Made by a program: the position numbers and the translations under genes
The notes under the pieces: generated by a model
What the model saw: the letters and a program-made list of their open reading frames with translations, nothing else
Databases searched by the model: none
Told to the model about the DNA's origin: nothing
Shown here: piece after piece, positions 1 to 64,000 of the stretch
Layout: every line of letters begins with the position of its first letter
Numbering within the stretch: the stretch's first letter is position 1
Assembly (NCBI GenBank): GCA_026874595.1
Contig: CM049317.1
Coordinates: 70,639,618 to 70,703,617 of the forward strand
Origin: Sipunculus nudus
Taxonomy: Eukaryota; Annelida; Sipuncula; Golfingiida; Sipunculidae
Direction: 5' to 3'
Length of the DNA: 64,000 nt

Positions 1-1857
1 CAAACACCTATCAGTGTGCTAAGTGGTCAGACACGTTAACTTCTGTGAGAGTGATTTGGTATATGGACCTTGTCAGATATCTATTTATGCGACATGAAGC
101 AATGCATTTCTAAAAGTATTCCAAAGATGTTCTCCGAAAAAAAATCTCTGCCTTGGCTTCTCTGTTACAGAATTAAATTCTGCTTCCTTTTCAATTCGAT
201 ACTTAAAATACAATTTTTAACTGTCTGTCTGTTATTTCCATATTTCATATTTATCTGTGTCTGAAGCATATAATAAAGCGGACCTAATCAAGCTTTTGAT
301 GCTGTACAATCAGTACGCTATATTAAACTTTATATAAAAATAAGACAAATATGTAGGCATATGTTTGATGTTAAGCGGCTGAAAAAAATATCAATCATTC
401 ACACCTTTATTGCTTACAAACCATGTATTGGTTTTTTGTTTTGTTCAATATTTTGCTCCTTGAGATAATCAGAAAACTCATGAATATTCAACAGCTTCTT
501 TCATATTTTCTTTTTTGGGACCATTGGTATAGAATAAAAGGCTAGCATACACAAGTCCTCCACGTCTACATGAACAGATGTTGTGCTCGGATGCTCTTCT
601 GTTTAATGGGATATCTATTTTTAGTTAAACAAATAAAAGTATAAAACACATAGTTTTACTGGGCTCCGGATAATTAAGGAGAGTAGAAATGGAAAAGACT
701 GAAAATTAGCCTTCATTTCTAGCTCTGTAAATGCACAACTGAAATTTCGCTTTCTGTAGTGCAAGGAATATACAATTTTGAAGCTACGCGTCGTAAAACC
801 TAATATCTCTGAACTACTCAAAATACTTTATCACTTTGTACGAAAGATATATTTTCCTTGATAAGTGCTCATTCATACAATAGCAGATTCATGGTCAGTA
901 CATGTGCTTGTGATTACTGACACAAAACTACATATTCAAGAGAATCAAGTCAGGGATTGATTGTAAAGATTACATAAGAATGATATGCCAATCTACGTTT
1001 TATTGGACTCATATTAATATCTAAGCATTTGATTCTGGCAGTTACCAATTTCCGGTGTGCTTCGTTGGACGCTCCATAAGAGCTTGAATACCACAAGCCA
1101 TCGTACGTCTGTTGAATTCTTATCCCATACAGCTAATTCTCTTGGACACATCTAATAATCGTTATATATTTTTGTGATCCATAACTGATATATGTTATAA
1201 ACTGGTAGTGTTGGAAATATAGACCAACATGAAAACAGAACATTCAAACACAGAACAAAAAATTTTCACCAAAGTTATCCAAAATAAAAAAAAAGTATTT
1301 ATACATCATGCAATTGTAGAGTTACTTGATATATATCTCCAATGGTATATATTCCTATCAAACAGACCAAGACTTTCCGGAATTAAAAAGTATGCTGGTG
1401 ATGATGTTATATAACTAGTGTTGTTTTGGCGATTTATTTGCATGCAAATGTGCGTGTTTCTATGTAAATAAATGTATTTTTATTTTCCCCCTATCCCGAA
1501 TGTCAAGCTACCATAACCTGTGTCTATGATCCAATAACCCTTGCTATCGATAGTTACACGGGATGTAAGAAAATTAGCAATAAAAGTTATTCTAATACAT
1601 ATTAATGCAACGAAATATAGGTAATTACGACAATGTAAAATTAGAGCAGCCAAGTAATAAATATTGATACAATCTTGATGTAAACAGCTTTCTCTGATAA
1701 AGTGCTTATATTTAAATTGTATAGCCCTGCTTTTTAGATGATACAGCAAATGTTTGATTCATCTGTTACTGTCAGTCCTGTTATATTTTGAATGGATATT
1801 TTTGTAAGAAATTATAGACCAATCCGTAAACAATAAATGTGTTCTCATTTGAAAATC

Positions 1858-1916
<59 letters not shown>

Positions 1917-3177
1917 GAAATACTCAAAATTATTTGTGGTTCCAGTATTTCATTGTCATAAAAATTGTCATTCCAGCCTGATGCTCAATAAAGAACGTGC
2001 CTGATAGCAACATCTCCTTTAACCTTTAACGGTCATCTCCTTAACATCGTCCTTTGCATAGTAGACATAGAACATTCGTCTTCCTGTTATCAACCTGAAA
2101 CAATACTTCAAACACACCAAGCTGACGCATGTACCAATATGATCGAAACCGAATTTACAAAACAAATGGAAGGAGGCCATGAACAAAAAAATATGTTTTA
2201 CATATATCGCTTAACAGTGGCCACTCTGGAGCCATAAAAAAACGCATCCTTGAGATAGAAGATTTGTAAAATTCACACGACATCATGCGCAGAAATATAT
2301 ATATTTAAATCGATAATCAGCACGTTACATTGAATATATCACGATGAATAATGGATAGATTGAACTAATATCCAACAATTTGCTCCTCTCTTCTTTTCAC
2401 AGTGTCATTTTGTGAATCACCAATAATGAAAAAAATTACTCAATTATATGACTAAACTCTTAACCTGTTTGCATGTTTCAGAACTTACTGCCGTAAGCGA
2501 AACCAAAAATATACAAAGAATCACGTTTATCATCATGGATAATCGCAGATCTAGAACAGTAATCATGCATTGATTATTAGAAACTGTGTACTAATTAATG
2601 ACAAGTATTATTGTATCTTTGGTGATTGCCTGTCGATTGCCTTCAATAATAACAGTATTCATTAAGGTGTATCATATCCCGGTAGAGGGCAACACGGTTC
2701 GTGCGTGGACAGATTTTGCTCCATTTCCTATGAGCACCCCTGGCTTCCCCTCAGTTAATCGACGTATTTTGAATTGTCTGTCATATGCATGCTGGCGTTT
2801 TGATTCCCCTCTCATGTGATCAGATCGTTTAAATGTCTCTCAAATATTTAATCCGTGTGGTTCTATCGTGTACTGACGCCATTTTTCGAAGGAGAAAACT
2901 TGAAGCAAAAGTGCAGCATGATTTTGGACGCCAGAGTTTTTGGAGATTTGGGAGTTAGAAGGTAAGCAGCCTTGCCGTGTTCTTAATTTAGGGTGCCATA
3001 CCTAATAAAAAATACCTAAACCACTTACGATTTTTATCTAGGCATAATTCCTTTCCTTAATATAAAACTTTTCTGGGTAAAAGATCGTCGCTGGTCAAAT
3101 GTATGAATCTTAGTCCGAACGATTCCAGGAATTAACGAACGGTCCCGAGGTACATGGACGCCGCCTTTGCAATGTTT
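1..3177. other. AT-rich non-coding stretch
   Basis: No supported gene. Reading frames are short, AT-biased and mostly lack ATG starts. The only clear structure is a dinucleotide tract at 1861-1914. A slightly more GC-rich patch at about 2660-2800 resembles old repeat sequence, but I cannot place it in a family. Confidence 0.6.
1861..1914. repeat. (AT)27 microsatellite
   Basis: Uninterrupted AT dinucleotides over 54 bp, followed by tcgaaa. A simple repeat. Confidence 0.97.
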
Positions 3178-3180
3178 TTA

Positions 3181-4744
3181 GGGCTGTTCCAAAATAACCG
3201 ATTTTGACCAAGCATTCGATTTATTGAAAATGTGTATAAAAAAATGTGTCTGCGTGATAAACATCGTGTTCTTTAAAATTAAAATGTTTGTGAAAGTATA
3301 TGTAAGGCATGAAATGGCTGAGACGGCTGATACCGCCTCTCGTAATACTCGCAGCGCCCTCGCCATCCCAAACGGACACCGCGTCATATATCTAATAAAA
3401 ACGTTAATTTCGCCCAATTATGTGACTATTTTATGGCATTTCCATCCCATGAGATATGAAACTAATAATATTATATGTCAGTCGGTACTCCCATATACGT
3501 CATTCTTTCAGTGAGCCATAATTAGTGAATTAACCAACTGTCACTGTCACCGACATTGCATTTAGCTTGTCACTTATGGCAGTTTATCAGATCCATAAAA
3601 TTAAGCCAATTAATTAAGATAAAAGACCCATATATGAGCTGATATATCAATCATTATTAAGTACAGTCATACTTTTTGTAAAAAATTAATTTTCATACAA
3701 TTATTATATTTTCTTTTTAATTTTCTTGTAGGATGGCTAATGGATTAGACAGAACTATGTGTATATCTGGCAAAGCTTGCTTCATACAGACCTGGTTGTA
3801 TCTGACAAACAAGATAATGATGCCTTAGATATTCTCACAGCTGTGAATACATGATTACACATTCCTCATCTAAATTGCAATGACATACAAACACATTTGT
3901 TTAATATACACATTTTCAAATGTTATATCTGATTGTATAGACTATTAATTAATTAGTACCCGGCGGCATACCACACCAACACACCGTGTGTACTTATTAC
4001 ATCCATTGAGTTTTTATACAACTTACTTCATCATAGTTTACTGTCATTCATTGTTTGGTGCTAATCTTAATAGAGTTTTATAACATTTCAATTTTGACTT
4101 ACATTGTACTGTCATAATGCTTACATTACTTGTTTTTTTATTGTGCTGCTTTTATAAATGTCTTGTGATTATCTTGTGATGATGCTATTCTTATTATATT
4201 ATCATTCCACATATGGAGTAGCTCTTAGCATATTTAATCTGGCTGACTGTGAAAATATTTTTCTAATGATTAAATTAATCAATTCATTGTGTAATAAAAT
4301 CTCATATTTTGTTATGTAATTAATCTCATATTTTGTTATTTAGGCATATCAATATGGTCATCCATGTAATTTTTATATTCTTGTGCTTTCTGAAAATGAG
4401 TATTTTCACAAGTTTGAATAAATAAGGTATTTGATAATTGAATTACTATTTAAACAAATGCCTCTCTGAGTACGTAGTTTTATACTCATAATACATAATT
4501 TTTTAACTGGTACCTTCATACCCATTTATTCATATATCGTGTTTATGATCATTTGTAATTTTTACAAACTTGTGATTAATTAAAAAGTTTAAATATATAT
4601 CTTGAACCATGTGTTATTGTAGTTATTGTGTTTTTTTTAAAAGCAACATGTATACTGATTTACTGTGTTGAGTTTATCAAATTATATACCAATGATACAA
4701 TATCATGCTGTGCTAGGTTCACTTGTGATTGTGAGGAACAGCCC
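3181..4744. mobile_element. Harbinger/PIF-like DNA transposon, non-autonomous
   Basis: The two ends are inverted copies: the left end starts GGGCTGTTCC and the right end finishes GGAACAGCCC. The trinucleotide TTA flanks both sides (3178-3180 and 4745-4747), the size and sequence (TWA) typical of PIF/Harbinger target duplications. The 1564-bp interior holds no transposase-length frame. One 96-codon open stretch on the plus strand near 3224-3514 matches nothing I recognise. The terminal repeat is short (10 bp), so the superfamily call rests mainly on the duplication. Confidence 0.55.
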
Positions 4745-4747
4745 TTA

Positions 4748-5611
4748 GTACTACCACCATCATTGGATAAAACTCCAGCCAATTAGACACAGGCAGTACG
4801 CCATCCCAGCTCCTGGGTTAATTAGCCCTACCCTGCACTCCACTTCCTATCCAGCCTGCAGGTCATAAGAAATGGGGCTGATTTTGTCCACACTTTTGGC
4901 TGCTAAGTAAGGAATGTCAAAGCCCATAATTATTTTGTTTGTATTGATATTTTCAAAATTCAAACAGTTTCTGAAACCGCAATTCAAAATCCATCAGATG
5001 ATATAATTTAATTTAAATTTTGTTTATTTTGAATTTTTTTCTGATATACCTAATTCATACTTCAATGTTAAAGCTGAAATCATCATGCAATCCGACATTT
5101 AATTAATAATGTTATTATTCTACTCTACTCCAAGATTAAGTCAATACGGGCCCTGCGATTGCCTGTGTTAAGTAACTTAATTAATCTTCTAACAGGTTTA
5201 CAGATAAAAGAGAGAATATTACGCAAACTGACATATCTGCTTGACTTCCGTATGATAATAAGGACTACATGGTTTACAAAAAATCACCGGCCTATTTCAG
5301 CCAATGATAATTGATTTAATTTGATCACACATGCACGCCTAATTCAATCTGGCATATCCTTATTAGGTGTTTAAATTTTACATAAACTACTTAAAATAAT
5401 ATAAGCTGACACGCAATTATACAAAGCTTTAGCAGGACACAAACAATATACCGACTGCTATTCCATCCTATCATTAATAGAAACAATAAACATTATTTTT
5501 ATATCTCTCTTTCCATCTATACTGATGATCCCATTTATCATCCGTTATTTTTCTTTTTTTTTTCGCTTATTAAGGTTTAAAGCCCATCATGAATCAATAC
5601 CTTGTCGTGTA

Positions 5612-5663
<52 letters not shown>

Positions 5664-6450
5664 CACACAACAAGGTTTCGAGGTTATGTGTGTGTCAAAG
5701 ATTTAGACTACCAATATATTAAGTAAATGAAGCAACCATAGATTATGCTTCATCAACATCCATGCGAAACATTTGTCCGTGAAGCATATTATATAAATTG
5801 ATATGTAGACTTAATATAAACACAAATTTGTATTTTTCACGTGCTTCCTTGGGAAATTTACGTTATGCAGTTGGAACAAGAGATTTTTATTAATGTCCTG
5901 TCTTCGAAAGAATACATTCTACAATTTTTCAAAAGAAACTGTTTTGTTGTGAAGAGTTAGAAAAAATAAAATAAAATGGTTCATTTACTATTTAATAAAC
6001 CGAATACAAAACGGAGCAAAAAGGCTTGGTTAGCGTGGGTCCAACTCTGGATAACATCAATGGTGTCATATTATGGGAAAGTTAATTTAATATATCAAAT
6101 TTTCTTTCAAATAATTGTCAGCTATTTTTTTACTGTCAAATATTTCATTATAAATTATCATTCATTACCGACCAATACGAGATAATGGAAAACATATACC
6201 TGCCCGGCCTCAGAGGCAGTGGTATAGGACATCTGGTGGTGCAATGATGTGTTTCCTAACTTTATGCACGATGACATTGGAAACAAATTTTAATATCACC
6301 TGTGTTGTATTTTATTTGAAACCGTATTTTAATTTGAGGGGAAAAATAAGTGGATAAGTGCTTCATAAAATCAAGCTATATTATCCTATTCTTGCATTAA
6401 TTTTGGTCTAATCAAAATAAGTGTAAAATGGCAATCAAGAATGTGTAAAT
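4748..6450. other. AT-rich non-coding stretch with old dispersed repeats
   Basis: No gene seen. A dinucleotide tract lies at 5613-5660. The segment around 5070-5150 (containing the words aatccgacattta and ctccaag) recurs in diverged form near 8070-8145, so it is an old dispersed repeat. Confidence 0.55.
5613..5660. repeat. (TA)24 microsatellite
   Basis: Uninterrupted TA dinucleotides over 48 bp, ending at caccac. Confidence 0.96.
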
Positions 6451-6466
6451 GGTGTGATTTCATTCT

Positions 6467-6845
6467 ATTTTTAAAGATTTTTTTTGGTGGAGGTAACCAC
6501 CTCTATTTTTTAATGCTTTGCTTAACTAAGTATATGTACATCTGCAGAGTTCCATTCCTGTTTCGTACTACGTGACAGGGGCTTGTATCCGATATTTCCT
6601 GGCGTCAACCAGGTTCGGTATACCACTTCTGTGGGCCCTGGGTGTGTGTGATCCCCATGACTGGGCCATAACACCGAGGACCCCCGAAAGGCGCACTCGT
6701 TAGCGAGTGAAACACGACTGATGGGCACAGTCTCCCTTCTGAGCCTGCAGAGCGCTCACCCTGGGTGGGGGTCGCCTCGGCTGAGATTCGAACTCACGAT
6801 CTTCCGGCTTTGAGTCCTGCGCTCTACCCCTGAGCCACAGAAGCC
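6467..6845 (-). mobile_element. tRNA-derived SINE with intact 16-bp target duplication
   Basis: Read on the minus strand, the element starts with a tRNA-like head carrying a pol III A box (GGCTCAGGGGTAGAGCGC) and B box (GTTCGAATCTC). A tRNA-unrelated body follows, then an A-rich tail that includes a small GAGGTGGTTACCTCCACC hairpin. The 16-mer ggtgtgatttcattct is perfectly repeated at 6451-6466 and 6846-6861, which marks LINE-type target-primed insertion. Related copies lie at 8.2, 10.2 and 28.6 kb. The retained duplication suggests this copy is younger than the others. Confidence 0.85.
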
Positions 6846-6861
6846 GGTGTGATTTCATTCT

Positions 6862-8162
6862 TTGCACTTTGTTTTCATCAGGAAAGAGTACACCTTGACG
6901 AATCTCTATGGATGGATATAAAGATAACATGAAACCAAGTGTATGAAGGGTACATTATACCAGAGCTATTCAGATGATAATTATCTGTGTTTAAATTAAG
7001 CACACATTGCAAAAGGTCATGAAATAGTACATTATAATAACATGTATAATCTTTTTTAGTAAAAAAAAAGGTGTAAGGAAATTACAAAGAACCACTGGAA
7101 CTTTAGGAATATGATTTGCATAATAGTCATTTTTTCTTCTCTGTCAGATAACGTTAAATTCCTCTTCCAGTTATTTAGGTATCATTTACAATTTATATTT
7201 GGTGTTTGTCCACAATTATATGATAGGCTCGTACTTAAGACTTTTTTTTTATATTTTTGCTAATGAAAGATTTGAAGGATGTTTTCTTAAGTACACGCAA
7301 GTATTTGCTGCCCTCTATTTTTGATCTGCCTTCCTTTTTTAGCTGTTTAAAATTGATACAACTTGATCAGAAATAAAGCTGATTCCAACAGAGCAATTGT
7401 GCACCTACATTACACATATTTTATAAACTTAATTTCAAAGCAGAGAGGTAATAGATTCGGCATTAGATTTAGAAAGGTAAAACAGCGACGATTTACTTGG
7501 GGAAAATTTAATAAATATCTTCATTTACATGGGATCCACCACTCTTGGGCTAACGATGGGTGTTGTCTGCCAATTAAGCTATCTAATAAGTTTGTAAAAC
7601 GAAACACATTGTGTTGCAAAATAGTTTATAAGAAATTTATGGCTAACCTAGTGGACAAAACCTTAGAAGAAATCAAATAATAAATTACAAAGTGATATAT
7701 AACACGGGAATCACCCTCCGAGAAATATATGAAAACTGTAATTTGATTGTGTATACATTATATGAGGTCGGTGAGATTTACATGGCGTATTGCTAGATTA
7801 TTATTCAAATATCTTAATTCAAACCTGGTGCTAGAAAATACGTATTCATTAATATGAAACTGTCGTTCTGACCAATCAATTGATTAGCTAGCGCCAGCAG
7901 TCAATCGACCGATGGGTCAACTACAATACATTGAATAACGAAATAGTGTGATGGAACTCTCTACTGACTTATTTACCCCTCCCTGCCTAGAAGTATCACA
8001 GCTTACTGCCATCTGTCTAGAACTTCCTGACGATTGTAATCTATAAAGTATAAATCATTAAAATTAAATGAAGATTAAATTATCACACAATCCGACATTT
8101 AATAAAAAATATCATTCTATTATATTCCAAGGTTGATTTAAAATGTCTAAATGTCACTGGCA
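6862..8162. other. Non-coding stretch; one unassigned open frame
   Basis: A plus-strand frame is open for about 105 codons at 7363-7680. It has no ATG at its head, could only be an exon or chance, and matches no family I know. Its last 30 bp recur near 18370 (ctagtggacaaa). From about 7690 to 7930 the sequence resembles 18400-18700 and 19380-19440, so it is another copy of the repeat unit that surrounds the NTF2-like exon-1 copies further on. Confidence 0.4.
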
Positions 8163-8500
8163 TTTTTGGCTCATGGGTAGAGCAAAGGACTCAAAGGATA
8201 TTGTGGGTTAAAAGCTCAGCCGGGGAGAGGTAAAATTTTCATGGTCGCCCCCCCCCCACCCAGGGTGGGAAGGCCGTGCCCCACAGCCGTGTATTACTCA
8301 TGAACGAGTGCGTTTTTGGGAGGTTCCTCGGGGTTATGAACAAGTATTGGGTTGCTAACACACCCAGGACTTGCAGGTGCGATAGCCAACGGATGTGGGT
8401 GACAACAGAATATAAGATAAAAATAACAGGAAGAGAGTGCTACTGTCAAGTAGTCCCAAACTGGAATTAACATCTGCAGATGTAATTTCTAAGCGTAAGA
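8163..8500 (+). mobile_element. Degraded tRNA-derived SINE
   Basis: Plus-strand relative of the element at 6467-6845. It has a weakened A-box region (ggctcatgggtagagcaaaggactcaaag), then the shared body (ccacccagggtggg, gaacgagtgcgtttttggg) and the end catctgcaga. The B box has decayed and no flanking duplication is visible. An old copy. Confidence 0.7.
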
Positions 8501-8594
8501 CTAAGATAAGTCGACATTTTAAAATTATAAATTTCTTTGTTCAGTCATTTGATATTTAACAAATTTACAGGTTAATTAAAACACTTTATTAGTA

Positions 8595-8730
8595 CACAAG
8601 ACCTACGACCTGATCCGCGGATCCTTAAACATACAGAGAAAGTATGACATGATCAAAGGATACTGGATAAGTAAAGAATACCTATGACCTGATCAAAAGA
8701 TACTGAATCAGTACACAGTTTTTTTGTTTC
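8595..8730. repeat. Short degenerate tandem repeat, about 55-65 bp period
   Basis: The phrase gacctgatcaaaagatactg and variants occur two to three times, together with agtacacaagacctacgacc. This looks like a small local tandem duplication with no coding content. Confidence 0.5.
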
Positions 8731-9329
8731 ATTTAAAACATTGGTTAGACCTGAATTAGAAGAATAATTATACATATATTGAAATTAAATTTCTCCAATA
8801 TTTAATAGAAAATGGAAAGACGTAGATTTTATCCCTTAGCTGTGAAACGTGCAAGTGTTCGAAAGGTTGGAGGTTATGCCTTTCATATCAGTATAAAGAA
8901 GTGTAAGGTGCGTGTACCAAGCTGACAGTATGGCCTTGATGGCTAATATAAATAATTGATATCGTGATTACATGATATAATACAGGTATCAATTATATGA
9001 CTAAATTTGAAAATGAGATTAAATTTTAATGTAGTCCTTTAATATCATACGAAATCACACATACGAAACATTTAATATAATTAAAGGCAAATTAATGGAG
9101 TATTGGCAATAAATCATTTGATTTTTTTTATGGCACACATCTGTTAAACTGTTGATTATGTATCTCTATACAGGCGTAAATCATTTGACAGCATTGTTAT
9201 ATGTTGGTTACCAGAAGTTTTCCGAAAGTCATCTTTTCTAATTAGCTAATACGATACATGCTTACTCTGGAATAAGCATCACTTATCAACTGATGCACGA
9301 ATATCGCTGAAGAGCTCAGACTTTCCATT

Positions 9330-9417
9330 ATGATCCAGACTTTGTGTTTCATAATTCTGGTTGTTCTAGGGGTAATAAGACCTGAGAGTTTCAAGGAGGA
9401 AAATGAAATGCCCGAGG
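9330..9417 (+). CDS. Exon 1 (signal peptide) of an NTF2-like secreted protein copy
   Basis: The ATG at 9330 opens a 29-codon exon starting MIQTLCFIILVVLGVI, a short positive/hydrophobic signal peptide, followed by a polar stretch. It ends G|GTAAAA, an intron in phase 1, the same position and phase as the exon-1 copies at 19843, 26409 and 58162. The nearest downstream exon-2 homologue (10929) is frameshifted, so this copy is probably not functional unless it splices to the exon 2 at 12786. I infer secretion from the signal peptide and family membership from the neighbouring copies. Confidence 0.5.
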
Positions 9418-10215
9418 GTAAAATATTTAAATAGTTTTATCATATTATTGCTATATTTATCGTCGTGGGATAAGCTTCAGTGTCCTAGTCACCAGGAAAA
9501 ACGTATAGTGAATTAAGTAGTTATATTTCATACAATAATACTTTGTTTTGCCTTTTCTCTTATATTATGATTTACTTAACACAGTCTTCCTAAGATCGCA
9601 GGGTTATTTACTACAACAAACAAGCAGCTGAATCATATATACCATGTAGTATGAAATATGGTTTAAACGCGAAGCACATCAATCAGCTAGATAGTTATTT
9701 ATGTTCAGTTATGCGACAGTGTACTAGTCATCACATTACTTTACTGTGTTTTCATGTATAGCCTCCTGGAAACATCTCTGTTCCAAAGCATCTTAGATAA
9801 ACAACGTTTTCCGTTTTCAATGTGACTCACAGTGTTTACAGATATGCTGGATACTCGGTCACAAGACAAGTTAAAATTTAAGTAACAATATCTCTTTACA
9901 GTCTCCTTAATCAAACACAAACAACATGCGCTTATTATTTACTGAGTTAGCTTCGATTAATTATTTTTTTTTCTCTCTTTATTTTTCTCATTACTTCTTT
10001 TCTTGTCCTTGCCAAATATACCCCCTTTTTTCGAGATCTGTATGTTCCAGGTCTCTCTTACTTAACACATCACTTGACTAGTTTTAAATAAATGACAATG
10101 AGAAAAATACCGATGCCAATGAAAGACAGATGCAGGAACAATCCCTGCTTTCGCAATGCATCATTAAATCACCATGCGAAGTGATTCATGTTTATCACCT
10201 CTATGCATTATTATA

Positions 10216-10590
10216 GGCTTCTGTGGTTACCTTGCTTCTGGGGATCAGGGGTAGAGCACAGGACTCAAAGCCGGGAGATCATAGGTTCGTTTCTTATTTG
10301 AGGCAGTTAGATTTTTCACGGTCGGCCCCTACCCATGATGAGCGCACTACAGGCTTGATTGGAAGGCCGTGCCTAACGGCCGTGTTTCACAAACAAACGA
10401 GTGCGCTTTTCGGGGGTTCCTCGGTGGTATGACCCAGCTATAAGGACAATTAAGCACCCATGATCCGCCGGTGCAGTAGCACCCGGCCTGGTTGACCTCA
10501 GTATAAACAATTACAGGAAACGTGATACTGCCCTGTCACGTAGTCTCAAACTGGAATCGAATTCCGCAGATGGACATATACGTAGTTAAG
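10216..10590 (+). mobile_element. tRNA-derived SINE, plus strand
   Basis: Same family as 6467-6845. It begins ggcttctgtgg, has an A-box-like ggggtagagcacagg and a weak B box (ataggttcgtttc), and ends in the shared tail gcagatggacatatacgtagttaag. The body shares ggccgtgcctaacggccgtg with the 8.2-kb copy. A stretch of extra sequence in the head distinguishes it. It lies in the intron between the exon-1 copy at 9330 and the exon-2 relic at 10929. Confidence 0.8.
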
Positions 10591-10928
10591 TTAGTATAAA
10601 CACATGGGGCAAATGCCTCCAGCAAAACACACTATAAAAAATAATTTTATAATGAAATCAGAAAAACATGTGGCAGATAAATTGTGAGACAAAAATTGCT
10701 ATTAAATAGTAATAGGCATGATTTGCCTTAGAAAATTATGATTGTGCCCAAATAGCATCGGTAAAATCCTAAATTATAACATTTAGTTGTAGCCTTCATT
10801 TAATTCATTGTGTGTGGGAGGTTTCGGCTCTACCCCTTCTTTTATGTTAACTGGACCAATGCATTGTACACATATTTATGTTTTAGAGGATTTTAAACGA
10901 TAATACTTGCAGGGATTTTTCATTAAAG

Positions 10929-11117
10929 ATGGAGTTATCAAACAAAAGATTAAAGAAACGGAGAAGATGTTCAGTGAACATTACGCTCCACGTGATCAGG
11001 ATTGGGAAGTTCAGCACTATAAGTCCTGATAACAATATAATCCGTGACACTAAACTTCAAAGCCTAACTCACTGTCTTGCGACTACGGTTCCTCATTCAA
11101 CGAATCCCAGGCCTAAC
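10929..11117 (+). pseudogene. Frameshifted exon 2 of an NTF2-like copy
   Basis: After an acceptor (cattaaag at 10921-10928), phase 1 reading gives DGVIKQKIKETEKMFSEHYA and then a tryptophan-containing segment ending QHYKS before a stop. This matches the helical start of exon 2 in the copies at 12786 and 26628. Shifting the frame by one base after HY continues as SPDNNIIRD, like the 'Y-x-P-(D/E)-A' turn of the family. A one-base insertion therefore breaks it. It follows the exon 1 at 9330 with matching phase. Confidence 0.5.
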
Positions 11118-12785
11118 TAAGTCTGGGTTAACATATTGTTCCTGATCCCTGCTGTCACTTACTGATGACTACTTCTCTTTGTTACGTAGCATGGTCCTTT
11201 ATATATGAGGATTTACCAGAAGGTTTTACCTTACCTAACCTTACAACCAATTTTTGACACGTGACTCATTTCTGGAATTCACCGGTTAATTCTAGCAGGC
11301 TTAGCCTTATTGTAAAAATGATTTTTACTTTTTATTCTATAAACGTTACAGCTTCTATACTAATCTGTACGGTATAAAGAACACCCTACAAGGCATCTGG
11401 AATGAGCCAATTAAAAATATTTTATGTGAAATTTGGTATTTAGTCTTTGGCATACGACAAATACCTGAATGTTATACCTCAACAAACCTGAACTTAATCT
11501 TCCTGAACTTTCCTCTGGACCTGTCTCTAGTCAATTATCATATGTTATGTCAAAATCAATTGCATATACATGTATCTCCATCTTAAATTTTTATTTATAT
11601 TGTGCGATACAGGATTACAAGAAAGATATATATGCCCGGTTTAAAGATCCCACATTTTGAGAAACAGTGGCCAAGGACCCGTGGGCCACTTCCTGATGCA
11701 AATTATTAATAAGCTAGTTCCTGAATATATGAACTATGACATGCATGTCTTTATGTCAACGCCTAAATAAACTAGAATAATATTCGTTGAAAATCTGGTG
11801 TATAAATAATTCTTTGGAAAGTCTAAAGTTAAATTTTTAATGACCTATGTAAAATAACCCTAATAGTCAAAGGTCAATCCGATTAGTTATTTCATTGGGT
11901 TGAGAAATTAAGCAGGCTGAGGCATTAAGTGTTGGAAATCCAGCAATATTCCCCTTTCGTTGGATCATTTAGCCATATGCTAGAAAATTATGAAAAAAAA
12001 AACCACTAGTTCCCCACCCTTAACCGGTCACGATATATATTCTTTTCATAGCCTCCTCTTCAGATAAAAGCTGATATGAACATCTCTTGATAAATACATA
12101 TGAAATTAGTTTACTTCCAACACATTAAATATATTTAGCACCAAGCAGCCAAGGCTAAAATCATCATCACCAAAGTATTAATCAGTTTTCGTCACATGTA
12201 CATATGTTGCAATATTGGGCTGCTATAATAAACACTGTCGGAAATTAAATTCACCTCCAAAGATCACGGTTGAACAAATGTAACATGAGTAATCAACTTT
12301 GGCGTTAACAGGTTATGTTATGATGAGAAAATATTAAGTGTGTAAGTTGCCATTGTATGTTAGTGCGCCACTGCAGCCTGTGTATACGGAAGATTACTAC
12401 ATATAGTTTGACCCCAAAAAATTGTTTCAAAATTTTGTGCAACATCTCCAAGCATGGCAATCAGAGTCTTTCTTCCACTAATGATGCAAACTGTGGCACT
12501 ACTATATGGCGAGAAAACATAAGGACTTATTCGGCAGACCAGCGGTTAGAGTTATAACAATAAGACTATTACTACATTCATGAATTAATAGACGGTTCTT
12601 TTTTCTCTTATTTCATTTGAAACTTAAATGCACTTGTTCGCAAGTATTTAGTGTACATGTACATGTACTTGTTCGCAAGTACACGAGTGTAATGTTGAAA
12701 AATCAATTTTAAGTGGAAAGTGAAATATAATTTTCTTGTTTGTCGTTATTTCAACACTACTTGCAATTAATTGCTCATACAATAG
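11118..12785. other. Intron-like non-coding stretch
   Basis: Nothing coding recognised. Poly-A and AT runs are common. Two TTCG-looped palindromes at 12632-12645 and 12665-12682 are the only notable structure. Confidence 0.5.
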
Positions 12786-13049
12786 CAACGATCCGGCTAA
12801 ACATTCAAGAAAAGGAGCACCTTTGGTCTAAGAAATGTGCTGAAAATAATACCAAGTGGATGGTTGAGCAATACTACAATCCTGAAGCCTTTTCAATGCC
12901 AGCTGGTTCACCAATGATCAGGGAAAGAGTAAGAGGTTTCTTTTATGTCTCTAAGTATCTGTTATTTTTGTGTTCACAGTCTTTTCAGCCCATAAACAAA
13001 AGTAAAATATGTGAAATAAGAACATCATATATATATATATATATACATG

Positions 13050-13089
<40 letters not shown>

Positions 13090-13390
13090 CTGATACACAT
13101 GTATAATATTTTCTACAGCTAGCAGATCACGATTTCTCAATCAAACTAAAATAGAGGCATGCACACGATTCAGTTGAGTGATGGTTACCTATATGTCTAC
13201 AATGACAAAGCCGTGAAGATCAACCATTACCGAGCAAGAGGAACCCTCAATGGGACTGGAAGGTAACGGGTTTAACAGTCTGGTAAAGGGTTTAACAATG
13301 TCCCTCTTTTTCAGAGATATAACTGTGTAGATTATAGACTCGAAAGATTGACAGTGGAAAGTTGAATATGACCTGTGGAGTTCGCAGTAA
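12786..13390 (+). pseudogene. NTF2-like secreted protein gene copy, exons 2-4, inactivated
   Basis: Exon 2 (12786-12928) is open and strong. It starts ATIRLNIQEKEHLWSKKCAE, contains WMVEQYYNPEAFSMPAG and ends at donor GTAAGA. Exon 3 (13119-13262) starts in the matching phase 0 as LADHDFSIKLK but meets TAG; one frame over, it continues with DGYLYVYNDKAVKINHY and ends TG-R|GTAACG in phase 2. Exon 4 (13315-13390) has the family ending but two in-frame stops (TAG, TGA). This is the DUF4440/SnoaL-like fold pattern: helix, Y-x-P-E-A, P-x-G-S-P, strand, W-K-V, D-L-W. A second, clean exon 4 lies 320 bp downstream. One stop plus one frameshift in exon 3 make it a pseudogene as assembled. Its exon 2 uses phase 0 at the 3' end, where the 26.6-kb copy uses phase 1. 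Confidence 0.65.
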
Positions 13391-13925
13391 AATAACGGTG
13401 AAAACGAAACATTCTAAATATAGAGGTTTCTTCAAATGTCCTTGGTTAACATTTGAATAAATATAAACAACCTTATTTTTGTCGCAGTGTTGAATAAATA
13501 AAGGATACACTGAACACAAGGTATGAGGTAATCTTTACTTTATATTTACCCGTACACGGTGAAACAAGCAGCTCACGGTTGTGGCTTTGGCTTAAGTTGA
13601 GACCATCTCACATCCTTGTACTCACTTCCCTGTGCTGACAGGCTTAGGGGGCTTATCATTAAAGCAATATTTCATCTAACGCGCAAAGTAAAGGATGTCC
13701 CTCTTTTTCAGAGATATAGCAGTGTGTAGTATAGACCCGAAAGATGGACAGTGGAAAGTTGAATATGACCTGTGGAGTTCGCAGTAAAATAACGGTGAAA
13801 ACGTACCGTTCTAAATAAAGAGGTTTCTTCAAATGTACTTGATTAACAGTTGAATAAATATTAACAGGCTTATTTTTGTCGCAGTGTTGAATAAATACAG
13901 GATTCACTGAACACAAGATATGTTT
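13296..13925 (+). repeat. Tandem duplication of exon 4 and its 3' flank
   Basis: The block 13302-13520 (tgtccctctttttcag through gaacacaag) recurs at 13696-13918 with about 10 percent difference. Each copy holds an acceptor, exon 4, TAA and about 130 bp of 3' flank. The first copy carries stops and the second is open. Confidence 0.85.
13712..13787 (+). CDS. Intact terminal exon (exon 4) of an NTF2-like copy
   Basis: Acceptor ctctttttcag, then phase 2 reading gives DIAVCSIDPKDGQWKVEYDL followed by WSSQ and TAA. This is the conserved last strand of DUF4440-type domains, where a tryptophan-lysine strand is followed by D-x-W-N/S-S. It is clean, whereas its tandem twin at 13315 has two stops. If any gene uses it, its exons 1-3 would have to come from upstream, where exon 3 is broken. 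Confidence 0.5.
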
Positions 13926-14789
13926 AGCATTTAACTTGCCAGCGGCATAGCTATAATTGTGTTTTGTCCATAATTGAAATCTACAAGTCCTTTGATACAA
14001 AGATACAACATATAAGAGGACATAAGGACACTGCTATTAAGCTTCTGTTCGATAATGATAAAGTCCTCTGCTTCCAGATTTAAACACGTTCGCTGCCTAT
14101 GATGGCTATACTTGTCATATTTTCTGATTTCTTCAGCGCCTATGACGGGTATACCCTTCGTAGATGCGTAGTTGTTAATATATAATTTATGGTATGAAAT
14201 GGAAAAAAATTGTATTTCATAAATGCGCTAGATTATTCGAAATGAGTTAAGTTGGGGGAGCGTGAACACATCCACGGCTCCCGTCCTTTGCCGTGAAATA
14301 AGTTCATGACCCGCTTTAGTGTGAAGTTGATTCCGTCTAGGAGTATTCCTTAGAATCAAACGAAAAAGAGGACCGTAAAAAAACATATGTCTACTTTCGG
14401 CAAACCCGGTGGTGAGACCGAGGTGTGATTGATATTTTTATTGCCAAGCGAGGACAGCCTATTGAGCAACCAACAACAAAGGGCGCGTGCCACGTGAATG
14501 ACAATAACACGCAGATCGAAAAAGTAATCAGAACCACGTTGCATAATATTGTTGTGGCTTATTTGGAGTAATTTCACGTGTCTTATACATTTATATATGG
14601 CAATACACATGTGTAAGTACCTTCACCAACAAGTGCATGTAAATTTTAATAAATTAAATAATTTCAAGCGAAACCCCCTGAAAATTCTGAATGATTAAAT
14701 GATCAGTGTACCTCTACCTCCACATTTTGGTAATGGTTTCCTTTCTTATCGTGCTTTACAAAAGTATTTCATAATCTTACATTATAAAT
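13926..14789. other. Non-coding stretch between NTF2-like copies
   Basis: No gene supported. Part of the sequence around 14240-14480 is less AT-rich and may be an old transposon. Confidence 0.4.
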
Positions 14790-15327
14790 CAAGATATTGC
14801 CATGGTTGCTGAAAATGATTATATACCTGTGGCATCTCAAATACCTCCAATGTCAGCTTTTACCAAGGGTTAAGGTAAGAGGACGTTGATATATTGTCAA
14901 TTAACTAAATAATATCAAGGTGTGATTTCTGAATTATAATTATAAATGAAAAGTCTATGGGGTGTTATTCGCATTTTCTATTTGTTTCAGATCAATGTTT
15001 GTGCAACACTGGAGGCATATCTTTTAACGAAAAAAATTATCGAGATTTATTAGAGTATACAGATAACACAAACCGAAAATCTGACGAATATCCTTTTATT
15101 TTAAAAATATAACCCCTTGGCCTTAACACCAGTCTAAAACGCAATGAGGTTGCTTTCTTAATAATAAATACTGATGGAATAATAGCTTATTTTACAAAAA
15201 TAAGAAAATCTGGCATTAAGAGATGTTTTTTGCATAATGGCCACGTCGATCTGTATGGGTAAGTTTCCATCCAAGAGCTTGATTATGATGAAAAGATAAT
15301 TAACGGATTCACTTAGGAGACTGGCAA
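14790..15327 (+). pseudogene. NTF2-like copy, exon 2 and exon 3 relics
   Basis: The end of an exon 2 is recognisable at about 14805-14873: by base alignment to 26690-26768 it keeps ATGG-TTGCT, CCTCCAATGTCA and the donor GTAAGA, but its last full codon is TAA. Exon 3 at 15174-15327 is exactly 154 bp, the same length as the intact exon 3 at 27130. It begins DGIIAYFTKIRKSGIK, ends ETGK and keeps the donor GTAAGA, but has two in-frame stops (after VDLYG and GFT) and its acceptor AG has become TG. Decay here is by substitution only. Confidence 0.65.
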
Positions 15328-17255
15328 GTAAGATCTTTGACCACTCTTGCTGAATTTCCACAAATATTGTTTGCAAGTATGTCAAATAGTTAAAAGGAAT
15401 TAATATGGGTTTTATTTCAGAACTTTGGTTATATTTGTCACTGATCTGTAAACTGATTACGACATGAAACAAAATTGGTGTTAACGGTATATGAATAAAT
15501 GAAAATCTTGTACACCAGCGGCTCTTCTGTCTGTGTGTAAAATGCATTCATAGATGTATATTCATGAAATGTTCATGACAGATTTACAATATCTTATTTC
15601 TAGGCCTTATATTATTATATGTCACAACTAAGTTGCCATGTAACAGTCGGCTATAACTTTAATGTTTTAAAACCATAATAAGCAATTATGAAATGAGGGG
15701 AGAATCTGCAACTATTGGATGTGCATCTCCCGGTGATCTTGTTAAAATGAACTCGCCCCAGCTTGCACTGCGTTTTTAGACTTTGACGCCTAAGTTTAAA
15801 ATGAAGCTTTCCTAGTACTGACACCACCGTTCAACGAAATTGAAAATTTATTGATATGAAAACAGGTTGAAATAAATAATATTAAACTTTCTTTCTATAC
15901 AGTCAACACATTTTTCCCATTTTATAATTCAAGGTCCATGGATTCCTTTCTACCTTTCTTTAGAAACCAAGTACACACCGTACAAATCGCAGACCTTACC
16001 GAAGATCCCGATTACTACCACTATTATTTATTTACTCTATTGTTATCTGTGATTCACTGGTGTGTTTCCAGGTATGATTTGTTTGTAAGGTTTTAATTTT
16101 CAGAGCAATGAAACAAGTCTGATCATTTCTAGAAAATGCCAACAACTAGTATAGCTTTATGGTGGATGTCAGGGGTACACGCTGTGTATTGTTTACATTT
16201 ATATAACTGTATAATGTTTAAGGCAGCTCTGTGCCGTGTTATTAGGTTTCTCATTTTCAGATCAATGTCCCGTTTCTCGGTCGGTGTAATCAATTAACTA
16301 GATGGCTAGATACTGAATCAGAGCAGAGAACCTTGCACTTTAGCATCTCTTCTCTATAGTATATACACCCGTTTTCACAATTCATTGTACACCTTATACC
16401 CACACTAGCGCAGCAATTATTGTTGGCCTGCATTTTCTGAACTTCAGTTTAGACAACAGGTGAAACAAGCCCGGACTTGCCTTGCCAGAAACATTAGAAA
16501 ACTGCAAGTACATGACAGTTAAAATGGGACTTATAAGCTTCCCCATTATAAGCAAATATAAGGGGATGCGGTTGTGAATGAAAAGGACTAAACTAAGATC
16601 GAGATAGTATTGCCAAATAGTCTATACAGTATATGAGATTAATGATAAAGTGAATCTAGGGTTTAACCATAAATGTTTATTACTATCCACATAATATTCA
16701 CAGATCTTATAATAAAAAATGATACTCAATGAAGCGTTTCGTTGATATGTATCGGGTATCCCTTTTTGTGTAAGTTATACATATTTTACCTAAATAGTCT
16801 GACCAATAAACTGCCCTTTATTAGGATATTATGAAGAAAACACAAATCGTCATATGCGATAATGACATTGTTTATATCAATTTACGGGGTTTTCATGAGG
16901 ACCATGTCATAACTGGTGTTAATGAACACAGAAAGCAGGCTTAAATGAAATTAATGCAGCCCCTATCCGTAGTTGCAATTTCATTAAACCGAAAACATTA
17001 ATCATATGGAATGTTTTACCAACGAACCTGTCCTAATGCTAATTTCATCTCTACACAAATATGATAATTTTATAATTCAATTTCTCGAGTGAAAAAATAA
17101 GAATTATGTCAAATGGGTTGTAGTCAAACGTCATGCTTTCCCTCTCACGATGATTATAGGAAGCTATTGACCTGCTACTTGAAAGATGCTAAGAATTATT
17201 TTAATTTCCAGCAAATGATTCAGGATTCGGTATTGCTCAGATCGGCCTGTTCATA
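15328..17255. other. Non-coding stretch
   Basis: No gene supported. From about 16730 to its end it is paralogous to 18625-19223 (shared phrases aagcgtttcgtt and aaatagtctgacc), so it is the upstream flank of the next exon-1 copy. Confidence 0.5.
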
Positions 17256-17460
17256 ATGAGTAAACTTGTTGTGGTTGTCTTGGTGCCAAAGAAATGTCAG
17301 TCTTTCGTAAACGATAATGGGGAAAATTAAACGGTAACAATTCGAAAAAAAATAGTATCGATATATATGGCCTCATGAAATATCTGAATGATTTATATGA
17401 TTTCACGTTTAAGATACCATGCAATAATAGGTGGCGACAGTTCATGTAAACAGCCAGAGG
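16730..17460 (+). repeat. Diverged paralogous unit (copies near 7.7, 16.7 and 18.6 kb)
   Basis: This segment and 18625-19420 align over most of their length, each leading into an exon-1 signal peptide at the same place. Parts of the flank are also present at 7690-7930. The units appear to have spread by tandem duplication together with the NTF2-like gene. Confidence 0.6.
17256..17330 (+). pseudogene. Damaged exon 1 (signal peptide) of an NTF2-like copy
   Basis: The ATG at 17256 reads MSKLVVVVLVPKKCQSFVND and stops at 17328 without reaching a phase-1 donor. Compared with the paralogue at 19224, about 10 bases of the hydrophobic core are missing, which shortens the signal peptide and shifts the frame. 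Confidence 0.5.
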
Positions 17461-17794
17461 GTGTATAACAAAGAAAATTTCTTAGAGTAAATGCCATGGT
17501 AAGGGGTTTCCCCATATGCTATAAATTCATATTTTTGGAAAATCAATAGTAGAAATTCTTAAAAATTACAGTATGTGTGTAGAAAATGTACTCATAATGA
17601 AAATTTAAATTTTTCAAATAGGGGAAAATGGAAGTCATTTAACTCCTGCATGGAAAATACTATGGTAAAAGATTTAGCTTATGCATGGGCGGATAACGAT
17701 TTGTTCCCGTTGGTACACAGGGAAATGTGTTTAACTGTTTAATAGCAAGTAACTGGCTAGACTTGTGAAAGTGTTTGTGGATGCAGATTGTCCA

Positions 17795-17940
17795 TGTCAA
17801 TCGAGCACCATAGGTTTATGATAAATCAACTGGACGAGGTGAAGGAAGAACGCTTAGAACTGTAAAAGAAGTGCAACGTCGATATGGTTACAGATATGCT
17901 TCGCAGGATGTATGGTCGTGTCATGGAAACACAATGACTA
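17795..17940 (+). pseudogene. Possible exon 2 relic of an NTF2-like copy
   Basis: One frame reads LDEVKEERLEL, stop, then KKCNVDMVTDMLRRMYGRV, which lines up weakly with EKEHLWSKKCAENNTKWMVE of the exon at 12786. A second frame of the same DNA is open for about 45 codons and ends at AG|GTACAA, but I do not recognise it. It lies downstream of the damaged exon 1 at 17256, as expected for exon 2. Weak. Confidence 0.3.
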
Positions 17941-19223
17941 CCAACAAATATAGGTACAACCTTGACCTAAACCATAATCTGAACTATTTATATATGCTTT
18001 AGCTTCTTTATATGTGTCATGTTGGCCTGTTAATGCTTAAATAAGATTACAGGCATTGTCATATGATCGACTGAATGAGGAATGGATAAAGACGTATTTG
18101 TGCTTCCATGAGAAGTGAACGATGGTAGAGAAATATTATTTATGGCCCTCCTTAATGTTGAAATCGATGCTCACATTGTATATTACTAACATTAAGCTAT
18201 TTATTGTACCTTTGTCTTCATTAAATTGTTATCTCGGCATGGTATGTATTTGATTATATAATCAATTATATTACTTCTTATTGTTCCAAACGTAAACTCA
18301 GCCAGTTCTTGATATCCTTTTAAACCTGCTTTTTTTCTGAACTTACTTCCGGTTCGACAACAGCTGACCTAGTGGACAAAGCCTAAGAAGTAAATCAAAT
18401 ACTAGTTAAAGAGGAGAAATATAAACCGGGACCCACCCTCCAATAAAAAACAAAAGAAAACTGTTTTAAAATATAACATGAGGATTGAGGTGTGATCGTG
18501 ACAACGACTATCAAACAAAATTTTAATACCCAAAAGTGTATACATTATATGAGGTATACGAGATTAAATATTTACCTTAACAATGGCGTATATTCTATAT
18601 TATTGTCCAAAGATATTATAATAAAACTGGTGCACAATAAAGCGTTTCGTTAATATTGTATCGGTTTATGGGTAATGCAATTTGTATTCTATCTAAATAG
18701 TCTGACCGATATCCAGCCCTATATGATCAGTAGGGTACGGTTAGTCACGACTTTCAAAAAGCCTTGGATAATTAAAAAGAATGAAGCACAGAGCGTCCTG
18801 TGCGATGAAGAGTTATATTTATAACAGAGTTATAGTAATCTTGGGGGAATTCATGAGGGCCATCTCATAATCGGTATTATTGATCAGAATTAGCAATATG
18901 AAGGCAAATAATGTAGCCGGCATCCTAAGTTATAATTTCGTTAAACCAGCAACATTAATTTTTTGCGATGTTTTCCCTACACACCTGTTCCAATGCTTAT
19001 CTCCTCATTTACATGAAAACAAGAACTTGTTATCAAATGAGTTGTGGTCCCACGTCATGGTTTCCCTTTTGTGATGGTTATGGTGATTACAGGGAGCTGT
19101 TGGACGGCTACATCTGTTACTTAAAAGCAATGGAGAATTGTTTAAAAATAAGTTATCTCTGATATAAGTTATCATTTTCTAACAACTGATACAGGATTTG
19201 GTATTGATGAGACCGGACTGTGC
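17941..19223. other. Non-coding stretch, second copy of the upstream flank
   Basis: 18400-18720 resembles 7690-7900, and 18625-19223 resembles 16730-17250. No gene supported inside. Confidence 0.5.
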
Positions 19224-19370
19224 ATGATGAGAAAAGTGGTTCCTGTCATACTTTTGGCTATCTTGATGCCTATAAGATGCCAGTCCATTGGAAAGAAGGG
19301 GACAGCACGCGATAAAGATCTGAAGCAATTTTATCGAAATATATGGAGAGAAAAAAATGCATATACATAA
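19224..19370 (+). CDS. Exon 1 (signal peptide) of an NTF2-like copy, donor altered
   Basis: Two consecutive ATGs open MMRKVVPVILLAILMPIRC, a well-formed signal peptide with a likely cleavage near RC-QS. At the position where paralogues have a phase-1 donor (G|GT) this copy has G|GG (aagaagg|ggacag). The frame instead runs on for about 20 codons to TAA at 19368. Either the donor is lost and this is a dead exon, or a short 48-residue secreted peptide is made. The next exon (19843) belongs to a different subtype. Confidence 0.4.
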   Translation: MMRKVVPVILLAILMPIRCQSIGKKGTARDKDLKQFYRNIWREKNAYT

Positions 19371-19842
19371 ATTTCGCACGCACCATCGGTCGTTCTGGCC
19401 CATTGACCGATGGAATTGCGCCAACAGTCAATCCATGGGTCGCTTATCAGTGTTTCTATGTTTTTTATTTTCGAAAGAATTACATCAAAATCACTATATT
19501 AAATGACGCAGAATTTTGAATATCAAGGGCAAACCTTCTAAAACCTCCTGAATGATAATAAAATTCGATGAGCCTCCTCAGCGTGGTGTAAAGTTAGAGT
19601 CTGTGTAAATCAATAGTAGTATAAAAAAAGAAATGTTTATATTGGCTATGAACGAGCTCTTTTCAAATGGGAAATAGAAACTGTAAATTGTCAAAATAAT
19701 TAAAAGCTTATGAGAAAAATAGTTCACGATTACGTCAATTTTATTAAAGGTTTCCTTGCTCCAGCAGTCGACGTTTTTATGACAGTACATTCTCTTATTC
19801 TTGTATATCTGGCATTTCGCCAAGCACGTACATCTCTGCACA

Positions 19843-20610
19843 ATGGGATATAAGTTGCTGCCTATCATTATATCTTTACTGTTTGCACTACATTCTTTAC
19901 TGATTCATGCTAGTTTTGGAGAAAGAGGATCAGGTGACAATTTTATGATTTAAATATATTTACCTCTTCTACTCATAAATCATAAACTTTCAAAATTCCT
20001 GTTTTAAATATAAAATTAAGATCATACACATGGTTTGATTTTTTATGACGCAGTTCAAGATACTGAGATAAAACAACTAAACGAGGACTTTGGAGAGTGA
20101 TTCAAGAAAAATTATACTGCCTGGATTGCAAAACACACTTAATAGGCTCACGCATTTCTGCGGCTCCAATGTCACCTATGATCAGGGGAATAGGTAATAA
20201 CAGGGTTATATAGATGAAATATAAAAAGTCATAATATAATATTGTCGAACATGATACGTTTGACGAAGACAAAGAACAACATATGCCACAAAGTTTATCA
20301 AAAGGGGCTAAGTGTCCATGATTAGAGATTTTGATTTTTACTACCAAATAAACTAAGAATAAAAAAAAATACCAGTAAGTAGAACATCAGACTATGCGAT
20401 GATGCTGATTGTGAACTCACCATGTTGTTTCTTTGCTTTAAATGTACCAACGGTGTTGTCTTAGCCATATATTAGTCTTCACCACTCAAACTAATGGGAA
20501 GGTTACTGGGTTATTTCACAAATTCGATAACAGCCTACTTTAACAGTATAAGGCAGTCTTGGGTAGAAACCTGGCCGATTTATCGTGCCCCATTCAGATA
20601 ATAAGGTCAA
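19843..20610 (+). pseudogene. NTF2-like copy (subtype of 26409), exons 1-3, inactivated
   Basis: Exon 1 (19843-19933) is intact. It starts MGYKLLPIIISLLFALHS, nearly identical to the exon at 26409, and ends in phase 1 at GTGACA (weaker than GTGAGA). Exon 2 (20054-20193) keeps both splice sites and the reading VQDTEIKQLNEDF but has TGA, then TAA-TAG, and is one base short (140 versus 141). Exon 3 (from 20522) keeps ITAYFNSIRQSWVETWPI, its acceptor is AA instead of AG, and the alignment is lost after about 80 bp. This is the sister copy of the gene at 26409, now dead. Confidence 0.75.
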
Positions 20611-23324
20611 ATAATAAGGTCAGTATTGAGGTCAGCCGGGGTCAAAATGTTATGAGATTATCCCCGTGGCCAAAATCTAGAAACTGACGACTCATTATTC
20701 CTATAGCTAGAGGAAATGGATCAAATGATCAATGTATAGCCTGATTTAGGTATTACCACACACCAAAAGTTTTGGCTTACATATGTTCACGAATTACACA
20801 AAGTAAACGTACCTGATCAAGTAAGGTTGATGCAACTCAGGATTTTGTAAAAAGCGCCATGATAGGGATAGGGGAAATTGAAGTGACCATAATTACATCA
20901 GTGTTTATCCAGAAAAATAAAGTGCCCATCTTATAGTTGCATTTAACAAGCCTGTTTAGATGATGTTTTACTTTTTCTTTAATAAAAGCTCTCTCAAACA
21001 AATGCCATTATGGGCGCTTCAATGGCGGTAAAGTCACGTCGATTATTATTTTCATTTTTTTTAGTCAATTGCCATCACAGCTTTTTATGGTTTGTTTCAG
21101 GTAGTCGGCAATGGTCACAGACTAATTTTTTTCTAGATCTTACTTTACAAGTACAGTTTGTATTGTAATGGTACAGTTTACATTTACTCCTTAACAGAGA
21201 AATTATATGAGTAAGGATATGTAATATGTTAACACAACACAGACAGAACAAGGGGTAACAGGAATCACAATTAAACTGTTTTAAATAGCCCTTGATAGAT
21301 TATAAATCTTGGCCATATTTTATCACCATCTTTTAACAAAAACGATCAGAAAATGAGCAATATAACCTCGAAATACCCAATGGTCACAGTTAATGCTAAA
21401 TGGAATAAAACAATTCGCTTTTCTCCACTGTGGTAGTCATATTGCAGCTATCTGAATGATTTATTTTCGCCTTTTACCTTTTTCTAATCTATTAACATAA
21501 AAAAGTGATAAAGTACACTTTTAAGAAAAAAAAAAAAAAAAGAAACCATGTGCCCTTGAGTAAAGCATCATCCGAACAAATCATTAGCATGCAATAATAT
21601 ATGGTTAAATGAATATGCATCTTTTTGTCATTGTTGGGGTCATGTTAATAGTCATTCCTTAATCTTATTCATGTCATTTTACTTGAATCGTGAAACCCAG
21701 TCAAAAGCCTGCTGATACCCTCATATGTCTACTGAAACTGTTTTAAGAGCATTAACATAGGCACTTAAAAGAGAAGGTAATTCTTTGCCGCCACATTGGC
21801 TACCATTGTAGGGACTATAAAAAGCTTCGTTTGGTTAGTCATGAGGCACCTCTTACTTCTCCATCTTAATGAAAAATGCAATTCGGTTATGCATGTAAAT
21901 TAATAGAGTAGTTCATCAATGATTCAGATACAATGCTAATTTCTGCACCTTCTCAGCAATTGTTTTACAGTAAATGCTCCGGTGTGACTTTATTTGCACT
22001 GAAATAGACACTGGTCCATTATACAGAGTAGCATCTATATAAATATTTTATATGTGATGGCTAAAATATAATGAAAGGATGTGCCTTTATCGCTAGGTAA
22101 GCATCATAGTGACTGCCATATTTATAATTTGTGACTAGACTTTTTTAAAAAGAAATGTAAAACATCATTCATAGTCCTCCTTATACTGTCGACACTTTTT
22201 TGCTTTAACGACTTTATCATAAGCAATAAGCTAACATGTATGGACCTTAGACTTCGTGTCTAATTTAGATCTCACAAAGTATGATCTCTTTTTTTGTCTC
22301 AATATTTAAAATGTGATAAATGACACTTAAGGCTACAGAAAAGAAATATTTTTTTTTTAATCCAGGGGGAGAGCTGAAGCTCCCTGATAAGTTTATTCTT
22401 TTATATATTGATAAATCATTACTTTCTGGATTTTGGTCAAGGCGATCATTCCACAGCCGCTTGAGACCTGTTGATCCCAATACTGACATATGTACCGCCT
22501 TAGGTTGCAGTCTACTGGGAACGAGAAGAGAGAGAAAAAAAAAAAAACATAACAATTTGCACTAGTAATATTGATTTATATATCGGCTCATTACATACCT
22601 AAAACAATACTTATTCATATAAATGTCAATCATTCTGCGCATCTGCCCATGTGTATGCTTCTTGTATAAAGGAACAGAGCTGTGTCAGCGGCGATATATT
22701 TCGATATTTATGTAATTTTTATTATGAGGGCAAAAATAATAATTAATCCTTTATTAATCCTTAACACAAGAACTGATCCTTCAAGTTAAAGCAGGTCAGG
22801 TAGATGACCTTGGTTAAACACCACCTGACACACCTGGACACCGTCAACTTTTGTACAAAATCAATACGCGCTTTTGAACCCTAACCAATGGACCGTGCCT
22901 TTCCAGACCGCAGCATTGTTCTCGGAACAATAACCTAACGGCCGAACGCACGTTTTACTTTGTCTTTTAGTAAAAATAAGCAGCAAACGTACCGGGTAAC
23001 CTATAACCAGCACGTCACCAAGGATTGTCCACACAACATAAACTGCTCATATATGCAGCGTTAAAAACCATACCATTTCAATAAGACCGTCTTACCTGAA
23101 AAGCGCAGCACGTTGCACGAAACTTCGTAGTAGTTCGCCACAAGAACCAATTCAGTAAACGTATATGAAACTACTACAAACTTCATCATACGCCTCCCAG
23201 TCGAGTTTTTTTTGTTCTTCATTGTTACACATAATCACTTGTTACGGAACCTAATAAAAAAAAGATCACGTATGCCTGATGAACACAAATTCTGTAACGG
23301 AGATAAAAAAAAAAAAACAGAATC
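20611..23324. other. Non-coding stretch
   Basis: No gene supported. Poly-A tracts occur at about 21526-21541 and 22537-22548. The part from 22790 to 23130 is relatively GC- and CpG-rich and has a strong donor-like CAG|GTAAGACG on the minus strand near 23090. It may be a 5' exon or an old transposon, but no reading frame backs it. Confidence 0.4.
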
Positions 23325-24001
23325 TGTAACACTAGGCAGCGTGAAATGTCTAGGGGAATGAATAAAGAAGTCAGTGTTTTTTTGTTAACAAATAACTATA
23401 ATTTATTCTTAAAACAACCCCAACATTACAATACACTAAATCTGTAGAATTATACAGTAAAACAGCGGTACAGCAACAAGTCAATACAATCACATAGAAA
23501 ATAATGTGCACAGTACCTAGATACCAACACCATCACAACGATAAGTCCTTTAAATGTAAACTCTCGGAGAATGACAGTCCAGTGGAAAGTTCTTGCAGCA
23601 ACCCAGAAAGTAAACTAAAGTCCAAATGCATAACATCCAGGAGAAAGTCTTTGAAAATCTATAATTGTCGCATTCGTCGGATAAGGTCCTGACACACGAT
23701 TCTGCGTCCGCTGGAATCTGTTCTGCTGTTCTCTCTGCCCTGCTTAAACACAGCCCCTTTATATACTCTTCATCCAGAGCCGAGAATTTTCCACTTCTCG
23801 AACAGTCTATAAGATCTTGCACAACACGCGTCTCAGGAGTTCTCTAGAAAAACAGCGCTGCGTGTCTCCACACACCATGGTGTACACGTGACTCACGACC
23901 AAGCCAGCAGGACAACAAGAGTTCAACTGGTGCTGATTAAACATATAATGTAACAAGCGGCCAGGCAAGAGCGCTACAACATGAGTTACGCCCGTGTCAC
24001 A
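23325..24001 (-). mobile_element. Probable solo LTR of a retrotransposon
   Basis: On the minus strand the 677-bp unit starts TGTGACAC and ends GTGTTACA, the TG...CA inverted ends of an LTR. It contains a TATA box (GAGTATATAAAGGGG, plus coordinates about 23754-23769) and, about 350 bp further, an AATAAA polyadenylation signal (23402-23407) about 75 bp before the end, giving a U3-R-U5 layout. No gag or pol lies next to it. Flanking duplication is unclear (aatc on one side, caat or aata on the other). Open frames inside are short and probably incidental. Confidence 0.5.
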
Positions 24002-24881
24002 CAATAAAAAGGGCACATGCAACGCACTCCAAACTAATGAACGGCCACATAGAGACCTATGCCAGTGATATTTATTCCTGTTGGCTTGTAGAAAATAGCT
24101 TTCAGCAAATATATGTTCAGAGCCCAAAAAAATATTTGCCGATGAATATATGATAGATTCGAAATGCTTCATATAGTCGAAAACAGACATTACTTTTCAT
24201 GTTAAAATGGTACGATTTATCAGCCAGTTTAGATCATATTTTTTTCATTCAATAGCAGTGATATAATGTAATCATAATTATTTTGCATGCGTTCCATCTG
24301 TTATATTCTGGAAAAAACCTTTTGGTTTTCTATCTACCAATATAGGTTTATAGCACTAGAGCTATGTTTTGCATTGATAATGCAGATGAAAAAAGACTTA
24401 CTGGTGCTCTCTCTGTTTTAGAGTCCTGTCTGTCTGGGGGAAGGGTCCAAAAGCGGGTCAGTGGAAAATAGGAAATCAGATCTGGAGCATCTCATGAAGG
24501 CAATAATAATAAGTCCTGAAATAGGATTCTGAATAAACAGGAAAAAGTATTCAAAATCCATAGTGTTTCATGTGCTAGCTCCGGGAGTTTGTAAGAAGAT
24601 GTGTGCACTGCCGGGCTTGTTATATTTGACTTTGTATGGGCATTGCTACAATAGGCATGAAATCAGTTGTTATTAAACGTTTTCCTCCAGGTCGGGCTAA
24701 CAAATAAGACAAAAAAATGAAAAGAATATTTACAAAAGAACTTCTGTGTTCATTTTTTTTCATATTAGACTTCCGGTTGCGTAAAAGAGCCACAACAGTG
24801 ATCGACCCGTTATCTAAGGAAGGGACATTATGTGGACTCGTCTTAAGGCGCCTGTTTTCTTCACGATGCTTGCTTTATATA
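24002..24881. other. Non-coding stretch
   Basis: Nothing recognised. It ends at the TA that flanks the pogo-like element. Confidence 0.5.
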
Positions 24882-25900
24882 CAGTGAACTCCTGCATGAC
24901 GACCACACCGCTTACACGACCTCCCCGCTAATACGACCACTTTTCTTGGTCCCAGAATTGTCATATATAAATTATCATATAAAAAACTTCGGTAACACGA
25001 CCATCCTGCTATCACGACCAACCACCACCTTTCTTGGTCCCGTCCTTCAGTTGAGCCCCAGTATCACGACCACTGGCCCGTGGCGACCGCGGCCCGTGGA
25101 GCAGATCACACGCTCATCGACCAACATGGACTTAGTTAATAGCCCGTTATTAATTAGCCGTATGAAGATCATTGGCCCGTGGCGAACGCGGCCAGTTGAG
25201 CAGATGACACGCTCATTGTCCAGCTCATTGTCAAAGCCCGTGATTAATTAGCCGGACCCGTGGGAAAGCTCGGTTTTATCTGCCAAGCCTTAGTTAGGCT
25301 TGTTTGTAATGCCGCCAAACCTGTCAGCCAACTATACGTATCAACGGATATCGGACTCCATGGTCCGTTACATTGTTTTTTGAGTACGGCTATTAGACTA
25401 GCATTTAACATACTGGTCGAAAAGGAGTTTGCCAAACATAACTATCACCACATACATAAATTCAGGTGAGTTAAGTGAAACTGTGACAAATCACATTTCA
25501 ATGATCAAGCAGGAATCATATGAATAACACATAGAATTTGATGTGTTAATTATGTTCTCACTACGTTTTCGACATCAGACCATCTGCGTGTTAAGACCAA
25601 TGCTGTTAGAATGACTCCAACGCCAACTCGTAAAAACCTAAAGAGTTTAGCCTCAAGGAAAGGATAGATATTATCGAGACCGCCGTGACTCAGCCCGGTA
25701 CAAGTAAAAAAAACTAGAAACTCAGTTTGGGATTTTAAATTAAACAGGGACAACAACTTAATATTTACTTGAAATACCCATACTTTCGCCTACGTCAATA
25801 TTGGCAGGTTTATGTACAAACATCCCGCTAACACGACCACCCCGCTAACACGACCACTTTGCCTGGTCCCGCAGGTGGTCGCGTTAGCGGGGTTTTACTG
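24882..25900. mobile_element. pogo/Tigger-like non-autonomous transposon
   Basis: The left end reads CAGTGAACTCCTGCATGACG and the right end, reverse-complemented, CAGTAAAACCCCGCTAACGC; both continue into cgACCAC. TA flanks both ends (24880-24881 and 25901-25902), as for Tc1/mariner/pogo elements. The subterminal regions repeat short 'cgctaacacgaccac' words. Inside there is a direct repeat of about 80 bp, period near 100 bp (around 25068-25150 and 25168-25250, ggcccgtggcg...cacgctcat). No transposase-length frame is present, so it depends on another element. Confidence 0.8.
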
Positions 25901-25902
25901 TA

Positions 25903-26408
25903 TTTCAATAGTGACAAAAAGAAGGCAGTTAACTCCCTCAAATGTCAGGTTTATTAACAGATCCCTGGAAAATGATGGAAAAGATCGACATAACGCACTC
26001 ATTCAATGAATTTAATGTCAACTTAATTATGAAAACTTACTTAAATGCATGGGTTCATAAAACATTTCTGCATCTTTTAGCTTTGTCTATAAAGAAGGAT
26101 TACTTAAACAGGGGAATATTGAGATTGACTCTTTGTGTTATTCGTGTTCTGGGACCTCTGTTTGTTTTCAACGGGAGGCAGAACACCTCAGCTGATTAAA
26201 GGTCCATCTGTTACCACATGTCCTCATATGGAAAAACACTTGTCAAGCTTCATCATTAGATCAAATAATTAAATAAATAGGAATAGACTTTGACAGTTTA
26301 ATGTAATGTTTTTGAGCCAACAGTGATTCCAACGATCAACAATATTAAAACAGTGCTTTCTCCAGTCCTGCTTTATTGGTCAGACTCACATTCACGAAAA
26401 TCTCCGCT
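25903..26408. other. Non-coding stretch upstream of the best NTF2-like copy
   Basis: This is the candidate promoter and 5' UTR region for the gene starting at 26409. The 25 bp before the ATG (catctctgc/aatctccgc type) resemble those before the sister copy at 19843. No TATA box is evident in the last 100 bp. Confidence 0.4.
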
Positions 26409-27283
26409 ATGGGATATAAGTTGCTGCCTATCATTATATCTTTATTGTTTGCACTTCATTCTTCACTGATTCATGTTTGTCTGGGAGAAAGAGGATCAGG
26501 TGAGAATTTTATGATTTAAATATATTTACCGCTTCTATTTATAAATCATAAATATTAAAAGTTCCAGTATTAAACACAAGCAATATATATATGAGATCGA
26601 ACACATGTTCTGATTGTTATAACGCAGTTCAATATGCTGAGATAAAACAAAAAGACGAAGACTTTGAAGAGAGTTTCAAGATAAATAATACAGCATGGAT
26701 TGCTAAACACACTTACATGGCTAGCGCATTTCTACTGGCTCCAAGGTCACCTATAGTCAGGGGGAAAGGTAATAATATGATTTGTATGGACATATCCGAA
26801 CACATAACATAATGTTGTATGAATTTGATATATATGACTGTCTCCGTTTCAGGAAGCCAAAGAATCATCTTATTCATACAGAAAAAATCACATTGTTTAT
26901 CAGTATGAGGTTAAACCAATGGTAACTATTAAAAGTTTAGGGTTATTTTATATCTGCTACCGCAAAGCTACAAATAGTAATCAAACAATGATAACAAATT
27001 TGAATTTCACCAGAAGATGCGCGATGCCAAACGTGACTTCACCACCATGTCTCTGTTCTTTTGTGTGTACCAAAGATTTTGCAATAAGTCTTCATCACTC
27101 TAACACAAAGGCCTTCCATTATTTCACAGATGGCATAACAGCTTATTTCGCCAAAATACGACAGTCTGGGATTGATAAATGGCCAATTAATATCACTTTC
27201 GTCGATTCCTATCTCAAGGTCACCGTTCAAGTTGTTCATTATGCGGAAAAGGCAGCAAATGGAAACATCAAGGAGACCGGCAA
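26409..27283 (+). CDS. Secreted NTF2-like (DUF4440/SnoaL-type) protein, exons 1-3
   Basis: Three open exons with consistent splice sites: 26409-26499 (signal peptide MGYKLLPIIISLLFALHSS, donor GTGAGA), 26628-26768 (acceptor aacgcag, donor GTAATA) and 27130-27283 (acceptor atttcacag, donor GTAAGT). Phases are 1, 1 and 2. Exon 2 gives the helix VQYAEIKQKDEDFEESFK, then AWIAKHTYMASAFLLAPRSP and VRGK. Exon 3 gives DGITAYFAKIRQSGIDKW, INITFVDSYLKVTVQVVHYA and ends ETGK. The order matches DUF4440-like proteins: 'D...Y...P-G-x-P...G', helix, strands, 'G-K' before the last strand. The catalytic or ligand-binding role of this family is generally unknown. I expect an extracellular protein of about 150 residues if complete. 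Exon 4 (W-K-V...D-L-W) is not found with confidence; a weak candidate lies at 28490-28548. Without it the last beta strand is missing. Confidence 0.6.
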
Positions 27284-28365
27284 GTAAGTAGTTGTACTTG
27301 TTATCGCTGCAGAAGTAATAGTAAGAGCTCTGTATTCCTTCAAGGAAGCTATTTATCAGAAATAAATACATGTCAGGATTACTTTGAGTGGTGTGTAACT
27401 GTCCAGTGTAAAGGTTTGGAAAAAGGATTGTAAGGTCGTACATTTTCCACCGACTAATGATGTACACATAAACGTTAGCCTTTCTCAAGTGAATGTATAC
27501 AAAAGATATTCGTCATTTTTATGTAGGTAAAGTTAACATTTTGCGTCGAGGACGATCGGAAGGAAAGGGAAAAAAAGTACAAATTCCGAGACAGATATAA
27601 TCGTCTACAGGCCATTAAGGACCAAAGCTCAATATTGAAGGATAGCCATGTTGATTTAATAAAATAAGGATATGATTGTAAAATAAATGAAAAGTAATAA
27701 TAAGCAATCGAGACGTAAAAGGATATCGATGAGAGATGCCTGAGGTTTCTTTTTTCCAATCGTTGCCAATAATTGATTCAACAATTTAAAAGCAACCAGT
27801 TGACACCTCGTTTGTTTACCAGGCTGTATTTTCTAATATTAAAGAAACAGATACAAGGTCTCAGCTGTGTGGCGGCAGAACTTTACTAATCAAATGATTA
27901 AATATTCTTCTGTTAAATGTTCGCACGAAATTAAAAGACCAAGTACTAATATTTAAAAGTTGACAAAGCTTATCAAATGAGCAAATCAAGTGAAAGTTTG
28001 ATATTCTTTTCCCGCTAACCAATAGCTGTCAGCAAAATCAACGGTGCATTTCCAATATATTCGACGTTCCACAGTAACGGTATTTTTGTACCAACAAATT
28101 AAGATTACTCTGTATGACTCTTTGGATCTTTTGTATGCTCTCTCATTCCAAGGGTGCTTTCATGTCAGTGACCTAGAATTATTATTTTTCAGATCCTGAT
28201 TTATCTTGATTAACTATAAATATAAAGATAAACATTCAGGTTTTCCTTTCAAATCCTTCATTATTTAATTTAATAATGAATAATATAATGTGATGAATAT
28301 GTTGTATGCATAAAGAGATTAGGCATCAAGATGATGACTGTGAATAGAGGTTTAAGAAAAATGAT
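27284..28365. other. Intron or downstream flank of the NTF2-like copy
   Basis: No convincing exon 4 was found here. 27284-27488 is paralogous to 15328-15545 after the exon-3 relic. Frames on the minus strand across this region are mirror readings of exon 3 and are not genes. Confidence 0.45.
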
Positions 28366-28548
28366 ATTGCCATAATTGTTGAAAATTATTATGGTCCAAA
28401 GGGTAAAGATAAGAAGTCGTTCTTCTATCGTCATTTGACTATATTAACATCACAAGCCAATTACTCTGAGGTGTTGTTATAACGTTTCAGGTTGCTTTTA
28501 ATTCAAGTGGTTTATAAAAAGAAAATATATGTGGCCTGTTGTTCGCAT
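28366..28548 (+). pseudogene. Very degraded NTF2-like exon fragments
   Basis: 28366-28410 (gatattgccataattgttg) aligns with the exon-2 relic at 14795-14830, and the following sequence aligns with 14890-14990. At 28490-28548 an acceptor (aacgtttcag) precedes a short frame ending in TAA whose last 25 bp (tatgtggcctgttgttcgcattaa) resemble the exon-4 ending at 13765-13787. Both matches are weak. The second could be the missing exon 4 of the gene at 26409, but its reading (no W-K-V) does not preserve the motif. Confidence 0.3.
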
Positions 28549-28555
28549 TAAGGAC

Positions 28556-28602
28556 CGACCTCGGCTGAGATTCGAACTCACGATCTCCCGGCTTTGAGTC
28601 CT
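28556..28602 (-). mobile_element. SINE head fragment
   Basis: On the minus strand this is the tRNA-like head only: GGACTCAAAGCCGGGAGATC, then the B box GTTCGAATCTC. It matches the 6.5-kb SINE almost exactly, but the body is absent, so it is a truncated copy. Confidence 0.75.
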
Positions 28603-29477
28603 CTGCAACTATGTATTTGTTTTTTCAAAACACGCCATACATCTCACATCTGTCAGCATGCTTTTAACAGTAACATCATCTTGAAATATACATGAATATT
28701 CCCTACTTTTTACTGCATATCTTTGATATTTCCAGCTATTTAATTATAATTTTGAGATACAGGAAAATTAACAAATCGTTCTTTGTTTTTTAGGTCTGGA
28801 GGTTAAATATATATATATATTTAACCGCCAGAAGTCAGGTTTATATTTGGATGCAAAATAAACCTGAATATATAATTACTAATTTTATTGTTAATACATC
28901 CTTGACCTTAATACATCCTTGACCCTCACTGTTTACACAGTTTAGTTTTATAAACCGTTTATATTCACTGTTTTGTGCGAAACATTATATATTTCAATAC
29001 TATTACGTACCGGACGGATTTCGCCTTTCACTTGCCTAGGATACTTGGCTCTAACGTATGTCCGTAGTGATAACTGACCTCTTGATAACTGTTTGTACAG
29101 TAATTAGTGTCCATAAGTAATTAGTCACTTGATCTTTCTGGTTGAATGCACATATCCGAAGGTGCATCTAAATGAAATAGTATGTTGTTACTATATATGA
29201 TGCCACAAATGCAAAAAATATATAAAATAATTACCTTCCACATAAATTTAAATTCCATAGTTGCTTCAAGTAGTTTCTCTATGGAAACAACCTGATTTGT
29301 AGGCTGGCCCCTCTTCCTCACGGAACGCGTCCGCCGTCTTGCTCCGTTTATTTCGTCGTACGTATCACGAGATCAACAGTTCCTTCACAACAGATCACAC
29401 ATACAACAGCGGCTGGCAATACAGCGTTCAGTTGATAACACTGCCAAAGTCGGTAGGTGTCGGTCTCCGGTTTTCCT
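28603..29477. other. AT-rich non-coding stretch with one long palindrome
   Basis: No gene supported. A near-perfect 38-bp inverted repeat (two 19-bp arms, one mismatch) is centred on (AT)n at 28795-28832. Confidence 0.5.
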
Positions 29478-29663
29478 TCATGCGTAATCTGACGATTCAT
29501 CGTCGCTGGCCATCAGTTTGATCACGGATGTAGGTTCGGCCCGCTGAGACTTCTTGATATCATTCAACTGCAGTTTTTTAAGTGGCATTCGGGATTTGCG
29601 TCGTCGGCCCATCGTAGTTTCGTTTGGTATTGACGTATTATTTATTTGTTGCGGTGTTGACAT
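29478..29663 (-). CDS. Unrecognised small basic-acidic ORF, possible first exon
   Basis: The minus-strand ATG at 29663 gives 61 residues and a stop: MSTPQQINNTSIPNETTMGR, then a basic patch (RRRKSRMPLKKL) and an acidic tail (SDDESSDYA). The surrounding 29290-30080 is richer in GC and CpG than its neighbourhood, as a promoter or first exon would be. An alternative ATG lies four codons upstream. I do not recognise the family. The basic patch and the casein-kinase-like acidic end suggest a nuclear protein, but this is speculation. It could also be the start of a transposon protein. Confidence 0.3.
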   Translation of the reverse strand: MSTPQQINNTSIPNETTMGRRRKSRMPLKKLQLNDIKKSQRAEPTSVIKLMASDDESSDYA

Positions 29664-30255
29664 TATGTATATCATAGACGTTATGGTTGGGTCGGAAGCA
29701 GCTCATTATAAAGTAATTTTACGTATCTGTCGATAGGCTCAGGATATAGCAGAAGTAACATGATGTCAAGTGAACATGGGTGTTTCGGCGTAACATACCC
29801 GACAAAAGACAGAAAGGCCAATGATTCTAACAGATCATTCACAAGGACGGGTTTGTTTGCACACTAAATTGCTAGAGTTAGGGTTGCTCTCCAACGCTTG
29901 TCAGCTGTATGCTCAGTTAATTAGATGTGGCTATCAAACGTCGACCGTCAGTTCTTGCTAAGGAGATACTTGGCCCATGCATTAAATAAACACTTGCACC
30001 TCGCGATTGGCTGAATGACCCAGGTGAGGGCTGGGGGCAAGAGTAATTGAAAGGCCTGTGGCAGGGCTGGCGTTAGTTTACAAACACCCTGTTAACACAT
30101 CTTGGTGTTTACTGAATAGAAATCACCCTTTTCCACAAAATGCAACCGGCGACCCAAAATGTGCTAAGCTGCATTAGATCCGCCAAGTATTCAATATAAG
30201 GTATACCTTTTATTGACAAAACACAAATTTTTAGGATTTTGTCCAGTCCTGCTAC
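29664..30255. other. CpG-richer stretch, candidate promoter of the minus-strand ORF
   Basis: Unlike the flanking AT-rich DNA, this has many CG dinucleotides and a CCAAT-like attggctga at 30007-30015. No TATA box in place. Support for promoter function is only compositional. Confidence 0.25.
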
Positions 30256-30790
30256 CTTAAGCACCAAATGATTAAGTTCAATCAGTTCAAAAGGAGTTCT
30301 ACATCAAACGATAAAGTCCAATCAGTTCAAAAGGATGAATATCAACTTCAATGTATTCTTAAACAGTTGTCCAATTAACATATCCAGGGATACATGGTTC
30401 TGTTTGGTGCCATTTTATTTAAGAACTGAAATAAAAATCAGTCTATAAAACTCTTGCATCTCATTTAACATCCTGTTTTACGTCCGTCTTTTAACGAATA
30501 ATTCGTTTATCTGTTTTCGCAATCACCTGGTATGGCCGAAGTTAAAATTGTGTTGTTTGTTCTTAATGTAATCTTTCTGCTAAATTTTCCATGATTGAGA
30601 ATGTTATCTATATCAAAATTTAATCAGTATACCCTTATATAATTCCGGAGCTATCCTGAAGATTTCACCAAAATCCGTTGATAATTTTCTGAGTAATGTT
30701 GCTAATTGACAAAGAAACATATCAACGCCCGCAAAAACTCCGACCGGTTGATGGAGGTAATAAACAGGAAAAGTAAAATATATTTGCGGA
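30256..30790. repeat. Dispersed repeat, second copy at 58940-59425
   Basis: Starts gcaccaaatgattaag and ends ggaggtaataaacagg; the copy at 58940-59425 has the same order of blocks with about 15 percent difference and an internal deletion. The end (ctgaagatttcaccaaaatc...ggaggtaataaa) is a widespread marine-invertebrate style repeat tail that occurs again at 32570-32712. A Harbinger-like MITE follows directly in both loci. Confidence 0.65.
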
Positions 30791-30794
30791 CTAA

Positions 30795-31522
30795 AGCCCG
30801 GCATACACGTTGCGACGCGACTCAACTTAGCTCAACTTGTCTCGACCGAGCAGGTTTTCTCAAGTTTTCAACAGTTTCTTCCAGTTTTTGATCTTGCAGA
30901 CTGACGGCATCTTGGATGCATACACCTATAACGACCCGACTCAAATCAACGGGATCCACGGCCGAGGCGGTAGAAGCTTGTGGTATATGAAAGAAAAGTT
31001 ATTGATACATGTCATTTTATTTATCAGTGTACATGTGTATATCTATATCACACCCTTACAATTTTGATTGATATACCATAAATAGTCTAAACAATATCAT
31101 TCGTTGTACTGTGATATACATTTTTTTATCTACATTGTAGAATAATAATATCATACTGTCATTGTACCCGGGGTACTGGCTATATAGATCTATTCATATG
31201 TAATCAACGCACAGTGCTAATGTAAAGTAATATTGCCTTTCTCTGCATCATATGATTTATGTCCAGAAGATCACATGACCGAGGTACTCATATGGTCAGA
31301 GACATAGCTGAGATTAGTTGCTGTGCTTCTGAACAACAAGACTCCACTGGGCTCGATTTTTTTTCTGACACTGCCAGAAATAAGAATCTGACATTAAATG
31401 GTGCAAACTGTGGTTGAGTCGCGTCCTTTTCACGCATACACGTTGCGACGCGACTCATCTCACCTCAACTATGCAGTTTTTGGCCTGTTGGGTTGAGTCG
31501 GGTCGAAACGTACATGCGGCCT
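30795..31522. mobile_element. Harbinger-like MITE with TAA target duplication
   Basis: The left end reads AGCCCGGCATACACGTTGCG and the right end, reverse-complemented, AGGCCGCATGTACGTTTCGA; both continue into a CGACTCAAC block, giving imperfect inverted repeats of about 32 bp. TAA flanks the element at 30792-30794 and 31523-31525. The 728-bp interior has no transposase. A second copy of the left terminal motif (gcatacacgttgcgacgcga) lies inside near 31435, suggesting one element inserted in or recombined with another. A left-end-only copy is at 59436-59520. Confidence 0.75.
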
Positions 31523-31525
31523 TAA

Positions 31526-32569
31526 CACGTTACTACTAAAGAATTTGACATAAATGAGCCCTCGAAGCCCATGCAGCCCTAGGAAAGTCTGAATTAACAG
31601 GATTTTGTTTCCCTTTTGAACTTTCCATGCTACGTTTGTACGTGAAAAGGCTACTCATATAGGGAGAAAATTTATGTTTACCGTTAATCCATAAAACATG
31701 TAGAGGTCAATTTGTAATGAAAAAAACAGACATTCTGTTGTCCTATTAATGGAGTTAATGCATAAGAAATGAAGACGTACCTGGAAATATATATTTCATT
31801 GATTCTTGCATATCAGTTTTATCATTCACAACAAATCAAAAAGATTTTTAAAGGCAAAACTTAATACCGAATAGAACCAGTTATCAGGACATTTTAAAAA
31901 AAAGTTTGTAGATTTACAAAAAGTATGAATTGTCCGTTCACTCATTTTTATGTATGGACTTTATAATATGTCACGAAAATTGTCAAAAGCTGCGTTTTTG
32001 TTATTTGTCTCGTTTCAAACAATAAGTGACCACATTTATTGATTATTTTATTTGTCAGATGATTATTACAAAACAATTCATTAATATGATAATAACTGTA
32101 TATACTTAAGATTGTATTCCTAGGTGCGTTTGATAGGTGTCATTCGTCCACCAACAGTTGTCGTTGTAAAGAAGGATTTCCAGGTCTACGGAAAAACAGC
32201 GTACTTCAACAAACATATTTCAGGCTTGCCAAGGTCGGGCTTTAGAGCCAATCTCTTGTAGGGGTTGGAGTTGGGAGCTTAAACCATTTACAGGGCCCGG
32301 GTCTATAAAAACAACAAAGAACAATCTGGCCTCCATGGTGTAGGTTGATTTGTTGAAATATTTCAGGGAAACAGCAAGTACACGTGGTACTCTATGACGT
32401 CAGGACTCACCATTCCGATTATGGTGATATCGGTAACTCTACGTCCTTGTGTAAATAGATACGCAATGAACCCAAAATTAAAAAAAAAAAAATAACAAAA
32501 AAAAAAAAAAAAACAGTAGACCGGTTTCCAGGGTTATTTACGCACTGTTCCTTGTATGCTTTGGAAATT
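31526..32569. repeat. Non-coding; 31900-32500 repeated at 59620-60240
   Basis: Blocks such as ccgttcactcatttttatg, gtgcgtttgataggtgtc and ggtaataatg-free spacers recur in the same order at 59640-60240. So the 30.2-32.5 and 58.9-60.3 kb regions are two diverged copies of one larger repeat. Poly-A runs at 32480-32515. No coding content supported. Confidence 0.55.
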
Positions 32570-32712
32570 GTTCCTGAAAATTTCATTAAACTCCGTTGAG
32601 AATTTTTTCTGTGTTATTATGCCTACAGACAAATAGATTCAAAGACAAAGAAACACAGAATAACACTCACTGCAAAAAAACCCTGCAGCTAGGCCAGCGG
32701 AGGTAATAAATT
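32570..32712 (+). repeat. Repeat tail ending in ggaggtaataaa
   Basis: Reads cctgaaaatttcattaaact, then a bridge with acagacaaatag, then gccagcggaggtaataaa. The same tail is at 30650-30765 and 59275-59400, and its first part alone at 60285-60309. Probably the 3' end of a non-autonomous retroposon. Confidence 0.5.
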
Positions 32713-33734
32713 TAAGTGATAGTGTACAAGACCATTTTGTCATCCCGCGATTATTCTTAGTTAATCAAAGATTATATAACCTTCCCTCGATCACTCCCCT
32801 AAAAAATTAAAAAAATCACCCACCCTGCAAAAATATATAGAACACCCGTTTGGTTCCATGGCTTCACAAATATAATGATTTTGAATCCAACTCTAATTCT
32901 TTCCTCATTCCCTCCGCCTTTTTTGTCCAATTCACCAGATGCATCGCTCTGTCTCGCAGTGCTTCTTGTAGTGACACTAATTATGATTTTAATCCTTGGT
33001 GCATTTGCACATTATTTTCAAGCCAAAGAGTGGCCTTGGATTATCGTGGTTCAGAATGTTTAAGGTCATATTTTCTATTTTGTCATGACATGAAGATAGA
33101 GTGTTGCAAACTATACTTTTCTCGATTTGCAAATGTAGGGCATTTGCAACGGAATAAATTTTTTGTTTGTTTCATTTTACCTACCAGATGACTTTAGTTA
33201 CTCACTTTGTGGTCGCAAAATTTATTTAATGACTATCTAAAATAAACAGATCATTGGAATATTCTTAAAAAGGGATTATGTAAATATTCTGAAATTCAGA
33301 GCGGAGGTGGCTAACTCTGCACATCTGGTGTCTTAACTGTGTCTTTCCTGTTATTTCGTACGACCCCACTGTGAGTTCCTTACTCAAGAAGGAGACACTG
33401 GTTCGTATACCTCCAATATGATGCAAGTCCTGCTTGACATAGATTCCCTGTTTCCGTAGAATTTAAGCCTAAAGCTATGATATAAAAAAGATGTGCACAT
33501 ATGCACATATGCTTAATAAACTGCCTGATAACACATTCTAACATTTCTTCTTAGTTCTAAAGTATGCACTTCGATTCTAAGGTTGATATTTTGTCCGATA
33601 AGACATCAAACATTCAAACGATTGACAACTTTTCTGTTTAACATTAGAGATTAGTGTGAACTTATTCTCATTTTGTTAAGTCTCGTTAGTTATAATAATA
33701 AATACGTACACATTTTGCCTGTTGTACATACGTA
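32713..33734. other. Non-coding stretch; one small frame with a membrane-like segment
   Basis: An ATG at 32875 opens 62 codons with a strongly hydrophobic segment (LCLAVLLVVTLIMILILGAF) and then a stop. Nothing around it supports a gene, and I do not recognise it. The rest shows no features. Confidence 0.3.
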
Positions 33735-34590
33735 TAATAATAATATAATATAATATATTTAATTTATATAGCGCTATTTCAACAAAATAGTTATCAAAAG
33801 CGCTTTACAAGACACAAAGCACAGTTTTACTAAAACATAAAATGTAGATTCCTACTAAAGCAAAGATTCCTAAAAGAAAACCCTAATTTCTAAGAACTAC
33901 CAAAAGCTAATATAAAATGGTAAGTTTTAAGATTTCTTTTAAAAGAAGCTAAAGATGGTGAAGCTCTGATTGAGTGCGGAAGTTAATTCTACAACCTTGG
34001 TGCCACAGCTGAGAAAGCTCTCGAACGACACATCTCACTTCGTGCTTTAGGGATCACTAAAAGCCCTTGGTCAGATGCCTGACTGGAACATAAAAAGTTA
34101 AGAGGTTCCTAATGTAAATAGGCGATTGACCATTTATGGCTTTATATACTAAAAGTAAAATTTTAAAATCAATGCGCTGTCGCACCGGTAGCCAATGGAG
34201 TTCTTTAATTATTGGTGTAATGTGGTTGGGCTTCTTGGCACCAGTTATTAGCCTAGCAGCTGCATTCTGCACTCTCTGTAGCCGGTCCAGTAACTTGCTA
34301 GGAAGACCACATAGCAAAGAGTTGGAACAGTCAATCCTTGGACTGATGAACGCATGAATTAATGTTATTAGTGAATCTTGAGTTAGGAACCCCTTTATCC
34401 TAGCTATATTACGCAGGTGGTAAAAAGCCAAACTACAAATATTATTTACATGCTTGTCAAAGGAAAGCCCTTGGTCAAACACTATCCCCAGGTTTCTAGC
34501 ACTGTCTGTTGGCACAACTACAGAGTCAAATATGTTAAGAGTTTTCAACTGAATTTTTGACCTTTGCTGGTGTGTACGTATATAATTACA
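33735..34590 (-). mobile_element. 3' end of a CR1/L2-like LINE (RT C-terminal part and tail)
   Basis: On the minus strand a frame reads through conserved segments of the RT thumb and C-terminal part of metazoan non-LTR elements: SARNLGIVFDQGLSFDKHVN, LDRLQRVQNAAARLITG, ELHWLPVRQRIDFKILLLVY and GQSPIYIRNLL. It stops at 34057 through a frameshift; beyond it, in another frame, the expected ending LLVIPKARSEMCRSRAFSAV is visible. The 3' end has the tatagcgct...aaagcgctttac style hairpin and an AAT/TAA-type tail at about 33736-33762. The catalytic domain and endonuclease are missing, so the copy is 5'-truncated and dead. Confidence 0.85.
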
Positions 34591-35264
34591 TTGATTTTCG
34601 CAAGTGTTATTGTTGTAGGATATGGAACATTCTATATGTATTTGCATTTGAACATATATAAGGACACACTGAAGATTGGACATAATAAATGGACAGCAAA
34701 ATATTCCTGCCCGCGTCCACGATATATACCCGATATGATGACCTTTTAAAAAGCTAACCAATAATCAGCAATCTGAAGTTACTTTCATATTACAAGCTCT
34801 TGTAGTTTCTTTATTCTGACAAAACAACATATATACAATGGTACGTCTATTACAAACAATGTACAGACAAGAGCACAATAAGCTACATTACACATTATCG
34901 TTGCTGATTACAGTGGAAACACAACACCAAATCTCAAAATATACCACGATCAGTACAGACTTGGGTTATTTTCGGAGCCAATATTAAATAAATGTTCTTT
35001 GGTGGGTGCTTGGGAACACAAGTTTTGTTATGTGACATACTAATCAGCACTCCTAAGTACAAACATACACACACGCACACACACACACATATATATATAT
35101 ACATGTCACTGACAGTGAACCACTTTTATGTGTATGGCCTTTCCATATGTTTATATATACACATACAAACAATACATACATGTTGTAAACTATTACTGAA
35201 CATAAACTTGACTGTATGTGGTAACATTTATCTCATTATATAAATTTTCTGGAACTCTTAAGAC
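34591..35264. other. Non-coding stretch with (AC)n/(AT)n tract
   Basis: The tract at 35065-35102 is AC followed by AT dinucleotides. No gene supported. Confidence 0.5.
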
Positions 35265-37262
35265 TTAATAGAAATATTCCTGTTTAATCAAACATTTTAA
35301 AGGGGTCCATTTATGGTTAAATTGTTTCATGTTATCATTTTTGATAGCTATATTCTTTTCTATACGGATATTATATCTCTTGTAAACTTTGTGAAACCAG
35401 GCACTGAAAGATTGTTGCTTATTACATTTACTAATGTACAAATATATCTTCAGAATCAGAGCCAAGAAGTTAATCCATTTTCTTTCGTTACAACCAAGGA
35501 AAACCTCATCTCCTTTCCAAGTAAAACTTTGCTTAAAGGAGTCAATTCCTTTTAACATAAGTAATATTTCCCCCATAAAAGTTTAGAAAATTTACAATTC
35601 AAGAATAAATGTAAAATAGTTTCTTCCTCTGATTTGCAAAAAGTGGAATATTTAGATTCTGTCAATTTAAATTACATAAAAAATGGAATAAGTGTTACTC
35701 CATGGTGAAGAATACAGAACTGGAAATATCGTAATTTTGTCGATATTGTTGAAGAAAACGTGTTTTTGAAGCCTATATATATATTTTATCTTCAGATTCA
35801 AGCGCGAGGTTTGACATCCATTTAACAATACTGGTTTTATTCAGGTTTTTTATTTTTTTATTTAATAATTCTGAATAAACATCTTTTGTAATTTTTTTAA
35901 TCTTAATTAATCTAGTTTATATTCATGTGACCATGTAATATCGATATGATTATTCTGTCTTATTATTTCTTTCCAAGTGATGAGGATGGATCTAAGTAGG
36001 CTGTTGTAGGTCACAAAATCTATATTAACACTGTATTTATTGCAAAATCTTTCATGATCCAGCCAAATACTTTCTGAATTAGAAATACACATTAAATATG
36101 CGCTATTCTTTATAGCTGCTCTATACATATTTTTGTAGAATATGACTTGGCCATCTACTTTTCTGTGCCAGTTAAACCACAGTAACTGGGATAATATATC
36201 TGTGTATTTCGTTTGGGTATAATAACTATATGTGCACCACGAATGCATTATATCATTCCACATGGTCGAGGGTCGAGGGTATTTTTTTTGCTATCCTCTG
36301 CGGATAAATTGCAACAAAATGAATCCTCTCCCAGTTTCAGATATTTTTAGACTAAAATTTTAAAATCGTCGGCTTTATTCATAGTAACCAACCTTTTAAT
36401 CCAAAATATTTTCAGCAATATATTCTGTGTATCCAAATGTATCATACTGAGACCCCGTTCATTGATGGGAGCAATAAGCACGTTTCTTTTAATCAATTCC
36501 CTGCCTTTGTTCCATATAAATTTATATAGTTTTTTTTCAACTTGTTTTATGACATTTTGGAAGGGCTTTGGGTTACGGACATTAAATAAAAAAAAACAGT
36601 GATATTATAAAACATTTTATAACTGTTATTTTCCCCAAAAGTGTTTGGTTTCTTTGAGACCATATTGTTAATATATTTTTTTTAAATTTTGACTACCTTG
36701 GGCAGAAAATTTATATTGACAATGTTTTCTAAAGAAGGATTTATTAACACTCCAAGTAAGTTAATCGGTCCATCAGTCCATGTAAGACTAAGTTTTATCA
36801 CCTCATCTCTGCCCCTTCTCCCTTAATCATTGACATAACTGAAGTTTTTTTCTTTATTTATGTTTAAACCAGATATAACTCGAAATTCTTCAAAAATACC
36901 CAATGCTTTTTCAATGCTTTGCGTATCTTTAACATATAAAGTCATGTCGTCGGCATACTGGCTTTTTTAAAGTTACAGTCTTCGAATCCTATACCTTTTA
37001 TTTCATCAACATTTCTTATTGCTCTAGCTAATAATTCAATGATTAAAAAAAACATATAGATAAGGTAAGAAAAGACATCCTTGTCGTACTCCTCTAGTAA
37101 TATTAAAAAAGGTAGAACTGTACCCATTATTTATTACACAATTTTGGATATCTTTGTGTAATACTTTAACCATTGATATAGCTCTTGTAGTTTGACAAGT
37201 CCACAGGTAAACGCCGGAGGACAGGTTGATCATAGGCCAGTATCCTGAACACACACACACTC
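35265..37262 (-). mobile_element. L1/Tx1-like LINE fragment, RT to C-terminus
   Basis: Minus-strand pieces in order: INNGYSSTFFNITRGVRQGC (RT motif, 37165-37060); IKGIGFEDCNFKK; the catalytic QYADDMTLYVKDTQ at 36946-36957 and flank, one frame over; SGLNINKEK; the thumb PINEGGLNMIHLDTQ near 36470; WLDHERFC and ITWKEIIRQN (36260-35910); and the C-terminal INFLALILKIYLYISKC (35500). This order is that of L1/Tx1-type ORF2. Multiple frameshifts and stops make it inactive. The N-terminal endonuclease is absent. Confidence 0.8.
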
Positions 37263-37639
37263 CTAGTTTATCTCCTGAATGATCATTGTGCGATAGACCT
37301 ATGTTGAACTTATGTCGAATGTATCAAACATTTATATAAACCTATAGAAAATGTCCCTTCAGGGCACACTTGGCATTGTTCCCATTATCTCAGAACCAAA
37401 ACGTTTATTTCTGAGGCGATGTTTACCACCATCATTTATAGTATAGATAGTGAAATGATATATGTCCTGTCTTTTTATGTCTTTTCAATAACCAGCCATA
37501 CTGGTTTTAGTGAAATGATACATTCTGAATCAACCTTTTAATCCAAACTATTTTCAGCAATATATTCTGTGAATCCAAATGTATCATATTGAGACCCCCT
37601 TCATTGATGGGAGCAATAAGCACGTTTCTTTTAATCAAT
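37263..37639 (-). mobile_element. L1-like LINE, left part of a copy split by a DNA transposon
   Basis: Carries the thumb region (IKRNVLIAPINEGGLNMIHL) and downstream segment. Its continuation, ccttcctttgttcc, is at 48703 onward. The uninterrupted sequence exists at 36505 and 49850 (aatcaattccc), so the break at AT 37638-37639 / 48703-48704 marks the insertion point of the element at 37640-48702. Confidence 0.8.
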
Positions 37640-38512
37640 GGACCTTTCCGATTGCTGGCCCTAAGCCCCGCCCCCTTAACGACGGTTGCTAAGTTCCACA
37701 TTTGTCCAAGCGGGCACATGTACTTGGTACACGAGAACATGGCATGGCGGCATCCCGCGACTCGCTCGCACATACATATCCCTGAGAACATATCATATTA
37801 GTTTTGCCAGGACAAGTCATCTTGTCAAAGAACACTTAAAAGAGAAAATCAGAGATACGTGCATGATCAGATGATATAAAAATGTGAAAAACGTCAGGAG
37901 CGATGGCGTCTGCGTGACAGGCCCGGTTTTGCATCGCGCTCTGAACGGAATTCTTGGACGCCTAAATCTTTAGTTCGAGCTAGAGAACGACATATTAGCT
38001 GAGTCATATATCACCTGTAGAAAAGGGTAAGATATACTTACTTTATTTACATTTTCTTTCAAACATAATATTCATTTGTGACATTTTGTCTATGATGACG
38101 GTGAGTAATACTTATAGTTCGGCATAGGAACCCATACCGGTAATATGACAGACCTCGCGGTTGTTGGTAAACAAAGTGATGCCATGTGACTTGCGGCCCA
38201 ACGTCAAAACATTGCCCGTTAAACGAAAATGTATGGGTCTAATGTGCTGCTTTTGCCTTAAAATCTTATTATAAAATAAGATGGGCATATAATTATTAAT
38301 TAAACGATTTTTTTCCTGCTCTATAGCAACTAACGTCAATTTTAACTCTAGATTAAATCTATGTTACACATTATTTATAACACTAATAAAAATAAAGGTC
38401 CTTTTATCATCAAAAGAGCCGAGTTTGTATCCATAGGAAATGTATACATATTCTCTAAATATAAATATTTGTATCCTTTTAGATGATATGGGCACTGCTC
38501 CAATTCTTTAAA

Positions 38513-38672
38513 TCCTTCCACGGGCTGAATTCATAAGCATTCCTGCTGAGCTCAGCAGCACGAGCACACCTCAGAAGTGGAATGTGTGCCCGTACTGATA
38601 AACAATCTTGTGGTAGCCGGATCAACAGAGTCCAGGAAAAGAAAACCAGTGGTCTGCAAAATGGACACCACC
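38513..38672 (+). pseudogene. Possible YqaJ/SWIM-type protein remnant in the transposon
   Basis: One frame reads AEFISIPAELSSTSTPQKWN, and one frame over it continues INNLVVAGSTESRKRKPVVC up to a donor-like A|GTAAGT at 38674. The pattern 'T-x-x-P-Q-x-W ... R-K-R-K-P-V-x-C' resembles the linker between the SWIM zinc finger and the YqaJ nuclease domain in transposon and host YqaJ proteins. No nuclease core is found. A one-base frameshift breaks it. I recognise this from motif style only. Confidence 0.3.
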
Positions 38673-39047
38673 ATGAGTAAGTATAAATTATCTTTAACTT
38701 ATCGCCCCACTCTTACACTAATAAGGTTTGTAAAAAAAAAAAAAAAAAATCTGATGCATGATTGCAAATATTCTGTATATTTAAATGATATCCCCATCAC
38801 TTGCTGATATATTACTGTGCCAAATAATAGAGAGAAAAAAAGACACTGGTTTTAAATTTTATTTCCTTATTAGTGACTGGACTGATGACCTCTAATGGCT
38901 ATATCAGATGTTTTTATATAATATGCCATGACACGCACACATCCTAAACACAAATACTATATTGCTTGATTACCAAGTAATGGGTACAAACTTTTTTTGA
39001 TCACAGAAACTAGGTTGACATAGTTGATGCCAGTGCCTATTCATTTC

Positions 39048-39601
39048 ATTTTCCTTGCTTTTAATTAACTGTATGGTATTCACCATAAATTCATTCTATC
39101 ATTATGAGGATGAAAATATGTAATGTAAAAATCAGATATAACCATATGTATTACCATGCATGATGCTAGTCCTTCAATTTTATTGTTATAAAATTGAAAT
39201 ATCTGGTTGTAGGCCAATACATGCAGCTGCAACAAGCAAAACCAAATCCAGAAAGGAAAGGATGTAGGAATCTGAACTTGTCCCATGCCTGTCCTGTCAC
39301 AGTACCCAGCATTCGAACGAGGATTACTGTGACATACAGCCAGAAGACCTGGAACATAAATGCCAATTACTAATGATATTTAAATAATACTCAAGACCAA
39401 ACATATGTGATATTTTTATTTTGAAAACACCAGTGATACAATGTAAAATAAATGTTGATGTATAAGTGTATTGGCGTACACAGACTTACGAAAGGAGAAT
39501 AAAAATGATGAGTCTTGCTTTTGCCTGTGTATGAACTGCTGTTTCAGAATAAGTTACTGTGTTTGTTGTAAGTCTTTCTCTTCAATAAACTTTAGAATCT
39601 G
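39048..39601 (+). repeat. Duplicated block A (second copy 51980-52533)
   Basis: Starts ttttccttgcttttaatt and ends tcaataaactttagaatctg. The copy at 51980-52533 is about 95 percent identical. In the second locus it joins directly to block B (52531 onward), whereas here 8.4 kb intervene. Confidence 0.9.
39213..39372 (+). CDS. Candidate terminal exon within the transposon, unknown protein
   Basis: After an acceptor (ctggttgtag) one frame is open to TAA: QYMQLQQAKPNPERKGCRNL, then SHACPVTVPSIRTRITVTYS and QKTWNINANY. An AATAAA signal follows at 39583-39588 (ttcaataaac). The duplicate at 52146-52303 preserves the frame with six or so replacements, mostly conservative, and ends NINANF, suggesting past selection or recent duplication. 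I do not recognise the family. On the minus strand a longer frame covers the same DNA, but it lacks splice and polyadenylation context. Confidence 0.35.
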
Positions 39602-39799
39602 GGGTGTATTTTCAAGTTTGTGACAATCTGGAATTTTAAATTAGAGACCAGCATGTATCCTAACTATGGAGATTCTCTAGACATTCAGACTCCCAGCATC
39701 TAACTTTCCTTTTGTAGAAATTAAATGTCCATATTTGTCAAAAATATGACAATCAATTAAGCCTGTGGTGCAGATAGATTGTGGACTGGGTGCTGTCCT

Positions 39800-39886
39800 T
39801 TAAGTTGTGGAGAGTTCAGAACTTGTCCCATTTGCTGTGACCATTCTCTGTCGTTTAAATGCAGATATACTGGCAAATGAAGCAGT
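39800..39886 (-). CDS. Candidate minus-strand terminal exon, unknown gene
   Basis: On the minus strand a long pyrimidine tract with acceptor (tttcccttgttttacag) precedes an open frame TASFASISAFKRQRMVTANG then TSSELSTT and TAA. It is a Ser/Thr-rich tail with no recognisable domain. The LTR element begins 20 bp upstream of this acceptor, so if the exon is real, the retrotransposon sits in the preceding intron. Support is only the splice signal and frame. Confidence 0.25.
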   Translation of the reverse strand, partial: TASFASISAFKRQRMVTANGTSSELSTT

Positions 39887-39906
39887 CTGTAAAACAAGGG
39901 AAAAAA

Positions 39907-41057
39907 TAAGTTAACGTGAACACTTTACAACGGATATAACCTATAAAACCATACGATGGGTTTACGCTCGCCACTTGATTTCACTCATCAAGAAATTAGA
40001 TCCCGGCCATTACAGGTGACATTTCCAGGTTCTTTTAAGGACGTGTATTAAAATACCAGACAATCATACACCTAGATCAATAGAAACTATGAGACATCAG
40101 GTTAAATTCACAAATATAATTCAAGACAATACTTACAGAGACACCAATGTGAGTGTGTGCGTTGATGTGTCAATACGACAGTTCTTCACATTAAAATTAC
40201 AGGATATTTTACTGAGTCCATGGTTTGTATAAAAAAAAAACCCCATAAAGTCCAGTTCCTTCAGAGATCTCTGGTTACTGTTTTGTGTAGAATCTAGCGT
40301 ATGGTTAGTACCATATAGATCTAGTCTTTCTGAGTTTAGCGATCTTCAACTGATCTTGCTTGTCTGCGACCCGGGTAGGTTTACGTTCACATGAATGCAA
40401 TAGCGCTCTTTGTTTACGTAGAGCTTAGAGTCCTTGACCTTGCTCGTGTAGCAATGGATTCACGGCTTACGGCGGTTATGTATCTAGGTCAAGCTGAACT
40501 AGGCCGGCAGGTGACGAGCGCTCTTTCAATTTATCGCCAATACGAAGCTCTGTCGGCAGCACGGCTGAGTTCTCATGAGCTGGGTCCTTGCCTCATGTAG
40601 AAGCTTGCTTCTATGCCGTTTCTGGCGTTTCAATGTTCCTACTCCCGTGCGTGCGTGCTGCCACCTCAAGCTTCAAGACCCAACTGAACCAACGATCAGC
40701 GTCTCTTCTTGAAGTCTGACGTCACAATTGCCTGTTCACTGTGTACGGCAATCCGGTTCTCTGATTGGCTTATTTCTCAAGTGTCCCATATAAGGATATA
40801 TGTGACCTAGTTTGACTGTTAGCGTCACCATGGCGACCCACATACCAAAAATGTAATAATACACACGAAGCGTGACACGGATAAATCAGCTGATAGCCGA
40901 TGGGATTTCATACAAGAATACACAATATATATATATACGATCAAGACCTGTCAACGCTTTAGGATGACGCTTCACGTCAATATCAATAGAGAACAGACTT
41001 CGTTAAACTATGATACAAAACACCGTACATATTGTCACCTATTGTCTGGTGACATCA
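39907..41057 (-). repeat. 3' LTR of the GMR1-like element (1151 bp)
   Basis: Identical in length to 45602-46752 and differs at about five positions, all within the first 350 bp of plus coordinates. Read on the minus strand it starts TGATGTCACC immediately after the polypurine tract. Its far end (plus 39907) lacks the CA-ending block present at the inner edge of the 5' LTR, so it seems trimmed by a few bases. A small frame inside (40391-40600) occurs in both LTRs and is not taken as a gene. Confidence 0.93.
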
Positions 41058-41074
41058 CCCCCTCCTTTTAAAGA
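41058..41074 (-). other. Polypurine tract
   Basis: On the minus strand CTTTAAAAGGAGGGGG abuts the LTR start TGATGTC. This is the primer site for plus-strand DNA synthesis in LTR retrotransposons. Confidence 0.85.
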
Positions 41075-41265
41075 AAATACACGGTATTTTCTCGATACAT
41101 CGTATCGTTCTATCTCACAGGGTCCAGCTAAACATATTTACATATAGCAATACATAAAAGTCATGTAACAAGTTGTCATTAGTACATGCCCACGGTCTAT
41201 GACACAGGGCAAAAATCCTGTACATGTTTAGACTTACCTGTCTAGACATTAAAGCTCATTACATC

Positions 41266-41769
41266 CTAACACTCAGGCAGTCTGCTAAGAAAATCAGGTC
41301 CATGGTTTAGTTTACCTGACACTGCTTCAATATCAAATCTAAACTCTTGTAGAACCAGTGCCCATCTCATTACTCTCTTATTAGCACATTTTGATTTGCT
41401 AATACACTTTAATGGTTTGTGGTCGGTCTGAATGGTGAACGGTCTACAAGCCAGGTACATCTCAAATTTCTGTACAGACCATACAATTGCTAATGACTCT
41501 TTCTCGATGGTGGAGTAATTTCTCTCCCTGGGCAATAGTTTACGACTGGCATAAGCTACTGGGTGCATGATCCCCTCGTGTCTTTGCATCAGGATACAGC
41601 CAATACCCACATCAGATGCATCACATTTCAAATAAAATCGTTTACTGAAATCAGGTAGCTTCAGTATGGGAGGGTCTGACAGTTTAGCCTTTAGAGAACA
41701 GTACGCGTTCTCGTGTACGGGTTTCCAGTCTAGTTTGTTAGGTTGACCTTTACGCGTTAGATCAGTCAA
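41266..41769 (-). CDS. pol: GMR1-like pol: RT connection and RNase H
   Basis: Reads LTRKGQPNKLDW and LSDPPILKLPDFSKRF (end of the RT/connection), then RNase H with all acidic residues in place: D in YLKCDASDVGIG, E in STIEKESLAIVW, D in FTIQTDHKPL and D in NHGPDFLSRL. About 167 codons, closing at the SRLPEC end before the stop at 41266. It degrades the RNA strand of the RNA:DNA hybrid. The preceding 'IAEPLTDL' is present but joined directly to the RT N-terminus, so the catalytic palm and fingers are missing. Confidence 0.9.
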   Translation of the reverse strand: MTDLTRKGQPNKLDWKPVHENAYCSLKAKLSDPPILKLPDFSKRFYLKCDASDVGIGCILMQRHEGIMHPVAYASRKLLPRERNYSTIEKESLAIVWSVQKFEMYLACRPFTIQTDHKPLKCISKSKCANKRVMRWALVLQEFRFDIEAVSGKLNHGPDFLSRLPEC

Positions 41770-41777
41770 GGGCTCCG

Positions 41778-42158
41778 CTATACATCCCCATATTGCCTAA
41801 GCAGACTGAGTATTTCACGGCGCTGACACTTGCCTAGGTCAGCATTTACCTGAACATCTCGCTCAGTCTGGCGGCGCGCATACGACGGTAACGACATGGG
41901 GGCATCCTCATCAATCCCTTCTGGGTTTAACTCTCCGAACACGGGAGGCTCTGTTTCCCCGTCTACACCGTCAGGATCATGTATAGAATCAGGTGCGCCC
42001 TTGGCTACCGCTGCCAGAATATGCTGGGGCTCGTTTCTAGCATGGTACCGTTTCAGCATATTCACGTGGAAGGTTTTAACCTTATCGCCAATCTTAATCC
42101 GATAGTCTAAGTCCCCAACCCTGTTTACAATAGTATAGGGGCCTTTCCACTGTACCAT
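41778..42158 (-). pseudogene. pol: GMR1-like pol: integrase C-terminal domain fused to RT N-terminus
   Basis: Starts in the integrase C-terminal SH3-like region (MVQWKGPYTIVNRVG, then KTFHVNMLKRYHA), continues through an acidic, proline-containing linker and reaches the RT N-terminal DLGKCQRREILSLLRQYGDV. It then stops where the RT palm should begin. Integrase thus comes before RT, as in GMR1 elements and unlike typical Ty3/gypsy. The joint to the upstream integrase frame is broken by a one-base frameshift near the GDEV segment (about 42190) and a TAA at about 42326. Confidence 0.85.
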
Positions 42159-42328
42159 TAATTTGTTCCCTCCGTCGGGAGTAACAACAAAACTTCGTCT
42201 CCGGCCTCAAACCTGCGCGTGCATTTACCTCTATCATATAACAGTCTGTGTCTGTTCGCTGATTTGTTCAACGCCTCTCTAGCTAACGCGCATGTGTCGC
42301 TTAGTTTGTCTTGTAGGTCCAGGACGTA

Positions 42329-43757
42329 TTAGTACGTCGTTTTAGTCTCGACGCTAGTATCTCGCTTGGTCCACAGATCCCTTAGAATCCGCATCGGTCC
42401 TCTAACGATCCTACCATAGAGCAACTCAAAGGGTGAGAACCCTGTGCTCTCATGTGGCGCTTCTCGGTACGCAAAAAGCACGGCGCTGAGGTACCGATCC
42501 CAATCTCGCGGTCTTTCCTCGCACATCCGTTTCAACGTTAACTTTAACGTTCCATTTGACTCCTCCACCATTCCGTTGCACATAGGATGGTAAGGAGTAG
42601 TGGTGAGCTGTCTTACAGACAAAACACGACTAACTTCTCGCATGAGGTCTGACGTAAATTGTGTTCCCATGTCAGTAAGCACCTCTGACGGCACTCCTAA
42701 CCGCGCATAAATATCAACTAGCGCATCAGCCACAGAGACTGTATCTATGTTCTTTAAAGCAACAGCCTCCGGATATCTAGTGGCATAATCCATAACGGTC
42801 AGAATATACCTGTCACCTCTTTCAGACGCTGGATGGATCGGCCCAACCAGATCCATCGAAATTCTACGCCAGGGCTCATCAATTAATGGCATCTGGCCTA
42901 ACGTAGCTCCAGGCACCTTGCCTTTCGGTATGGTTTTCTGGCAAATGGGACAGGACTTGCAAAACTCAGCAATGTCATTATACATCCCTTTCCAGAAAAA
43001 CTGAGTTCTCACGCGGTCGTGCGTTTTGTCTATGCCCTGATGGCCCGCCATAACCGCTTCGTGGCCCATCCTCATTACGTCGTACCGTAACGTCTGAGGT
43101 ACCACCACTCGAGATCCATCTTGATCTCCCCGTTTATCACTTACAACCCGAACTAAATATCCGTCCTCAATTCTAAATGGACTATCATTTCTAGCCTCTC
43201 TAGCTAGCCTCCAATACGGCGCTAAAGACCCATCCTCCTCCTGCGCCTTCAAAAATTCGGCCGGACTCACATCGGCAACTGGGCTTGCAACATTCAAGCT
43301 ACGCGTCGGTATCTGTTTCTCTCGTGCAGCGCTCCGTGTCTCCACCGCGGACGACACCTCCTTTGGTGACTCTACACCGTCACACACTATGCCTGAGGAC
43401 CGCTCAGACTTCCACGTCGGGTCCGGATCATACGGATCACGCGCTCCCGCTACGTTACCTAGCGCTAAATCACATACAGCATCCCCGACCACCATTGCCT
43501 CGATAGTACCGACAAAGTACGCACAGTCCACATTAATCCTAGCCGTAGGAAATTGTCTTACAGACCCGTCGAACAACCTACACTCGACCTGGTGTCCGGT
43601 GAACTGATTCGGCTCCACGTACGACTCACGTATTCCTGCCGAGGAACATCCCGAATCCCGCAGCACCCTCGCTGACTTACCATTCACCAGCCCTTCACAC
43701 ACAGGTAACGAGATTCCGCCTTCTGTCTGGGCAGCAAATCCTAACGACTGACTCCGA
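42329..43757 (-). CDS. pol: GMR1-like pol: protease and integrase
   Basis: In the same frame as gag after an amber stop. Aspartic protease with active-site RDSGCSSAGIRESYV near the start, then a linker. Integrase follows: zinc-binding HHCC (GHEAVMAGHQGIDKTH ... CKSCPICQK), then catalytic core with D in SMDLVGPIHP, D in VLTDMGTQFTS and E in CNGMVEESNGTLK, with 35 residues between the second D and E. It continues to FSPFELLYGR and runs to TAA at about 42326. Integrase core residues are intact. A stop and frameshift downstream separate it from its C-terminal domain. It would process the polyprotein and insert the cDNA. Confidence 0.9.
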
Positions 43758-43759
43758 CT

Positions 43760-44869
43760 CTATACTTCCGGTTTCACCGCACCGACTGTCTCCGTTTCCG
43801 CCTCGACTACTGCCATTGACATAGTCTCCGGTTTCTGTTTTGGGTTATACGGGGGGCTAAAATTAGTCCTATACCTCTGCTGATCGCCAGCAGCACGCCC
43901 TACTTGAGGGGAAGACCTAGGCCTCGACCGGGCACTAGTCTTACATTCCCGCGCCTTATGTCCCAGTTCATTACATAAATAACATCTGATGCCTCCTGAT
44001 GGCTTAAATGTCTGACCGTCCGGACTGCGCTCAACCTCTCGCTTCTCTCTAGGCTGAGATACCGGTTGCGTTGGACGCGGCACATTATTGCCATAACGAG
44101 GACCTGCTGTAAGGCTGTGTACACCGTGAGCCTCCGTATAACTCTCGGCTAAGTCTACCATACTATCAAAGTCACGACACCGTCTCTCTTTCAAAAACAT
44201 AGAGAGATCCCTACTACAGCAGTTTACGAACTGCTCACACATCAACAGGTTAACTACCCCGTCGTAGTCACCTCCGACCCCTGCCATCCCTATCCAATGG
44301 TCTAGGTATCCACTCAGTCTCACCGCAAACTGACTCGGCGTTTCGCCTCGCTCAGGCCTACAAGTCCGAAACTTGTGTCGATAACCCTCTTCGGTCATTT
44401 GGTATCGCTTTAACAAGGCTATCTTAAACTTATCGTAATCCATGGCCTCACTAACCGATAACTGTGTGTAAGTCCCTAGCGCCTTACCCCGCAGTAACGG
44501 ACTCAGGTGTAACGCCCAATTCTCCCTATCATAGCCTTGACATACAGCTAATCGTTCAAATCGCTCAAGAAACGCATCTAGCTGATCGTGAGCCTCATCA
44601 AAAGGTGGAAGCTGGATTTTCGGGAATACATCCCTACTTCTCTCTTCTTTAACCCCAGAGTCAGACTTTAACCTTAGAACCTCTAATTCGTGGGCTCTAG
44701 CCTCTCGCTCACGCTCTAATTCCCGCTGTTCCTTCTCTATTTCACGTTGCCTGGCTCTTTCCTCACGTTCTTCATCCGCACGCCGTCTAGCCTCAACATA
44801 ATCTTGTAAAGCCTGGTCCTTAAGCCCCAAGGCCTGTCCGCATCTAACAAGTGACTCTAACGTTTCCAT
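43760..44869 (-). CDS. gag: GMR1-like gag with SCAN-like capsid and zinc knuckle
   Basis: 369 residues from the ATG at 44869. Residues about 27-75 are a charged coiled coil (EEREERARQREIEKEQ). The capsid follows: IQLPPFDEAHDQLDAFLERF, LSPLLRGKALGTYTQL, YRHKFRTCRPERGETPSQFA, LLMCEQFVNCCSRDL and FDSMVDLAESYTEAHG. The second half has the pattern of SCAN domains, which are known to derive from GMR1-type capsids. A CX2CX4HX4C knuckle (CYLCNELGHKAREC) is at residues 296-309. It packages element RNA into particles. The frame ends in an amber codon, and pol follows in the same frame. Confidence 0.92.
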   Translation of the reverse strand: METLESLVRCGQALGLKDQALQDYVEARRRADEEREERARQREIEKEQRELEREREARAHELEVLRLKSDSGVKEERSRDVFPKIQLPPFDEAHDQLDAFLERFERLAVCQGYDRENWALHLSPLLRGKALGTYTQLSVSEAMDYDKFKIALLKRYQMTEEGYRHKFRTCRPERGETPSQFAVRLSGYLDHWIGMAGVGGDYDGVVNLLMCEQFVNCCSRDLSMFLKERRCRDFDSMVDLAESYTEAHGVHSLTAGPRYGNNVPRPTQPVSQPREKREVERSPDGQTFKPSGGIRCYLCNELGHKARECKTSARSRPRSSPQVGRAAGDQQRYRTNFSPPYNPKQKPETMSMAVVEAETETVGAVKPEV

Positions 44870-45601
44870 GGTAACGCTCTAACCTAGTAAGATTCCAGTA
44901 TCTAGTAATATCCGCTCTTAAAAATCCGTAAATACGTACTGTTAAAGCCAACCTAACGAACCGGCGGTATCCGTACAATAACACTATGGTAGCTCTACGC
45001 ATCAAAATCTACTTATACGGACGGACGGACGGAAGGTCGGACGAAGGGTCAGACGGATGGACGGATGGATATCAAGATATCAATAAACACCATGCACCTA
45101 TGATTACCATGCCAATCGGGAGGGGTAAACTTACCTGTCAAGAGACCCTACCACGTGACCAATCACAAACTAGTGTAGAAAAAATTATACCAGGGCGTAT
45201 CTAACAACATCAAAAATTTTCACTCTAATCTGGGTTTATATCAACCCAATAATGATGTCCAGGTATCACTGAACTAGCATTACTCACAAAACATGCATGT
45301 GTTCTAGCCAAATCTACAAGGTATATGCCGATCTTGAAACAATGTTGTGCTTCAGGTAATATTCTCACTGAATAAATATTAACTCCTAACAGTGGGGTAA
45401 TTTCATTGTGCAAGTATACACTACAACATCAGTTTGGTGTCATTTCCAACTATTAATTCAGATCAACTCTAGTTTGAGTATATGAATGTCTGGTTTCAGT
45501 ACTGTTTTCTCAGTTCAAAACTTCTGAAACTAACTGTAATTAGCCAGTTTTTTTTTAAAGGCTAATTATATCCTGGCACGCTCGCCATACAATGTCACCC
45601 C
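44870..45601 (-). other. 5' untranslated leader of the GMR1-like element
   Basis: Lies between the 5' LTR and the gag ATG. It contains a GGAC/GGAT tetranucleotide-like tract (plus 45017-45070). No gene. The primer-binding site is at its LTR side. Confidence 0.7.
45571..45587 (-). other. Probable primer-binding site
   Basis: On the minus strand TGGCGAGCGTGCCAGGA lies just inside the 5' LTR. It begins with TGG, complementary to tRNA CCA, and resembles the TGGCGACCGTGACAGGA class of sites. The tRNA species is not determined. The bases between it and the repeated LTR (GGGGTGACATTGTA) mirror the LTR start TGATGTCACC, so they are probably the true LTR end, missing from the other LTR. Confidence 0.55.
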
Positions 45602-46752
45602 TAACTTAACGTGAAAACTTTACAACGGATATAACCTATAAAACCATACGATGGGTTTACGCTCGCCACTTGATTTCACTCATCAAGAAATTAGATCCCG
45701 GCCATTACAGGTGACATTTCCAGGTTCTTTTAAGGACGTGTATTAAAATACCAGACAATCATACACCTAGATCAATAGAAACTATGAGACATCAGGTTAA
45801 ATTCACAAATATAATTCAAGACAATACTTACAGAGACACCAATGTGAGTGTGTATGTTGATGTGTCAATACGACAGTTCTTCACATTAAAATTACAGGAT
45901 ATTTTACTGAGTCCATGGTTTGTATAAAAAAAAAAACCCATAAAGTCCAGTTCCTTCAGAGATCTCTGGTTACTGTTTTGTGTAGAATCTAGCGTATGGT
46001 TAGTACCATATAGATCTAGTCTTTCTGAGTTTAGCGATCTTCAACTGATCTTGCTTGTCTGCGACCCGGGTAGGTTTACGTTCACATGAATGCAATAGCG
46101 CTCTTTGTTTACGTAGAGCTTAGAGTCCTTGACCTTGCTCGTGTAGCAATGGATTCACGGCTTACGGCGGTTATGTATCTAGGTCAAGCTGAACTAGGCC
46201 GGCAGGTGACGAGCGCTCTTTCAATTTATCGCCAATACGAAGCTCTGTCGGCAGCACGGCTGAGTTCTCATGAGCTGGGTCCTTGCCTCATGTAGAAGCT
46301 TGCTTCTATGCCGTTTCTGGCGTTTCAATGTTCCTACTCCCGTGCGTGCGTGCTGCCACCTCAAGCTTCAAGACCCAACTGAACCAACGATCAGCGTCTC
46401 TTCTTGAAGTCTGACGTCACAATTGCCTGTTCACTGTGTACGGCAATCCGGTTCTCTGATTGGCTTATTTCTCAAGTGTCCCATATAAGGATATATGTGA
46501 CCTAGTTTGACTGTTAGCGTCACCATGGCGACCCACATACCAAAAATGTAATAATACACACGAAGCGTGACACGGATAAATCAGCTGATAGCCGATGGGA
46601 TTTCATACAAGAATACACAATATATATATATACGATCAAGACCTGTCAACGCTTTAGGATGACGCTTCACGTCAATATCAATAGAGAACAGACTTCGTTA
46701 AACTATGATACAAAACACCGTACATATTGTCACCTATTGTCTGGTGACATCA
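45602..46752 (-). repeat. 5' LTR of the GMR1-like element (1151 bp)
   Basis: Same length as the 3' LTR and about 99.6 percent identical by eye. It starts (minus strand) TGATGTCACCAG at 46752. No matching target duplication is evident outside the two LTRs (gggaaaaaa versus atcaactt). Confidence 0.93.
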
Positions 46753-48012
46753 ATCAACTTTATATTTCCATAACTAAACTATATATAGAGGAAAATCATA
46801 TGGAGAAAGGGTCAACTACAGGTATGAACTGGTTGAAAATTCTAATAACATAACATCAAGTTTAGCCAAGAGTCTCATAATTGTAGATTCATATATAGGC
46901 CTACATTTGTCAATATGTAATTCTACTAGTAGTATGATGACTTGGGGGGGGGGATTACAACATAGCACTATTCCACTCTAAATATTGTGGTACACGTCCA
47001 CTTGCCCCCAGACCATGTCTGTAGGGTGTAGAATGGGCACTGTCCATAAATTATTTTTCTATTATATATATTTATATTTTTATTACTAAAATTACCACAC
47101 AATATTTAACATTCGAATATTCAGTACCCCTATTTTCTATGCGAAATTCATTTTAAATCAGTACTTTGCCTCACACTGTCAAACCATTAATGAACCAGTG
47201 ACATCACTGACTTGACTTGCAGTTGGCAAACATGAATCAAATTGATTTAATGCTACTATTGCTAGTTCATTTATCACCACAATCATTTTGTCACCAACAT
47301 TTTACATGTGGTTTGCCATGGGTATAATCATGCAACAAAGTTCACTTGGTGTTGTTGTTGACTGTTGTAATTTATGTCTACCTAATAAAGCAGTGTTCAA
47401 ATAGTGACCAAATTGTTCATTATCACAATTAATTGTTAACTATAATTTTTTTTTAATCAAAGTTCTAAGACACTAAAAAAAACCTCAACATTTATAGTCT
47501 TCCCAGTTGTGTGAAAGTGATACTGAAATATGTATATTGGTTTAGGGATTTAAGTTCATAGGGTTTCCTTTTCTGATTTAACAGAACATTAACTTAAAAA
47601 AAAAATAAAATAATATCACCTACATTAACATCCCACATACAATTTTCCCTACACTAATTTATTTATTACACACATCATTATATATAAATGGAGTACTATA
47701 AATAAAAATGTATAAATCAGAAAACAAAATTTGATAAAAAAAAATGTTGACGTAATATTCATAAATTAATAATCATATATAGGCACGTGTTATACATTAC
47801 TGTTCCCACATGAGAGAATACAATCCTTCCAAGTTCAATGCATCACAAATTCACAATGGCAAGGCCAAGCCAAGGGCTGAATTCTTACTGCTACAATATA
47901 AACAAAAGTCCGATGCAGTTGTCAGGTTGTTACTCTGTAATACGTGCAGAGCCAAACTGGGTCCACAGTCAACACTGTTGCAAGCGCCTGTTCCACTGAG
48001 CTGCTGAGTGGG
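46753..48012. other. Right flank of the retrotransposon within the 8.4-kb insert
   Basis: Mostly AT-rich. Near the end (47810-48007) a plus-strand frame reads REYNPSKFNASQIHNGKAKP, then KSDAVVRLLLCNTCRAKLG and a stop. It could be an exon of unknown type, but nothing else supports it. A G8-9 run lies at 46945-46953. Confidence 0.35.
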
Positions 48013-48702
48013 CTGAATGTACCCCGTGTCTTGTGTTTGTTTGATTTCATGAATTTTTCCCATGGGCGATGGGTCTTATTAAACGGGATACCCGGAGACA
48101 GTAACGAAAACGTTCGGATACAGGCCACTTCTCAGAACCCCCCCCCCCCCCACACACACACACACAAACCCCACCCGTCCGGTTCAAACTTACGCTTGAA
48201 TGACCGGCTATATGTGGAAAGTAATCGGTTGTCATTAACTGAACAAATGAGAAACTCTCGTAACAGAAACGCGAGGATAAAGTGTGATAGCTAATGACAC
48301 TCACGATTGAAGATAAAGCGTTCTGGCACTTCTGCATTTTTGCTTATAAATCCTGGTGACGTTGAGCTGGCTGTGCACTGTGCGGCCTCCCACACGCCTT
48401 GGTCCACCAGAAACATTTCGAAAGTTCAGTCTTCGGGATTAAAATAAGCCTGGCCCCTCTCTAACCTTTCAGAGTATCACTGGTCACCGTTGTACGTTCC
48501 CCATGAACTACAAAGAACCATAGTTCGTGGAAGCAAAAGCCGCACAAAATAAGGTACTGTCATATCCACGTGCGCACGGTCCCACACACGAGGTTGGTTT
48601 GTGGGACAATATGGCGGACACTCGACACGTGGCGATCACGTCATAAATGTCGTAATCTGATTGGCCAATTGGTTACGCATGATTGACACGTCGGAAAGGT
48701 CC

Positions 48703-49470
48703 ATTCCCTTCCTTTGTTCCATATAAATTTATATAGTTTTTTTCAACTTGTTTTATGACATTTTGGAAGGGCTTTGGGTTACGGACATTAAATAAAAAAA
48801 AAACAGTGATAATATAAAAAAATTTATAACTGTTATTTTCCCCAAAAGTGTCAGGTTTCTTTGAGACCATATTGTTATTATATTTTTTTTTTTATTTTGA
48901 CTACCTTGGGCAGAAAATTTATATTGACAATGTTTTCTAAAGAAGGATTTATTAACACTCCAAGTAAGTTAATCGGTCCATCAGTCCATGTAAGACTAAG
49001 TTTTTTTCACCTAATCTCTGCCCCTTCTCCCTTAATCATTGACATAACTGAAGTTTTTTTTCTTTATTTATGTTTAAACCAGATATAACTCGAAATTCTT
49101 CAAAAATACCCAATGCCTTTTCAATGCTTTGCGTATCTTTAACATATAAAGTCGTGTCGTCGGCATACTGGCTTTTTTAAAGTTACAGTCTTCGAATCCT
49201 ATACCTTTTATTTCATCAACATTTCTTATTGCTCTAGCTTATAATTCAATGATTAAAAAAAAACATATAGATAAGGTAAGAAAAGACATCCTTGTCGTAC
49301 TCCTCTAGTAATATTAAAAAGGTAGTACTGTACCCATTATTTATTACACAATTTTGGATATCTTTGTATAATACTTTAACCATTGATATAGCTCTTGTAG
49401 TTTGACACGTCCACAGGTATACGCCGGGGGACAGGTTGATCATAGGCCAGTATCCTGAACACACACACAC
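48703..49470 (-). mobile_element. L1-like LINE, right part of the split copy (RT region)
   Basis: Continues the copy at 37263-37639. Contains the RT segment with QYADDTTLYV (YADD codons at 49156-49167) and the frame-broken NFKKAS just before it, plus SGLNINKE. Inactive. Confidence 0.8.
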
Positions 49471-50560
49471 ACACTCCTAGTATATCTCGTGAATGATCGT
49501 TGTGCGATAGACCTATGTTGAACTTATGTCGAATGTATCAAACATTTATATAAACCTATAGAAAATGTCCCTTCAGGGCACACTTGGCATTGTTCCCATT
49601 ATCTCAGAACCAAAACGTTCATTTCTGAGGCGATGTCTACCACCATCATTTATAGTATAGATAGTGAAATGATATATGTCCTGTCTTTTATGTCTTTTCA
49701 ATAACCAGCCATACTGGTTTAAGTGAAATGATACATTCTTAATCAACCTTTTAATCCAAACTGTTTTCAGCAATATATTCTGTGTATACAAATGTATCAT
49801 ATTGAGACCCCCTTCATTGATGGGAGCAATAAGCACGTTTCTTTTAATCAATTCCCTTCCTTTGTTCTATATAAATTTATATAGTTTTTTTTTTCAACTT
49901 GTTTTATGACATTTTGGAAGGGCTTTTGAGTACGGACATTAAATTAACTGTGATAATATCAAAATTTTTATCACTCTTATTTTCCCCAAAAGTGTCAGGT
50001 TTCTTTGAGACCATATTGTTATTATATTTTTTTATTTTGACTACCTTTGGCAGAAAATTTATATTGACAATGGTTTCTAAAGAAGGATTTATTAACACTC
50101 CAAGTAAGTTAATCGGTCCATAGACCTATGTAGAACTTATGTTGAATGTATCAAACATTTATAGAAACCTATAAAAAATTTCCCTTCGGGGCACACTTGG
50201 CATTGTTCCCATTATCTCAGAACCAAAACGTTCATTTCTGAGGCGATGTCTACCACCATCATTTAAAGTATAGATAGTGAAATGATATATGTCCTGTCTT
50301 TTATGTCTTTTCACTAACCACCCATAATGTTTTTTTTTTGTGAAATGATACATTCTGTCTTGCATGTCCACTCGGATGAATGGACATGCATGGACACAGA
50401 TTAACATTAAGATAATTGCCCAGTCAAATAAAACACTCCAATATAGCCTTATTTTGGATTGTTTTTGAAACCTGTTCATACTGAGAAACATATTTGTCCA
50501 AATTGACGTAATTCCGGATGCCCTAAGTAACTGCCATGATTCGATGTTGAAAAACAACAT
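49471..50560 (-). mobile_element. Two further truncated L1-like LINE pieces in tandem
   Basis: 49500-50121 holds the thumb (IKRNVLIAPINEGGLNMIHL ... RHKRQDIYHFTIYTINDGGR) and part of the RT-thumb linker. 50150-50560 holds another thumb (RHKRQDIYHFTIYTLNDGGR) with a different upstream part (FFNIESWQLLRASG, IRLYWSVLFDWAIILML). The head-to-tail arrangement of incomplete copies suggests unequal recombination, not separate insertions. Confidence 0.75.
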
Positions 50561-51438
50561 TGATGTAAATAAATTTATATAATTATTAGAGTATTAATAT
50601 ATATAGATTCTCATCCTTTCATTCAAAACAAGCTAAGCCAATTTCCCTAAACATATCGCTTTGGAAAGTATTGTATCGATTGAATTGTCATTTTATTTTG
50701 TAAATTAAGAATAACTACATTATCGAGCACAGCTGATTTTAGAGATTAGTAATTGAATTAGTAAATGGTTCTTGTTATCCATAATTTGGAAATAAGATCC
50801 ATGATCTATTCAGTGGAAGATTTTTTTTGTGATAGCATGAATAAAACCTTATCTCCTTGTAAAATGAACATGAAATATTTACCCGTCAATCTCTGTCAAA
50901 GAACAATGCACGAAGCTTATATAAAAGAGGAGAAATGTTGGCAAGTATTTAAGCAATACACGACATTATGAAGGAGAATAAAGCTATAAATGTTCGAGCT
51001 TTTATAATCTAATTCCTCTTTGTCGCAGAAAGCACAATTTCTGACTCATAGGGTTCGTTGTTAATACATATTTTTTTCAAACGAGTTTTGGTCTAATTCT
51101 TTTTGTTGAAATTGATCATGATTTGATATTCTTAGATCGTGTCCATTAAATTTTAAAAGTTAACCAGATAAGGTAAATTAGTAATGCATTCGCCATCCCT
51201 TCGTGCAAGGGATGCTTTAGTTGTGAATTCCTGATAAATGGAAAAAATAGGGTAAAAAAGACACATTTATGTAAATAATACGTGCATGAAATTTAAAAAA
51301 AAAAAAGAGTAGTAACCCTCTGCAGTTTTTTTTTGTCAAGATACGTACATTGAATATTACAAAAAGGTGCATTCAAGACCCTGTTGTTTTTTGTCAATGT
51401 GAACATCAGTCATTGTCCCGTGGGCGGTTTTTAAAATC

Positions 51439-51484
<46 letters not shown>

Positions 51485-51571
51485 TTGTATATAATCATCA
51501 TTTGTTGCAAAAACTGATGGCAGTCGGCTCGATGGGTGACCAGAGCATTTCTATGTTGTAGTGAAAGAAGT
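50561..51571. other. AT-rich spacer within block B
   Basis: No gene supported. A 68-codon frame at 50765 is preserved in the copy at 55244, but as the DNA is about 97 percent identical this carries no weight. A hairpin-like ccatcccttcgtgcaagggatg lies at 51192-51213. The (AT)n tract at 51442-51480 is long here and short (about 12 bp) in copy 2. Confidence 0.45.
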
Positions 51572-51665
51572 AAACTAGGTCTTCTCCAGGCATTTCCAAC
51601 TGTTTCTGCCATGCGCTCTAGTACAAAACGCATTAGTCATGAAATGCCTGGAGAAGACCTAGTTT
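51572..51665. repeat. Long inverted repeat, copy 1 (one arm shortened)
   Basis: The left arm is aaactaggtcttctccaggc plus atttc; the right arm (51633-51665) is its complement extended by 8 bases. The missing 8 bases of the left arm are present in copy 2. Confidence 0.9.
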
Positions 51666-51979
51666 AGTTCATTCTATACACATTCTACACACACATACAC
51701 ACACACACACATATATATATATATATTTATATATGTGTATCGCAAAACAAAACAATTCAAAATATCCACATTAAAAAAAAAACATTCAATACATACAGAC
51801 GCTACATTTGTGATAACAATTATAAGCGTTTTATAAGCCAAGAGCTGTTATGCTCTCGATGTGGTTCGTACATGTTGGTGTGCCACATTCATGGTGTGCC
51901 TTTGGTCTCTTTTTAAATATTCACATATAAATGGTATGTAGTTTGATCCAATTATCATACAAATGACTATGATATCTAT

Positions 51980-52533
51980 ATTTTCCTTGCTTTTAATTAA
52001 CTGTATGGTATTCACCATAAATTCACTCTATCGTTATGATGATGAAAATATGTAATGTAAAAATCAGATATAACCATATGTATTACCATGCATGATGCTT
52101 GTCCTTCAATTTTATTGTTATAAAATTGAAATATCTGGTTGTAGGCCAATACATGCAGCTGAAACAAGCAAAACCAAATCCAGAAAGGAAAGGATGTATG
52201 AATCTGAACTTGCCCCATGCCTCTCCTGTCACAGTACCCAGCATTCGAACGAGGATTACTGTGACATACAGCCAGAAGACCTGCAACATAAATGCCAATT
52301 TCTAATGATATTTAAATAATACTCAAGACCAAACATATGTGATATTTTTATTTTGAAAACACCAGTGATACAATGTCATATCAATGTTGATGTATACGTG
52401 TATTGGCGTACACAGACTTATGAAAGGAGAATAAAAATTATGAGTCTCGTTTTTCCCTGTGTATGAACTGCTGTTTCAGAATAAGTTACTGTGTTTGTTG
52501 TAAGTCTTTCTCTTCAATAAACTTTTGAATCTG
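51980..52533 (+). repeat. Duplicated block A, copy 2
   Basis: Copy of 39048-39601, including the candidate terminal exon (52146-52303) and AATAAA. It joins block B without the 8.4-kb insert. Confidence 0.9.
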
Positions 52534-53195
52534 AATGTACCCCGTGTCTTGTGTTTGTTTGATATCATGAATTTTTCACATGGGCGATGGGTCTTATTAA
52601 ACGGGGTACCCGGAGACAGTAACGAAAACGTTCGGATACAGGCCACTTCTCAGAACCCCCCCCCCCCCCCACACACACACACAAACCCCACCCGTCCGGT
52701 TCAAACTTACGGTTGAATGACCGGCTATATGTGGAAAGTAATCGGTTGTCAGTAACTGAACAAATGAGAAACTCTCGTAACAGAAACGCGAGGATAAAGT
52801 GTGATAGCTAATGACACTCACCGTTGAAGATAAAGCGTTCTGGCACTTCTGCATATTTGCTTATAAATCCTGGTGACGTTGAGCTGGCTGTGCACTGTGC
52901 GGCCTCCCACACGCCTTGGTCCACCAGAAACATTTTGACAGTTCAGTCTCGCTAACCTTCCAGAGTATCACTGGTCACCGTTGTACGTTCCCCATGAACT
53001 ACAAAGAACCATAGTTCGTGGAAGCAAAAGCCGCACAAAACAAGGTACTGTCATATCCACGTGCGCACGGTCCCACAAACGAGGTTGGTTTGTGGGACAA
53101 TATGGCGGACACTCGACACGTGGCGATCACGTCATAAATGTCGTAATCTGATTGGCCAATTGGTTACGCATGATTGACACGTCGGAAAGGTCCAT

Positions 53196-54990
53196 TCCCT
53201 TCCTTTGTTCCATATAAATTTATATAGTTTTTTTTCAACTTGTTTTATGACATTTTGGAAGGGCTTTGGGTTACGTACATTAAATAAAAACAGTGATAAT
53301 TTAAAAAATTTTATAACTGTTATTTTCCCAAAAAGTGTTTGGTTTCTTTGAGACCATATTGTTATTATATTTTTTTTTATTTTGACTACCTTGGGCAGAA
53401 AATTTATATTGACAATGTTTTCTAAAGAAGGATTTATTAACACTCCAAGTAAGCAAATCGGTCCATCCGTCCATGTAAGAATAAGTTTTTTCCCCTCATC
53501 TCTGCCCCTTCTCCCTTAATCATTGACATAACTGAAGTTTTTTTCTTTATTTATGTTTAAACCAGATATAACTCGAAATTCTTCAAAAATACCCAATGCC
53601 TTTTCAATGCTTTGCGTATCTTTAACATATAAAGTCGTGTCGTCGGCATACTGGCTTTTTTAAAGTTACAGTCTTCGAATCCTATACCTTTTATTTCATC
53701 AACATTTCTTATTGCTCTAGCTAATAATTCAATGATTAAAAAAAAAAATATAGATAAGGTAAGAAAAGACATCCTTGTCGTATTCCTCTAGTAATATTAA
53801 AAAAGGTAGAACTGTACCCATTATTTATTACACAATTTTGGATATCTTTGTATTATACTTTAACCATTGATATAGCTCTTGTAGTTTGACAAGTCCACAG
53901 GTATACGCCGGGGGACAGGTTGATCATAGGCCAGTATCCTGAACACACACACACTCCTAGTATATCTCCTGAATGATCGTTGTGCGATAGACCTACGTTG
54001 AACTTATGTCGAATGTATCAAACATTGATATAAACCTATAGAAAATGTCCCTTCAGGGCACACTTGGCATTGTTCCCATTATATCAGAACCAAAACGTTC
54101 ATTTCTGAGACGATGTCTACCACCATCATTTATAGTATAGATAGTGAAATGATATATGTCCTGTCTTTTTATGTCTTTTCAATAACCAGCCATACTGGTT
54201 TTAGTGAAATGATACATTCTTAATCAACCTTTTAATCCAAACTATTTTCAGCAATATATTCTGTGTATCCAAATGTATCATATTGAGACCCCCTTCATTG
54301 ATGGGAGCAATAAGCACGTTTCTTTTAATCAATAGCCTTCCTTTGTTCCATAAAAATTTATATAGTTTTTTTTCTCAACTTGTTTTATGACATTTTGGAA
54401 GGGCTTTTGAGTACGGACATTAAATTAACTGTGATAATATAAAACTTTTTATCACTGTTATTTTCCCCAAAAGTGTCAGGTTTCTTTGAGACCATATTGT
54501 TATTATATTTTTTTATTTTGACTACCTTTGGCAGAAAATTTATATTGACAATGGTTTCTTAAGAAAGATTTATTAACACTCCAAGTAAGTTAATCGGTCC
54601 ATAGACCTATGTAGAACTTATGTCGAATGTATCAAACATTTATAGAAACCTATAAAAAATGTCCCTTCGGGGCACACTTGGCATTGTTCCCATTATCTCA
54701 GAACCAAAACGTTCATTTCTGAGGCGATGTCTACCACCATCAATTAAAGTATAGATAGTGAAATGATATATGTCCTGTCTTTTATGTCTTTTCACTAACC
54801 ACCGATAATGTTTTTTTTGTGAAATGATGCATTCTGTCTTGCATGTCCACTCGGATGAATGGACATGCATGGACATAGAATAACATTAAGATAATTGCCC
54901 AGTCAAATAAAACACTCCAATATAGCCTTATTTTGGATTGTTTTTGAAACCTGTTCATACTGAGAAACATATTTGTCTAAACTGACGTTA
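53196..54990 (-). mobile_element. L1-like LINE pieces, copy 2 set
   Basis: RT part 53196-53960 with YADD at 53639-53650; thumb pieces at about 53980-54340 and 54605-54990. Same order and same frame-breaking changes as 48703-50560, as expected for a duplicate. Confidence 0.8.
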
Positions 54991-56019
54991 TTCCGGATGC
55001 CCTAAGTAACTGCCATGATTCGATGTTGAAAAACAACATTGATGTAAATAAATTTATATAATTATTAGAGTATTAATATATATAGATTCTCATCCTTTCA
55101 TTCTAAACAAGCTAAGCCAATTTCCCTAAACATATCGCTTTGGAAAGTATTGTATCGATTGAATTGTCATTTTATTTTGTAAATTAAAAATAACTACATT
55201 ATCGAGCACAGCTGATTTTAGAGATTAGTAATTGAATAAGTAAATGGTTCTTGTTATCCATAATTTGGAAATAAGACCCATAATCTATTCAGTGGAAGAT
55301 TTTTTTTGTGATAGCATGAATAAAACCTTATTTCCTTGTAAAATGAACATGAAATATTTACCCGTCAATCTCTGTCAAAGAACAATGCACGAAGCTTATA
55401 TAAAAGAGGAGAAATGTTGGCAAGTATTTTACGCAATACACGACATTATGAAGGAGAATAAAGCTATAAATGTTCGAGCTTTTATAATCTAATTCCTCTT
55501 TGTCGCAGGAAGCATAATTTCTGACTCATAGGGTTCGTTGTTAATACATATTTTTTTCAAACGAGTTTTGGTCTTATTCTTTTTCTTGAAACTGATCATG
55601 ATTTGATATTCTTAGATCGTGTCCATTAAATTTTAAAAGTTAACAAGACAAGGTAAATTAGTAATGCATTCGCCATCCCTTCGTGCAAGGGATGCTTTAG
55701 TTGCGAATTCCTGATAAATGGAAATTAGGGTAAAAAAGACACATTTATGTAGATAATACGTGCATGAAATTTAGAAAAAAAACGAGTAGTAACCCTCTAC
55801 AGTTTTTTTTGTCAAGATACGTACATGGAATATTACACAAAGGTGCATTCAAGACCCTGTTGTTTTCTGTCAATGTGACCATCAGTCATTGGCCCGTGGG
55901 CGGTTTTTAAAATCATATATATATATAAACAGTTGTATATAATCATCATTTGTTGCAAAAACTGATGGCAGTCGGCTCGATGGGTGACCAGAGCATTTCT
56001 ATGTTGTAGTGAAGGAAGT

Positions 56020-56118
56020 AAACTAGGTCTTCTCCAGGCATTTCATGACTAACTGTTTCTGCCATACGCTCTAGTACAAAACGCATTAGTCATGAAATGC
56101 CTGGAGAAGACCTAGTTT
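56020..56118. repeat. Perfect 33-bp inverted repeat, copy 2
   Basis: Arms 56020-56052 and 56086-56118 are perfect reverse complements (starting aaactaggtcttctccaggc), separated by a 33-base loop. Could be a hairpin MITE-like structure or a transcript hairpin. It sits just before an (AC)n/(AT)n tract. Confidence 0.93.
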
Positions 56119-56139
56119 AGTTCATTCTATACACATTCT

Positions 56140-56161
56140 ACACACACATACACACACACAA

Positions 56162-56225
<64 letters not shown>
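56140..56225. repeat. (AC)n(AT)n compound microsatellite
   Basis: AC dinucleotides with interruptions, then about 23 AT units. Shorter counterparts are at 51690-51728 in copy 1. Confidence 0.95.
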
Positions 56226-56229
<4 letters not shown>

Positions 56230-56957
56230 TATCCATTTAGCACGGAGGAAGTTTACAACGCTGACACGATTAGGTAACTAATTTGATTCAAGAAGCAAAT
56301 GGTGTAATAATTAACCAAGTAAATTGGATTTGTATTTAAAACCTAGGGCCAAGTCATTAACCAGATAACATGGTATTAAAATGTAACATATACAGATGTT
56401 ATATATAGATAACATATGGTAATTACAAATAAGCCTTCAGAAGCATCTTTTAATCCAATTGTCAATGCAAGCCTTTTAGCCCTGCAATCTTGACTATTTA
56501 ACCAACTAAGAAGTAACATGTTCTAACTGTGTACCTTCAATAGCGTATTTATATAGAAGAAATAACAAGATTTCTAAAATGTAACCACGACTTTCAGAAA
56601 CATTCTGTATCAGTTATAATATCAATTATGACTTCAAACAAATTTCAATGACTCTGACAAAAGCCTTCTCTCTTTGTTTATCATTAACTAAGTATTTATA
56701 GAGATTTTGTGTATCGCAACACAAAACAATTCAAAATATCCACATTAAAAAAAAACATTCAATAAATACAGACGCTACATTTGTGATAACAATTATAAGC
56801 GTTTTATAAGCCAAGAGCTGTAATGCTCTCGATGTGGTTCGCACATGTTGGTGTGCCACATTCATGGTGTGCCTTTGGTCTCTTTTAAAATATTCACATA
56901 TAAATGGTATGTGGTTTGAACTAATGATCTTACAAATGACTATGATATTTATATATT

Positions 56958-58161
56958 TTTGAAGATTGAGTTTTTCCAAGCTTACCATGAAAACAAGCAT
57001 TTAAGGCTCATATTCAACATCATGAAAAGACTCTTGGATATGTCTATGAATTTATTTATCTTCGATATTTTATGAATTTCCGGTAGGTAAAATTTGAATT
57101 GGGATATAAATTTATAAAACATAAACAATAATCAGAATTTATATTTTCGAGTAAAATGTTCAAAACATTAAGCGCGTGTAATTACTGAGAAAAGTCGGGT
57201 TAAAAATGAGTGCATTTAAGCTATATACCTAATTGTTTCAGTAAAACAGTAAAATTTTTCTATAATTTTCCATAGAATGACAACCAATGACATGTGTTAT
57301 GTAGAATATGTTCAACGAAAACGCACCTTACTTCCGTTATTTTATTGCACTGGTTTAAGATGCAAGGTTTCACGTATGACAGCAACGAAACACTTAGACC
57401 CACGCCGATTCGCACTGCGTAAAATTTTGGCACACCCAAGGAACGAGAGGCGTGTTCCAGCTGACTCGTGGCTATTTACCCTGCTTGATTAGTTATCAGG
57501 TGCAAAAGTGATATCTATCAACAGAAGCACTGACCCCACGTACCGAGCTCAACCCTATCTCTAGCCAGAGGACCACTACACGTGCGTTAGCTTGCTATTT
57601 TATTCCTCGTTTCTTCTCTTGCAACATATAGACATGTACATGAAAACAAACGGACAGTATGCTTCGTTTGTAAATAAATTTATTATAACTTTTCATATAG
57701 AGTAATGTTTGTTTTAATTGCAAGACATTTGGTCAAACATGAAATACAGAATAATTAAGAACAATGTGTTTAACAAGGAGACCAGATGTTGACCGGTCCT
57801 AGAAGCATTATCATACAGTTTGTCTAAACCCATATGTACATTACTGATACGCCAATAATAACTGTTAAGTTACCCGAACAGTATAATCACTATACAGTGT
57901 CGTCAGTATACAGTTACACTGTACACCCGATTACAATTTTAGTTAAAGTTCTTTGGCGGTATTTGGCGAATCATGCAAATTCCATAATTAATAATTCCAT
58001 AATTCATAATTACGTTAAGGTTGAAAAATACCGTTCAAATTGTCAGGATATTGGGTCATCTTCATTGCCTTATAATTAATCAGCTAGGTCAGGATTCTGT
58101 AACACCTTTACTTATATTCATAGAGGTTGTATTGGGAAAGGTCGAACCACCAGTGATATTG
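56958..58161. other. Non-coding stretch; one unassigned small frame
   Basis: An ATG at 57277, directly after a pyrimidine tract and AG, opens 71 codons (MTTNDMCYVEYVQRKRTLLP ...). Not recognised, and its CpG-richer sequence may be an old transposon. No promoter is evident before the gene copy at 58162. Confidence 0.3.
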
Positions 58162-58906
58162 ATCAAGGCGATTATTCTAATACTTTTGGCTATGCCAATG
58201 CCAATATGGTGTGATAATACCAAGGAAAAGGTTGGACATTCAACTGGTAAACATTTTTAATAAATTGGATATGTAAGACAAGCCGTGATTGGTTCAATCA
58301 TACAATATGATAATGTTTTATATTTAATATTTATGTTCAATTTTGTTCCATCATAATTTCACGGGCAGAAGGAAGACGTGCATACTTCAGAAATGATGAA
58401 AAAGAAGGCATTACAGATATTGTACGGGGCATAGTTCACATTGAAGTTTACAGAGATCTTGCTGTGAAGATATTTAATTATACAGAAACAGGCAATGGCG
58501 TCATCATGCAGCAGGGCAAGTAAGAAAAAAAACCTGACTCATTCATTCTTTTATCTCAGTTTTTTCAATGTCAGTTGTGAACAGGCAAAATATTTTGTTT
58601 TTTCTTATTTCTCTCTTTCCCTTCTAGTATTAAGGGAAAAAAAGTAACGTACGCTGCACACTTAAGAATGGGGACATAATGTACAAAACGAACATCTCAA
58701 AGAAGAGTTTTCAAATCACAAATATGTTTCCTCAATCTTCTTAAACATATCGACTTTGCTCAAAGGTATGGTAAGATTGACTGAACCAGAAAAGTTAAGT
58801 TATATAACATTTTGTCATGTTTCGCTTTAGCGACATATGTATCTGGGTGAGCTACCAATCAGATAGACGCTGGAAAGTGGCATATGACTTGTGGAGTAAC
58901 TCCTAA
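58162..58906 (+). pseudogene. NTF2-like secreted protein copy lacking exon 2 and start codon
   Basis: Exon 1 homologue: open to 58246, ILILLAMPMPIWC core, then NTKEKVGHST and a phase-1 donor GTAAAC. At the place of the paired ATG-ATG of the 19224 copy it reads ATA-TTG. Only 122 bp follow before exon 3 (58369-58519; EGRRAYFRNDEKEGITDI, HIEVYRDLAVKIFNYTETG, MQQGK; donor GTAAGA), so exon 2 is absent. Exon 4 (58831-58906; acceptor ttcgctttag) reads DICIWVSYQSDRRWKVAYDL then WSNS and TAA, the best match in the window to the D-x-W-N-S ending. Exons 3 and 4 have no lesions and phases 1 and 2 fit. Exon 1 could splice to exon 3 in frame, but no ATG is found in that frame upstream. Either exons 1-2 are lost by deletion or a start lies on an unseen exon. 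Confidence 0.65.
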
Positions 58907-58937
58907 ATCTTGTGGGGGCACCGTTAACGATTTGAGT

Positions 58938-60309
58938 TAAGCACCAAACGATTAAGTCCAATCAGTTCAAAAGTGCAACTTCAATGTATACTTAAACTGT
59001 TATCCAATTTACATTTCAAGGGATACATGGTTCTGTTTTCTGTCATTTTATTTAAGAACTGAAATAAAATCAGTCTAAAAAAACTCTTGCAACTCATTTA
59101 ACATCCTGTTTTACGTCCTTCTTGTTACGAACAACACGTTTATCTGTAAATGCAATCAGCTGGTACGGCCGAGGTTAAAACTGTGTTGTTTGTTCCTAAC
59201 GTTCTCCTTCTGTTAAATTTTCCTGGATTAAGAATGTTATCCATATAAAATTTAATCAGTAAACCCTTATATGATTCCTGAGCTATCCTGAAGGTTTCAC
59301 TAAAATCCGTTGATATTTTTTTTTGAGTAATGTTGCTAATTGACAAACAAACATATCAATGTCCGCAAAAACATAACTCCCACCGCTTGGGGGAGGTTAT
59401 AAACAGGTAAAGTAAAATATATTTGCGGACTAAAGCCCGCATACCTGTTGCGACGCGACTCAACTTAGCTCAAGTTGGCTCGACTAAACAGGTTTTCTCA
59501 AGTTTTCAACAGACTCAGGACAGCGTGGTGCATCCACATATAACAACAGAACTTGATACCCACTACTACTAGTTTTCAGGACATTCAAAAATAATGTGAC
59601 CACGTAATGTTAAAATTTATGTAGATTTACTTTTACTATGAATTTTCCGTTCACTCATTTTATGTATGGGCTATTATAATATATTTTATACCTTGCAGTA
59701 TCAAATGTCATGCACATATTCCATGACATTTCTTTTTCATTTTCTGCCTCGTTACAAACAAGATGCTATCAAATTATTGATTATTTTATGGAAAGATAAT
59801 GTTTATATAACAATTCAATGAATATGATAATAACTGTATGGAAAATATAAAGATTCTATTGAAACGTGCGTTTGAAAGGTGTCTCTCGTCCAGTTAACAG
59901 GTGACGTAAAGTGGAATATCATAGTCTATGGTAATACAGCGTACTGCAATAAACTTATATCTCCTGCTTGCAAAAGTCGCGTTAAAGGGCCAATCTCTCG
60001 TGGGGGTTGGGAGTAGGGGGCTTAAGTCAGTTAAAGAACCGGGGCCTATAAAAACAACAAAAAACAATCATGGCCTCCATGTAGTACGTTGTACTGAAAC
60101 CTTTAGGGAATGGCACGTACACATGAAGTGACGTCATTGTCCTATACGACGTCAGGACTCGCACTTCGCATATGGTAAAACGTCCGTCTATAAGTCCCTG
60201 TGTAAACAAATATGCTATAAACACCCCTATTTTAATGCCTACATTACCTCCAAAATAATCAATTGTTCCTTCTAACGTTGTCGAGCTATCCTGAAAATTT
60301 CACCAAACT
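58938..60309. repeat. Second copy of the 30.2-32.5 kb repeat
   Basis: 58940-59425 matches 30256-30790; 59436-59520 is the left end of the Harbinger-like MITE without its right end; 59620-60309 matches 31900-32600. The match ends at 60309 (accaaactccg), where satellite-related DNA begins. Confidence 0.65.
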
Positions 60310-61019
60310 CCGAAACGAAAGTGTTATCCCAGCTAACACATAACGTTTCCGCAACTTTCATGATAAAGTTGACAGAAAGTTATGCTACAACATTACAGTG
60401 TCACAACGTTGTAGCAACATGAACAGGCTGCAAAAGGGAAGCGGCGGATGGTGTATAGACGTTATGGGAAAAACGTTTAGTATTTTACCTTACAGAAACA
60501 TTTTCCCAATGTCGTATGGAAATATAAATATCACGTGAAAGTTTTCTTTAATTTCAGTTTAGAATAATATATATCGTCATATTTTTCCTATTCAAATATT
60601 ATATAATGTTATTTAATGTAATAATTTGCCCTTCGTCAAGTTTCACTAAAATGTTTTCACAACATCCAGGCAACGTTTGGTGAGCAATGCTTAATGGTTG
60701 TCAGATGGTTTTGAAAGACACTTTATTTTTATAGGTGGGGAAAACGTTGTACAAACTTATTTAAAAAATTTATATTCACTGGCAATTTAAACACGTAAAT
60801 TATGCGTTGTGAATATTTCAATCAGCTTATATTTATCTTTATTTTCGTTTATTCCCGTAGTAAAAAAAACTAGCTATTAATTCTCTTGCGAATCAATGAT
60901 TACCGAATTACGGTGAAGAGTTATGATTTAAGAGGGGTATATTCAGTTGGAAAAGCAACCGATACCAAGTATAAAAAAAATATCAGATCCAATGTAACCT
61001 TGAGGTTTCTTTCAAATAC
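60310..61019. repeat. AACGTT-rich repeat leading into the satellite
   Basis: Begins ttatcccagctaacacataacg and has many AACGTT/AACATT words (gtcacaacgttgtagcaac). It shares words with the satellite but no full monomer. Possibly the parent element of the array. Confidence 0.5.
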
Positions 61020-64000
61020 AATTTGAGCGTGCCTTTTCTTTGACCTTATGCTAACAGTTTCTGGACGTTTTCCGAACGTTTTGTCGAATGTTATAAAATA
61101 TTTGGATAACGTTTCCCTAACGAACGTTATTTGACTATTGTTCGAATGTTGTTCAATATTACTATATAACCTTTTTTTTAACGCCAGGCAAACATTGCCC
61201 CAATGTTAATATATCCGTATATACATTTCATGAAAATAAATGTATTCTTTTGTTAGCAATGTATCTAAAACTTATTTGAAAATAGATAAGATCACAGTTA
61301 CTCTGAGGTTTTCCTTGAAATTGTGCGTATTTATATTTTTCCATACGCTAATATTTTCCGAACGTTTTTCGAACATTAATCAGATGTTATTTAATATTGG
61401 GGAAATATTTGTATCGGACGCCAGGACAACATTGCTCCAATGTTATTTTGTCCATATATACATCTCTTGAAAATAAACGTATTCCTTATTTGCGAATGTA
61501 TTTGATACTTTTTGAAAACAAAAGTAAAATCGAGAGTTACCTTGTCGTAGTCTGTATTTACTTTGACCCATACTAACCTTTTCCAAACGTTATCTGACTA
61601 TTGTTCGAATGTTACTCAATATTACTATAAAACATTTGTCTAACGTCAAGCAAACATCGCCCTAACGTATGTTTTCCATATTTATATTTCTCGAAAATAA
61701 ATGTATTAACGGGTTTTTAATGTATTTAATACTTCATGAAAATAAAACATGAAATCCAAAATGTATCTTGAATTTCTTTTAAATGCAAATATAGTGTATT
61801 TTTACTTTGACTTTTGCTAACCTTTTCCGAACGTTATCCGACTATTGTTCGACTGTTATTCAACATTACTATATAACCTTTTTTTCTAACGCCAGGCAAA
61901 CATTGCTCTAATGTTATTATATCCATTTATACATTTCATGAAAATAAATTTATTCTTTTGTTAGGAATGTATCTAAAACTTATTAGAAAATAGATAAGAT
62001 CACAGTTACTCTGAGGTTTTCCTTGAAATTGTGCGTATTTATATTTTTCCATACGCTAATATTTTCCGAACGTTTTTCGAACATTAATCAGATGTTATTT
62101 AATATTGGGGAAATATTTGTATCGGACGCCAGGACAACATTGCTCCAATGTTATTTTGTCCATATATACATCTCTTGAAAATAAACGTATTCTTTATTTG
62201 CGAATGTATTTGATACTTTATGAAAACAAAAGTAAAATCCAGAGTTACCTTGTCGTAGTCTGTATTTACTTTGACCCATACTAACCTTTTCCAAACGTTA
62301 TCTGGCTATTGTTCGAATGTTACTCAATATTACTATAAAACATTTGTCTAACGTCAAGCAAACATCGCCCTAACGTATGTTTTCCATATTTATAGTTCTC
62401 GAAAATAAATGTTTTCACTGGTTTTTAATGTATTTAATACTTCATCAAAATAAAACATGAAATCCAAAATTTATCTTGTAATTTCTTTAACATGCAAATT
62501 CAGTCTATTTTTACTTCGACCTTTGCTAACATTTTCCGAACGTTATCCGACTATTGTTCGAATGTTATTAAATATATAACTATATAACACTTTTACCAAC
62601 GCCAGGCAAACATTGCTCTAATGTTAATTTGTCCATATTAATATTTCTCGAAAATAAATGGATTCAATGGTTTGCAATGTATTGGATACTTCATAAAAAC
62701 AAAAATGAAATCCAATTATTGTCTTGTCATTTCTTTTAAATGCAAATTCAGTGTATTTTTACTTTGAACTTTGCTAACTTTTTCCGAACGTTGTCTGATT
62801 ATTGTTCGAATGTTATTTAATATTACTATTTAACATTTTTTTCTAACGCCAGACAAACATTGCTCTAATGTTAATATATATCCATATATACATTTCATGA
62901 AAATAATGTATTCTTTTGTTATGAAAGTATTAGAACAAAGATAAGATCGAATTTATTCTGAGGTTTCTTTGAAATTGAGCGTATTTATTTTTTTCCATCG
63001 GCTTATATTTTCCTAATGTTTCCCGAACATCAATCAGATGTTATTTATTGTTGGAATAATATTTTTATCTGACACCAGGAGAACATAGCTCCAATGTTAT
63101 TTTGTCCACATATATATCTCTCTTGAAAATAAATGTAATCTTTATTTGCGAATGTTTTTGATACTTTATGAAAACAAAAGTAAAATCCAGAGTTACCTTG
63201 TCGTAGACTGTATTTACTTTGACCCATACTAACCTTTTCCAAACGTTATCTGAGTATTGTTTGAATGTTACTCAATATTACTATATAACATCTTCTAACG
63301 TCAAGCAAACATTGCCTTAACGTATGTTTTCCATATTTATATTTCTGGAAAATAAATGTATTCACTGGTTTGGAATGTATTGGATACTTCATAAAAACAA
63401 AAATTGAAATCCAAAACTTATCTTGTCATTTCTTTTAAATGCTTATTCCGTGTATTTTTAACCTTTTCCGAACGTTATCCGTTTATTGTTCGAATGTTAT
63501 TTAATAATACTATGTAACATTGTTTTCTAACGCCAGGCAAACATTGCTCTAATGTTACTTTGTCCATATATACATTTTATGAAAATAAATTTATTCTTCT
63601 ATTAGATATGTATCTAAAACTTAAAGGATAAGGTCCATATTAACCTTGATTTTTTTTTAATTCAATTGAGCGTATTTATATATATTCCATATATGCATGC
63701 TAACACGTTCTTTATGTTTTTCGAGCATTAATCAAATTTCATTTAATGTTGGTTTCTTATTTTTCTAACGTCAAAGCAAACATTGCAATTATTTAAATTT
63801 TCCCAGATATAAATTGCTTGAAAATAAATGTTTTCATTAAAGTGGACTATGTATCTGATACTTTATATGAAAACAAAAATGAAACCCCAAGTTACCTTGT
63901 CCTTTCTTAAATGCAAACTGAGTGTATCATTATGGTCTGTATAAGGATAAATTATTTAACCGAAAACGTATATCCGACACTTCATATGAAAAGTATAAAA
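61020..64000. repeat. Satellite array with higher-order structure
   Basis: The anchor 'ACG(C/T)CA(A/G)GCAAACATTGC' and variants occur at 61181, 61418, 61643, 61889, 62126, 62351, 62599, 62846, 63072, 63298, 63530 and 63768, spacing 225-248 bp. Three monomer types repeat as a 708-bp block: 61181-61888 and 61889-62598 are about 97-98 percent identical in long stretches. Each monomer carries ttttccgaacgttatccgac, gttcgaatgttat and gaaaataaatgtattc-like words. It continues beyond the window. No coding content. Confidence 0.92.

Follow-up and report, generated by a model that had tools for sequence, protein, structure and literature searches.

The window, that is, the whole 64,000-nucleotide stretch of DNA that was analysed, carries on its plus strand nine remains of one four-exon gene, none of which is complete. 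The original prediction had put the number at at least seven copies sharing one gene plan. The plan was confirmed, and the number became nine once an exon-2 scrap at 28351, the weakest of the remains, and a copy at 58 kb were counted. The predicted intron phases, 1, 1 and 2, were borne out by eight complete genes found elsewhere, in which a hydrophobic, signal-like exon is followed by one NTF2-like domain spread over three exons, for a total of about 155 amino acids. The window copies fall into at least three subfamilies, every one of them broken. As had been claimed, the damage is of different kinds, in that stops, disrupted frames and missing splice sites vary from copy to copy. Separately, weak exon-4-like frames were detected on the minus strand near 1 kb (E 0.12 and 0.58 in two profile searches).

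Copy 1 consists of a signal-peptide exon at 9330..9417, recognised by its open frame and its phase-1 donor, and of a truncated exon 2 at 10937..11020, after which the reading soon stops. Exon 1 has a relative at C12:70,564,642 (E 0.015 with a profile whose training set includes this exon). The exon-2 piece, which was absent from every profile training set, was detected with E 0.011 by a profile made from window copies alone, as compared to 0.53 for the best match in the reversed window, and with E 1.1e-6 once the profiles included intact genes. Copy 2 has an open exon 2 (12786..12928) whose donor is out of phase as judged by eye. This exon gave profile matches and was also matched by a complete B gene used as query (E 2e-4). 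Its exon 3 (13119..13262; frame reading and profile match) is broken across two frames, and its last exon occurs in two tandem versions, the first with stops (13315..13390; reading frames and self-comparison) and the second open (13712..13787; reading frame and profile match). Self-comparison of the window showed 91% identity between 13298-13525 and 13695-13922. In copy 3, an exon-2 remnant at 14793..14870, itself in the training set of the profile that matched it, resembles the C10 copy L043. The "stops plus lost acceptor" announced for its exon 3 (15174..15327; E 1.4e-5) were found, as two internal stops were read and CTG was seen by eye in place of the acceptor CAG. Copies 4 and 5 were each located by self-comparison and profile matches. 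The former is a signal-peptide exon that is indeed short (17256..17327), and the latter a signal-peptide exon in which the donor GT is absent (19224..19319), both as predicted; window searches found no further exon beyond the signal exon in either case.

Comparison with the other copies delineated exon 1 (19843..19933) and exon 2 (20054..20193) of copy 6. The stops reported in the latter were seen, together with one indel. An exon-3 remnant at 20522..20583, placed by comparison and by a profile match, has lost its acceptor, AG having become AA (CACAA instead of CACAG). The last exon, overlooked earlier, lies 3.8 kb beyond exon 3, at 24422..24497, and is open. With a profile from which it was excluded, its E value was 0.13, the best match in the reversed window having 4.5; it is secured because it has the correct phase-2 acceptor and C10 relatives at 72-75% identity. 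Copy 7 has three open exons with canonical junctions, at 26409..26499 (frame reading and comparison with other copies), 26628..26768 (frame reading and genome search) and 27130..27283. Its missing last exon had been noted, and indeed none was found. Copy 7 is 93% identical over 199 bp to its C10 sister L025, in which the last exon lies about 110 bp past exon 3, and this homology stops at 27310, before the last exon. With its three open exons, copy 7 could in principle use an unrecognised last exon. Copies 6 and 7 are 80% identical between 19825-20264 and 26393-26838 in the window self-comparison (E 5e-106), and exon homology among the window copies is far above chance. The scrap of exon 2 that constitutes copy 8 (28351..28404) was recognised by a 41-nt repeat shared with copy 3 at 78%; it was missed by the exon-2 profile that included intact genes. 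Finally, copy 9 retains exon 1 (58153..58246; profile match), with GTG where A-type genes carry ATG, an open exon 3 (58369..58519) that shares 67-75% identity with three exons 3 of A type, and an open last exon (58831..58906; profile match). Its exon 2 was not found in profile searches of the window.

On contig C12, members of the family extend over about 640 kb, from about 70,555 to 71,197 kb, and the window is part of this cluster; further copies are found on contigs C10 and C14. Genome searches with three queries (E <= 0.01) yielded, after merging, 125 exon matches, 103 of them on C12 (7 inside the window), 20 on C10 and 2 on C14. Within the stretches read, at least eight genes are complete, with 153-156 amino acids and AG/GT at all junctions. 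One is located 61 kb upstream of the window and seven start 83-448 kb downstream. The description of the locus as a decaying array thus finds no support in those terms, complete genes being present on both sides. Five A-B gene pairs recur with a spacing of 6.7-7.5 kb. Two complete genes, B71031 and B71111, are nearly identical, which indicates recent copies made without lesions. Broken copies were also observed outside the window, within the 90 kb that lie upstream, in the C10 clusters and among several C12 matches that carry stops. The MGYKLLP type is broken or incomplete in each copy read on C12 and C10; all six copies of this type read on C10 have stops or broken frames. Weak clustered matches on C2 and C9 (E 0.045 to 3) were left out of the family count. 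A scan of viral contigs gave no relative of the family, and an Rfam search gave one borderline tRNA-like match. One locus with a DUF4440 match over the cut-off in the search of the same genome, L020 on contig C131, was rejected, being an unspliced, bacterial-looking gene outside the family; the frames beside it are presumably EF-P- and lysyl-tRNA-ligase-like.

The family assignment was examined with profiles. When six complete genes and copy 7 were combined into a profile, it matched 3hx8, a putative ketosteroid isomerase that we take to have the NTF2 fold, over nearly the whole domain (E 1.2e-6). The same structure was matched with E 0.0022 by window exon combinations, and was not matched by the first window alignment. 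Using hhalign against 12 bacterial DUF4440 relatives, the window copies alone gave a probability of 98.6%, all ten controls with shuffled columns remaining below 1%, and the complete-gene set gave 98.5%, the best of 20 shuffles reaching 1.1%. There is thus a significant profile match to the NTF2-like superfamily along the domain. With the Pfam model PF14534 (DUF4440), the gathering cut-off of 25.2 bits was reached in none of the result tables, the best complete gene scoring 20.7 bits; in two complete genes, model positions 1-107 of 107 were covered in collinear order. A DUF4440 match was obtained with 2 of 12 window exon combinations (best E 0.0005) and with 2 of the 7 sequences of A3. Searches of Pfam, NCBIfam and PDB yielded nothing usable when window proteins were submitted one by one or as the first alignment; fuller exon sets or profiles were needed for family matches to surface. 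As controls, five shuffles gave no DUF4440 match, and one of two exon-order swaps, in which exons 3 and 4 were still adjacent, gave a weak one (E 0.05). Two unshuffled exon combinations run beside these controls matched no family, in agreement with the rate of 2 in 12. The family is therefore best described from its sequences as DUF4440-like, and is not filed as a PF14534 member. The proposal that the order of elements matches DUF4440/SnoaL-like domains is supported, through 3hx8 and hhalign, as regards an NTF2-fold family, below the Pfam gathering score. The outcome named beforehand as a refutation, an absence of profile matches to NTF2-fold families, did not occur.

Substitution rates were estimated for the 28 pairs of complete genes. 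In 11 deep pairs with estimable dS, dN/dS was 0.23-0.49. In 8 recent pairs with measurable dS, it was 0.45-1.04, some values being close to neutral; dS was inestimable in 8 pairs and zero in one. Because deep dN/dS is 0.23-0.49, constraint acted on the complete genes, with the reservation that deep dS is often above 1. Complete and broken copies are mixed in tandem clusters, with complete ones on both sides of the window and broken ones in the window and at other places in the clusters, and this agrees with the birth-and-death evolution originally proposed. Since at least eight complete genes flank the window within the cluster, the data point to a living family that undergoes birth and death, and not simply to a dying one. 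Tandem duplication of blocks would keep generating copies and lesions would eliminate older ones, the window being a broken stretch in a large multigene family whose complete copies persist on either side.

A family dying as a whole, a once-useful gene set decaying throughout the lineage, would account for the broken state of all nine window remains, the lesions of the six MGYKLLP-type copies read on C10, the stops in C12 matches outside the window and the recent dN/dS values near 1. However, eight complete genes have intact junctions, deep dN/dS is below 0.5, and some complete copies, B71031 and B71111 for example, are nearly identical and seem to have arisen recently without lesions, which renders this explanation improbable. 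The tandem last exons at 13315 and 13712 and the signal exons that stand alone at 17256 and 19224 are also what alternative exons of a single long gene might look like, but lesions that differ among copies, and compact complete genes of the same plan elsewhere, leave this reading scarcely credible. Spread of the exons by transposable elements instead of tandem duplication might be envisaged in a window rich in repeats, with an LTR element at 39.9-46.8 kb. It is very unlikely in view of the introns retained in the copies (copies 6 and 7 share intron 1, with 98 of 119 aligned bases identical), the location of all nine window copies on one strand and the recurrence of A-B gene pairs at similar spacing. 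Broken copies within a large living multigene family are very probably what the window contains, and for the family, exon plan, lesions, cluster and complete genes taken together our confidence is higher still.

The function of the products is read from their sequences. First exons are hydrophobic in all eight complete genes, from which we infer that the proteins are secreted; we also infer a "ligand-binding or effector" role, as originally suggested. The NTF2 cone would act as a carrier or a sink, binding a ligand that is small and mostly hydrophobic, and a changing set of ligands would favour gene turnover. The family may, as was also suggested, be lineage-specific. The best reading is that of secreted NTF2-fold proteins, probably small-ligand carriers, and the predicted carrier function as such is put forward tentatively. 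The proteins might instead be secreted enzymes, of the steroid or polyketide isomerase or cyclase kind. SnoaL-type proteins are cyclases, and the closest solved relative, 3hx8, is named a ketosteroid isomerase. This name is itself only putative, however, and none of the seven residues that are invariant in the alignment (C, F, A, P, G, Y, G) is, as we read it, an acid, so that an enzymatic role seems rather unlikely. Small-ligand carriers being retained as the preferred reading, a broader proposal can be formulated, on which we are doubtful: a fast-changing family of predicted secreted NTF2-fold small-molecule carriers on at least three contigs, with gene-set duplication on C12, perhaps serving chemical signalling or immunity, in which whole subfamilies such as the MGYKLLP type are lost while others multiply. 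If true, the family would be an NTF2-fold counterpart of lipocalin and odorant-binding arrays.

Overall, since it holds complete, near-identical and ruined copies within about 640 kb, the cluster lends itself to the study of gain and loss in a putatively secreted family, and the natural variants of a single fold that it supplies in large number could serve in binding tests. The view obtained from the window only is also corrected, as a family need not be dying where one stretch contains broken genes. Among the papers searched, none concerned SnoaL in Mollusca, none of those listed for bivalves contained SnoaL-like, and none of those listed contained NTF2-like. Most known DUF4440-type domains are bacterial, and of 11 papers found to mention DUF4440, at most five deal with animals or people, as far as their titles show. 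The bacterial SgcJ-EcaC/DUF4440 proteins and 3hx8 are collinear with the family over nearly the whole domain, and these relatives share with it a W...D.W ending and a G-I turn after the third helix. Unlike the bacterial DUF4440 proteins, the family is split by introns, has a hydrophobic leader, forms a large tandem array and scores at most 20.7 bits against the 25.2 required. Mouse major urinary proteins, which are secreted carriers of ligands, come from a tandem array rich in pseudogenes, and the predicted secreted family resembles them in its clustering, in the small size of its products and in its frequent gains and losses. The likeness concerns evolution only, as their fold is that of lipocalins whereas an NTF2 fold is predicted here. 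Among animals, an abundant 13.7 kDa DUF4440 protein of Anisakis simplex (PMC7407331) is small like the members of the family, whereas a skeleton protein of the sponge Vaceletia, with an Ig and a DUF4440 domain (PMC4633127), is multi-domain; both are compared by description only, and the available parts of the two papers describe no tandem array for either. For bivalve C1q-domain genes (PMC6835236), the expansion is that of a secreted invertebrate family in tandem, as would be the case for the predicted secreted family described here, although with an unrelated domain and a role in immune recognition.

Exon profiles were searched against the six frames of the whole window, with the reversed window as a control. 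Together with translation and self-comparison, they gave nine sets of remains of the four-exon gene, numbered here as copies 1 to 9 and all located on the + strand by the profile search. The original prediction of at least seven damaged copies at 9-28 kb, with a mention of 58 kb, was thereby confirmed and extended. The strongest DNA-level repeats in the self-comparison were 19825-20264 versus 26393-26838 (80%) and 13298-13525 versus 13695-13922 (91%). Any training sequence is bound to match its own profile, and such matches were left out as evidence; the piece at 10937-11020, never used in training, scored E 1.1e-6 once complete genes had been added to the profiles. A weak exon-4-like frame on the opposite strand (1017-1151; E 0.12 and 0.58) is perhaps due to chance.

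Copy 6 (19843) is a near twin of copy 7 (26409) at the DNA level. Its last exon (24422-24497), overlooked in the original prediction, has a phase-2 acceptor, and its reading frame stays open up to a terminal stop; the initial match was weak (E 0.13), but relatives on contig C10 show 72-75% identity. In copy 7, three exons are open. This copy is 93% identical across 199 bp to its sister L025, a C10 locus. As the last exon of L025 is in place about 110 bp beyond exon 3, and the homology of copy 7 to L025 ends at 27310, the lack of this exon in copy 7 is a difference from its sister, most likely reflecting a loss. Between copies 6 and 7, 87 of 106 positions are identical in exon 2, 98 of 119 in intron 1 and 83 of 90 in exon 1. 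The similar divergence of exon 2 and intron 1 is what would be expected after loss of function; exon 1 is closer. Copy 9 (58 kb) carries GTG where A-type genes have ATG, and its exon 2 was not found.

About 30 bp beyond the last exon of copy 9 starts a repeat (58934-60312) in common with 30257-32471, at 86% across 589 bp and about 70% over further parts. An LTR retrotransposon occupies 39907-46752 on the - strand. Since its 1151-bp ends (39907-41057 and 45602-46752) are 99.6% identical, it was inserted recently. Its integrase frame (42332-43759) precedes the RNase H frame (41269-41796), the order of GMR1-like Ty3/gypsy elements; the reverse-transcriptase core was unmatched in the three frames scanned. 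A gag-like frame of this element (43763-44878, - strand) has a SCAN domain above the Pfam cut-off adjoining a zinc knuckle. A direct duplication of about 3.7 kb (48013-51740 and 52531-56209, 95% identity) has parts in common with 36.4-39.6 kb. A short repeat of tRNA-derived appearance occurs on both strands (6455-6855, 8149-8482, 10234-10660, 28559-28602), one copy only just reaching the Rfam tRNA cut-off. At its end, the window carries a satellite-like array (61121-63927) of units close to 700 bp, together with shorter sub-repeats, at 68-81% similarity.

The window corresponds to C12:70,639,618-70,703,617 in a 1.43 Gb genome. The genome search scores best candidates only, so that all counts are lower bounds: at E ≤ 10, the match totals for three protein queries were at least 61, 95 and 81, and at E ≤ 0.01 the matches merged into at least 125 exon places. 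At least 103 of these are on C12 (about 70.555-71.197 Mb), at least 20 on C10 (72.5-73.9 Mb) and at least 2 on C14; the window holds 7 among the 103 C12 places listed. Weak clustered matches at C2:21.336-21.365 Mb and C9:17.002-17.009 Mb (E 0.045 to 3) are possibly further distant members. A small DUF4440 gene over the cut-off (C131:5823-6119) lies on a bacterial-looking contig, likely a symbiont or contaminant.

Stretches of 10 kb were sampled, 20 in all, and the exon matches in them outside the window were chained into 24 groups. Eight of these are complete genes, named by subfamily label and kb on C12: A70571, A70787, A70909, A71066, A71151, B70821, B71031 and B71111. B-type exon 1 was located by conservation about 680 bp upstream of exon 2 in three copies. 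In every complete gene (8/8), the first exon is hydrophobic, the phases are 1, 1, 2, all junctions show AG and GT, and the one stop is terminal. Of the eight, A70571 alone lies upstream of the window, ending at a distance of 61 kb; the starts of the other seven are 83 to 448 kb downstream. Among the remaining 16 groups, five start at a stretch edge, so that first exons fall outside view; the others lack an exon, are lone scraps or have broken frames. These others include minus-strand scraps 42-73 kb upstream of the window. Hence the predicted decaying array holds for the window, where none of the nine copies is complete, but not for the eight complete genes beyond it. The window is a broken stretch within a living family, and is misleading on this point if taken alone.

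Subfamilies were grouped by exon-3 identity. Copy 9 groups with downstream A genes (67-75%) and copy 7 with C10 copies (81% to locus L024). Despite its label, A70571 groups with other upstream genes (75-85%, versus 18-22% to downstream A genes), and B genes form a separate further group. For the MGYKLLP type, all six C10 copies examined have stops or broken frames, and this subfamily may therefore have been lost as a whole. Pairing of A with B genes is repeated at a spacing of 6.7-7.5 kb (70,788/70,796; 70,910/70,917; 71,024/71,031; 71,067/71,075; 71,104/71,111 kb on C12), a pattern in keeping with the duplication of blocks of several genes. The remaining A genes are without a B partner at this spacing. 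In 28 pairwise comparisons, dN/dS was 0.23-0.49 in 11 deep pairs, with dS often >1, 0.45-1.04 in 8 recent pairs, based on few changes, and not computable in 9.

As to the fold, single window proteins did not reach a match to DUF4440; 2 of 12 window-exon combinations matched it, at best with E 0.0005, under the curated cut-off. The first profile of window copies found no match in the PDB. The structure 3hx8, a putative ketosteroid isomerase, was matched at E 0.0022 from window-exon combinations and at E 1.2e-6 from six complete genes plus copy 7. Bacterial relatives of 3hx8 were gathered (19 loci), 12 of which served for profile-profile comparison. Window copies, with exons of different copies unmixed within a row, scored 98.6% (10 of 10 column shuffles <1%), and the complete-gene set 98.5% (best of 20 shuffles 1.1%). 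The prediction of an NTF2-fold, DUF4440/SnoaL-like family was thus right in substance. From these matches, and from scores that stayed below the PF14534 cut-off when tested, the family is filed as NTF2-like and DUF4440-like, without PF14534 membership.

The gene plan, in which a hydrophobic leader exon precedes one NTF2-like domain, suggests a secreted, pocket-bearing protein. NTF2-like domains are described as having no common sequence motif, and as existing in catalytic and non-catalytic versions (PMC3924330). Two further sources record DUF4440 proteins in animals, namely a nematode (PMC7407331) and a sponge (PMC4633127). Judging from other gene clusters that encode secreted carriers, small-molecule binding would be the likeliest role, though at less than even odds; the main rival would be an enzymatic role.
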